This document shows, piece by piece, positions 1-64,000 of a stretch of 64,000 nt of DNA. Numbering within the stretch: the stretch's first letter is position 1; the number at the start of each line of letters is the position of its first letter. The notes below the pieces were generated by a model. It saw only the letters and a list, made by a program, of their open reading frames with translations, searched no databases and was not told the DNA's origin. This stretch comes from Vicia villosa. Lineage: Eukaryota > Streptophyta > Magnoliopsida > Fabales > Fabaceae. Location: positions 73,071,553-73,135,552 of the forward strand of contig NC_081185.1 in the NCBI RefSeq assembly GCF_029867415.1, given 5' to 3'. A program made the position numbers and the translations under genes.

Positions 1-444
1 CCTCACACATGGTTAAGTTCTAAATGATTCAAAAAGACATGTAATTCTAAGAACTTATGCTACAAACTTTTGCACAAACCATCAAATAATTATTGCAAAG
101 TCTAGTAAGTGGTAAAAGTGTACCTTGAATTTGCCGCATACCATTCTTATCATTACCACCCCACTTGCTCATTTGGATCCTCCTTCACATGCCCCTTTGT
201 TTCTTCATTCTCATGAAAAATCACAGTCAAACCAAATTCCTTTTAGCAAGCAAGGCGACCAAGTTATTGCAACATCAAACACGATTCATCACCCTCACAA
301 AAACAAAAATGAAATAAGTCTTCAAAAGTCAACAACTTAAAAAGTACACAAACCAAATTTTTAACAACAAGTACTTAAATGGAAATGCTAGAATTTAAAA
401 TTGCTGAAAATAAAATCCTAAACTACAACTATCAAACTTCATCT
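1..444 (-). other. 3' untranslated region of the Athila element
   Basis: This stretch lies downstream, in element sense, of the additional ORF. I see no convincing coding frame, no LTR terminus and no clear polypurine tract, so the 3' LTR must begin to the left of the window. Confidence 0.5.
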
Positions 445-1635
445 TCAAGCATCTTCATCATCACCACCTCCGACCGGTCCGAGGGTGTCTTCCATCTCGG
501 TGTCCACATTCGCGGTTCCACTTCCGCTCGCATGACTGCTGCCTCCCTCCATAAAAGCTGGCCTGCCCTCAGGCCAATTAGCATATGCCACATAATCCGC
601 CTGGGAAGGGAAGGTGCGAGTCTCCGGTGCCAAAAAAGGGTTTTGAAATTGTTGTTGCATGGCATCGAAAAGAAAGGTTTGAGACCTCCTTGAAGCCTCA
701 AAATTCTCGCAGCAGTAAGAAGCGAACTCCATTTGATTGAAAACTGGCGCACGGCGTGCACGCTGCCTGGAGGTGGAGGTTCCTGCTCTCTCGGCCCTGT
801 TTGTTGCCCCCTCACAAAACCTGTTCACAAAATAATCGTTAATCACAGAGGTAATAGTAAAATGCACTTCCTGGGGAATTGGTACATTTGCTTTCCTGCA
901 CAACCCCATGATCAACCCTGGATAAATGAGATTCCCGGCCTTTCCACCAAATTTCGTCCCACTTGTTGCCACTTTTCGCAACTCATTGGCTATGATGGAT
1001 GCGATGTCGACTGATTGTCCGTCCATAATGAATGACATCAAGCATGCCACTTCAATGGGAATGGTGGTGGTGTGAGATCGGGGCCTGAAATTGTTTAACA
1101 TTGGGACAAGGAGAGCTCGAGCCTCCAAAGTGAAATCTTCCCTTCTCCAATTTTTTGCATGTCCCTGCTCATTGAGCACATAAGTTCTGCCCTCTTGACA
1201 CAACTTGCTGCTCACCCAATCATAATCCCAATCGGCGGCATCATTCTTCATTCGGTAGGCGCATTTTTCTCCCTCTCTCAACTGTAGGGGGTTTCCTAAA
1301 AAATGTTGATCGCGTCTCTGTTAAAGACGATAATTTTTGCCCCTCACTTTAGTCCTATAATGACACGCTCTTCCCTCTTCCACTTGCAGGGCATTGGCGT
1401 AAAATTCACGCACAATGTCATGGTTGATATCTCTCACCGGTTCACATAATTTCCCCCACTTACGCCCTTCGATGATACTGACAATCCTGCTGAACTTTCC
1501 ATTCGGGTTGAATTGGACCAACCTTTCGGCCACAATTGTTCTCTGAACCAGATCATTGTACCTCTCTTCACATTCGTCACTGAGAAATTTGCTTACCACT
1601 CTGCTGGGGGCTGAAGTCTTAGTACGTTTAGACAT
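445..1635 (-). pseudogene. Additional ORF of the Athila element (plant transposon protein domain) with one internal stop
   Basis: From an ATG at 1635 (protein start MSKRTKTSAP) to a stop at 445 the frame is open for about 397 codons except for one TAA at 1321-1323. Both halves are in the same frame, so one substitution or small event explains the break. The region around REFYANAL, LGNPLQL and IYPGLIMGLCRKANVPIP matches my memory of the 'putative plant transposon protein' domain (Pfam Transposase_32) found in the extra 3' ORFs of Athila elements. The C-terminus is Ser/Gly-rich and then acidic. Its role in the element is not established; such ORFs have been called env-like by position, but I see no signal peptide or transmembrane segment here. 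Confidence 0.72.
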
Positions 1636-2594
1636 CTGCACACAAAACAACCAGCACAACAACACAAACACCCAAGATTATCAGCACAAGACAACAAAAA
1701 TATAGTGGCTGAATTCACTGGGTTCGCGGCGCGATAAGAAGGACGCGGCGCGTCCTGGGCGAAACCCAGAAATTCAACCAGCAGACATGGCAACATCCAT
1801 GTTGTCCTCACAGCAATGGTAAAAAATTGATTCTAACACATTTCAATTTAACAAAAACAAACTAGCTTAAGTTCTTAATTTAATGTGCTACACATGCAAG
1901 CTTGAACAATCTCTCAATTCTAACCCTAAAAAAATAAATTTTAAAAGGAAAGAAAAGGACAGATCTAGAACCACATACCTTGAGTGAGAGTGTTAGAGTG
2001 AGAATTAAAGATGCAAGATAGGGCTGTGAGAGTGGGTGTTGTGGAGTGAGGGAGGTAGGGTTTTTTTCTGCTTGAGAGGGAAAATTGAGAAGAAAATGAA
2101 GAGAATGAAGAATGAAATGATACAAGGAAGAACCTTAAAAAGCTAAGTGACTATCTGAGTTCCGTAAGTGACGCGGCGCGAACCATGGGACGCGGCGCGT
2201 ACTGAATGGTTTTTGAAAACCTTTGATTCTGCCACGTTGTTCGCGGCGCGAATCTCGGGACGCGGCGCGTACTGAATGGTTTTTGAAAACCTTTGATTCT
2301 GCCACTTTGTTCGCGGCGCGAATCTGGGGACGCGGCGCGTACTGAATGGTTTTTTTGAAAGCCTTTGATTCTGCCACTTTGTTCGCGGCGCGAATCTGGG
2401 GACGCGGCGCGTCCGTAGCAGGTTTTTTTTTTCTTTTCGAAAACAGTATTCCACAGAATTTTTAACGGCACACGCATATTACGAAACCAGTAACTAATTA
2501 AAACAACAAAGATAAAAGTGAAACTTACAATGTTGGGTTGCCTCCCAACAAGCGCTTTGTTTAACGTCGTTTGAGCTCGACGGTCCATGATGAT
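1636..2594 (-). other. Spacer between gag-pol and the additional ORF
   Basis: This non-coding spacer holds a GC-rich palindrome pair at about 1727-1760 and a 70-bp tandem array at 2171-2412. Frames that read through the array are by-products of the repeat unit. It probably forms the 5' leader of the additional ORF's message, which is inferred from position only. Confidence 0.6.
2171..2412. repeat. 70-bp tandem repeat with paired GC palindromes, about 3.3 copies
   Basis: CGCGGCGCGT recurs at 2191, 2261, 2331 and (shifted by 1) about 2402, giving a period of 70-71 bp. Each unit carries two odd palindromes, TTCGCGGCGCGAA and GACGCGGCGCGTC or a variant, separated by about 6 bp, and an AT-richer spacer containing GGTTTTTGAAAACC. 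Units differ by a few substitutions and a short T insertion. Confidence 0.9.
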
Positions 2595-5500
2595 TCAAGG
2601 TTCGATAAGCGAAATCACGCTTACATCTCGATTGAAATCACCACCATGATACACCTTCAGTCTTTGCCCATTTACTGTCCAGTTGGCCTTAGTCTTTGGG
2701 TCCTCCACAACAATTGCTCCATAATTACGAACTTCCCGTACTACAAACGGTCCCGACCATTTTGATTTTAATTTTCCCGGAAAAAGTTTCAGCCTATAGT
2801 TGAAGATGAGTACCATTTGTCCTTCATGAAATTCTTTTGACCTTACTTTACCATCATGATACTTTTTCACTTTTTCTTTGTAAAGTTTATTCGAGTGATA
2901 AGCGGTATCTCTTAATTCTTCAACTCTATGAAGCTGATCTTTCCGTTTTAATCCGGCTAAATTGGAATCAAAGTTTAAAAATTTGAGAGCCCAAAGTGCC
3001 CTATGTTCCAATTCAACCGGCAAATGGCAAGTCTTACCATAGACCATTTGGAATGGTGTCAAACCTATTGGAGCCTTAAGTGCAGTGCGATATGCCCACA
3101 AGGCTTCATCCAACTTTGTAGACCAATCTTTCCTCGCACTTGAAACGGTCTTCTCAAGAATCCGTTTAATTTCCCTATTAGAGACTTCGGTCTGACCATT
3201 AGCTTGAGGATGGTAAGGAGTGGTGGTTTTGTGCTTGACACCATAATGTTCTAACACTTTTTCCAATGGTGCATTACAAAAATGAGAACCACCATCACTT
3301 ACCAAAACTCTAGGCGCACCAAAACGGGAAAATATGTTTTTCTTTAAAAATTTGATTACCGTTTTGGAGTCGGCCTTGGATGAAGCACTTGCTTCAACCC
3401 ACTTGGACACATAGTCAACCGCAACGAGAATATATTCATTACCTAAAGACGGAGGAAATGGGCCAACAAAATCAATGCCCCAACAATCAAATACTTCAAC
3501 TTCCAGCATGTTGGTTAGTGGCATTTCATCCCGTTTGCCTATTCCCCCACTTCTTTGACATTGATCACAACTTTTAGCGTGTTCATGGGCATCTTTAAAC
3601 AATGACGGCCAATAAAATCCCGATTGAAGGACTTTCGTGGCTGTACGTAAACCGCTATAATGACCCCCGTATGGAGAGTTGTGACAATGCCAAAGAATGT
3701 CTTTGGCCTCTTCACTCGTGACACACCTTCTTAAAATATTGTCCACTCCTACCTTGAAAAGGTATGGATCATCCCACACATATTGCTTGGTATCGGACAA
3801 GAACTTCTTCTTTTGATTACTAGTGAGGTCTTCCGGTATCAAACCGGTTGCCTTAAAATTTGCAAAATCGGCAAACCAAGGCCTCACTTGTATCGCATAG
3901 AGTTTCTCGTCCGGGAACTCCTCTCTCACCTCACTTTCTTTCATTGTCACATCTATATTGACCAAACGAGACAAATGGTCCGCCACCAAATTTTCGGACC
4001 CTTTCTTATCTCGGATTTCTAAGTCAAATTCTTGCAGCAAAAGAATCCAACGGATCAATCTTTGCTTAGAATCCGGTTTGGTCAACAAAAATTTAATGGC
4101 TGAATGGTCCGTATAAACAACTACTTTAGAACCGATCAAGTAAGCTCTAAACTTTTCCAAGGCATAAACTATAGCTAGTAATTCTTTCTCCGTAGTAGCA
4201 TAATTTATTTGTGCTTCGTTCAAAACTTTACTAGCATAGTGAATTGCATGGAAAATTTTAGATCTTCTTTGACCCAAAACAGCCCCGACCGCATAATCGC
4301 TAGCATCACACATAAGTTCAAAATCGAGTTTCCAATTCGGTGCAACGATTACGGGTGAGGTGACAAGTTTTTCTTTAAGCTCATGAAAGGCTTTTAAACA
4401 AGACTCATCAAAGTTAAAAGTCATACCTTTGTTGAGCAAATTGCTCAATGGCTTGGCTATCTTGGAGAAATCCTTGATGAACCGCCGGTAGAAACCCGCA
4501 TGACCAAGGAAACTTCGTATTCCCTTGATGTTGATCGGTGGGGGCAGCTTCTCGATTACCTCTACCTTAGCCTTATCAACTTCCAAACCCCTTGACGAGA
4601 TTTTGTGACCAAGAACCACTCCTTCGGTAACCATGAAGTGGCATTTCTCCCAATTAAGCACAAGGTTTGTTTCTACACATCTTCCAAGCACCACGTCTAG
4701 ATTCTTCAAACATAGATCAAAAGACTCGCCATAAACGGAAAAATCGTCCATAAAAACTTCAATACACTCCTCAATCAAATCTGAGAAAATCGCTTGCATA
4801 CACCGTTGAAATGTTGCCGGTGCATTGCATAACCCGAACGGCATCCTTCGATAGGCAAAGACACCAAATGGGCATGTAAAAGCTGTTTTTTCATGGTCCG
4901 CCGGGTTTACCGTGATTTGGTTATATCCCGAATAACCATCCAAGAAGCAATAAAAGTTTTTACCGGCCAATCTCTCTAGCATTTGATCCATAAATGGTAG
5001 TGGAAAATGACCTTTCCTTGTGGCTTGGTTCAACCGCCTATAGTCGATACACATTCTCCACCCGGTTACCGTTCTTGTGGGAATCAACTCGTTCTTATCA
5101 TTTCGGATGACCGTCATCCCACCTTTCTTTGGTACCACTTGAACCGGACTTACCCATGCGCTATCGGAGATGGGATAGATCATCCCGGCTTCTAATAGCT
5201 TAATCACCTCTTTCCTAACCACTTCCTTCATAGACGGATTCAAACGCCTTTGTGGTTGTGCTACGGGTTTGAAATCATCCTCCATCATGATGTTGTGCAT
5301 GCAATAAGCTGGGCTAATTCCCTTCAAATCGGACAGCACCCAACCTAGAGCTCCCTCATTTCTCTTGAGCACCTCAATTAGCCTATTTTCCTCCTTTGGT
5401 GATAGAGCACTACTAATTATCACCGGTTTGGTGAAATTCTCGCCAAGGAAGACATACTTCAAATGAATGGGTAGCACCTTTAGTTCAACCTTCGTTTCTT

Positions 5501-8039
5501 CATCTTTCCTATTCACATCTAGCTCCTCAACCTTTTCCTCTTTTTGCTTAATTTCTCCACAAGACTCCAACTTTTCCAAGATGACTTCAATTTCTTTTTC
5601 TTCATCTTCAAGGGAATTGTTGTAAGCTCCGATGAGAGTTTTCTCCAACGGATTAGAAGTATGAATATGATTACACACTTCCACTACTTCCTCTTCAATT
5701 GCATCAATGCGAAAGACATCTTGCTTGTCCTTGGGGTGTTTCATGGCTTCTAAGAGATTAAAAGTGACCTCCTCATTGTCTACTCTCACTTTCATGAGTC
5801 CATCATCAATGTCTATCATCATCCGGGCTGTTTTCATGAAAGGTCTTCCAAGAATTAATGGAACATCTCTATCTTCTTCCATATCTACCACCACAAAATC
5901 TACCGGAAATAAGAATTTATCAACTTTGACCAACATGTCTTGAGCAACTCCGTAGGCTGAAGTTGTCGACTTATCCGCTAATTGCAATTTCATACGGGTA
6001 GGTTTCATCTCGACATTCCCCAATCTTTTTATGATAGATAAAGGAATTAGATTTATGCTCGATCCTAGATCAATGAGACCATTTCCGATGTAAGTGTCTC
6101 CGATGGTGACCGGCAAGATGACTCGTCCCGGATTGGATTCCTTCCTTGGGAGATTTCTTTGGATGATAGCACTACATTGGGCATCTAGCAAGACTGTTTC
6201 ATTTTCTGGATACCGTTTCTTCTTGGTGAGAATGTCCTTCAAGAATTTTGCATATTTTGGCATATGTTCTAATGCTTCGGAAAATGGAATATTTATTTGA
6301 AGTTGCTTGAATATATCCATAAACCTTGCATTTTGCCTCTCATTCTCCTTCCTTGATGGTGCATGTGGGTAGGGTAGATGTTGAATGGGTCTTGTACTCA
6401 CTCCTTCTTTGTTTTTCTTCACACTTTTATCATTTTTTCTACTTCCATCTTTTTCTTTTTCTTTTTCGACTACCTCCTCCTCTTCTTTTCTTTTTTCTTT
6501 TTCTACCACTATCTCATCCTCCTCACCCTCAACAACAACAAATCCATCATCCTCCACTACTATTTCCTTCCTCTCCCCATTACTCACTTCCTTGCCACTC
6601 CTTGTGATAATTGCCTTGCAATACTCCTTTGGGTTAGGTTGAGTGTTTGCGGAAAAAGAAGGTCCCGTTTGTTGTTCGGCCAATTGTTTTGCAAGCTGCC
6701 CCACTTGATTTTCTAAGTTCTTTATGGCAGCCACATTAGTCTTTTGGTTCTCCATAGAAACTTGCATGAATTGGTTGAGTGTATCTTCCAATTTTGAGCC
6801 TCCTCCTTGAGATTGTTGACCTTGGCCTTGTGGATTCGGACTTTGATATGGACTTTGATGTTGATTGTGTTGATTGTTGAATCTTGAGGGTTGGAAACCT
6901 TGGTTGTTCCTTTGATAACCTTGATGTTGGTACGGAGGTTGCCTTTGATAGCCTTGATGTTGGTTGTTCACAAAATTCACTTCCTCTCCTTCGGGTGGTG
7001 GACAAAAGCCGGTAGGGTGGTCACCTTTGCAAAGTTCACAACTTGCTACTTGAGAAGTCATTTGCATTCCATGAATCTCCTTCATTTGTTGTGGGAGCTT
7101 TGACATTTGCTTGGTGAGTAACTCGACTTGTTGAGAAAGGATTTTGTTTTGAGCGAGGATAGCATCATTGGTGTTTAATTCAAGAACGCCCGGCTTCCTT
7201 TGTGATGGACTCCTATCATGTTGAGTTTGGAGATCATTGAGTGCCATGTGATCGATTATCATTGTTGCATCCTCCGCACTTTTTGACATTAAAGATCCAC
7301 CCGCGGTAGCATCCAAAAGTGTTTTGTGCACCGGTTGAAGTCCATTGCGGAAGATGTGAATTTGTGTGAGATCATCGAACCCATGACCCTTGCATTTTCT
7401 AAGCATGGATTTGAATCTTTCCCAAGCTTCATTTAAGGATTCGTTGCCTCCTTGAGTGAAAACCGCAATTGTCGTTTTGGCTTCCATGAATCGGGATTGA
7501 GGAAAAAATCTCTCTAAAAACTTCTCTTCCAATAGATTCCAATCCGTCATCACGTTTGGTGGTTGATCAAGATACCATTCTTTGGATTTCCCCACTAATG
7601 AATGTGGAAATAGCCTCTTGAACAATGATTCTTCATTTGCCGCATCAACTCCCGTTGAACTCGCAATCTCATAAAATTTGGTGAGATGTGCGAAAGGGTC
7701 TTCATGATCCATTCCGGTGAATGGGCTTGCATAAACAAGTTGAAGTATTCCGGTCTTCATTTCCGTATTTGCACCACCTTGAGCATTGCGTGCGAATTGG
7801 GCGGTACGTCTTGGACTATTGGCGGACATTTCGGTTGGAACAACACCCGCCATGTCTCCTTCAAATGTGTCTACAACTACTTCTTCAATTTGATTGTTAG
7901 AAGAAGTAGATGCCTCCTCTCTTTGTCTCTTCTCTTGAGCTAACTTTCTTCTTCTTCGTGTCTTGCTATTGAGCTTTCGAAGTGTTCTTTCAATTTCGGG
8001 GTCGAAATGAAATTGCTCTTCTATAGCTTTTTCTCGCAT
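2595..8039 (-). CDS. gag-pol: Gag-Pol polyprotein of an Athila-type retrotransposon, uninterrupted
   Basis: The frame is open for 1814 codons from the ATG at 8039, about 110 nt downstream of the PBS. Approximate residue positions: gag capsid domain 100-270, CCHC-like knuckle CELCKGDHPTGFC near 336, Lys/Glu-rich linker 500-545, aspartic protease motif DLGSS near 659, reverse transcriptase 940-1130 with FMDD near 1098, RNase H 1240-1360 (DAS near 1247, TDHSAIKFL near 1312), and integrase with the zinc ligands H1453, H1462, C1493 and C1496 and catalytic D1525, D1584, E1620. Gag and pol share one frame with no shift, so any excess of Gag would need another mechanism. All catalytic motifs I looked for are present, so this copy could encode active proteins. 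Adjacent plus-strand frames are shadows. Confidence 0.95.
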   Translation of the reverse strand: MREKAIEEQFHFDPEIERTLRKLNSKTRRRRKLAQEKRQREEASTSSNNQIEEVVVDTFEGDMAGVVPTEMSANSPRRTAQFARNAQGGANTEMKTGILQLVYASPFTGMDHEDPFAHLTKFYEIASSTGVDAANEESLFKRLFPHSLVGKSKEWYLDQPPNVMTDWNLLEEKFLERFFPQSRFMEAKTTIAVFTQGGNESLNEAWERFKSMLRKCKGHGFDDLTQIHIFRNGLQPVHKTLLDATAGGSLMSKSAEDATMIIDHMALNDLQTQHDRSPSQRKPGVLELNTNDAILAQNKILSQQVELLTKQMSKLPQQMKEIHGMQMTSQVASCELCKGDHPTGFCPPPEGEEVNFVNNQHQGYQRQPPYQHQGYQRNNQGFQPSRFNNQHNQHQSPYQSPNPQGQGQQSQGGGSKLEDTLNQFMQVSMENQKTNVAAIKNLENQVGQLAKQLAEQQTGPSFSANTQPNPKEYCKAIITRSGKEVSNGERKEIVVEDDGFVVVEGEEDEIVVEKEKRKEEEEVVEKEKEKDGSRKNDKSVKKNKEGVSTRPIQHLPYPHAPSRKENERQNARFMDIFKQLQINIPFSEALEHMPKYAKFLKDILTKKKRYPENETVLLDAQCSAIIQRNLPRKESNPGRVILPVTIGDTYIGNGLIDLGSSINLIPLSIIKRLGNVEMKPTRMKLQLADKSTTSAYGVAQDMLVKVDKFLFPVDFVVVDMEEDRDVPLILGRPFMKTARMMIDIDDGLMKVRVDNEEVTFNLLEAMKHPKDKQDVFRIDAIEEEVVEVCNHIHTSNPLEKTLIGAYNNSLEDEEKEIEVILEKLESCGEIKQKEEKVEELDVNRKDEETKVELKVLPIHLKYVFLGENFTKPVIISSALSPKEENRLIEVLKRNEGALGWVLSDLKGISPAYCMHNIMMEDDFKPVAQPQRRLNPSMKEVVRKEVIKLLEAGMIYPISDSAWVSPVQVVPKKGGMTVIRNDKNELIPTRTVTGWRMCIDYRRLNQATRKGHFPLPFMDQMLERLAGKNFYCFLDGYSGYNQITVNPADHEKTAFTCPFGVFAYRRMPFGLCNAPATFQRCMQAIFSDLIEECIEVFMDDFSVYGESFDLCLKNLDVVLGRCVETNLVLNWEKCHFMVTEGVVLGHKISSRGLEVDKAKVEVIEKLPPPINIKGIRSFLGHAGFYRRFIKDFSKIAKPLSNLLNKGMTFNFDESCLKAFHELKEKLVTSPVIVAPNWKLDFELMCDASDYAVGAVLGQRRSKIFHAIHYASKVLNEAQINYATTEKELLAIVYALEKFRAYLIGSKVVVYTDHSAIKFLLTKPDSKQRLIRWILLLQEFDLEIRDKKGSENLVADHLSRLVNIDVTMKESEVREEFPDEKLYAIQVRPWFADFANFKATGLIPEDLTSNQKKKFLSDTKQYVWDDPYLFKVGVDNILRRCVTSEEAKDILWHCHNSPYGGHYSGLRTATKVLQSGFYWPSLFKDAHEHAKSCDQCQRSGGIGKRDEMPLTNMLEVEVFDCWGIDFVGPFPPSLGNEYILVAVDYVSKWVEASASSKADSKTVIKFLKKNIFSRFGAPRVLVSDGGSHFCNAPLEKVLEHYGVKHKTTTPYHPQANGQTEVSNREIKRILEKTVSSARKDWSTKLDEALWAYRTALKAPIGLTPFQMVYGKTCHLPVELEHRALWALKFLNFDSNLAGLKRKDQLHRVEELRDTAYHSNKLYKEKVKKYHDGKVRSKEFHEGQMVLIFNYRLKLFPGKLKSKWSGPFVVREVRNYGAIVVEDPKTKANWTVNGQRLKVYHGGDFNRDVSVISLIEP

Positions 8040-8148
8040 GCACAAGAATCTACAAAACTAGCAAACCAAGTGAAACGCAAAAGAGTTTAGAATAAAGTAA
8101 CAACTTAAAATAATGAACTATTGCAATGCTTGCAATATCAAACGCCAA

Positions 8149-8166
8149 TCCCCGGCAACGGCGCCA
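8149..8166 (-). promoter_or_regulatory. Primer binding site (tRNA-Asp type) of the Athila element
   Basis: The minus strand reads TGGCGCCGTTGCCGGGGA, 3 nt inside the LTR end at 8170. This is the PBS long associated with Athila elements and complementary to the 3' end of tRNA-Asp. Confidence 0.9.
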
Positions 8167-8169
8167 ATT

Positions 8170-9478
8170 TGTTGATAAGTATACTTTCGGCAAATATTTT
8201 TATATCGTATCCACAGAGATTGGGTGATATTACCGCCGTTCTATAGTTACAATTGTTTTAAGTTGATGAGTGAAAATGAAGTTGGTTTATGTTTGGAGTT
8301 TATCTTGAATATTAGTAAAAAAACTAAGATAGTAAAATATGGTTTTCTCAAATTTAAAAAGTGCTTTGCCAAGATTAGTGTTTCACTATTCCAAACTCAT
8401 GCATTCCCTCAAACCAAGTATATGAATTCTCACTTCATGAATACAATCTAGTATTGCCTCAATAATACTTACATCTAAGTAATATTGTAACAATTGTTAA
8501 ATAACACTTTAGGCAATTTCTTCACCTAAACATACATCTAACCATCATTATTTAGCAATACACATGATAAACAATTCATAAGTCTATTTCTACAACTCAT
8601 GCATTGTTTGAATAAATCTCTAAAACAACATTTATATTATCTTTTTCAACAATAATATAAATCAAAGATAAGATTTCAAAACAAGAGATTCATACTATAT
8701 TCATTCAATGAGAGATTCACATACATGAAGGTTTAAGAGAGATACATAGAGTTATGAAGAATAGCTACCTCTAATCTTGACAAAGAAATAGGGTTTAGTT
8801 CCTCATCACCATGGTTGCAAGCTCACAAAGATGATAAATTTCATTTTTTTGGCTTTTGCTCTCTTTTTCTCTCTGTATTTTTTCTTCCAAAACTGAATAA
8901 TAATTTTAAAACCTAAGTTTTTAGATATTAATCTCTTACACCAAGTTTATCTTTCCAATAAGACAAAAAGAAATGATTGCTAGTCTCTTTTTGCCTCCCT
9001 AAGTGACCAATAGAAATGAATAGCCCCAAAAAGTGCTCTTTTGTTGTCTACCACGCCACCACTTCACATGCCTCCATAAAAGTCAGACTCTTCACTTAAC
9101 ACGCTGGCAGGATTCGCTCAGTTCGCGGCGCCAACAGGAGGACGCGGCGCCAACTGGGCTGACTTGGACATCTCTGATTTTTACTCAGTTCGTGGCGCCA
9201 ACTAGGGGACGCGGCGCGAACTGGCTTGATGATGACTTCTTCCTTGTTTACTTGGCAGCTCCCTTGTGTTCTCTCCGCTCGTATCCTCTTTGATCACTTC
9301 ATGATGTAACATTCTGCAAAACTAGAGAAGAAAGTGAAATACCTACTCAAATAACATAATAACGAGACTAACTTCAATTTCTTGCACTTTGTGTGAGTAA
9401 AGCGTGTGATTTGCAAATAAAAGTTATTAAAGGGACCAATAAAAAGATATGAATTACACTACAATTTGGTCCCTAACA
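8170..9478 (-). mobile_element. 5' LTR of the Athila element (1309 bp)
   Basis: On the minus strand it starts TGTTAGGGACCAAATTG at 9478 and ends CTTATCAACA at 8170, with the PBS following. It includes two pairs of GC palindromes or their decayed forms at about 9121-9157 and 9190-9226, the same motif type as in the spacer of this element. No gene lies in it. Confidence 0.9.
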
Positions 9479-10391
9479 CATATACAAGGGAGAAAGGAGT
9501 TGCTCCAGTCGAAGTGCGTACTGATGTACGGTAACCATGAAGAGCATACGGGAGCATTTCATGCCAATCTTTGTAAGTGATGACCATCTTCTGAATGATT
9601 TTCTTGATGTTTTTGTTAGCTGCTTCTACAGCTCCATTCATCTTTGGTCTGTAAGGAGATGAGTTGTGATGTTCAATCTTGAATTCTTCACAAAGCTCCT
9701 TCATCATTTTGTTATTCAAATTTGACCCATTGTCAGTGATTATCTTGCTAGGAATTCCGTAGCGACAGATGATGTGATTCTTGATAAACCTGACGACAAC
9801 TTGTCTTGTAACGTTTGCATATGAAGCTGCTTCAACCCATTTGGTGAAATAGTCTATAGCTACCAAGATGAAGCGATGTCCGTTGGACGCTTTTGGCTCG
9901 ATCATTCCAATCATGTCGATTCCCCACATGGAGAAAGGCCAAGGGGAAGAGAGTATGTTGAGAAGAGATGGTGGCACATGAATTCTATTGGCGTAGATCT
10001 GGCATTTGTGACACCTCTTTGCGTACTGGTAGCAATCTGACTCCATCGTCAGCCAATAATATCCTGCTCTCAGTATTTTCCTTGTCAGGGTGTGTCCATT
10101 GGTGTGAGTACCAAAGGAACCTTCATGTATTTCTCTCATGAGTATTTCTGCTTCTTTTTTGTCAACGCATCTGAGCAGAACCATGTCGAAGTTTCTCTTG
10201 TACAGAACATCTTCATTCAGGAAGAATCTACAAGCTAACTTTTTTAAAGTCTTTCTATCTTTCTTTGACGCCCCAAGAGGGTATTCTTGCCTTTGAAGAA
10301 AGTTCTTGATGTCGTGATACCACGGTTTGTCGTCGATGATTGCTTCTACTGTGAACACATGAGCGGGCCTATCCAGGCGCATAACATCGAT
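9479..10391 (-). pseudogene. Ogre integrase, truncated by the Athila insertion
   Basis: The frame continues the RT frame after one TAG at 10392-10394. It contains the zinc-binding module (HEGSFGTHTNGH, then CHKCQ) and the catalytic core with D in WGIDMIG, D in TDNGSN and E in GAVEAANKN. The coding sequence stops at PFSLVY, where the next bases are the Athila LTR terminus (TGTTAGGG on the minus strand); the final codons VLGTKL and the stop come from the LTR. The C-terminal part of the integrase therefore lies beyond the left edge. The nonsense codon and the truncation rule out function at this locus. Confidence 0.93.
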
Positions 10392-12540
10392 CTAAGGAAT
10401 GTCATTCCAATGATTTATCCTAATCATGGAAGAGAGTGTGGCTAATGCATCAGCCAAATTGTTTTCTTCACGAGGAATGTGATGAAAATCTACGCTGTCA
10501 AAGAATGGTAACAATCTTCTTGCGTAGTCTTTGTAAGGAATTAGCCCTGGTTGGCGTGTTTCCCATTCTCTTTTGACTTGATTGATGACCAAAGCAGAAT
10601 CTCCGTATACATCCAAGTGTTTGATTCTTAGATCCATGGCTTCTTCGAGACCCATGATGCAAGCTTCATATTCGGCCTCATTGTTTGTGCATTTGAAAGT
10701 TAATCTGGCGGTAAATGGAATATGGGTACCCTGAGGTGTAACAATGATTGCCCCAATTCCTCTTCCATAAGCATTGACAGCTCTGTCAAAGATTAAGCCC
10801 CACTGGGATCCTATCTCAGGTCCTTCGTCGGGTAGTGGCTCGTCGTAATCTTTCATCTTGAGGTACATGACGTCTTCGTCCGGAAAATCGAAACTGGTTG
10901 ATTCATGACCATTGAGTGGGTGGTGAGCCCGGTGCTCAGCTAGAATGCTTCCTTTCACGGCTTTCTGTGCGTGATACTCAATGTCATATTCTGATAACAA
11001 CATCTGCCAACGGGCAATTCTCCCGGTTAAAGCAGGCTTCTCAAAGATGTACTTGATTGGATCCATATGAGAGATCAAACAAGTAGTATGTCGAATCATG
11101 TACTGGCGGAGACGCTTGGCAGCCCAGGCCAAAGCACAACACGTCTTCTCGAGCATGGAGTAGCGGGATTCATAGTCAGTGAATTTCTTGCTCAGGTAGT
11201 AAATGGCATGCTCTTTTCTCTTTGTCTCGTCTTGTTGTCCAAGGACACAACCCCTGGAATCTTCTAAGACAGTTAAGTACATTATCAAAGGTCTTCCTTC
11301 CACTGGAGGAGATAAGATGGGTGGTTCGAGCAGATATTCCTTAATGCTGTCGAACGCTTTCTGACAATCGTCTGTCCAGACGCAACTTTGATTTTTCCGT
11401 AGAAGTTTGAAAATAGGAGCGCAAGTTGCAGTCATGAGATATATGAATCTCGAGATGTAATTCAGACGTCCAAGAAATCCTCTAACTTGTTTCTCGGTTC
11501 TGGGCGAAGGCATTTCTTGAATTGCCTTGACTTTGTCTGGATCTACTTCAATTTCTCGTTTGCTGACAATGAAACCAAGGAGTTTTCCTGAGTAGACACC
11601 AAAGGTGCACTTGTTGGGGTTCAGGCGAAGCTGAAACTTCCGTAAGCGTTGAAATAACTTTTTCAGATTCTGTATGTGATCTTCTTCATTTTCTGATTTG
11701 GCAATCATGTCGTCCACATAAACTTCCACTTCTTTATGCATCATGTCATGGAAAAGTGTAGTCATGGCCCTTTGATAAGTTGCCCCTGCGTTCTTCAGTC
11801 CAAAAGGCATGACACGATAGCAGAACGTGCCCCAGGGGGTGATGAAAGCTGTTTTTTCCATGTCTTCAGGTGCCATCTTGATTTGGTTGTATCCTGAAAA
11901 TCCGTCCATGAACGAGAAAACTTTGGATTTCGCTGTTTTGTCTACCAACATATCAATATGCGGTAAAGGAAAATCATCCTTAGGGCTAGCTTTGTTCAAA
12001 TCTCTGTAGTCGACGCACATGCGGACTTTTCCGTCTTTCTTAGGAACGGGAACAATGTTAGCTAACCACTGAGGGTATTCTGAAGTTACGAGGAAACCTG
12101 CGTTGATCTGCTTTTGAACTTCCTCTTTGATTTTCATGGCCATCTCCGGATGAGTTCTTCTTAATTTTTGCTTGACCGGAGGGCACTCTGCTTTTAATGG
12201 CGAGTGATGCTCCACTATACTGGTATCCAACCCTGGCATATCTTGATAAGACCAAGCGAAGACATTTGAGAATTCTTTGAGCAGCTGTATTAAACTCTCT
12301 CTGATCTCTGAATTGAGCGAAGCTCCAATCTTAACCTCTTTTCTGTTTCCATCGGAACCAAGGTTAATGATCTCTAGAGGCTCATTGTATGGCTGAATGG
12401 CCTCTTCTTTTTGTTGAAGTAACCGGGAAATTTCCTTTGATATTTCTTCGTCTTCTTCTTCCTCTGCCTCGAATACAGGAAACTCAAAGCTTGGAGAAGT
12501 CATACGGTCGCACGTTTCAACGGGGTATTTTATGATTAAT
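10392..12540 (-). pseudogene. Ogre reverse transcriptase, RNase H and archaeal-type RNase H
   Basis: From the first ATG (12503) the frame is open for about 703 codons to a TAG at 10392. RT shows DGFSGYNQIKM and the catalytic YVDD near residue 262. The classic RNase H region follows but looks degenerate. A second RNase H domain (near residues 560-690) is marked by FKCTNNEAEYEACIMGL, DSALVINQV and ENNLADALA. The frame also stays open upstream of the ATG to an AG at 12541-12542, which fits an exon starting after a spliced intron. A terminal TAG separates it from integrase. Dual RNase H is diagnostic of the Tat/Ogre lineage. Confidence 0.92.
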
Positions 12541-12994
12541 CTGCATATGTGTGATAAGTTTTATTTAGTCAACGAGGGAAGACTCGGTGTATGCAGTTAA
12601 TGGAATATTTTGATGTTTTTTATAGTGTTTTTTAGGATTACCAACTTCCGAAAAAAAATAAAAGGAAAAACTGAACGAAGGAACAGAATGACATTTTTAT
12701 TTATTGACAGTCATTTCTTGAAACAAAGACCCTATAAAAAAAACTCTATTGCTTTGCGCGAAGCAAAGAGGGACATTTTCCTAAGAAATGGTAAAATGCA
12801 AAGCCCTATGAAACATCTCTTCACCCTGGGCTATGGTGAGAGGACAAAATAACGGTGAAATTTCCTACTTAGAGGGACATTTTCCTAAGAAAAGAGGGAC
12901 ATTTTCCTAAGAAATGGTAAAATGCAAAGCCCTATGAAACTTCAACAGCTGTCCAGTAGTGGCGAACCCCATTGTGCACTAAGTAATCTGGAAC
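12541..12994 (-). other. Putative Ogre intron between protease and RT
   Basis: Known Ogre elements splice an intron between the gag-pro and RT coding regions. Here the minus strand has an acceptor-like ATATGCAG ending at 12541, after which the frame to the RT start codon is free of stops (LIIKYPVETCDR then MTSPSF). I could not fix the donor. The segment includes a duplicated 50-bp block and otherwise no coding potential. Confidence 0.6.
12769..12942. repeat. Duplicated 50-bp block inside the putative Ogre intron
   Basis: A block beginning GAGGGACATTTTCC and ending CCCTATGAAAC occurs at 12769-12818 and again at 12893-12942 with no mismatch that I could see, and a partial third copy (about 20 bp) precedes the second at about 12871. 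The first lies next to a short GCTTTGCGCGAAGC inverted repeat at about 12750. Confidence 0.85.
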
Positions 12995-15900
12995 CTAAGG
13001 CTTAAGCTGGCCTGTGGTAGGTCTTGATTTACCAACCACTGTCTTTGCAACACTCAGACGATCTTCTTCTACTTCAGCAGACTGAGCGGTGTGAGCATAC
13101 CCTTTTCCAAGTGGAGTATGTCGGTTTTTCTTTTGAGGAAACTTCCAATCTTTTGAATGGAGAGACTCGTTGTCGGAGACACTTTCGAGATCATCCTCTT
13201 CTGTATTTTGGTCTTGCTCTTCTCCCAAGATGGCATTGACCAGATATGTGAACTCTAGATCCGTAGCCTCGGAAGGTGACTTGGGGATATAATCCTCAAT
13301 GATGACTTCACCAGATGCTGATGATGAATAGCAAGGGTTATACATCTCTTTTGGCTGAGAGAGGTACTCATAATCAATGTTCCATCCAGTTGGAACAATG
13401 TCTTCAAGAGAGATTCTTGAACTTTCAGGAGCGGAGTATTTCACCATGTAGTCAAATTTTCCGCTTGGTTCTCCTAATGTATCCCAAGTCTCTTCGGGGA
13501 TAGGAGGAACTTCTTCTGATGAACCATGACTTCTGGTGGTGAAGCTGTCAGTAACTTCATCACTGCTTGGTTGAGTCTTACTTTCAGATCCTTTAGTCGG
13601 ATAACAGCAAGGTGGATCAGACTCTGATAGGGCTATGTATCCTGCCTCGAGAAGGTAGGACATACATTCCACTTCAAAATTCTCATCGGTGTCTTCCGTA
13701 CCAATGGCATTGACTGTTTGCTGAACAGGTTGAAGAAAGCCTCCACTGCAGAAAGTTTCTTGAATAGGGAGAACTACCTCAATCCCTGGAATAGCTTTTG
13801 ATGATGTCGGAAAGAACCCAATTCCTGTTCTGTTCTTGTTGTTGGTAGGAATATTAATGTGCCCCCAACCACTGGTAGTGCCATCCTTTACAACTTGGAT
13901 TGCATCTTTGTATGAAGAGATAGACGTTGCTTTCTCCTTTCCTTTGTCCAAGGAAAGTGCTTGGAATTTAGTTCCAACAACTTCTTTTGGTTTTATGTCG
14001 GAGAATGATGACAGGTTGCTGACAATCAGAGCTCGTTCTCCACATACGGTTACCAATTTGTCATTTCTTATGAACTTCAGTTTCTGATGAAGTGTAGAAG
14101 TAATTGCCCCAGCCTCATGAATCCATGGGCGACCTAGCAAACAACAGTATTGTGCTGGAATGTCCATAACTTAGAAAGTGATTTTGAACGTCTGAGGTCC
14201 AATGGTTATGGGAAGATCTACTTCTCCGAAAACTGACTTTCTTGATCCATCAAATGCTTTGACGATGACATGACTTTTTCTTAGAGGGTAATCTTCGAAA
14301 GATAATCTTGATAATTTTGATTTAGGCATGACGTTGAGAGAGGATCCGTTGTCTATTAGGACTCCTGTGAGTACATCACCCATGCAGCCAACTGAGATGT
14401 GAAGTGGAAGATTGTGGTCCACTCCTTCTTCAGGAAGATCTTCGTCACAGAAACTTAGGTTAGTTCCGGCGGAGATGTTGGCAACGATGTTGTTGAATTG
14501 GCTTATAGTAACACTTGGTTCTACGAAAGCTTGTTCCAAAACTTTCTGTAGAGCTTCCCTATGAGCTTCAGAACTCAATAGCAGGGAAAGAACAGAAATC
14601 CTAGACGGAGTATGTAGTAATTGATCTACAATGTTGTATTCACTCCTCTGGATTAACTTCAAGATCTCATCATTTTCTTTCGCTTGAACAGCATTGGTCG
14701 GATGATTGTCTTGCCTATGTGGTACTTCCTCCGAAGGTTTCTCCACATTTTCTGTTGTTCTGTTGAAGACTCGTCCACTTCTGGTGACTCGACTAATATC
14801 AGCAATGTTGACAACAGACAGTAATGGTGCCTCCTTACCATTTTCAATGAATGTAGCGTTGTACTTGTATGGTATAGCCTTGCTGGACTCATACGGTACA
14901 GGACCTGGTAAGTAGATGACTAGTGGTGCAACTGCTGCCTTCCTGCTATCATACTTAACTTGCATAGGTTCAACTTGATTAATTTGAGGAGATACGGTAA
15001 AGACTTCATCATCTTCTCTGTTGGCAAGAACAGTAATGGTATTGTCATCTATCAGCTTTTGAATGTCGTTGCGAACACGCAAACATCCTCGTGAATTTCT
15101 TCGACAGGTTTCGAATCTACTGTAAGGATGGAAATTAGTTCCAAAGTAGGCAAGTCCATTTAAAGTTTTATGGAACCTGACTACCGATCCTTCAAGATCT
15201 TCAACTTTGTAGATTTTGTATTCTCCTGGACATCCTTGAACCATGTTGATGTCATGTTCAGTTCTGACTCGAATATGTTGAATCCATCCTAAGTCCATTT
15301 GTTCTTGTAATGCAGCTTGAACTACGGCACATCCTTGTTTATTCTTTGGACAAATTTCACATGTGAAGTAGTTGTGAGGTGGTACATGACCGTACCCAGC
15401 TTGTTTAGCGTGCATCTTGACAAGATTCTCCCCTATCTGACAAATGTCGTAGATTTGAATGACATTGGGGTGTTGATCTATCAGATTTACTGAAGCTTCT
15501 TTATGCTGCGGCAAAGGATTTGCTTGGACGTTTGGATTAGTATCTTTGAAGGATAGCATTCCGTTCTTCACTAATCGTTGGACGTCGACCTTGAAAGGGA
15601 AAGAGTTCTCAATATTGTGACCTGGTGCCCCCTGATGATAGGGACAAGATTGGTCAGCCTTATACCATGGTGAGGAACTGTTTGTAGGATTTGGAGGACT
15701 CCTTGTCTGAATGAGTCCTTTTGCCAGTAATGTTGGAAACAATTCTGCATACGACATTGGTACGGGGTCAAAGGCAGGATACCTTGGAGCCCGATTGTTG
15801 TAATTTGGAGGTCGAACCTGCTGCTGAGGTTGCTGCGACCTTTGTTGAATTTGTTGTTGCGAAACTTGAGGTTGATAAGCTGGCGCTGAGTTAACAACCG

Positions 15901-17124
15901 GAGTTATTGCTGCAACTTGAGGTTGGAATTTCTTCTTGATTTTGTGCAAGACATTGCTGACATCTTGATCCTTTTTCTTCTGGAAAGAACTTCCATACTT
16001 CCTTGGACCAATAGAAGATTCTGGTTCTTTGTTCAAGTGTCCTTCCCGAACTGCTTCTTCTAAACGCACACCCATGTTTACCATCTCGGTAAAGTCACTT
16101 GGTGCACTTGCAACCATTCGTCCGTAGTAAAATGGACTCAAAGTTTTGAGATAGATTTTTGTCATTTCTTTCTCTTCAAGTGGTGGACAAATTTGAGCAG
16201 CAACTTCACGCCATCTCTGAGCGTATTCCTTGAAGCTTTCTCTATCCTTTTGAGTCATGGCCCGAAGTTGATCTCTGTTGGGAGCCATATCCAGAATGTA
16301 CTTATACTGTTTGACGAAGCCCTCTCCGAGGTCTCGAAAAGTACGAATCTCTGAACTGTCCAAGTCATGTACCATTTGAGTGCAGCACCAGTCAGGCTTT
16401 CTTGAAAATAATGAATGAGCAATTGTTGATTATCAGTCTGAGTTGACATTCTTCGAGCGTACATTACGAGATGACTTTGTGGGCATGAATTCCCTTTGTA
16501 CTTCTCGAAATCTGGTACTTTGAATTTGTGAGGAATCTTAACATTTGGAACCAGACAGAGGTCTGCAGCATTCTTTCCAAATAGATCTTGTCCTCGGAGA
16601 GTCTTGAGTTCCTTCTGCATTTGCAGAAACTGTTCTTGGAACTCGTCCAATCTTTCATACACGCCAGCATCCTCACTTGGAGCGTGATGATATACTTGTC
16701 CGCCCTGCGGAGAAAAAGTATGCATAATCGGTCGTGGAGAAGCCATGATAGCAGATCTTGGTATCTCAGCGTTCTGTTGTGCGAAACCCATTGCCGTTGC
16801 TCTCGGAACTTCAATTTCCAGAGGTTTGTAACCCTCCGGTGGACGCATATCCATGGTGACTTTTGGAGCTTCATAAGCTGGAGGTATGTACCCTTCTGGA
16901 ATAAAGTTATACGGCATGCCCCAAGATCGGTCAGGCGGCATGGTATACTGAGGAATACGAGTAGAAACAATCTCGGAAACCACAGTCCTTTGTGGTTCTT
17001 CTGGCGTTGGTCGATTCTGCGCAACTACCAGGGCTTCTACCATACTACTGAGCCTTTCAACAGTACCTTTGAGAGTATTAATCTCTTCTCTGAGTTCTTC
17101 ATTCTCTTGCTCAAAGTCTTCCAT
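12995..17124 (-). pseudogene. Ogre gag-protease with one frameshift and one nonsense codon
   Basis: Gag starts at the ATG at 17124 with a coiled-coil-like N-terminus (EQENEELREEINTLKG). The capsid region includes FPDFEKYKG-like and LTGAALKWYM motifs. Near 16361 the frame changes by one base just after KWYM, consistent with a 1-bp deletion, and continues as DLDSSEIRTF to 14171. The aspartic protease motif LIDNGSSLNVMP lies near 14360. A TAA at 14171-14173 then interrupts the frame, which reopens in phase at 14167 and runs to 12995 with a conserved LLGRPWIHEAGA segment and a variable acidic tail. The overlap of the two frames at 16255-16375 marks the shift. Confidence 0.88.
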
Positions 17125-17414
17125 TCTTTTCTTGTGACTTGAACGAGTGTTGTATGGATGAGACAGCTTGAAAGTCTTGGTTCACCTCCTTCTCCTCCTC
17201 TCTTTCTGGAGAAAGGAAAGTGACTATTAGATCCGCGACAATTCTCGTGTCAGTGCGTACAACTAAACTGATGCATGATATGCAATTAAGTTAATATTTT
17301 TCAAGGAAACACCATAATTACGTTATGAAACATCAAACTTTTATTAATTAAGCGAAAACGCCATTTTTACACACTTTGAAAAGGGAAAATACAGAGAAAC
17401 TGAGAGAAAGGACT
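17125..17414 (-). other. Spacer between Ogre ORF1 and gag
   Basis: About 290 bp without a coding frame in element sense. It contains a pyrimidine-rich run on the plus strand (CTCCTTCTCCTCCTCTC near 17185) and AT-rich sequence. Confidence 0.6.
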
Positions 17415-18851
17415 CTAAAACTTTGACGAAGAGCCGACTTCACGTTCTAACATCTTCTTCTGTTTCTTGAGCTGAGCATTCTCTGACGTGAGCTGATCGA
17501 TGATCCAGGAAGCAGGAGGGATATGATGAGAAAGTGATGATTGTGTCACTTGTCGATCAAGCACTTTAAGTAACTCATCCTTCCTTCTTAGGATGTTTTG
17601 AATCTCAACATTTTCCGTGTTGACAATTTGATACTTGTTCCTCCAAGCATTCCTTTCTTGGCATACCTTGTTTAATGCCGCTTGCAGTTTTTCAACATCG
17701 GTGGAGAAAAGGTAAATTGGTTCCCTTAGGGGAATAGGTTCTTGATGTTGATATGGCATCCTGAGCTTGAATGCTCTGACGCGTACCCATTGAAGGTAAG
17801 GATCCAGGGAGATGCAAAGATGTTTTCCTAACAATCTTCTCCCTTTGCTGTGTACAAGACGCCAGGCTTGGACAATTTCCTTCTTCAGCATGTTGCCATG
17901 ATCGTCGATGTTCTTGAAGAACAAACCTTCCAATTGGATGTTACTTGGAATGTTTTTCATAGGATAGCCGTATTGACGACGGGCTAAAGCTGGATTGTAA
18001 CTGATTCCTCCCTTAGTTCCAATAAGGGGTATGTTGGGAAAACTTCCGCAACTGAAGATGATCTTGGTTTCGTCGTTGTCAGGACTACACCACTCAATGT
18101 CTGTATGAGTGAGAGACATGATTTTCTATGACCAGTAAAGGCCATCCCTCATATTCCAGAAAGTGCTAGACTTTGGCAGGTGCGAAACGAACCATTCGTA
18201 TAACAACGGTACACAGCATGTGATCAATCCTCCTCGCTGCAGGTTTCTTGAATGCACAGAGTGATAAGCATCCGCAAGCAAGGTTGGAACCGGATTTCCA
18301 ATTAAGAAGATCTTAATTGCGTTGATGTCGACGAAATCGTTAATGTTAGGGAACAAAAACAATCCGTAGATAAGCAAAGCCAAGACTTCCTCAAAAGCGC
18401 TCATATCTTGGATGCTGACGAAGTACCGAGCTTGATCAAACAGGAATTTGGAGGGCAATCCTTGAATTCCTCCTCTACTCACCATATGAGTTCTGATGTC
18501 GACTACGTTCAAAGGAGTAGTTGCAGCAATGATAATGTCGTCAGGATTCTTTTCCAAACCGGAGTACGGATCTTGCGCGTACACGAGTATCTCAATCAGA
18601 CGAGAGTACTCCTCTAACGTAGGCATGAGCTGATAATCTGGAAAGGTGAAGCAGTGATACGTTGGATCGTAAAACTGCACCAAGGTGGGAAGGATCCCAT
18701 CCACCATGTTGGTATTGAGCAAAGGCAGAAGTTTTCCATACTTCTCCTTGAAAGCCTGGGGGTTGACCACCAGTTTTCCGAGCTTTCATAGTTCCTCGAC
18801 CTGGGGAATCTTGAAGGTGTATTTCCTAGATCTTTTTCTTCCGTAATCCAT
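17415..18851 (-). pseudogene. Ogre ORF1 (unknown function) with two nonsense codons
   Basis: The frame begins at an ATG at 18851 (MDYGRKRSRKY) and ends at 17415, about 478 codons. A TGA at 18786-18788 (codon 22) and a TAG at 18126-18128 interrupt it; all three parts are in the same phase. The N-terminal two thirds (FKEKYGKLLPLLNTNMVDGI ... FPDYQLMPTLEEYSRLI) correspond to the uncharacterised domain found in ORF1 of Ogre elements and in related plant mobile-domain-like proteins. The C-terminus is predicted to form a coiled coil (NAQLKKQKKMLEREV). ORF1 lies between PBS and gag, a position peculiar to Ogre, and its role is unknown. Confidence 0.82.
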
Positions 18852-19650
18852 GGTATAGATCCTTAAGTCCTTTCTCCGTTTCTCTCTTTCTATGAAGTTC
18901 AAAACGTTCGTTATTTAGTTTCCTTGAAAAACGACTCGAAAAAGACTCTTTTGTTTTTAGTTTTTAGTTGTTTATTAATGAATGATGCATGAATGCATGA
19001 ATGCACACACAAGAGTTTTAAACAAACATGGCGTTGAAGGGTATAGTGGTCATGAAGTCAAAACGCAAACCTCGCCCCAATGGTAAACTAAGGATAAGGA
19101 TTTTTGTACCTGTAGAACGGGTTCTAGGGGTCTCAGAGTTTTTTCTCAACCTTAAAGATACGTTGATTGGTATCTATAAGAGAGTTTCCTCTGAGTGTAG
19201 TATCTGCGTGACAATTACTTTCGTAATCACCGCTCTACGTCTTAAAAAGGCTTTAAGTGGGGTTAATGTGTTTCTAGGTCCTCCTGGTACAAATCAGTCT
19301 CGGAACGCAGTGGCGCAGTTAATCACAACCAGCCAGGCAAATCCCAAGAGTAGACTTGGAAACCAAGATTAGAGGGTCTTCACCGGGAAGACATCCTCCA
19401 TCCTATCTTATGTTGCACTCAAATCCGGGTATAGGATTTCTCACCACAAGGGGGAATCAAGCCCTTTCCCGATACAGAATAAACAAAATAAACAAATATA
19501 TATGCAACAATCACATGATATGACACAGAGGTTAGGCAGGACCTCTCTTGTTTGAGGGGGAATTTGGCATCCCTAATTCCTCATTGGGGCTGGACCAGCA
19601 ACAGGTCAACCATTGGTTTGGGTGAAAAACCAAGGTTTTTAACACTTATA
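18852..19650 (-). other. Ogre untranslated leader between PBS and ORF1
   Basis: I see no coding frame in element sense. One copy of the TTCACCGGGAA stem-loop family is here (19372-19398, stem GTCTTC/GAAGAC plus GAGG/CCTC). A plus-strand frame at 19028-19372 has no recognisable protein features and is treated as chance. Confidence 0.65.
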
Positions 19651-19668
19651 TCCCCAGCAGAGTCGCCA
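19651..19668 (-). promoter_or_regulatory. Ogre primer binding site (tRNA-Arg type)
   Basis: The minus strand reads TGGCGACTCTGCTGGGGA, six bases downstream of the LTR end. This is the PBS reported for Ogre elements and assigned to tRNA-Arg. Confidence 0.92.
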
Positions 19669-20214
19669 TTTTTCTGTGGTGGTCGTTTTCTTTACCTCCC
19701 CGTTTCACTTGGGAGGACGGCACGCTATACCCTTCACGCGAAATTTGGAAGGAGAATGCGCCCGTGGTGGGAGGAATTTTGTTTCAGTTCTTCCTACGAT
19801 ATCACACGAACTTTCTTATTGGTCCTACGAGTAGGAAAGGGAAAAAAAGATCTCAACTAAACCCTAAGAGTTTTCTAAGTGTGGGGATTTCACCTAGACT
19901 AGAAATTCTGGAGTCCGGGGGGTCGGTTATACATAGAGAAGTGTTTAAGCACCCTACATATCTGTAGTACTCTACAGGAACATTCTCTGTGTCATTGTGA
20001 TTGTGTTTATTGCTAATGATTGGGAAAGTTTCTCCTTTGTGTTAGGAGAGAGAATTGAATTGAAAAAAGACAAACAGACAGACAAACTGACTATTTTTGG
20101 TATTTTATTAGCTCGCTGAGATTCCTTGTGAACCTCATGCCTACATATCCCTAGTGGAAGTTAGAGCTTAATGTAGTTCGGAGAACTAACTAGGGAAATT
20201 AATTATTTTTGGTG

Positions 20215-21905
20215 CCTTGCTTAAAGCTCAAGGTTGAAGCTTGAATTAAATCTCTGTTTACAATAAAGAGACATGAAATCATCTTTATAGAGAGGTATTT
20301 GTACTATTCTACCACAAACATTTAAAGGAGTGACAGAATAACTGAATTCATTTCATTCAAGAGGGGGACCTTACTTGTGTATGTGCAAGTATACCAGTCA
20401 AATGCCTCTTAAATGAAAGAAAGATGCTCATCCAAATTAGGGAAAGTTACCACATGTCTGGGTTTTACTGCCAGCTCATGCCTTTCAAAATCCTAAATGG
20501 GAGACTTGATTAAAATTGAAGTTGAAGTTGAAATGTTTGTTTGTTTGAATGTGGTAGAGTAATAAAAATATCTCTTTATAGAGATAAGCTATGTCTATCT
20601 ACTGTATAAAAGATTTGACTTTAGCTGGCTTGTATGAGGCCCAAGCTTGAGGCTTTTTGATTGATTTATTAATTATTATTCATTGACTCTGGGAGATGAC
20701 TCCACTGGGGATTAATTACAGGGTATTTTTGTGTTCTGTACAAAGCCCAGAATTGAGGTTGACTCTACTTAGGGGAAAAAAATTTTTTTGATGGATTTTT
20801 ATTTTGTGTTCTGTATAAAGCCCAGAATTGAGGCTGACTCTAGCTAGAGAAACACTATTTTCTGCCTTGTACAAAGCCCAAGGTTGTGGCAGACTCTTTT
20901 AAATAAATTGAGTATGGATGACTCTTATGGGGAAAAGATCCAAGGTGTTAGGAATCTTTGACTCATGAAAATATGGTTTAAGCTGCCTTGTATAAAGCCC
21001 AAGGTTGTGGCTACTGAATGATGAAGAACTCACTGGGGAGACTCTATTATCTGCCTTGTACAATGCCCAAGGTTGAGGCTGACTCTTGACAGGGAAGTTT
21101 TATTGTTTGGTGCCTTGTATGAAGCCCAAGGTTGAGGCTAACTATTTTTGTTGATTTTGACTCTACTGAGGAGATTTTATTTATTAAAAGACTGTTTTTC
21201 TTTGGAAGCTAACCCTTTCCAGGGATTTTGACTCAACTGGTGAATTTGTCTGTTAAAAGACTGGTTTTATCATGTTTTTTGGAGGCTGACCCTTTCCAGG
21301 GGTTTGTACTCTTTGGGGAAATTATCTCCTAAGAGAATGAATCTTTGGTTTTTTGAAGGACTGATTTTATCATGTTTTTTGGAGGCTAACCCTTTCCAGG
21401 GGTTTTTATTGAAAGGATAGATTGATTTTGGAAGCTAACCCTTTCCAGGGATTTTTATTAGAATGAAGGAATGATTTTGGAGGCTAACCCTTTCCAGGGG
21501 TTTTTATTAGAATGAATGGCAGAAAGATTATCTAGTGGAGACTTCTTGTTTAAAGCCCAAGATGAAGGCTGACACATGCTGAGGATAAGCAAACATAGAT
21601 CCTAGACTCTGCTAAGGAAGATTGATGAAGATAAGGGTGACAGAGACTATCCATGTCTCTCATTCCAAAATGTACTCAATGTAAAATTGAGACAAACTTA
21701 GCTTGTTTAAAGTCTGGTTTAAATTGGAAGAAACTCACCAGGGTAGGCTAAAAGGTAACTAAAGACCTGTTCCTATGTTTATAAGAAACCTGATGGGTCC
21801 TTGTATACAAGCTCAAGAGGAAGCTGGAAATGCTTTTAAGAAGCCTGTGGGTCCTTGTACAAAGCCCAAGAGGAGGCTAATCGAGGGTCCTTGTTATAGC
21901 ACAAG
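20215..21905. repeat. Dispersed array of small stem-loops with constant loop and varying stems
   Basis: Nine copies have a 5-bp stem and a 9-nt loop related to TACAAAGCC: 20215-20233, 20628-20646, 20734-20752, 20809-20827, 20865-20883, 20986-21004, 21054-21072, 21113-21131 and 21544-21562. Most stems are CCTTG/CAAGG, but GCTTG/CAAGC, TTCTG/CAGAA (twice) and TCTTG/CAAGA also occur, always complementary. Three weaker copies lie near 21799, 21853 and 21890. Most copies are followed by a GAGGCTGACTCT-like tail. Spacing is irregular (55 to 430 bp). Confidence 0.9.
21211..21502. repeat. Five copies of a CCCTTTCCAGGG stem-loop motif
   Basis: Copies start at 21211, 21288, 21388, 21437 and 21486, each preceded by GGAGGCT or GGAAGCT. 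The core forms a stem of CCC/GGG, extended to AACCC/GGGTT in two copies and ACCC/GGGT in one. The two copies with GGGATT lose the outer pairs. Confidence 0.85.
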
Positions 21906-21952
21906 AGAAAGCTATGTAGTTTTGAACTTATTTTGGCTCTAAGCAAATGGGT

Positions 21953-22442
21953 AAGAGGTTTCACCGGGAATAATTCCTCTTTGGGTGGATGTGTCCTATT
22001 TTTTTGGATTCTAAGGTTTTTGCCAAGATGTTTCACCGGGAATAATTCATCTTGGGGGTTTGAACTACAGATCTCTAATTAGGAAAAAGCCTTCACCGGG
22101 AAGACATTCTCAATCCTAGGCCATATTCCTATAATATATATATAGTTTAACTGTCCTAAGGTTTATACTCAAACGTAGTTCTAAACTAATATACATGCAC
22201 AGTTTATATCTGACAGTAATTTAAATAAAGACTGTAAATTGAAAGCTTGTAAAACCTAACCTGGATGGAGTGGAGGCCTTTGAAGAAGTATATACAGAGC
22301 CTCAACAGTATTTGGTGGATAACAGTTGAATATATATATATGATAAATAGTTAATGGTTTTTGAAAACAGAAGAGGTGAAGATGGACAAAGGTCACATAG
22401 GTATCTGAAGAGTTTCACCGGGAATAATGCCCTTCAAATACC
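21953..22442. repeat. TTCACCGGGAA stem-loop family, four copies here and one in the leader
   Basis: Copies at 21953-21981 (AAGAGG/CCTCTT) and 22023-22055 (CCAAGATG/CATCTTGG) enclose the identical 17-nt loop TTTCACCGGGAATAATT. A copy at 22400-22442 pairs GGTAT/ATACC and GAAG/CTTC around nearly the same loop. One at 22091-22103 has the minimal CTTC-ACCGG-GAAG form, and a fifth is in the leader at 19372-19398. Confidence 0.85.
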
Positions 22443-23024
22443 AGAAGAATGTTTTGAAAACAGAAAGAAGATTTTGAAAATACGGTTTTGAAAACAAGCT
22501 TAGAAGAGAAGGTGTTTGGGACTTACACTCTATTAGAGGCCCAGTACTTTACAGTACTGGTTAAAAAAGCAATTTGAAAATGTTTTGAAATGATATAAGG
22601 TTTTGTTGTTTGAAAACCTTAATCATCCGTTTAATCGGAGACTGATAACAACTTTGAAAATTGACAAAAAGTCAACTTATTTAAGGTAAAGAATAAAGAT
22701 CTATGCCTAATTAAGACCCTAACAATTAGGGTTTTATCATAAGCTTATTCACAAAATAAATAGGTTAAAATAAAATGACAATATATATTTAAAGTATTTA
22801 AGAAAACACTTAAAAACATACTATTTTAAACCTAATTAAAATACATGAAATAAATAATATTTTTTATGATTTTTTTTTATTATTCACAAAATAGATATAT
22901 TAAATGACAAGTGTGTGAAAAATGAAGTGAAAATAAATTAATTTGATAGGTTAAATAATTGGTTGAAGTTGTGAAGAAATCAGATGGAAAAAAGTGGTAA
23001 AAAATAGGGTTTTGTCACCAACCA

Positions 23025-23077
23025 GGTTTGAACCCACGCCTTTTATGTTACCAGCCCAAAACAACACCACTGAGCCA
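23025..23077 (-). other. tRNA-like segment in the Ogre LTR (copy 1)
   Basis: On the minus strand an A-box-like TGGCTCAGTGG (23077-23067) is followed about 32 nt later by a B-box-like GGTTCAAACC (23034-23025). Spacing and order match an internal RNA polymerase III promoter. I cannot fold a full cloverleaf, so I do not call a tRNA gene. Confidence 0.55.
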
Positions 23078-23181
23078 ACGCGCGCTTAGTGACAAAAGTA
23101 TGGTTCCATTGCAAATCATACATTACTCAAGTGCATAGAAGCAATAAAAGAGAAATAAAATCAAAAGGTCTGTGGCGAGGG

Positions 23182-23241
23182 GGATTCGAACCCCAGACCT
23201 TGGGCACGCGCAACACACAAACACTCTTTACCACTGGGCTA
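23182..23241 (-). other. tRNA-like segment in the Ogre LTR (copy 2)
   Basis: The minus strand has TAGCCCAGTGG (A box, 23241-23231) and GGTTCGAATCC (B box, 23192-23182), both fitting the tRNA consensus, in the same orientation as copy 1 and the LTR. The T-arm-like hairpin GGGGTTCGAATCCCC is perfect. The rest does not make a convincing mature tRNA. Confidence 0.6.
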
Positions 23242-23649
23242 TCACGTTTTAGTCGTTTATAAGACAACTATCACTCAAAATAAAATAAACTCTTTCCTGA
23301 ATTTGAATTTTTGCGCGCCACCACCATTGTCATCTTCAACCTCTAGCTTTGAATTTTTGAAAATCTCAACTCTCTCAACTCTCAACCATTTGCAACGATG
23401 TAAAGACCAAACTTGCTCTAAATTCACTCACGATTCTAAATATGTAACTAACATATATTTATATTAACTACATCTAACTAATTTACCAGAAATCGTGAAG
23501 AACCCTAAAATTTAAAAATCAAATTAAATGGCTATACTGAAAGATAAATGAATGATGATAGAGGGTTTTCAATCCTCTGATGATGCTGAACAAGATAGAA
23601 TCGAGCTATATCATAAAGAGTGCTTAAATTAAAGAGGTGGAGTTCAGAA

Positions 23650-23655
23650 ACTTAC
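23650..23655 (-). promoter_or_regulatory. Candidate 5' splice site in the Ogre LTR leader
   Basis: The minus strand reads CAGAGGTAAGTTTC, a near-perfect plant donor site, about 540 nt downstream of the TATA-like box. Similar donors occur in two related LTRs of this window. Confidence 0.45.
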
Positions 23656-24190
23656 CTCTGAAAATGGAGGTCGTGAGGATGATAGAGAGCAACTGGGCTT
23701 GTATGAATGATCCCAAAAGCTTCCTTGGGACTCAGTGATGCTAACTGAATGCTTGTTGTAACCTCAATCCTTCTGAATTGTTCTATGGACCTCCCTCGAT
23801 TTGAGCTTCAAGTGAACATGGAGAGTGATGATTCTTGAGTTACAGATGAGCTGCAGCCATCTGAACAGCTTCACTACCTCCTATGGAACGTGCCTGGATG
23901 CTTGGCTCGATTGGAAACCTTCTGAATTGCACTATGGACCTCCAACTGCAACAGCTTCAAAGTGAGAGCAACAATGGTGTTCCTCCACTTACAGAAATGA
24001 TCCAGGTGCTTGGATCACCTCAAATGACCTCCCTTGAGATGTTAGAATGCTTACTTTCCAAAGATAAGCTCTGGTTTGAAGAAAACGATTCTTCTTGCCA
24101 AAGAACTTTGAAAAACAATAAGCATGAGAAGAGAAAGAGAAAGCAAGGAATATGGTTGCTTTGGTGTGTTTTCTGAATGAGAAAGAGGCC

Positions 24191-24200
24191 TTTATTTATA
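24191..24200 (-). promoter_or_regulatory. TATA-like box of the Ogre LTR
   Basis: The minus strand reads CCTATAAATAAAGG, a TATA box followed by a GC-richer segment, about 1.35 kb from the LTR start, so U3 would be about 1.35 kb and the R-U5 part about 4.5 kb. Confidence 0.65.
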
Positions 24201-25552
24201 GGCAAATGATGCTGAGCAATCGGAGATAGTAAGCTTGCTTAATGAAGTCACTTTGGTTTCTTAGCCATGAAGAAATTCAAAGAATATCCCAAGTGCAATG
24301 ATGAGTTCTTTGATACCACTCCCTAGCCATCGGTTTTGCTTGATCTTAGGGGACAAATTTGCTACAGAAATGAGTTCCAATTGGTTGGGAGAAGATTCCT
24401 TTGATGAATCACCAATTTGCCATAAATTCACAAATGTAATCATTACATAATCACATGTTCTTGTTTTTGAGAATATTCTCCAATCCTTATGTAATGATGG
24501 AAATTGATGTATGGCATGCTTGCAGATGTATTAGAGGTCGTGTAGCATCACTTAGTGAAGCAAAATGCACAAAATTGCAAAGTTCCAAATTGTACATGAC
24601 CTATAATTTCACTTCATGAGGCCAACTTTGAACAAGCATAACTCTTAGCTCAAAATGAATTTGGAGAAGGTTGAACACAATTTGGAAAGCCCTAAACATC
24701 TACTTTAAATCATTAGTTTGGAGTTTCTTCAAAATCCTTTGGCAAATTTGTGAAAAATGAGGCTAAAGTTGGAAGAAAACTAGGTTAAAACACTTAGAAA
24801 AATTTCTAAGTGTTTATGACCTAAAACTCCAAAATTTCCAAAACTCTTAAATGATTGATCTTTTGAAAAAAGTTCCTTTGTAAGATGTTGTTTTATTTTG
24901 CAAGATCTACAACTTTCATGTTGGAAGTTTTTTGAGTTGTGTAGGTGAAATTTTGAGTTCTCACCATGCCTTAAAAACCCTAATTCCCGACTTTTTGCTC
25001 CTTGATGAATTTCTTTGAATTTTTTTGGTCAAATGACTTTAATATCCATATATTGATGATATTGATCCTTGAAAGTCATGGTTTGACCAAAAATCAACTA
25101 TCCTGGTGAATTAGGTCAAAAACCCTAATTGTCGACCATATGAAAATAATGACTGTAGACCTTGAATTGAGGTGTGATGTCCAGTGGATCTTGTCATATG
25201 AGTTATTTGAAGATGATTGATGTCTTTGAATGGTCCCCTAGGGCTTTTTAGGGTTTCCCAAAGGTGATCCCTGGTTTTAGTCCTTGATAGGCTCAAAAAC
25301 CCTAGTCTGGTGACCTGAGTAAATCTGTACTCAAATGACTGGGTGTCTAATCAATCATAGGTGAAATAATGAAGCTCTTGAGTCTTATGATTGTATTAGA
25401 GACTAATCCTTCTATTGATTGATCCTTTGCCCGAGTTTTCTTGTCTTTGAACATCCTTGATTGAATGTCAGACTACTCTGGGTACTTACTTTGACTTGAT
25501 GAAAATCCTGAAGATATGTCATCTCAGGGGGGGCAAAAATTAGGGTATGACA

Positions 25553-25595
25553 CCACTCTACATCTTCAGGTTTAAGATAATTGAACAGGGGCAGT
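25553..25595 (+). mobile_element. Internal 3' tail and polypurine tract of a plus-strand Ogre-like element
   Basis: This 43-bp segment between the minus-strand Ogre and the next LTR ends GAACAGGGGCAGT, a purine-rich tract immediately before TGTCATACCCC, as expected at the 3' end of an Ogre internal region. The minus-strand Ogre therefore appears to have inserted just upstream of this element's 3' LTR; the rest would lie beyond the left edge. Confidence 0.6.
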
Positions 25596-26751
25596 TGTCA
25601 TACCCCAAAATTTGCCTATACTATTTCTCCTACTCAAATTCAAATCAATACATAAAGCTCCAAGACACATTCTCCTATACAAAGCTCAGAAACTAGGGTT
25701 TGGTTTACCCAAAGGAAAATCAGTGAATCAATGGCTCCAAGGCATCTCATATGGCTCAATATATCTCACATCATCTCCATGACAAATATCAAGTCTCATC
25801 TCAAAAGATTGGTCACTCAATTGTTCAAAAAGTCAACAGTCGACTAGGTTAACCTAGAAGTCAACTGTGGTCAAAGTCAAAACTTCTAATTTTTTGTCAA
25901 GATCCTCATATTGAAGTATCATTCACCATTTGATCAAGAATTGATCATGGTTCATCAAGGAAAGATCAAAAATCAACAAATCAAAAAGTTTCTAAATTAG
26001 GGTTTTGTATAGGAAAAGTCAACTGAAATTTGACCAGCCATAACTCTCACATGGAACCTCCAAAATTTTCCATCCAAAGCTCATTTTTAAGGAAATTTGA
26101 TTCTCTACAAATTTGTGTCTCACATGCCAAGTCTAAAAATGCACCATTTGAGAGATATGGACTAAAACATTACAGGTCCTTTTCAAAAGTCAACAAAAAG
26201 ACACTTTTTTCAAAAGGATATATAAGGAGCATGGAAAATAATTTTGATATGAGACCAAAGACACTGGTTAGAGGACTCTCTAAGGTTTCTAAAAAGTCCT
26301 AGAACACTTCCATATCACAAAAATTGAGAGAGATAGACCTGGTCAAAGTTGGACTATTTTGGAGGGAAAAATGTGAAAGAATTTGAACATTTTTGCAAAT
26401 GGGTTCAAGTTCTTTTAATCCAATCTTGATCCTCATGTATCCAAGAGCCCAAGATCTTATTGCCACGAAAATATATGGTTTTATTTGATTTATTGTGATT
26501 TTTTATTTGAATTAAAAGGATTTAAAATGACATAAATCAAAAGAAAATCAAATCTTTGGCAAGAGGTGTGATTTGAATCTAATTTCATCATCAAATATAT
26601 CACATAATCAATGCAAATTCGTGGAAAGCAAGATTGGTATAATTAAAGCAAGATTGGCCAATTTTAGAAGCTTTTTAAAATCAAATTTCCCAAATTGCAA
26701 ATCAAAGATTTCTTAAGATTCAAGGCCAAAGATTCACCCTAATCACTCTCC

Positions 26752-26759
26752 TATAAGTA
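26752..26759 (+). promoter_or_regulatory. TATA-like box of the plus-strand Ogre-like LTR
   Basis: CTCCTATAAGTATATT at about 1.15 kb from the LTR start, a position similar to the TATA box of the Ogre LTR. Confidence 0.5.
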
Positions 26760-26970
26760 TATTACAAGTCCAAGGTGCAAGGGTTCACAAATTCTGCAGT
26801 TTGAAAACCTTACCCGAGCTTGCAAGAAACCAAAAAATCTCAAATTCGAATTTGAGATACAAGGCAATTCAACCAATTCCAAGCATTGCTACACGTTCCC
26901 TAAGGATCACTGAAGCTGTTTTGACCATTACACTCAATCAATACTCCCAGAATTGCCTCATATTTAGCAA

Positions 26971-26977
26971 GGTAAGT
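26971..26977 (+). promoter_or_regulatory. Candidate 5' splice site in the LTR leader
   Basis: GCAAGGTAAGTCGCTACCTTT is a strong donor consensus 220 nt downstream of the TATA-like box. The LTR at 55160-63303 has the related CAGGTACGTTGCTATCTTT at its corresponding place. Confidence 0.45.
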
Positions 26978-29079
26978 CGCTACCTTTTTTGTTTCGATTA
27001 CATGAGTTCATGCATCATTCTTGAAAATTGATTGCATATTATTCATCCCCATGGTTTTTGGAATGTTTCTGGATCATCGTTATGTTGTTTGCGTGGATGG
27101 GCAGTGATATGCCATTGTTAGATTATTAGGGTTTGTTTTAAGGGTTTTCAATACAGGTAACCTTTGATCAAATTGAGGCCATAGATGAACTCGCGAGGTC
27201 CAGACGAACTGAATGGTGGCCTCGCGAAATATTTTTTCGTTCGTTTGCTTGTATTCGTATGTGCAGGTTCTGTGGCTACGAAGCATGTCCGTCGGTAAAT
27301 CCAATTTACAGAGCTAAGACGACGGACGGTGCTAGGAGACGATCACGTGGCGTGCCCACACTGGCCAGAAAACGCGCGCTGCATCTCTTTCAAAATTCAG
27401 AGATTACGTGCGTTAAGACGCACGCGCTACCATGTGTCGTCATCATCACAACCATCAGTCTGATCATCTGCTCAATCCAACGCTCCTGAAGCTGCGTACC
27501 TACCATAGACCTTCAGGAGCTTGCCACACAGGATCACAAGCTAAGAATTTTGCAATATTTTTTATTTTTTATTACACAACTCCTTTTTATTTTTATTTAT
27601 ATATATTATACATATACATATATATTTTTGTTATAAATTCTTTTTTTTATATAATACAAAACTATTATATATATTATTTTCTAAAATCTTTTTATATAAT
27701 TAATAATTTATTTATTTTATTTATTAAATTCACATATACTTATTATCTTTCTTTTTATAATTAATATTTATTATTACATTATATCTACTTAATTAAAATT
27801 TTTTAACTATATATTTATTTATTTTCATTTATTTAATTTATATTTAATTACTTATATATATTCAAAATTCATATTTATGTTATTTTAACTCCAAAAAACT
27901 CATAAAATTATTTCTTACACTCGATTTAATTTTCTTGTCCCGATTTAATTAATTAGGTCGCAAGACCAATAATTAATTAAATCAATTTATCATTATATTC
28001 AATTTGAATCTTAATTAGGGTTTACGAGGGATAACCCTACACTAAATATTTCCGTTTTGTATTTCTTTTCAGGGTTGACTCTTCAAATACACTCGGACTA
28101 CGCGCCACGTCAAATACGAAGCTAAGTATTCGATTCTTTTATTTTCAAAGTCTATTTTGCTTCCTTCTGATTCTAGGGTTTACCCTTTATACTTTTTTGA
28201 ACTGTTTATACACTCACCCCCTTCTTTCTTTGCCTTTGCCCTTGCCATTTTTCAGGGTTAACCCTGAGGCTTCCTCCGACCGCCAACCATGTCAGATCAA
28301 ATTCAAAATGCAAAGCTAAGTGCCTTTTATTTATTTATTCTTAATTTCTTTATCTTTTATTTTTTATTAGGGTTAGAAATGTTCGCCTCCGAACCAATAA
28401 TGCACTCACCCCTTTTTTTTTGCCATTTTTCCCACCTTTTCAGGGTTTGTCAATTGCCAAAGCGTCAAGTATCGGTAACCCTAAACCCTAATTATTACTT
28501 GTTTCAAACCTATTTGCTTTATTTTATCCCGCTGGTTTCAATTCCCCTCTCCTCCGCTGGTTGCAATTTCCCTTCCCCCATTATTACTGATTATATTAAT
28601 TGTTGTGGTTAGTAATTCTAGGGAGTGCAACTTGTTAACCGAACTAGATCACTAATTACAAGATAAGTATTTGAATATGATCACGTGATTGGTGCACACA
28701 CGCACACTTTTGGGTAAACCTCTCTGTTGCCTATTGCCTTGTTGCCTGTTGCCTTGTGTTTTTTGCATAATAGCCAGTCCCTCAAATATGAGGATACCTC
28801 AACCATGTTGCCTCGATTAAGATCATGGTCCCTAATGATGCTGCCTTCGATACACATGATCTCGACCCTCGAAAGTTGCCTTCGAAAAGGCTGAGGTATC
28901 CTCTGGTTGCCTAAACGAAAGGCTATTATGGTTCTTCCCTCGGACTACTTGCCTCTCTATGGCATGGGACAGTCTTATGGCGAACGAACTCTCGATGACC
29001 CTTCTACCTCCAAATGAAAGGCTTCCTGCCCACTTATGGCAAGGATAGACCATTTCACCCTGAAAGGCTAAAAGGACTC

Positions 29080-30223
29080 TGTTAGAACAAGATTTGTTCT
29101 GATCAATATTCTTAGTTTTGATGATAACAAGGATATGAACTTTGTGTAAGATAATGTGGTACTCTAATACACTGCAATTTCCCTTTCAAGAAATATATAA
29201 AGAGTATGCACAAATCAGCGCTCAGAAGCTTTAACTCAGAAGGTTCAGCATGCAACATCAAAACATGGTCTGGCGAGACATCAGAAGATGGTCAAAGCAG
29301 AATCAGAACATGGGTCTATGGAAGCATCAGAAGAACTTGAGTTCAGAAGCAGAAGCACTAAAGTCCTCATGGTATCACGCTTAGAAGCACTTCAAGGTCA
29401 GAAGACAAGAAGATGCTCTGCACCAAGCTATTTGACTCTGATGATATTCAAACGTTGTATACACAAACATCAGATCAAAAGCAAGTACAAGATGGCAGGC
29501 TACGCTGACTGACAAAAGGAACGTTAAGAGCTATTAAAGGCAACGTCAGTAGACACAGCGTAAACAAGGCTCAAGGTAGTTGACAAAAGAGTGAAACATT
29601 AAATGCAATGCTGTACGGAATACGCAAAGCATTAAATGCTCCCAACGGTCATCTTCTCAAGTGCCTATAAGTATGAAGTTCTGATGAGAAGCAAGGTTAA
29701 CAACGCTGGTGATACAAACTTGCTGAAACGTTGTTCAAATCAAAGCTCACAAACTTCATCTTCATCAAAGCTCACTACATTGCTGTTGTAATATATTAGT
29801 GAGATTAAGCTTAAACTTTAAGAGAAATATCACTGTTGTGATTATAGCTTTTCAGAAGCATTGTAATACTCTTAGAATTGATTACATTAATTTGTAAGTA
29901 ACTAGAGTGATCAGGTTTGATCAGGATACTCTAGGAAGTCTTAGCTTGTGTCTAAGCAGTTGTAACTAGAGTGATCACGTGGTGGTCAGGATACTCTAGA
30001 AGACTTAGTCGTGGGCTAAATGGAAAACCATTGTAATCTGTTGAGATTAGTGGATTAAATCCTCAGGTGAGGTAAATCACTCCAAGGGGGTGGACTGGAG
30101 TAGTTTAGTTAACAACGAACCAGGATAAAAATAACTGTGCAAATTGTTTTTATCGTTCAATTTTTTAGACTACACTTATTCAAACCCCCCCCCCCCCCTT
30201 TCTAAGTGTTTTTCTATCCTTCA
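29080..30223 (+). mobile_element. Ty1-copia-like solo LTR (Maximus/SIRE type), 1144 bp
   Basis: Begins TGTTAGAACAAGATTTG and ends TTCTATCCTTCA. Flanks are GACTC (29075-29079) and TACTC (30224-30228), a 5-bp duplication with one mismatch. A run of 14 C lies at about 30186-30199. The start and the phrase TTTTGATGATAACA resemble Maximus/SIRE LTRs of legumes; the lineage is a judgement from memory. No internal domain is present, so it is a solo LTR. Confidence 0.75.
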
Positions 30224-31513
30224 TACTCCTTTTTCAAACTATAAGGTAATTTCCCTTAATTGCTTTGCCTTGCTCTAAACTTATTTTTCATATTCTTTCT
30301 CATAAATCTTCAAAAGGGCTACGCTCATTTACGAGCTAAAGTCCCTATTATTTTTCTTCTACATTTCTGAAAACAAAGAGCAAAGCAATTAAGAGCCCAT
30401 GGAAAACCATGGATGCAAAGGATGCTTTACACCTTCCCTTTTCATAATTACCCCCGAACTCAAAATTTCTTTAAAAGGTTTTTCTCTGTTCTTTTAGCCT
30501 TTCTAATATTGGGATAAAATAAAAGTCGGTGGCAACTCTTGCTATCCGCACATTTCGATAAAGTCAGTTCACCGAGTTACACAAGGTATTTTGAATTACC
30601 TTATTGCAGTGATGAAAATCCGTAGTTTTGGTTTGATGTGTTTTAAAGTTTGGTGTACAACCCTGATTTTTAATATGCACTATTAATCGCAATGATCAAT
30701 AGGTTTGATCATCATAATTAATAGATTAGTAAAGTATTGCTAACAATTCTAATTGATAGATTCGATTATCACTAATAGCAAATAAGTGTATTTTAAATAA
30801 ATTAATTGTTTTGGAAATTGATTATCGTTAGTTTTCGCAATCAATAGATTAGATTAAAACCACTAACGAATTAAAGGAGATTGCTAATCATCATAACCAA
30901 TAGAATGGTTAAAACCTTTTAGCAAAATAAGTGTATTTTAAATAAATGATTTGAACTTAATTAATTAAACAATTGATTATTACCCACTGTGATCAATTAA
31001 TTTAATCGAAGCGAATAAAATTCTAAGATTGTTTGGCTAAAACCTAAGTTGCTTAGAATACCCTTATCCTAATACTTTGGCCAATGGCCAGTGGGATTGA
31101 GCAAACCCTAATACCTTGATCACATACTCCTAGGGTTTTTTATGATCCTTACCATTAAAGTTGATTAAATTAATTAAATCGAATAATCGGGAAATAATCC
31201 TAACCCCTAATTATTAGCCTAATCCTAATTTTATTATCCTAACCCTAATTGAATAAATTAATTAAATTAGACCTAATTTACTAATATTTAATCTAAATAT
31301 TTAAACAATAAAATAAATAATATAGAAAACTGGGCAGAATCCTGTATTGTTGGCCTTTGAAGGTCTATGGTACACCTTCATCTTCCCATGCATTGGATCT
31401 GAACGTTGGCATGATCCTGTGTTGCTGAATTGAAGGCGCATGGCAAGCTTTATGAGTGAGGCGCATGGGATCTGTAGCTGCTGTTTGTTGAAAAAAAATA
31501 ACAACAGGGCCAG

Positions 31514-31570
31514 GGATCGAACCCTGGACCCTTAGGTGAAACATTAGCGTACTTGCCATTCCCACCAAAC
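31514..31570 (-). other. tRNA-like segment in a second LTR
   Basis: On the minus strand GGGTTCGATCCCTGG (31526-31512) fits a B box/T arm, and an A-box-like TTTGGTGGGAATGGCAAG lies about 30-45 nt upstream. The A box is weaker than those in the Ogre LTR and resembles the D-arm region of Ser/Leu tRNAs only loosely. Confidence 0.4.
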
Positions 31571-32268
31571 GCTTCAATTGTTAAACGAATGCAAACAAAA
31601 CATATTATATGAAAATACGTTAATTAAAGGAAAAAAGGGCGCGCGATTTTGAATGGACGAGTGGTTGATTGACACGCCATCGTCTTCCTCATTTTTTTCT
31701 GAAAAAACACAAAGTCCTATACCCACGGTTTTCTGTTGTTTCCATAGCCCTGCAAACATGGAAAATCTCCTACACACAATAGAAATTAGTTATATAGCCA
31801 TGGATGAGTTCCTACCGTCATCCTGAGTTCGAATATGGCCCTTTCGTTGGCCAATTTCTCCTGTAAATAAAAACCCTAATACGAAGCTTGCAAACCCTAA
31901 TAATGGTGATCCTTCATACGTACGCTTGAACAACAATTAAACCAAACAAAAACATTCACAACATCAAGGAGAACATGAATATGCAATCGATTTGTACGTA
32001 GGATGCAAAAAATATAGCATTCGAATTCAAAATCAAAGAGAACAGACCGTGATTTCTGGGCACGCGTTCTTGGTGATTCAAGACCTGGTAGTGATTGGAA
32101 TAGCTTCAGGAGATCCTTAGGAACGTATTTGAATCCTTAAAATGCCTTGAATTGAGCCCTATCTCCAAAACCGATTCCACACTTTCCTTGAGTTTTTAAG
32201 CTTCGTATGAATGTTTCTGGGCTGCAAAACCTTGTCCAAAATCCCCCTTCTGCATTGGCACGAGTTCT

Positions 32269-32280
32269 CTATATATATTT
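32269..32280 (-). promoter_or_regulatory. TATA-like box of the minus-strand Ogre-like LTR
   Basis: The minus strand reads AAATATATATAGAGAAC at about 1.2 kb from the LTR start, comparable with the other LTRs of this group. Confidence 0.45.
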
Positions 32281-33466
32281 GATGGAATTAGGTTAGCAAT
32301 CTTTGGAAAAATCTCTTTGAATCCTTGATTGAAGTTTGAAAAGATTTGATTCCAAATCTTTCTAAAATTGGTCCTTCTAATTCCAATCTCATGCCAATAA
32401 TGCCTTATACGAATTTTACATCCAATGTGTGCCATTTGATGAGTGATTCCGATTGGATCCCAAATCATAATCAAATCCTTTTATATTTTTTCCTCCAGTT
32501 ATTTGATTAAAATCATATTTTAATGAATACAAAATTTAATAAAATATAAAATAAAATAAATTAATCATGGGACTGGACTTAGAGATCCTTGATGGCTTTA
32601 GGAAAAAAATTGGATCATAAAAAGTCAAGCCCATTTGTAAAAGTATCCCTTTTGAACCACTTTTGTTTCACATTTTGCCTTCAAAATTTCCCAACTTTGA
32701 CAAGGCATATCTCCCTCAATTTTTAAGATATGGAAGAGTTCTAGGACTTTTTGGAAACCTCAGGATGTCTTCTACAATCCACTTTTGATCATATTTTTCA
32801 TTTGGGGATTTTATCTTGATGATATGCCCTTTGACAAAAAACTGCTTTTGGTTGACTTTTGAAAGGGACCTATAATCTTTTGTTCCATATCTCTTAAATG
32901 AGACATTTCTGGCCTTGGCTTGTGAGAGACAAAGTTGTAGAGAATTAAATTTCCTTCAAAATATGCTTTGATTGGGAATTTTTTGATACTCCATGTGATA
33001 GTTAAGACCAATCAAAGTTGAGTTGACTTTCTCCTATAAAAACCCTAATTTGAACCTTTTGAATTTGTTCATTTCTGAGTTTTTATTAATGAATCATGAT
33101 CAACCCTTGATCAAATGATGTATATAACCTTAAATACTTGATGTTGACAAAAATTCTTGAAGTTTGACTGTATTTTGACTATGGTTGACTTTTAGGTCAA
33201 ACTAGTCGACTGTGGATCCTCTGAATCATTGACTGAACAATCTTGTGATCCAAAGCTTGAAAATTTTCCTGGAGATGCTCTGAGACATATGAGATACCTT
33301 GAGGTCCATTTTAGCCCTTAGAGATTCAAACTCCTTTGATAAGATGCAAACCCTAGTCTTGGAGATCCTGGATTAGGAGGAGCTTTGTCTGATAGAACCC
33401 TGAGTGCTCTTGGGTAATTGAAGAACCTTTGATTGAATATAAGAGAGCAAATTTTGGGGTATGAAG

Positions 33467-34575
33467 GTTGCTCCTGATCAATCTTCTTATACCACAAGTA
33501 AGCTTCAACATACCGAGCTTAACACACGAAGACGTCACTTCACAAACCAAACTTAAATCTCGAAATTGTTCCAATAATTCCAATTATCGAATCATCAACA
33601 TAGACATATGCAATGATTTCCTACTCAATGTATAAGCTATAATATTTGCTTTTCCAGGATGGTAGTTCCAACCAAAATCATAATCTTTCAAAAATTCCAA
33701 CCATCTTCGTTGCCTCATATTCAACTCTTTTTTATTAAACAAATACTTCAAAATCTTGTGATCACTATACACATCAAATCTTGATCCAAACAAATAATGC
33801 CTCCAAAGTTTCAAAACATACACAACGGCGGCAACCTTTAAATCATGCGTTGGATAATTCCTTTCATGAACTTCAAGTTTCCTAGAAGCATAAGCTACCA
33901 CTTGTCGATTCTGCGTCAACACACCTACACTCGAAGTCACATATCCAAGGAAACTCACTTCCTTCACTACAACTCACACTTAGAAACCTTTGCAAATAAT
34001 TTCTTCTCTTTCAACACTGATAACACAATCCTCAAATGTTCAACATGACCATCCTCATTATTAGAATCAAAATATCCTCATGAAACGTCACCTCATTGAA
34101 CCTTCTTTCTTCTTAATCAACAAGACAGTCGCACCTTACGGCTACACACTCAAACGAATGAACCTCTTCTCAAACAACTCCTCAAATTGACTCTTTAACT
34201 CCTCCCTAGTCGCTTTACACACTACCAAGTTAGTAAGACAAGTCTATCTCGTCCTATACGATTTTGTCTCCTATCAACAATAGATTAAGGGTGATAAGTT
34301 CCCTAATTTGTTAATAGTAGCCGACAACTATGATGGAACATAAACCTCCATTACTAAACTATAATAGTGTTCCTTCAGAACTTGTACTCAAAATTACCTA
34401 AAGAAAAAAGGCTCAAAATTTCCCTTACAATTACAATTACTTGATTTAACTCCAAACAATTCATGTCAAGTTTCTCATCAAATTGATCTAACGAAAACAA
34501 CTAAATCAATTCCAAAATCTCTACCAAGATACTCCACCGAAAAATCAAACACACAAAAGAAGTAAACACAGAACC
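33467..34575 (-). pseudogene. Decayed pol (RT and RNase H) of a Tekay-like chromovirus
   Basis: A 127-residue frame at 33584-33967 has the RNase H core: VVAYASRKLEVHERNYPTHD, DVYSDHKILKYLF and a WLEFLKDYD end segment. Between 33970 and 34100 a broken frame retains the part of RT after its catalytic site (HVEHLRIVLSVLKEKKLFAK). Further on (33353-33583) the frame shifts and continues as LLEQFRDLSLVCEV and KLGMLKLTCGI, the beginning of the integrase region. Most of RT and all of the integrase core are missing, with multiple stops. The Ogre-like LTR is inserted at 33466. Confidence 0.8.
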
Positions 34576-35493
34576 CTAGCAGGTATCAATAACCAGACTT
34601 CTACGAATATCATATAACACGAGATTCAATCTCTTAGCACAATCCAAAGAAATGAAAGAATGCATTGCACTGGTATCAATAATATCAATCAAAGGTGTAC
34701 CATTAACAAAACACGTACCTCGAATTAACCTATCCTTAGCAGTGTTCTCAGCATCAGACAACGCAAACACTTTTCCCTTTGCTTTCTCCTTCTTCGGTTT
34801 GTCACACTTGGTACTAATGTGACCTTGCTCCCTACAGTTGTAACAAGTCACACTCGAACCAACTCCACACTTGTTTGCCTTATGACCAATCTTGCCACAC
34901 TTGAAACATGTCACAGAATTCTTGTTGCATTCATTAACACGATGTCCTTCGACCCTACACTTGAAGCACTTAATCGGAGTAGAAGCTCCCCCCATTTGAA
35001 TTCTTGTTAGAACAAATTTCTGCTTCTTCTTATTATCATACGGTTTCCCACGGTATTGTCCTTTTCCTCGTTTCAACTCCAGAAATCTCACTTCTTTCTT
35101 TCCAAGCACATCTTGTGGAAAATAGTTTTCCAAAAATGCATCACGGAAAAGAGTCAAAGTGACTTCAATACCTTCTTCATCAAATTTGTGCATAGTATTA
35201 CTCCACCAATCCTCAGCTCCTTTCGTCATCATGTGAGTACCAAACCGTACCTTCTGAACATCAGTACAATTCATAACTTGAAAGATTTTCTCTATTTCTA
35301 TCATCCACGCTTGTTCTTTGTCCGGTCCATACTCTCCTTCAAAGATCGACAGATTGTACCTTCGGAAGTCTCTAAAAGCACGAAACTCATCCTTTCCTCC
35401 AACCCCAACACTCTCGTGTGGCGCTTGTCCAATCGCACCAGCCCACCTCGTTACTGTCTCGACATTAATGTCACCATTCCTCCCTGCAACCAT
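34576..35493 (-). pseudogene. Gag-protease N-part of a Tekay-like chromovirus
   Basis: The frame runs from an ATG at 35493 (MVAGRNGDINVE) for about 305 codons. Gag shows the conserved AWMIEIEKIFQVMNC and GAEDWWSNT region, then three CCHC knuckles (CFKCRVEGHRVNEC, CFKCGKIGHKANKC, CYNCREQGHISTKC). It continues to a protease start, where DTSAMHSFIS stands in place of the usual DTGATHSFIS, so the catalytic glycine is changed to serine. A stop follows soon after. Three knuckles and a tRNA-Met PBS support a chromovirus of the Tekay/Del type. It is incomplete and very likely inactive. Confidence 0.85.
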
Positions 35494-35625
35494 TGTCCTA
35501 AGACATCCCAACAACCAAAATAGACAAAACAGTATTGATCGTGTCAGATACATAAATCTAATACAACGGAAATAAGGACATTAACGACTTTGACCAACTG
35601 GTTGACCATGTTCTGATACCACTAA
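35494..35625 (-). promoter_or_regulatory. Leader and primer binding site (tRNA-iMet type) of the chromovirus
   Basis: The minus strand has TTAGTGGTATCAGAACATGG directly after the LTR end at 35626; TGGTATCAGA (35621-35612) matches the initiator tRNA-Met PBS. The untranslated leader to the gag ATG is about 120 nt. Confidence 0.85.
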
Positions 35626-37768
35626 TGTAACACCCCTTTTCTAACCCCAAATTATAATATACAATTCACAGAGTAATCATGCATAACGGAAAAAGGGCGC
35701 TACATGTTGATTTCCACAAAATGAAAATCCCAAAATAACATACAACATTCATAATATGCATCAATCATATTGTAACACAAATTGAAAATCTCATGCTTTC
35801 ATATATTATGCGTAAAAGCTTGGAGAAAACAATAGATTTGCTATCAAAAGTTTCAATGAATATATCCCATATTATATTCATCTACCAAATTCAATTAACA
35901 TCTCCAAACATGCTAGTTGAAATTCACAATCTAGGCTACATAGCCTTTAAACAACATATCTAAAATATCAAACTAAACATAGAAAATAGAAATATCCAAA
36001 TATAAGCATAAGTCAATACAAAATCCCCCCGAGTGTTACATGACCAGAGCATATGACTCGCTACCTAATCAAATAACAAACTCAGGAGCTCCTCAACTAA
36101 GTCCATGGACAAACTATTACTCGTCTGAACCTGCACGTTACCAACAAAGAACAACATTCAAACAGAAGGGTGAGAATTCAAATTATTATAGAATACATAA
36201 TAATGGAAAATGCAAAATAAAGAAGCATACATTTCACAATTCATCACTCTTCTTAAAATAGACAATTCATATACCATATATCAATCATCATACAAAGCAA
36301 TCTCATAGATACAAAAACAATCACATAGCACAAAATGTGACTCAAATGTATAAATGTGACTCAATGCATGTGGTACCATGTGAACCCAAAGTTTCACCGC
36401 TTTCCAATTCAATATCTAGAATCCAAGCGACGCTTCCGATCCAGACCAGATCAAAGTCGATACGCCTATCTCCAATTAAGGATCACGTTTTCTACGCATA
36501 TTTCCATTCAAGGATCAACGTCTCTTACCATGTGAACCCAAGTTTCATAGCTTCCACCATAAAGCCGACCATGCTATGAATGTATGTAAAAATACCAATA
36601 TTATATGCAATTAAGATTATCTCATCAATCTTAACTTACTACATACCACAATAATCCAACTCTATGAATTATAAGCCAATTGTACCCAACATTCACAATA
36701 AAATTAACAATTACAACAGATTACTACTACCATCATATATCCAATCACTATCATGAATATATTACCACACATCATACCAACAATTGTTATTCTCCACATA
36801 CCAAAAACCTAACGCACACAAGACAATTACATGTTATTCCATATAACAACATCATAATTAATCAATAAAATCTAATCAATCCTATTCTATCATATAAAAC
36901 ATCACAATAGCTTCCTAACGCTTCAAACGGCGCATGAAAAGGAGTTACAGATCAAAAGTTATGATCATTTGAATTTTCACAAAATAGGGTATTTTCTTCC
37001 GGCGGAAGAAATCTTTCGCCTGACGCTCCAAGGCAGTAGCATGACCAAAAAAAAGCTCACTCGCCCGATGCTCTCCTGGCGCTCGCTCACCCCGTGCTCG
37101 CCCGACGGATGACACTAGACAACAAAATTCTCTGCGTTTTCAGCACTTTCAACACCAACTCAAATATGATTTTTACCAACCAAAACTCATCCAAACCATA
37201 ATTTAACACACATAAAAGGTTCCTAAATATGTTTCTAATCATGGGTTCACATACAAACATCATCAAACATGATTAATAGCACAAATCTCATGAATTCAAC
37301 ATAACCCTAACATTTTCCAAATCTATGAAATTGAGAGAATAAGAGATTATACACATAGCATTTTTACACACAACATTACCCAATTATATAAATTATATTA
37401 ACTTGGATTCTAACCCTTACCTCTAGTCAATCTCCTCCAATCTTCAAGAAATCTCACAAATCTTCTTCTCTCTTCTACTCTCTTTTATTCCTCTTGCCAA
37501 AGTTATAAGAAATGAAATGACCTAACTCTTACTATCTCTTCTCTCTAATTTGGGCTTAACTAAGTTATTACCTAACACCTTATTTTACTAATTTGGCCCC
37601 ATAACTTATTATTTTATTAATAGCTCTATTCATCAAATAACATAAATACACATATATTCAAACATTTGAATAATCAAAAGGCCACATAATAATTAATTTA
37701 AACAAATAATTATCAAAACACCAAATAATGCTAATTAAAAAAATATATAATAAAATTGGGATGTTACA
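35626..37768 (-). mobile_element. 5' LTR of the Tekay-like chromovirus (2143 bp)
   Basis: Minus strand: starts TGTAACATCCCAATTTTATT at 37768 and ends GGGGTGTTACA at 35626, with perfect TGTAACA/TGTTACA ends. It is related to the plus-strand solo LTR at 38130-40585. Plus-strand frames within it (e.g. 36040-36261) have no protein features. Confidence 0.88.
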
Positions 37769-38129
37769 TTGTGAATAGGTGATGAGGTGCAGGCGTGGGT
37801 AAGTATGCGTATAAGATGAATGTGTTGTATTGGTATATGTATGGTTGATTAATTGTATACAACTACTATATCTATTCCTTATGTCTTACATAATAATTAT
37901 GAAATACTCACCCTTTCTATTTGAATGTTACCTCCACGTGGGTAACACGTAGGTAATCAGGAGTAGTCCGTTGAAGTTGAGGATAGCCTCATGGCGTCCT
38001 TTTATCGTTGATTAGATTAAAGGGAGTCTTGCTCTGATACGTAACATCGGGGATGGGTCGTTGTGTTTAAAACTATGATGTTCACTTTGATTATTTTAGT
38101 TTGATTTACCTTTTGATGTCGATGCCATG

Positions 38130-40585
<2,456 letters not shown>

Positions 40586-40643
40586 CCTTGAGTTATAACT
40601 CATGAATCATGAAGTTTTAAATTGATGTTTTATGAAGACTATT

Positions 40644-41861
40644 TGAAATTCTGGTATGACCGACACGATGTCATTCCCAATGTCAAGACATCTGATCTGT
40701 TATTAATGTAGCAGAGGAAAAATAGAAAGATCCCCCAACTATTAATTACCCCTAAATAGGAGTCAATGATACCTAGGATCACATATGTTCAGTCAACATA
40801 ACCAGATTGTAAAGTTTATATGATTCTGTAAAGGAACAGCTAACACTTATGAACCTGATGTTATAAACGATGTCATAACATCCATGACTGAACAAACAAA
40901 ACAATGCAGAAGATAAATAACACAGTTAATTGTTAACCCAGTTCGGTCTAACTACCTACTTTGGGGGCTACCAATCCAAGAAGAAGATTTCACTATCAAT
41001 AATACTATTTTATGTAAACAACCTCAGGTTTACAGATAAACAACCTCTGGTTTACCTAGTCACTACCCAATGCAACCTTTATCTCAGGCATCCATCCAAG
41101 ACAAGAGAACCTCTGCTCACTCCCTATGGATACCTAACTTATACAACCCTGCAACAACTATTTACACAATTAACAATGAACAATAACTTGATCTTTCTTC
41201 ACAGCTTCCATCAAGAACACAATACTCAACTCTTACCTACAGGTTTTGAGTGAGAACAATCACTTCTCTTACCTACAAGTTTCGAAAAGGACATGGCAGC
41301 TATCCCATAATCTGGGTGGTCTACCTATAGAAAACCTAATGAATACATCTTTTCTAAACAAGGTTTTCTATATAACACTAGGTTACAAAGATTTCTATTT
41401 ATAACCTATTCCCAATAGGACTTGGGCTTACAAATCGCAACACTCCTTGCTGTTACAAATCTGCAGAAATCTTCTGCTACAATCAAGGTCTTTTTGATCA
41501 TGAGTTTCCTAATTTATCTCCTAAATTAGAAACTGCCGAATCTTCAATCTATTGATCTGATTCTTCCTGAATCTTCAATCTTCTGATCTGATTCTTTAAT
41601 ATTCTTTTGACTTTTAAATTTGCGCCACATAGGATTACAAAATATTCCACGAATATCCTGTATTTGTTGAGTAACAAACTGAATCTTCCTTCCAGTTCTG
41701 CAGGCGCGATGTCATGAGTTGATGTAATGACATTCCATATAACATCTTGCTTGTACCTGTTTTGTTCTTTTTATATTTGCAAGATTACACTTGTATTATG
41801 TTTTACTGTTATTATGTTTTAGCCAAACATATATGCCAATCAGCCAATAAAAGCACTAACA
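40644..41861 (-). mobile_element. Ty1-copia-like solo LTR (1218 bp) with perfect TSD
   Basis: On the minus strand it starts TGTTAGTGCTTTTATTGG at 41861 and ends CATACCAGAATTTCA at 40644. The 5-bp duplication CTATT is perfect (40639-40643 and 41862-41866). A TATA-like TTATAAATAG on the minus strand lies near 41400. The start resembles Maximus/SIRE-type legume LTRs. No internal domain. Confidence 0.85.
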
Positions 41862-42080
41862 CTATTTTAACGATGTGGATTCCGATGCGAGATAATATCC
41901 TTTGATTTATGATGATGAATGAGATATAGTTTTGAAATGAAATTGGTATAAACCGTGTTACGAAGAAGGACTAGTTACGGTGATGTTTATTAGACGATGT
42001 GACACCCTTGTTGGTAATTTTATTTGATGTTAATTTGTAATATATTGTGAATATTCTTGTTAGGTTAGAAGGGTGTTACA

Positions 42081-43270
42081 TTAGGGATGTGGAAAGTTTT
42101 AGTAAAGCTCTTTTAATGAAATGAGAATGGAGAATAGTAAAGGATAAAAAAGCTGTATGGTGAAATCTGATCAATTATAGACACGTAAATCCTTTGGCGA
42201 AGATGTTTGTTAATGATAAAAGGGGAATGGTTGCGAAGGATTTGATTTGGCGGTGAGATTTAATGTTGATCAATGATTGCGAAGGCTTCCTTGGATTATC
42301 ATTTTCTGACTTGGTTTCTTACAGGTTATATAAAAGTGATGCTATTTCATTCTAGTTTAGTAGATGGTTGGGAGAACAAGGATTGGCTGAAGCATATTTG
42401 GAGTTGTATGCTCTAGCTAGAAAAATTTTCCTAACTGTGGCAGACGCGGGGGTTTGGGAAGACGTTATGTGGAGGTGGTGTTTGGAGGATCTGCATAATT
42501 AGGAAATGTTGGCCAGAAGCGGTTGGCGGAGGAATTAATGTTGTTAGTGTAGGAAGCAGAATTATCGCAGTAGGAGGAAAAAGAATTCATTTGGGATGCG
42601 GCGGAGGAAGAAGGTTTTTCAGATAAAAGGTGCTTGAAGGCATTCAGGAATAAGGAGAGTCATCCGGCTATGGATGAAGGCTTTAATAAAGCATTACAAT
42701 GGTTATGGAATCTGGGTGTCCCTTCGAACATTGGGATTTTTGGTTGAAGGTTTCTTTTGGACAAATTGTCGATTCGGGAACAACTTTTCCACAGGAACAT
42801 TATAAGGAATGTGCAGGAACTTAAATGTCTTTTTTGTGAAGCTGAAGATGAGTCTTCATGTCATTTATTTGATAGGTGTTCTGTAACTAGTAGCATATGG
42901 AATAAGGTTAGCATGTGGATAAGTTGTATCAAGGAGATGATGAGATGAGATTTTATTGGATGACTTTTGAAAAAATTAAGGATAAAGATGAAAGATTAAC
43001 AATAGGATTGATTTGGATGGCGGTTGCGTGAAAGATTTTATTGGCTAGAAACGACATAATGTTTAATGGAAAACGGTTCTTCTTTGATGATTGTTATTCA
43101 GCCATAGTTACCACATCGTGGAAGTGGTTCATAATTTTTAATAGTTCCTCTGTATCGTGTAATTTTCATTTATGTAACGCCTTACCTCTGAGTTGTAATA
43201 AGAGGTAGTGGTTGTATTGTCGGTTTTTCTGATTAAGAGTACTTCTTGTATTCGCTCGTCGTTTTTTAAT
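42081..43270 (+). pseudogene. LINE retrotransposon remnant (3' part of ORF2)
   Basis: Broken plus-strand frames contain the post-RT region of plant LINE ORF2: KALLMKW-like, an ARKIFLTVADAGVWEDVMWRW-like stretch and, at 42757-42948, LLDKLSIREQLFHRNII with CLFCEAEDESSCHLFDRC, the zinc-binding zf-RVT motif (C-x2-C-x7-H-x4-C). Several stops and at least one frameshift interrupt it. The reverse transcriptase core is absent; the left side is cut by the LTR terminus at 42080, so that LTR inserted into or next to it. The region after 43200 looks like a 3' UTR without a clear poly(A). Confidence 0.78.
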
Positions 43271-43943
43271 GAAGCATTAATTATTAAAATAATATGATTA
43301 TTATATTAGTGATTACATGTATTATAAATATATTTATTCTTATTCTTTGTTATAAAGATAAACATATTTTTATGTGTTGAAAATATTATTATTTATTCAT
43401 ATGCTTTAATGGTAAAAAAAACTGTTAAAATATATTTAATATGGCCCCACAAATTGTATGCATTTTCTATTAATAATATAATTATTGTTAAAATAAATAT
43501 AGCCCCACAAAAATGTGAGCAATTCTAAAAAATCATGCATCAGTTATTTTTGTTTATATTGTAATTTAGGTATATCAAGAAGTAAGTTAAAAAATGAAAA
43601 TTATTTTAATGAATTTTTAGTTCAAAAAATTAGAAATTGAAGAGTGTTTTAATAAATTTATAATCTTACATTTTTTATTATTTTTATCATGAAAAACTCA
43701 AAATTAATTCACTATAAATTTATAAATAAGAAAGTAATATTTTCTAAAATTATATTTTAAGTTTATATTTTTCTAAGTTATTTTTATTTTTTTGAGATAC
43801 CCTTAATAATTGAAATATCATTGTAAATATTTTTATAACTTTTATTTTTCGAATTTATAATTGAAATTGAAATAAAAATAGAAATATGAACAGTATTATT
43901 ATCATTATTATTATTCATTCATATCTAAGTTATGCTACATAAA

Positions 43944-43996
<53 letters not shown>

Positions 43997-44077
43997 AGAT
44001 AATTATTACTACTTATTCATTATTTATTATGGTAATGTTCTGGATTGGGCCTATGCAAGTCCATCCTCGGCCAGGCC
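43271..44077. other. AT-rich intergenic DNA
   Basis: About 800 bp of very AT-rich sequence without a gene; it holds an AAT microsatellite at about 43949-43996. The last 40 bp are the target flank of the next element and continue after it at 51549. Confidence 0.7.
43949..43996. repeat. (AAT)n microsatellite
   Basis: About 15 uninterrupted AAT units. Confidence 0.97.
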
Positions 44078-46154
44078 TGTAACACCCGTATATTTTAATT
44101 TTTAATTTAAATGGAAATTTAATTTATAATTAGAATTATTGGTGGTTGGTGGGGTTTAATTGGAAGAAAGATGGTTTATAGTGTTGGGCCAAGTGTGGTA
44201 TTAGTAAAGAGGGGGTGCTATGTTAGTAAAGCCCTTTACTAAATTAAAAATCTATTTTTCATAAAAATAAGGAATTGAGGAAAAAAGGAAAATAGATGTG
44301 GAAGAGGAGCAGAAAAGTAGAAGTGCTGATACGTGAAAGAGGAACAGAAGAGGAAGAGGGCTAATCAAGATCCTTGGCTAAGGTAAGGGGGGACTCTTCC
44401 GGTTAATATCTTTTATCGTATTATAGATAATAGGACTGATTAGATGCTTTGTTTGTGTCAATTGGTTATATGATGGATTGGGGTTTTGGGATGATTTTGA
44501 GGGGAATTGTATGATTTGATGAATTGTATGATTATATGATTGTTATGATGATTGAATGATCCTCTTTGTGTGTTATATTTGTGTTATAACATGTATGTGG
44601 CTGATATGGTGGTAATTGAGGTTCATGACATAACTTGGTTGGGTTTTGGGGATTTTGGGGTAAATCCCGTAATGCTGTCAATTGCGATGAAAGTTGTGAC
44701 TTCTGCCAGTTCGCGCCGCGAAGGTGGGTGCGCGCCGCGAAGGCGGAGTAATTTTCTCGTTCCGCGCCGCGAACCTGTGTTTGCGCCGCGAAGGCGTGTT
44801 TTCTATTCGTTACGCGCCGCGGACTGTGGGTGGCGCCGCGTGCTGTAGCGATAATTGTTTTCTTTGAAAAATGTAAAGATGTGTAACTTTCAAACCGTAT
44901 GTCCGTTTTAGACGCCGTTTTGGACGATGTTCCTTAAATTGAATGTTCTACCATATGAAATGAATAAAATAATAACAACTTGATTTTATTTTAAAAAGTA
45001 TCATTTTCTTCAAATGTAGTTTATCCTGGTTTTGCATAGTTGATGAGATGCAATGGTTGTTGTGTGCATAATTGAATATGTGCAATGATGTATGTTGTGA
45101 TAATGTGGTTGCTTCTGTTAATTGTGCAAATGGGTGTTATTGTTGTTGCACTGTATGATGAATGATTTACCTGTCATGATGTTGTGGTTGTAATTGGTGT
45201 TTGTTATACATATATTGTTGATGTAAAATATGTATTTTATTGTGGTTGAGAAATAGCATAATTGTGTATGGCTATTGATTATTGTGGTGGTTGATGATTA
45301 TGACATTTGGTTGATTTATGTGGGTGATAAGCATGTTATGGTTGATACATGCATTCATAATCATTATGTGGCTGATCCTTGACGATGGTGGATCAGTGGT
45401 AGCTAATTCCCATTGTGTGGAATTAGTGAGTGGGTGTTGCCGTATCCTTGACGATGGTGGATCGGTGAGTTGGGTTATCCCAGATTTTGGTACCACATGC
45501 ATATAGTTGCATTTGCATTAGGCTACTTGTGTTATTATAACATGAATGGAAGATTGTCCAATGTTATAATATGTGATGATTGTGTAATGGTTATGATTTG
45601 TTTGGATGAATTATGGTGTTGTCTCTTGGTAATGTATTCTATTTGTTGTTGTGTGTTGATGAGTACTTCCTGACAATCTGAATATAATGAAATTGGATGA
45701 ATAATGTGACTATGATGTGTTATTGTTTATGATTCGATAACATTTGTTAATTGTGAATGAGACTCACCCTTACTTTGATGATTTCAGATTGGCGAGTAGC
45801 GGCTTTTGGCTCGGTGAGGATTAGCTCATGAGCCAGTTTGTTTAGTGTAGCGTCGGTGTCATGCTCTGATATTGTAACACTGGGGGAACGCTAGCTTAGA
45901 TTTGATGATGATACTCTATTTTGTTGTTATTGGAGTAATTTTGTGAGATATTGCATAGATGATGTTATGCTTATCTGTTGATTAATGTTCCGCTGTATAG
46001 AAACATGATTTTGTTAAATGGATAATTTTCCCCTAAGTGAAGCATGACAATTGATTTATGATAATTTGTTTTAAATTGAATTGTGGCACCCTTGTTTTCA
46101 TGTTTTACTCTGAATTATTTTATTAATTTTCGCGGGGTTTAGAAGGGTGTTACA
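44078..46154 (+). mobile_element. 5' LTR of the young element (2077 bp)
   Basis: TGTAACACCCG to GGGTGTTACA. A cluster of GC-rich palindromes is at 44708-44845. The 98-codon frame at 44552-44848, present in both LTRs, starts at a TTG and reads through the palindromes; I do not regard it as a gene. Confidence 0.95.
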
Positions 46155-49100
46155 ATAGTGGTATCAGAGCAGGTCGGTCCGTCCGGCCAATTGTCGAGTC
46201 AGTTGAGTTACACGACGGTTGAATACTGTCGGCATTTTTATTCCTTGGTATGCGACATGTGAGTGAATCACTGTCGGTACTTGGTTGTTTGTTGCAGGTG
46301 TGGGATTGAAACAAGTGGGGGAGAAGCTTCGCTTCTCGGTTATGTTTCAGTTGAAGAAGATTGATTCAGTAGGCTGTTGTTGGCAACAGTGCGAGCGTTG
46401 TTGGAGTTTGTTGTTTCGCGAGTTGAAGGTGACTTGGAATTAAGACTTCACTGGGAATTGAGTTGGAACATCTGGAAGGAAGATGATTAGAGGTAATTGA
46501 CATTTATTGTAAGAGAAGGAAAATTGGAAAGTTGCAATGTGTCAGCTCTACTGGTGTGCTGCGAAGTTGTCAGTTGAGTAGCCTTACGACTCAGAAGAGG
46601 TTCAGCTGCAAGTTTGCGAAGAGGATTGATGTAGTAATGTTCCAGAAATTGCGCTTCGGCGATGGGAAGTGTTGCTCAAGTTATAATAATGTTTGGAAGT
46701 AAAGAGATATGATAAGGGGCTGTTTGGAATGTGATAGAGTTGAAGAGAATGAGTTTTTGAGTGAGATTTTCGTAAGCAAAACGCAGGAAAATTGCTGAAT
46801 AGCTGCAGAACTTCGAAAATTCATAACTGGAGTTCTGGACATCCGATTTGAGTTCCGTTTGAAGCGTCGGAAAGCTAACGAGATGAACTTTATTATAAAA
46901 ATGGTTGCAGCAGCTGTAACATAATTAATTATGACAGGAGGACGTTGGAAGGAGGCGAAGTTGCGGTTACTCTTGTTCTTATAACTAGACTTGTTTATTG
47001 GTACTGCACGGGATGTCGGTGTTAGTGTTGAACGGATTGAAGGAACGATTAGAAGGTTGTTGAGAAGTGATTTTAAGAATTGAATATGCCATTTGAAGAG
47101 ATTTGAGAATACCGTATAGAGAGTGTCGGGGCATGATGTCAGTGTTGGATTTTCGGACGACGATTGGAAAATTCATATCTTGAGTTCCGAGTGTCGGATT
47201 AACGTGCCGTTTGAACCTATGAAGAGGGGGGATTATGTTCTACATTATGGGAGAGTTATAAATACAGTAGAGGTGATCCTATGAGAAGATATTCTGAATT
47301 CAGTTAAGGAAGCGTGAAACTTGTTGAATAGGAATGCCTACTACCGTGATTGTTTGAAACAAAAATCGAGTAGAATATGTTGTCGATGAATAAGTTGACG
47401 AGATGTTCGTTGATAAAGATGACTTGAGTACCGATGGATTTTAATGAGAAGTGAATTAGTAGTAAAGATGGGACAAACTTTAGAACCCTTGGAATCGTAT
47501 TTGTGATGGCAAAGTAACGATAAGTATAAAAGAAGAATTGTTGGGAATTTCTAACATTTGTTGACGTGGGGAAGACTTTGTTGAGATTCCGAGTGGGATG
47601 ATATTTGGACGTGAAGGATGTAATAGAATTTGGATTAAAACCACGAGTTATGAACGTTGTGCTATTGTGTTGCGTAGGAAGTCTTTAAAAATGTCGGTGC
47701 TAATGATGAATGAGTTGGATTTAATTGGAAAATTCTGAGACTCGAGTTGGTATGTGAAGGCACTTCTAATAGTGTTAGCTTGGGTATGCTAAAGATGACT
47801 AGTGGTATTCTTGACGAGATTAGAGAAGGTCAGCAAGATGATGTGAGTTGATCGATAGGTTGACTTTGAATTACCAAGGTAAAGGCGGTGAATTCAGAAT
47901 CGACGGGAATAATATAATGAGGTTGAGTGATTGGATTTGTGTAACTGATGTTTTGAGCTTCGGAAGAATATTCTAGAAGAAGGACACCGTAGTGGATTAT
48001 TGGACTATGACGATGTTAATGAGTTTGAGTGCAAACTCGGAAATGGACACTATTATGTAGTAACGACGGTTTATGCTTAAATATGATTTTCAACTAATAT
48101 TGACAAATTTAGGACTTGATCACCCTAAATCTCTTGTTGGTAGTAGATGAAATCATATAGAAGAGATAAGCTTGTTTTGTTACCTTAATGGTTTAAGATG
48201 TGATGAATACTAAGCCGTGAGAATAATCACTCACTATGTTGTGTGAACTTATGAAGAAGTGAATATGAAAGAGTGCAACATGGTGGATGATGACTTAAGA
48301 CGGGTAATCAGAGTCGCGCAGCGAAAGTGTGATGTGGAGTATGTTATGAGCACTACTCGCGGGAAGTAAGGAATTAATATGTCGGAAGCCTACATAGAGA
48401 ATATGTATTGATCTATATGTTGGATTTAGAATCCAGTGGATGTAAGGAGGTCGTGTCGAAGAATTATAACTCTTTTGAATAATTTCCGAGATGATGAATA
48501 TGTCATTACGGTTGTACGTAGTTAACGAGTATGTATTCGGCGAAAGTAAAACGAAGGATTGATAATATATGATGCTGTAATAATTTTGTGCTGTTATTGA
48601 GGTGATATTGTAAATTCCAGATATAATGAGGAATTACACTCTATGAAGGACGGAGTTGATTTGATTCTTAGTAGAGAGCGTGACTTAGTTGAGCTTTTTT
48701 TTGTAAGCGATGGTATACTGAGGCTGATGAGTGTGTACTTGTTCTGATGGTTAGGATGTTTAAATAGAGGAAGTGAATCGGGAATTGGTTTTCGTTGGAT
48801 GCGAGTAAGGATTGCTAAATGGTAGATTAGTACCATGAATGATGAAGAATGATTCTTGAAACGAATGAGTAAAGAGAGTCGGAATCGGGTAAAACTCAGA
48901 AATCTATTTGGTATAGCTGATTGTGATGAGTAATCAGAGTAGTGCGGAAAAAGCGGAATGTAAAGTGTTGGATAATTGCTGGTGTGACTTAAGAGGAGTC
49001 AGATAATTGGAATCCAATGGTATAGGAATATGAGTATTGAGTTTCTTGAAGGAAGCGGTTGGTGAAAAGTGTAAGTATTGTTTTATCGCTCAGATGGAAG

Positions 49101-49471
49101 AGTGTATCTGAGGTTGGTATGTTGGTAGATGGAATGCATTACTGCATTGTGGATCAAGTGTGATCATACTAAGGATTGTGTAATTGTATTACTCAGTTGT
49201 TGAGCGTATGGTATAGGTTGTACCTCAAGTTCTATCGTTGTTAACCTTTTGGAGATATTATGAGTGGTACACCTTGGATGGTCAAATGTGACGTAAGAAC
49301 TGGGATTGGAATGTATGAAACATGTTTCCTGTTGGTTATGTTGGATGGATTTTGAGGATTGACTGATGGTACTGTTAATTGGGAGCTGGAGAGTCGGGTG
49401 AAGGACTCTTATACGAGCTGGTTACTTGAGGTATGTTTTCGAGGACGAAAACTCTTTTAGTGGGGGAGAGT
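46155..49471 (+). other. Non-coding interior of the young element
   Basis: It opens with the PBS TGGTATCAGAGCAGG at 46159-46173 (tRNA-iMet type) and closes with the polypurine tract GTGGGGGAGAG at 49460-49470. Between them the sequence is stop-rich in all frames. It is G/A-rich on the plus strand with many GGAAG/GAATTG words. Degenerate pol cannot be excluded, but I recognise no motif. Confidence 0.85.
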
Positions 49472-51548
49472 TGTAACACCCGTATATTTTAATTTTTAAT
49501 TTAAATGGAAATTTAATTTATAATTAGAATTATTGGTGGTTGGTGGGGTTTAATTGGAAGAAAGATGGTTTATAGTGTTGGGCCAAGTGTGGTATTAGTA
49601 AAGAGGGGGTGCTATGTTAGTAAAGCCCTTTACTAAATTAAAAATCTATTTTTCATAAAAATAAGGAATTGAGGAAAAAAGGAAAATAGATGTGGAAGAG
49701 GAGCAGAAAAGTAGAAGTGCTGATACGTGAAAGAGGAACAGAAGAGGAAGAGGGCTAATCAAGATCCTTGGCTAAGGTAAGGGGGGACTCTTCCGGTTAA
49801 TATCTTTTATCGTATTATAGATAATAGGACTGATTAGATGCTTTGTTTGTGTCAATTGGTTATATGATGGATTGGGGTTTTGGGATGATTTTGAGGGGAA
49901 TTGTATGATTTGATGAATTGTATGATTATATGATTGTTATGATGATTGAATGATCCTCTTTGTGTGTTATATTTGTGTTATAACATGTATGTGGCTGATA
50001 TGGTGGTAATTGAGGTTCATGACATAACTTGGTTGGGTTTTGGGGATTTTGGGGTAAATCCCGTAATGCTGTCAATTGCGATGAAAGTTGTGACTTCTGC
50101 CAGTTCGCGCCGCGAAGGTGGGTGCGCGCCGCGAAGGCGGAGTAATTTTCTCGTTCCGCGCCGCGAACCTGTGTTTGCGCCGCGAAGGCGTGTTTTCTAT
50201 TCGTTACGCGCCGCGGACTGTGGGTGGCGCCGCGTGCTGTAGCGATAATTGTTTTCTTTGAAAAATGTAAAGATGTGTAACTTTCAAACCGTATGTCCGT
50301 TTTAGACGCCGTTTTGGACGATGTTCCTTAAATTGAATGTTCTACCATATGAAATGAATAAAATAATAACAACTTGATTTTATTTTAAAAAGTATCATTT
50401 TCTTCAAATGTAGTTTATCCTGGTTTTGCATAGTTGATGAGATGCAATGGTTGTTGTGTGCATAATTGAATATGTGCAATGATGTATGTTGTGATAATGT
50501 GGTTGCTTCTGTTAATTGTGCAAATGGGTGTTATTGTTGTTGCACTGTATGATGAATGATTTACCTGTCATGATGTTGTGGTTGTAATTGGTGTTTGTTA
50601 TACATATATTGTTGATGTAAAATATGTATTTTATTGTGGTTGAGAAATAGCATAATTGTGTATGGCTATTGATTATTGTGGTGGTTGATGATTATGACAT
50701 TTGGTTGATTTATGTGGGTGATAAGCATGTTATGGTTGATACATGCATTCATAATCATTATGTGGCTGATCCTTGACGATGGTGGATCAGTGGTAGCTAA
50801 TTCCCATTGTGTGGAATTAGTGAGTGGGTGTTGCCGTATCCTTGACGATGGTGGATCGGTGAGTTGGGTTATCCCAGATTTTGGTACCACATGCATATAG
50901 TTGCATTTGCATTAGGCTACTTGTGTTATTATAACATGAATGGAAGATTGTCCAATGTTATAATATGTGATGATTGTGTAATGGCTATGATTTGTTTGGA
51001 TGAATTATGGTGTTGTCTCTTGGTAATGTATTCTATTTGTTGTTGTGTGTTGATGAGTACTTCCTGACAATCTGAATATAATGAAATTGGATGAATAATG
51101 TGACTATGATGTGTTATTGTTTATGATTCGATAACATTTGTTAATTGTGAATGAGACTCACCCTTACTTTGATGATTTCAGATTGGCGAGTAGCGGCTTT
51201 TGGCTCGGTGAGGATTAGCTCATGAGCCAGTTTGTTTAGTGTAGCGTCGGTGTCATGCTCTGATATTGTAACACTGGGGGAACGCTAGCTTAGATTTGAT
51301 GATGATACTCTATTTTGTTGTTATTGGAGTAATTTTGTGAGATATTGCATAGATGATGTTATGCTTATCTGTTGATTAATGTTCCGCTGTATAGAAACAT
51401 GATTTTGTTAAATGGATAATTTTCCCCTAAGTGAAGCATGACAATTGATTTATGATAATTTGTTTTAAATTGAATTGTGGCACCCTTGTTTTCATGTTTT
51501 ACTCTGAATTATTTTATTAATTTTCGCGGGGTTTAGAAGGGTGTTACA
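49472..51548 (+). mobile_element. 3' LTR of the young element (2077 bp)
   Basis: Identical to the 5' LTR at an offset of 5394 except for the one substitution noted. GC palindrome cluster at 50102-50239. Confidence 0.95.
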
Positions 51549-52755
<1,207 letters not shown>

Positions 52756-53892
52756 ATGTCGCCTTCCGCGATATTCCTCTCTAATCACCTTATCGAACTA
52801 GTCATGTCATTTCTTCCTGTGAAATCTCTTATGCGACTCAAGTGCGTTTCCAAGTCATGGAACACACTCATATCCGATCCCAGATTTGTCCCACTGCACC
52901 TTCTCCGGTCACAAAGAAATAGGAACCTACTACTCACATACGGGGATTTTGGTTTGGTATCCTTACCTATAAGTCGTTTAGTGGATAATACATCCCTCAC
53001 CCTTTCCTCTCACCAATTGAAATCTGATGAATGTCACCATGTCATTGGTTCATGCAACGGTTTGATCTGTTTGTTTTATCGTACCAGATCCACGATCGAG
53101 TTTAAAAATGCCTGGTTCCGTATTTGGAACCCTGCCACAGGGACAATGTCTGATAGATTAGGATCTTTTCACAAATCTCGATCCAAATTTACACCTAAAA
53201 CGCTTGGATACACATTTGCTTATGATATTTCAACGAGCAATTATAAGATTGTGGCGTTCGGTTATAGATTTATCAAGGTTTTTTGTTTTAATCGTAATGT
53301 TTGGAGAGAAATTCAAAGTTTACCAGACAAAATGGTTATTGTTGATTATCTTCAATACAAAAAAGGTGTGAGTTTGAATGGCACTTTATTTTGGTTGGCC
53401 TTTCTAAATGAGTTCCCATATAACGATTGGCGGGATACTTTTTCTCTTGTGAGATATTTAATTATCTCGTTAGATCTTGCTACAGAAACACGCAGAGAGT
53501 TGTTGCCTCCTCCGGTTTTTGATGAAGTCTCTGATGTTGTTCATCCAAGTATTTCTGTGTTGATGAATTGCCTTTGTTTTTTTTATAACTTTAAAGGTAC
53601 CCATTTTGTTGTATGGCATATGACACAATTTGGAGTTAAAGAATCTTGGACTCAACTCTTTAAAATAAGTTTTGAGAAAGGGCATTTCTTATGTGACTTT
53701 TTTAGTCAATTGTCACTGTATCCTTTGTATATTTCTGAAAATGGCGCAACACTGATATTGGGAAGCAATCGTGAATGCGAACCAATTATCTATAATTCGA
53801 GAGATAATAAAGTAGAGCGAACTAGAATTATCAATGAAATAGATTGGCGTTGTTATGTGGGTTATGTTGAAAGTTTGGCTCCAATTACCTGA
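52756..53892 (+). CDS. F-box protein with F-box-associated (FBA) domain
   Basis: An intact single-exon frame of 378 codons. The N-terminal F-box (about residues 8-48) reads LIELVMSFLPVKSLMRLKCVSKSWNTLISDPRFV, with the expected LP, RFKCVSKSW-type and I-S-P-F positions that bind SKP1 in SCF ubiquitin ligases. The FBA-type region follows: VIGSCNGLICL near residue 97, FRIWNPATG near 121, TLGYTFAYDISTSNYKIVAF near 150, and a W-rich C-terminal half with SLNGTLFWLA near 204. Length and layout are typical of the large plant F-box/FBA family; the substrate cannot be predicted. It is the only normal host gene in the window and it is surrounded by retrotransposons. A small 3' UTR intron follows the stop. 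Confidence 0.92.
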   Translation: MSPSAIFLSNHLIELVMSFLPVKSLMRLKCVSKSWNTLISDPRFVPLHLLRSQRNRNLLLTYGDFGLVSLPISRLVDNTSLTLSSHQLKSDECHHVIGSCNGLICLFYRTRSTIEFKNAWFRIWNPATGTMSDRLGSFHKSRSKFTPKTLGYTFAYDISTSNYKIVAFGYRFIKVFCFNRNVWREIQSLPDKMVIVDYLQYKKGVSLNGTLFWLAFLNEFPYNDWRDTFSLVRYLIISLDLATETRRELLPPPVFDEVSDVVHPSISVLMNCLCFFYNFKGTHFVVWHMTQFGVKESWTQLFKISFEKGHFLCDFFSQLSLYPLYISENGATLILGSNRECEPIIYNSRDNKVERTRIINEIDWRCYVGYVESLAPIT

Positions 53893-53894
53893 AA

Positions 53895-54004
53895 GTAAGT
53901 TCCTTTCTTATGATTTACTAGTTTGATTTTATTCAAGTCCTTGTGATTGCATAGTATTAGATAGACTGCAAGTATTTTCCCTGGTAGCTAATTTAATTTT
54001 GCAG
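53895..54004 (+). other. Probable 3' UTR intron of the F-box gene
   Basis: Two bases after the stop codon the sequence reads AAA|GTAAGT, and 110 bp later a T-rich tract ends TTTTGCAG|GCAGG. Both fit plant splice consensus. Introns right after the stop are common in F-box/FBA genes. A 3' UTR would continue to about 54300. Confidence 0.65.
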
Positions 54005-55159
54005 GCAGGAAATTGCTTCTGGTTGAATGGAGCACTGGATTTAGTACAAAATGTGGCTGCATTGTTGAGAGTTATGCATTCAGTTTTTCTTTGTATTTGA
54101 TTTTACCTTTTTTATTTTAGTGTTTCACTCTTAACATCAAGTGCAACATGTTTGAAAGAAGGGAAGAAATTTACTGCTAAATAATTGTGTTGTTTTATAG
54201 CGTTTGTAGCAACTGTATTCATGGAAAGAAGATATTGCCCAACTCTTTATAATCATTTTGTTATGATATGAATACTTTTGTAGATCTTGCAATGCACTTA
54301 ATAACTGTGTCCTTAATTTTGGTACTCCTATCCTTCATTCAGTTTTAATATACAAGATATATTATTGACAGGATTGGCTATTAACATGGAAATGCATAAG
54401 AAGCATGAATTCCGAGATAAATGAATACATCCTAGTATCTTACTTATCAACCTTTGTTGATGGCGCTTGAAAAGTGAACCTATGATGTACCGAAAATAAT
54501 GGCAACAACACATAAGTAATGTTGTTGTCAAACTTGACGTGATTTCTGCAGTGTCAACCGGTACAAAGCATAAAATCAGTTTATATATACACAAAATACA
54601 TGAAAAATGTTTGTGGAAATACACAGCTACCAAACCAGATAGATACTACACTAGTTGCAATAACAAAATACTACCTTGCCTTTTGTGTGGTCGACTGATC
54701 TCTAGGTAATTGTCTTCTGTCACACCCATGTTGAGTTTTGGGCATCCTTCGTTGTATGTGGAGAAAGGTCTAAATATTTTATCTCAATTGTGTGTTATAT
54801 TTGTGCGGTCGAGTAATGGTTTTTAGGATTTCGGCTAGTATAATACAGGTCCTCGCAGTAGTAATTACGGTCGTCGCAATGTGAATTAACAATAATTAAT
54901 TCTTTAATATAAAAATAGTAAATAAGGGTATCAGTATTGAGAGTTGCCGATACCTTTTTGTCGCGACTATTTTCGCGGTCACAAACATTCTTTTAAGACC
55001 TTGGAGAATAGAAAGGAAAAAATCTCCTAATAGGAATTCCGTATTCTTTAACTGTAAGATCGGGCTAATTCTTTAGCACAGGGTTTGTAAGACATATTCC
55101 TACACTTTTGCCATTTAGCCATTTAGATTGTTGAAAAAAGTTTCGAAAAGAGAGATATC
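54005..55159. other. F-box 3' UTR followed by unclassified intergenic DNA
   Basis: Up to about 54300 the sequence is T-rich and fits a 3' UTR, though no single poly(A) signal stands out. From 54300 to 55159 I see no gene or recognisable element. The 101-codon minus-strand frame at 54328-54633 has no protein features. ATATC at 55155-55159 is the left flank of the next LTR. Confidence 0.5.
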
Positions 55160-56481
55160 TGTTGCACCCCAAAATTTGCCCACCTAATTTTATTTCTAAA
55201 TGGCTTGTGCATCTCATAATCTCTCCATTAGGTCATCTAACATTAATGCATCATTGATCAATAAAGTTGGTATGGGATCAAGAATCTTGTAGAATGAGGT
55301 TTTATTTGTTGAGCTTGAATTTGACAAAGGTATTTCAATTGAGGTTGACTGGCATTAAGATTTCATCTAAACAAGCCTGGTTCAACTAATTATGTGTTGT
55401 GCAAGTCAAGATTTTGGGTGCCATGCAAGGATTTAATTTGAATTTATGTGGAATTTTAGTTTCATTTCAAGGCATTGTCAAAGTTTTGACTTTTGGCCCA
55501 AGTCAACCTTGGAAAGTTGACTTTTGAGCCAAAGGTCCTTCTTAAATATTTACGTTGGTTCTTTATCTCATCTATGCTTATCCAAGATTGCAAGAATTGG
55601 TGGGAAATGTTAAAGATCTATAATTAGGCACTTGGAGAGAAAAAGGAGATTCAGATCTCTTTTGAAAGGAAAAAAGAAATATTTACATTACAAGGTTCAA
55701 ATGTTTCAATTATCATTTCCATTTATACTCTCCATCATTCACGGGCAGAGGAGATTCATGTTTCTATCCTTAGTCTAAAGTGCCTTCAAGGCATCCACAT
55801 TACAAAAACATTACAAAAGTCCACATCATTCACAATTTCAAGCTCAAGGTACATTATCTTATATTGCAAAAAAATTTATGTATTACATCTCAAAAAAACT
55901 ACAAAATTCATGTTCATCAAAGCCAATAATTGTCCTATAAACCTAGTGTTTCTAAGTCTCCAACTACATCACCTCCCACCACCCTTGCTCCTGATGCCCA
56001 CGCTCCATTCAAATTTGCAAACTTCAAGGTGCTTCATAGTTCAAGTTACCATCCTCCATCATGGTGATTCACCTCCACCAACATATGTCTTCAAAATCTG
56101 TCACCTTGCCATCATATACTTACACAGGGTACCTGCAAAACCAGAAACAGATCCAAGTTATCCCTGCTGCAAATCAAAAACAAAACAATTATTACCATCC
56201 AGTCATTTAACCTACCAAAAACAAAAAACTTTAAACCACACTCCTAACCGTTTCTAGCTTCAAGCTAAATGCCCTAACAGATTTGATAACTAACTCATAA
56301 CCAACTTACCAATTTCTAACAGCTTGTAACCTATTTCAAACTAACCTCTAACCAACTTTTGTAACAGAAAGACAGTTTTATAACTAACTTTCATAACACC
56401 TATAACTGAATAACAAACTCAGAACCAGTCCCTAACAGAATAAGACAAATAGTTTCTAACCATATCATTCAACTATGTAAC

Positions 56482-56634
56482 TGATAGGAAGAAGTTCCTA
56501 CCAAGGCAATAGGATTAGGGTTTCAACAATAAAAAGAAAGACATTAAAAATAAGCTAAAAAGTAGAGATAAAAATAACTTTTGATTTCATTGATTGATTC
56601 CAAATGTCTCTATGAGACTACAATATATACTACT
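56482..56634 (-). repeat. Truncated left LTR of the short-LTR element (153 bp)
   Basis: Base-for-base identical by eye to 62414-62566. It is cut where TGTGGACCTCCG, the terminus of an Ogre-like LTR, begins. The missing 105 bp and the polypurine tract were not found elsewhere, so a deletion probably accompanied the insertion. Confidence 0.9.
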
Positions 56635-59260
56635 TGTGGACCTCCGTTTTTTAATCCGGGCCATACCTCTGTTCTGTAGAGATACGTGAACTGACTCTTT
56701 TTTATCGCTTAATGCTTTCGCATTTTTGAAAATTCACAGAGTCGCCACCGACCTTTTATTTTATCCAATTAAGGAAAGGTTTATAAAAGACACAGAAAAA
56801 AGACCTTTAAGAAATTCTGGATAAGGGGGTAGGTTATACAAAGGGAAGGTGTTAGCACCCTTTGTATCCATGGTTATCCATGGGCTCTTAAGTTTGCTTA
56901 GCTCACTTGTTTTTCGATCACTTTTCAATTGCTCTGAAATTGCTCATATGTGGTTCCAAATACTTTTGTAAATTGAATTTTGTAATGATCCGTGTGCGGA
57001 TGTATACAAAATGCTTGTTTATCTTTCGAAAGATGTTTTTGAAAAGAACGTTAACTTTGTAATAATCCGTGTTTGGATGTATACAAAGTATTGTCTTTTT
57101 TTGTTTTGAAAAACAACAATGTATGAGAATTTTGTTTGTTTTGATTTGAGCAAGCAAACTAGGAGGTCTACCCTGAGTTGTAAGGTCTTCATCCTATTTC
57201 CTTTAAAAATCTATCCTTTCACCGGATATAAACAAAAGGTTCGATTTTGTACTCGAAATAGTAGAATTTTGACTTTTGATTTTGAAAAGAATGAGAAGGG
57301 ATTACCTTAAGAGGTGCAAGTGTGATTGTGATTGGATTCAGATATTTTATCTTTGAAGTTAGTGATCTAACGGTTCAATTTTATCTTTGACATACACGCA
57401 GTTTATATTTGCTGGAAATTAAAATGCGGAAATGTAAAGTGCGGAAAGTAAATCTACGCTATTACATCGATTGTGCAGGAAATGTAAACTAGCCTATTTA
57501 CATGAATTTGACATCCTATACATTTATCTAGGAATTTAAATTGCAAGAAAAATAAAAGGCATGTTTTTGGATTTTTTATGGTTGATTTTAATTATAATTA
57601 ATGCATGATTAATTAAATTAAAATGAAGAAAAAAGATGAAAATAGATTTTAACCTAGAAATTAAGTTTAAAATATGTACACAATATTTGCTAATTAATTT
57701 TAAAACAAAACTAATTTTTTTGGAATTTTTGGAATTGATTTGAAATTGATTTAAGTTAATTAAAACATAATTATGCAAATAATTATACAAATAATTAAAA
57801 CTTAAAAAGAAAATTATTCAAAATATGTACAAAATTAGTTTATAATATATAAACAATATTTTATATAAAGAACAATTTTTTTTATGATTTTTTGATTGGT
57901 TAGAATAATTAAAAAGCAAATATATAAATATATACTAATTAATTATGCAAAATATTGAAATTTTGAAGAAAAATAAAATATTTTTATTTCAGAAAATAAT
58001 ATATTATTTTAGAAGTCTAAAAATATTTTTTGTGCATTTTTTGGATTTTTAAAACTATTTTTAATTAATTTAACAAAGAAATTAAAATAAAATAGAAAAT
58101 AAAAGGATACTGATCATGTGTGGTTGATTGGAGAGTCCATGATAAGGACTGCTTGATCTGGTGCGTTGAATGATTCATTAAATGAGATCAGATGGTCCAG
58201 AAATTGAGGCACGTGGTGATCAGTACACCTGCAAAGCACAGAATTAGAGGAATTTTTTTAAAAGTACGCGCGCTGGCTGTCCAATGAGGTGGGGACACCT
58301 CATCATCTTCAACCTCTCGCTAGGGCCTTTTACAGCGCTTTTATGAAAGAGCGCTGTAATTGATGAGTTTCAGACCTGCAAAATAACGAATAGGGGTAAA
58401 CGTGCAAAGAAATTTGGCGCGATGGTACCATTCAACTCGTCTGATCCATACGAACCTAATAGTACCACTTAGAACCTCTAATTTTGCCTATTTTGGAAAA
58501 CCCTAATTTTGAGATGAAGAACCCTAAAATGGTAGTTTCGTGTATACGTGTTCAAACTTCAATTAAGTTTCCAGAAATGATCTACACCTCAAACCAAACT
58601 TAATTGTATGTCTACATCTTGCTAAGTATGTGTGAATAACCAGATACAAGTTGATTTAGGTTCGAACAAATTATGACCTGTATAGCTCGATTTAGTGAGC
58701 TTCAAGGCTTGCAATTGATTGGGATACGTTTATTGATGTTCAAGGATGATGTTTGAATGCTTAGTTTGTATTGAAATGGACTGAAATTAAAAATTCGAAT
58801 TTGAAATTTCTTTGAAAAGTTTCAAGTGGTTACAAGGGTATTATGAGTAAAGCTTTGTTTCTGAACTTGCCTCCTTATGTTACTGAAGTATGATAGTCTA
58901 TATATAAGCATTGAGTGCTTAGAATTGAAGCTAAGAAGCATCTTAGTTGCCTTTGTGGAATTCTTGCATTTTTTATATTAAAAAGCTTTGAATTATTGAC
59001 CAAGTCTTCTTGCCTTCAATGCACCTGCCTTGCTCTTCAATTCTCTGCAGAAAGATGAAGATTCCTTGGGTGAGTCATGCTTGGAAGTTAAGCTACCATT
59101 TATCCATCCATTTTCCTTTTAATTTTAATCTTAAAATAAGATAAAATCAAGCAAAAAATGAATAAAAATGGTGTGGGCTTAGTCTTGGTCGTGGGAGGCC
59201 CATAATAACATGGCAAATCATCTGACCAAAAATTTCTAATCACATTCCCAACAAACACCA
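56635..59260 (-). mobile_element. Ogre-like LTR, minus strand, 5' truncated
   Basis: On the minus strand the end is CGGAGGTCCACA at 56635, preceded by the AGGTCGGTGGCGACTCTGTG segment typical of U5 in this group. A TATA-like TTATATATAGAC lies near 58900. A 10-bp inverted repeat with AGCGCT palindromes is at 58330-58359. U3 is much shorter than in the other LTRs and no TGTCATACCCC start is seen. The right boundary between about 59050 and 59300 is my estimate. No gene. Confidence 0.65.
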
Positions 59261-59332
59261 ATCTCTTTTGTAATGATACACCCGACGCTGAAATCGAAAC
59301 CGAACCCGAGACCAAACCAGAACCTGAATTAC

Positions 59333-60406
59333 TGATCAGTGCATTTTTATGCACGTTCTTCCATGTTTGTACTCAAGCATTTCTTCGGTTTGTTTTATTT
59401 ATTTTTATGTTTTAATATGTTTTTATATTTTATTTTATTTTTGCACTTATTTGTTTTTCGTATTAATTTTTCAGCAATAACAGTCTGCACGGAAACGTTC
59501 ATATCTGGAGTTCCAGGAGTTCGATTGAGGCGTTCTAATAATCGCCGGAAAGCTAAGAAAAAGATCTACGATTTTTGTTCAGAAGTAAGAAGCAAATTCG
59601 GACTCCAACAAGGCCAGAAAACTCGTACAAGCTGCTGCATTATTTTTTGTATTTTGTTTGGGTTAGTTGTATTGGGCCTGGATCACACATTTGACCCAGT
59701 TAAGTTGTGAAACGGGTCGTGCTAATTGCTCCTAGGGTAGCAGCCGAAAAAACAATAGGTAGTTACCATTCACGATTTTGGAGGATCATCCATCACTATT
59801 GACGGAATTTTCGAAGCTTTTGTACGATCCCATGGCGAACTAATCCTATTGAGTTGATCTGCTGTAATTCGGATTCCAAGACTTGAGGTTAATATTATTT
59901 TGCAATATAATTACTATTCATATCAATCTTATTTTGTGTCATTCGTTTGCTTAATCCGAATTATCATAGAATAACATTGTTCATTCGATTGATTTATGTT
60001 TCCTGAATTTATATGCGCTATATCGTCTGCTTAATTCGTTATTCCGCTAATTGTTGAACCGTTTGCTTAATCCGGTGAAAGAGGATCATAATTCTTATAA
60101 TTCCATTCTCGCTTGTTGAATGTTTTTGTGCTTCGAATGTGAATAAAATCCGCAGAATTATATTTATCGATGATAGTAGGAACCGAAACAGCAGATTAGC
60201 TTAACTCTATAATCACTTATTTTCAAAACAGCTTATTTTATAATCACTTTTTATAAACTTTTTTTTTTTCGACCAAACCAACCCCCCTAATCGATTTAGC
60301 GTTTTAGTTAATAAAAATCAAGAATCCTTGCGATACGACTCGAGCCATTGTCGCTATACTACGTTTTGAAAACTACTCGTTTTGACCCGCGAGCGACAGC
60401 GGATCA
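59333..60406 (+). mobile_element. Solo LTR (1074 bp) with perfect ATTAC duplication
   Basis: Starts TGATCAGTGCATTTTTATGC and ends GCGACAGCGGATCA; ATTAC flanks both sides (59328-59332 and 60407-60411). The GCGATACGACTCGAGCC phrase near the end resembles U5 regions of Ty3-gypsy (Athila-type) LTRs, so I place it on the plus strand with moderate certainty. It interrupts a minus-strand frame that is open on both sides. Confidence 0.85.
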
Positions 60407-60411
60407 ATTAC

Positions 60412-60790
60412 TCACAATATATCCTCCCCAACTTGAAAAGAAATATGACTGGCCGCAAGAAGCAATTTGAATCTTTGAAGGAAGATAAACTTCAAAACAG
60501 ATGCCACAAGTAAGCTCATTGGCATCAGGATTCACATAAACTTTCTTCTCCAACAAACTAGTTGTTTTTCAAACTTGTTCTTCATCAGCAAACCACACAT
60601 CATTAACTTTACTCCAATTATAAGGACTACGTAGGATACTCGCAGCAACCCGCGGTATAGAAAGAGCTGCTACTACTCTACTAATATCATCTTCCTGCCG
60701 TTTCTGGATATCTGATTCTTTCAATATAGTAGAATTTTGCTCAGGTCTACGAGAGTCGGCGGGGTCAGAATCGTCGCCATCCTTCTTCAT
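60412..60790 (-). pseudogene. Captured ARIADNE-type RBR E3 ubiquitin ligase fragment
   Basis: Minus-strand codons read ILKESDIQKRQEDDISRV, ALSIPRVAASILRSPYNWSK, VNDVWFADEEQV, then a TGA at 60569-60571, then TSLLEKK and ELTCGICFEVYLPSKI ... ASCGQSYF ... SSWGGYI. This order (LKE.DI..RQ, ILLR.YNWS, DEWFADEE, LTCGICFE, CGH.FC, CW.GYI) is the UBA-like and RING1 start of plant ARIADNE proteins. Zinc ligands are damaged: the expected His is Gln, one Cys is Phe and one Cys is Ser. After GGYI comes GTGAGT, a possible retained intron start. It is a non-functional fragment inside a retrotransposon. What precedes it (60790-61280) is element-specific and unrecognised. Confidence 0.82.
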
Positions 60791-61306
60791 CATGTAGTAT
60801 TGTAATAACTGTTTCGACCAACACGCCTTGAACAATGGTGATTTAGAAGTAACAATCTTAGAAAGAAGTGGTAGAGGCATGATGAAAATTTTCAGAACAA
60901 AAATAGGATCGGGAGGTTTCGGAGGAATTTTGATATTAACATCATTATGAAAATCTCCATCATTGAAACTAGGCTCAACAATAAGAATCGTTGCATATAC
61001 ATGATTTGCAATTTTTGCATGGATTGAAAATAAAGATGACACAGGATAAGGAACTTGAATCCATTTCTGCTTCACTGTGGATGAAGGATTTAGAGATCTT
61101 TGGTCACCAACATTAAGGACACGATCAACAACAGAATCTTCGACAAAGGAACACTCTTCGGAAGATTTCATGAATTCACAAGTTGGTTGGGATTCATACA
61201 TATTATGTTGCTCTTGTTGTGTTGCATACAACTCTAATGAATCTTGTATATCCTTCTCAACAGTTGCAGGGATTGCATCAACAAAACAAAACAAAACAAA
61301 ACAAAA
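60791..61306 (-). pseudogene. Second element-specific frame, unknown
   Basis: The frame (ATG-like start near 61294) continues into the ARIADNE fragment. It has a DAIPATVEKDIQDSLELY segment resembling DTIPKSVEEDLKESSDL in the preceding gag-like ORF, suggesting internal duplication. A (CAAAA)5 microsatellite at 61282-61306 sits exactly where the two frames meet, so unit-number change would shift the frame. Confidence 0.6.
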
Positions 61307-62379
61307 TCCTCAATGATCTTATATATTGAATTGGTGATGAGCAAAGTGTTTACAGTCAATGTTACACTATCACCAACACAACAATGTCGCAGATGGTTCA
61401 GTCCAGGGTCAAAAACCAAAATGACTGTTTGCAGTAGATATGTGAAAATCGCAATAATCTTCTTGAGGTCAAACCCCCTAAAATGTGTTAAATAGGACTC
61501 AGTCAAAATGATATTAGCAATTAATTTTAAAGCATAATACCTTGCAGAAATCATGGTTGTGGCTGTGAGGAAAGACTTAGGTGGTCCTGGGTCATATGGT
61601 TCGCTATTAGGGAATATAGCATCCAATCCTATGCTAGATCTAATTGCATCTGTGATCAACAAAAATAACTCGTTATCAGCAACATAAGAGCACAAATAGG
61701 CTGGCTTTGACGGTGGTGGAGAAGGGAAACAAGGCTTCAACTCCAAATTCGACTCCTTCGCGAACAACGGCGATTGGGTTCCATACAAAGTGGGTTGTTC
61801 TGATTGTGTTCTACGCAAATCTGAAGATTCTTTTAAGTCTTCTTCAACACTTTTAGGGATTGTATCTTGAAATTTGCCATCAACAGAATCGTCAAGAAAG
61901 AAAGTAGCTTTCATCTCTTCTTCCGTTTCTTTTGCAACTGAACTTTCATCCAAGGTGTCACCTTTAAGAGATTTGTTGCACAAATCCGATGATTCTTCTT
62001 CTTCCAGGTCTACCATAACATTTGTAAGGAGTAGATGGCTAACTTTTTCATCAACGACATCCGCAAGAAAGGAAGTAGTGTTTGAAGACTCCATTGCTTC
62101 ATATCCTGATTCAATTTCTTCATCTAAATCTTGAAAAAGGTGTCTCCATTCAGGTTTAAAATGCCAGATGAATACATCTGCAAATGTATTCCAGGACATC
62201 GATGGATGAGATTGGGATCTCCATTTCCACCATTTTAGAGCACGACCCCTCATTGAGATTTCAACCACCTTCATCTTCTCCTCATCTTCTACAATATTTT
62301 TGGCTCTGAAATATTTTTCAGTGGAAAGGATCCACCAATATGCTTCTTCTACTCCATAAAACTTTAACACGAATCCCAT
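61234..62379 (-). CDS. Gag-like ORF of the short-LTR element
   Basis: 381 codons from an ATG at 62379, about 15 nt after the PBS-like site. Residues 1-85 look like a Ty3-gypsy capsid domain: GVEEAYWWILSTEKYFRAKN, MRGRALKWWKWRSQSHPSMSWNTF and IWHFKPEW. The rest is acidic and Ser-rich without zinc knuckle or protease motif, and the C-terminus (about residues 280-381) is hydrophobic. The last residues after the microsatellite are probably out of frame. It is unlikely to be a full Gag; its product could still interact with capsids of related elements, which is speculation. Confidence 0.65.
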   Translation of the reverse strand: MGFVLKFYGVEEAYWWILSTEKYFRAKNIVEDEEKMKVVEISMRGRALKWWKWRSQSHPSMSWNTFADVFIWHFKPEWRHLFQDLDEEIESGYEAMESSNTTSFLADVVDEKVSHLLLTNVMVDLEEEESSDLCNKSLKGDTLDESSVAKETEEEMKATFFLDDSVDGKFQDTIPKSVEEDLKESSDLRRTQSEQPTLYGTQSPLFAKESNLELKPCFPSPPPSKPAYLCSYVADNELFLLITDAIRSSIGLDAIFPNSEPYDPGPPKSFLTATTMISARYYALKLIANIILTESYLTHFRGFDLKKIIAIFTYLLQTVILVFDPGLNHLRHCCVGDSVTLTVNTLLITNSIYKIIEDFVLFCFVLLMQSLQLLRRIYKIH

Positions 62380-62394
62380 TTAGCAGGAATGAGA

Positions 62395-62411
62395 TCGAAA
62401 TGAAAGCACCA
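62395..62411 (-). promoter_or_regulatory. PBS-like site of the short-LTR element
   Basis: The minus strand reads TGGTGCTTTCATTTCGA two bases after the LTR end. Position and initial TGG fit a primer binding site; I do not recognise the tRNA. Confidence 0.6.
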
Positions 62412-62413
62412 AT

Positions 62414-62671
62414 TGATAGGAAGAAGTTCCTACCAAGGCAATAGGATTAGGGTTTCAACAATAAAAAGAAAGACATTAAAAATAAGCTAAAAAGTAGAGA
62501 TAAAAATAACTTTTGATTTCATTGATTGATTCCAAATGTCTCTATGAGACTACAATATATACTACTCTAGATGGATATTAAACCTAAAAGCCCAACAACT
62601 ATTAAAGGCCCAAATACAATTAGAATCCAATAACAATAATAATAAATAATAACTATTATACCCTTCTATCA
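62414..62671 (-). mobile_element. Intact LTR of the short-LTR element (258 bp)
   Basis: TGATAGAAGGG to CTTCTTCCTATCA on the minus strand, with 6-bp inverted ends and GTAAC outside. Confidence 0.9.
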
Positions 62672-62743
62672 GTAACTGAATTCAAACAGAATGCTAACAG
62701 ATTGTAACTAAAAGTAACAGAAAAATTAGAGAGAACTCACCTC

Positions 62744-62750
62744 TATAAAT
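62744..62750 (+). promoter_or_regulatory. TATA-like box of the split Ogre-like LTR
   Basis: CACCTCTATAAATCATC, in the expected place about 1.4 kb from the LTR start once the nested element is removed. Confidence 0.55.
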
Positions 62751-63172
62751 CATCAACATCATTCACATTTGAAGCTCTCCATCACTTCAACCATTTTTTC
62801 TTTCTCTTCCTGAACCACCTTCTTCACCTCTCTCGACCATTTGTTCACTCTCACCTCAACCTTCGATCATCTTGACCTTCTCCCTCAAATCATTTTGCAA
62901 TTCTCTCTTTTCTCCCTCACCCTCACTACACTCTCTATTCACCATTGAAGGAGCTTCAACCTTTGAATCTCCATTCAATTGAGCTTTAACCTCCATCTCC
63001 CTTGACTCGGAGACGCAACAATCACTATCCTCACGTAACGACCTCACCGGACTCAACAGAAAAGAAGAAGAAGAAGAAGAGAAACAAGAACGATACTTGA
63101 GATTGAAGTTTTATCCTCGCGTTTATTTCGCCAAATCAACGCCTTTGAAGACGCGTAGGAAGAACTCCGACA

Positions 63173-63179
63173 GGTACGT
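63173..63179 (+). promoter_or_regulatory. Candidate 5' splice site in the split LTR
   Basis: GACAGGTACGTTGCTATC, a donor consensus about 430 nt downstream of the TATA-like box; the context matches the donor at 26971. Confidence 0.45.
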
Positions 63180-63303
63180 TGCTATCTTTGCACTTCTTCA
63201 TCTCTTTTGTATTATTTTTCCTCTTTCACGTTGTGATCGCTTGTCTACGAGTTCGAATCCATGTGCTTATAGCTTGAACCTCTGATTGTATATCACTTGC
63301 TTG

Positions 63304-64000
63304 TGTCATACCCCAAAATTTACCTCCCACACTTCTCTCATAACAAGGTTTAAGAGCAAACTCCAAGACCTTGCTCACTCAAATGATCCAGATAACCCAC
63401 AGTCAATTGATTCAAACCTGAAGGTCAACTACAATCAAAGCATGATCCAAACCATAATCATTGGGCAAACATCAAGTGTAGGGATGCATAACCATCATTT
63501 GATCAAAGATTGATCATGATTCCATTAATAGAAACTCAGAGATGAACAAATGCAAAAAGGTTCAAATTAGGGTTTCTTAGGAGAAAGTCAACTCAACTTT
63601 GACTGGGCATAACTTTCACATGGAACATCAAAAATTCCCCACTCAAAGCCTATCTTGAAGGAAATTGGATTCTCTACAACTTTGTCTCTCACAAGCCAGG
63701 GCTAAAAATACTTCATTTGAGAGATACAAAGCAAAAGATTACAGGTCATTTTCAGGCATCCTTCAAAAGCAGTTTTTTCCCAAAGAGAATATGGTCAAGA
63801 TAAAAGCTTCAAATGAGAAATATGTTCCAAAGTGGCTTGTAGAAGACCTCTTGAGGTTTCTAAAAAGTATTAGAACTCCCTCATAGCTTAAAAATTGAAG
63901 GAGATATGATCGATTAAAGTTGGGTGATTTTGGAGGACCAAATATGAAAAAAGGAGGTTCAAATTGGATTTTTTACAAATAGGCCCATACTTTTATGACT
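63304..64000 (+). mobile_element. Ogre-like LTR, plus strand, cut by the right window edge
   Basis: Starts TGTCATACCCCAAAATTTACC at 63304. Its segment at 63565-63900 is clearly similar to 25995-26330 of the other plus-strand LTR (CATAACT..CACATGGAAC, AAGGAAATT.GATTCTCTACAA, TTTGAGAGATA). The left flank GCTTG may be half of a target duplication. No gene. Confidence 0.85.

Follow-up and report, generated by a model that had tools for sequence, protein, structure and literature searches.

What keeps a series of small hairpins paired inside the long terminal repeat (LTR) of a plant retrotransposon while the letters of their stems change? The question is raised by positions 20215–21905 of the window, a 64,000-nucleotide (64-kb) stretch of Vicia villosa DNA, where a sequence-only reading had described hairpins with a kept loop and a varying stem. 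We analysed these hairpins, the element that carries them and the explanations that could account for their pairing.

Host element and its LTR

The array lies in an interrupted element on the minus strand, which encodes ORF1 (DUF7745), gag, reverse transcriptase (RT) with two RNase H domains, and integrase. Its main features are listed here.

19675..25552, minus strand: 5' LTR of 5,878 bp, ends read from the sequence (element sense TGTCATACCC...CCACCACA)
19651..19668, minus strand: primer binding site (PBS) TGGCGACTCTGCTGGGGA, after the 5' LTR in element sense
24194..24200, minus strand: candidate TATA box TATAAAT, in element sense, inside the LTR
17415..18770, minus strand: ORF1 (DUF7745), two open frames with an interruption between them
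9459..12503, minus strand: RT followed by RNase H and an archaeal-type RNase H (RVT_3); integrase in an open frame of its own

Ogre elements, which belong to the Tat lineage of Ty3/gypsy, are marked by a very long LTR, a tRNA-Arg PBS and an extra ORF upstream of gag. Here the PBS TGGCGACTCTGCTGGGGA is presumably of the tRNA-Arg type, and the extra upstream ORF is represented by the DUF7745 frames at 17415–18770. The domains RVT_1, RT_RNaseH and RVT_3 follow one another in 10392–12503, with integrase in 9459–10382. Ogre and Retand elements have two RNase H domains, the archaeal-type one lying between RNase H and integrase (as described in sections of PMC6317226), and both domains are present in this element. 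Judged by domain order and by an ORF1 with DUF7745, the array does lie in the LTR of an Ogre-type element, as had been claimed; the domain order itself is common to Ogre and Retand. A protein search with ORF1 returned 24 matches, in which the named proteins came from pea (32–59%) and soybean (40%) and unnamed ones reached 98%; the named pea homologues of the part at 17415–18119 (32–59%) come from records without an Ogre label. Repeat comparison within the 64-kb window revealed no second copy of the LTR. Ogre elements drive most of the genome-size variation in the vetch/pea tribe (57%, according to portions of PMC4659654).

The array had been placed downstream of the LTR promoter in element sense, a position that agrees with the candidate TATA box at 24200–24194. 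An assumed start near 24160 would put 5,390 nt, with 57 ATGs, ahead of ORF1. Since further TATA-like sites occur in element sense at 23463, 22787, 22340–22336 and 22144–22140, this start is an assumption only.

The LTR has other features of its own. Two tRNA-like stretches in element sense (23000–23112 and 23165–23262) contain the words GGGTTCAAACC and GGGTTCGAATCCCC, which we take to be box A-like and box B-like. ARAGORN found no tRNA genes, these two stretches included, and the second has only a 15-nt sub-threshold Rfam match. A 12-bp perfect hairpin lies in U3 at 24769–24831, where, on either strand, local folding reaches its lowest z-scores within the LTR, and several copies of an odd palindrome, GTTTTGAAAAC or close forms, occur at 22340–22620. 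Elsewhere in the window, direct repeats at 44078–46155 and 49472–51549 (2,078 bp, 99.95% identity) flank a 3,316-bp interior with no listed ORF of 200 aa, and the pair at 44078–51549 resembles a gene-less LTR element of very recent origin. Certain GC-rich words (CGCGGCGC or its reverse complement, for example) recur in the tandem repeats at 2172–2412, 9117–9252, 44712–44840 and 50106–50234. The window also contains a direct repeat (62411–62566 and 56479–56634; 156 bp, 99.4% identity) and an F-box gene at 52756–53892.

Family A hairpins and the origin of their paired changes

We refer to the hairpins of the array as family A, to their 5-bp stem as S1 and to an interleaved second stem, AGCC/GGCT, as S2. 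Copies are identified by their first plus-strand position.

20215..20233, minus strand: hairpin 1, CCTTG/CAAGG
20628..20646, minus strand: hairpin 2, GCTTG/CAAGC
20734..20752, minus strand: hairpin 3, TTCTG/CAGAA
20809..20827, minus strand: hairpin 4, TTCTG/CAGAA, duplicate of hairpin 3
20865..20883, minus strand: hairpin 5, CCTTG/CAAGG
20986..21004, minus strand: hairpin 6, CCTTG/CAAGG
21054..21072, minus strand: hairpin 7, CCTTG/CAAGG
21113..21131, minus strand: hairpin 8, CCTTG/CAAGG
21544..21562, minus strand: hairpin 9, TCTTG/CAAGA, the U-A end of the series
21799..21818, minus strand: hairpin 10, TCTTG/CAAGG with U-G in element sense, 10-nt loop
21853..21871, minus strand: hairpin 11, TCTTG/CAAGG with U-G in element sense, 9-nt loop
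21889..21906, minus strand: hairpin 12, TCTTG/CAAGG with U-G in element sense, 8-nt loop

The first nine copies align without gaps around a 9-nt loop. Their stems are CCTTG/CAAGG (five copies), TTCTG/CAGAA (two), GCTTG/CAAGC and TCTTG/CAAGA (one each), and the report of nine dispersed copies with always-paired 5-bp stems was borne out: all 45 S1 cells are Watson-Crick pairs, and three of the five pairs have changed on both sides. The last three copies had been described as keeping a 4-bp stem. This is correct on the plus strand, where they have four Watson-Crick pairs and an outer C against A, and it does not hold in element sense, where the outer pair is U-G and five pairs are kept. Across the 12 copies, 60/60 S1 cells are thus paired in element sense (three of them U-G), as against 57/60 on the plus strand. 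One array therefore holds C-G, U-G and U-A forms of the same S1 pair, and the outer U-G makes the "4-bp" copies intermediates of this series; such forms are the steps expected of compensatory change in RNA. The hairpin observation is confirmed, in an element-sense form cleaner than the one first described.

We compared the pairing with chance by shuffling alignment columns. With nine copies, none of 500 shuffles reached the observed share of cells paired or the covariation score, and 56 reached the number of pairs with both-side changes. With 12 copies, the share paired, the cells with both-side changes and the covariation score exceeded all 500 shuffles, and the number of pairs with both-side changes was reached by 12. 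Further pair types were no more frequent than in shuffles (459/500 for nine copies, 253/500 for 12). Hairpins of at least 5 bp, with two or more G/C and loops of 3–20, were about 1.8-fold enriched in 20215–21905 (28 versus 15.9, sd 4.2); those of at least 6 bp were not (5 versus 5.2).

To avoid choosing copies by their stems, we trained profiles on the loop and 3' flank columns only. A profile from the five CCTTG copies placed all four held-out copies above background on both strands of the 64 kb, each with 5/5 pairs, the last of them by a narrow margin (lowest held-out copy 16.4, best background site 15.7). Profiles from the two TTCTG copies, or from 20628 and 21544, placed six of seven held-out copies above all background; the exception, copy 20215, ranked below a few background sites and is still fully paired. 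Any background sites among the 14 best sites of each loop profile had at most three Watson-Crick pairs. A covariance model built from the 12 copies necessarily found all 12 again in the window; no other match fell below E = 0.5, the next having E = 0.54.

Independent mutation does not account for these stems. We built a UPGMA tree from the 31 non-stem columns of the nine copies and evolved the ten stem columns independently along it; at each of three rates, none of 20,000 runs reached the observed pairing and both-side changes. The paired changes thus stand above both shuffles and neutral simulation within this one array, and all p-like values derive from one element and one LTR. The paired changes trace back to only some three lineages, represented by GCTTG, by TTCTG and by the TCTTG group. 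The sequence-only reading had taken such changes as a mark of selection or templating on RNA structure. That reading is partly supported: independent mutation does not explain the changes, and a preference for selection over templating does not follow.

RNA selection has a serious rival in template switching from one repeat arm to the other. A polymerase or reverse transcriptase would rewrite one arm of an inverted repeat from the other, and pairing would arise without selection. In yeast, arm homogenisation with multi-nucleotide changes at short inverted repeats is documented, and some of the cases began from an ancestral continuous arm of no more than 4 or 5 bp (excerpts of PMC8604942). Within the array, comparing the TTCTG copies with CCTTG copies 20865 and 21054 shows differences in 6/10 stem columns and in only 16–19% of the 31 others, as a single clustered event would give, and long perfect inverted repeats are also present in U3. 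The three clustered paired changes in TTCTG and the 4–5-bp yeast cases thus favour templating (PMC8604942, in part). However, the yeast search took only arms of at least 7 bp after the event, longer than the 5-bp arms of family A. Arms of 7 bp were weakly linked with multi-nucleotide changes (8/42 genes), longer ones more strongly (11/16 at 8 bp, 10/10 at 9–11 bp; PMC8604942, same sections). Moreover, the three U-G copies are un-homogenised yet paired as RNA, mismatched intermediates are absent in element sense, and all 12 loops share one orientation, the other-strand loop matches among those listed being without an intact stem. Spacer inversion, the other product of template switching, occurred in yeast only with arms above 9 bp (as reported in those parts of PMC8604942). 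Overall, we consider templating a somewhat unlikely source of the array.

Recent duplication of already-varied units had also been proposed. Without present constraint on pairing, plain duplication of a few such units could spread paired stems. The TTCTG copies 20734 and 20809 arose by recent duplication (85% identity over 60 bp), and 20849–20898 and 21038–21087 are 88% alike over 50 bp. Stem distance bears no relation to flank distance in the nine copies (r = -0.18), so duplication alone does not account for the other stem variants, and the origin of several different perfectly paired stems is left unexplained by it. As an account of the whole array, duplication appears unlikely.

Family A hairpins do not stand out by their stability. 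The nine isolated hairpins have ordinary fold energies (z from -0.79 to 0.41), and when 100-nt flanks are included, S1 reaches a mean pair probability above 0.3 in 1/12 copies in element sense and in 4/12 on the other strand. Stable local structure is thus unsupported as an explanation of family A, and with S1 mostly unformed in context, protein binding or another context would be required. Averaged over the LTR leader, local fold z is nearly equal on the two strands (-0.38 and -0.32).

Two further candidates were rejected. The topology of an H-type pseudoknot formed by S1 and AGCC/GGCT is present, but S2 fits the non-transcribed strand better (94.4% paired on the plus strand, 88.9% in element sense); in element sense, the nine copies have 4/36 S2 cells unpaired and one both-side change. 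Rfam gave no support to a known RNA family over 18700–25700: its one match, 15 nt of tmRNA, scored 12 bits where the gathering threshold is 47 (E = 0.11).

Pattern scans of viral and genome contigs returned no relatives. Sixty-three viral contigs matched our patterns (1 + 62 for the short motif), none with a blastn DNA match to the window or a tblastn match (E 1e-5) to seven of its reading frames, and we therefore take these pattern matches as chance. Two more scans of viral contigs found no relative. In genome contigs, the family A pattern had no match and the PBS pattern matched one contig, with nothing significant beyond those 20 bases.

Families B and C

A second set of 5-bp hairpins, family B, lies within the same array.

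21211..21502, minus strand: family B, five copies (21211, 21288, 21388, 21437, 21486), AA[C/T]CC CTGGAAA GGGTT or close

Family B was ruled out as a covarying family, with no both-side changes. Its copies do differ in a linked fashion, A/A versus G/G, at positions that form no base pair. Duplication has therefore produced linked changes in the array, a point in favour of the duplication account given above.

In element sense, AATAAA stands directly before three family B hairpins, and two further AATAAA follow family A hairpins by 5 and 8 nt. The array contains eight AATAAA in element sense, noted at 20665–21508 (shuffle mean 1.81; 0/300 shuffles reach eight), with three on its other strand and three in element sense in 21906–25552. 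TTGTA, a plant upstream poly(A) word, occurs six times in element sense (mean 1.66), though nine times on the other strand (mean 2.82). These signals suggest that the array might be a module for 3'-end formation, lying at the end of R, in which the hairpins would space or regulate several poly(A) signals. However, on our reading the eight AATAAA sites reduce to about five origins (three lie in duplicated family B units and two overlap), so that the excess is modest, and a start near the TATA box at 24200 would make R some 2–3.5 kb long. It is known in general that long R regions can contain conserved stem-loops and that AATAAA occurs in LTRs (from what parts of PMC3601003 describe). We judge such a module quite improbable; it overlaps with the reading of the hairpins as RNA structures under selection.

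A third family lies outside 20215–21905. The motif TTCACCGGGAA (UUCCCGGUGAA in element sense) has five exact copies, at 21960, 22032, 22092, 22414 and 19379, in stems of up to 13 pairs.

21953..21981, minus strand: C1, 6-bp stem, loop AATTATTCCCGGTGAAA
22023..22055, minus strand: C2, 8-bp stem, 17-nt loop as in C1
22400..22442, minus strand: C3, 13 pairs, two of them G-U only in element sense
22089..22105, minus strand: C4, GTCTTC CCGGT GAAGGC (one G-U)
19376..19392, minus strand: C5, GTCTTC CCGGT GAAGAC, a leader copy located after the PBS and before ORF1

C1–C3 share a 17-nt loop, with one copy differing at the first base. Their inner eight pairs show both-side changes in five pairs among the three copies, which 2/500 shuffles reached; the same five appear on the other strand, and 22/24 cells are paired in element sense as against 20/24 on the other strand. 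With 14-nt flanks in element sense, only 1/500 shuffles folded as well as C2 and 1/500 as well as C3, whereas C1, C4 and C5 were ordinary (85, 180 and 72 of 500). The element strand had the lower z in 5/5 copies with these flanks and in 4/5 with 26-nt flanks, where C4 was reversed and only C2 and C3 stood out. Mean stem pair probabilities in context were 0.60, 0.992 and 0.997 for C1, C2 and C3 in element sense, and 0.00, 0.14 and 0.02 on the other strand. On these predicted folds, family C appears stronger than family A and the better candidate for real RNA structure. Its apical loop holds the self-complementary CCGG, which would fit a loop-loop contact.

Wobble pairs were counted in both senses. 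Element-sense G-U pairs occur in family A S1 (three copies), C3 (two pairs), C4 (at least one) and family B (two copies), and other-strand G-U pairs in family A S2 (two) and family B (one). This tally leans to the element strand and is not decisive, as the C3 and C4 stems were defined on the element strand, so that its count is favoured; the three U-G copies of family A likely represent one event.

A possible role in the leader and comparison with known systems

We tentatively propose that the LTR leader carries repeated small RNA hairpins (12 copies of family A, five of family C) in which the loops are kept and the stems, though drifting in sequence, stay paired in the element-sense transcript. 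The array would be transcribed, and selection on RNA pairing, not mutational copying, would maintain it. In favour of RNA selection are the U-G intermediates, the greater strength of family C and the lack, in element sense, of any mismatched intermediate; the small number of independent events, the single element and an S1 that is mostly unformed in context count against it. Taken together, we regard repeated element-sense hairpins, kept by selection on RNA pairing and with a role in the leader, as possible, at a little under an even chance. Support is moderate for the RNA part and low for the function.

If the hairpins are selected as RNA, they may serve as binding sites repeated along the genomic RNA, with Gag, during packaging and dimerisation, as the most likely partner. 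Retroviral leaders carry packaging hairpins downstream of the PBS, and C5 has the same position, in line with a packaging role; BARE, a plant element compared below, belongs to Ty1/copia. By analogy with retroviral leaders (PMC5035971) and barley BARE (PMC3735527), each as far as the sections cited go, the likeliest role would be in packaging or dimerisation, and we hold it to be doubtful. Equally doubtful is a distributed packaging or dimerisation code, in which families A and C (perhaps B) would be weak sites read together by Gag, with kept loops and freely drifting paired stems in a long leader of repeated hairpin modules. Such a code would give plants an equivalent of multi-site packaging signals, placed inside giant LTRs. 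Hairpins with kept loops and drifting stems would offer a direct target for probing, deletion and Gag-binding tests, and if templating is the cause, the array would instead be a natural record of inverted-repeat arm copying.

We found no description of how Ogre RNA is selected for packaging in the portions of the literature examined, and no hairpin array in Ogre LTRs among the matches listed (titles in the open-licence literature on Ogre and plant LTR elements). By term count, "packaging signal", "stem-loop" and "hairpin" do not occur in a review, published in 2025, of the host factors of plant LTR elements (PMC12786077). This silence is weak evidence of novelty.

Among known systems, the Psi/DIS leader hairpins of retroviruses resemble the array in having kept-loop hairpins around the PBS and, as in family C, a self-complementary loop (PMC5035971, in part). 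The array differs in its leader of about 5 kb, its 12 + 5 copies and its host, a plant Ty3/gypsy element. Barley BARE, also a plant LTR retrotransposon, is said to have conserved dimerisation and packaging signals, and the portion of PMC3735527 that describes them does so without a hairpin array of the kind found in this Ogre LTR. The tandem repeats of the Ogre 3' UTR are likewise repeats inside Ogre, thought to arise during replication; they lie downstream of gag-pol, whereas the array lies in the LTR and its units keep paired stems (PMC7004042, sections on these repeats). Inverted-repeat homogenisation in yeast produces the same matched arms and clustered changes, but with arms of at least 7 bp and with spacer inversion (PMC8604942, as excerpted), while family A combines 5-bp arms with no inversion.
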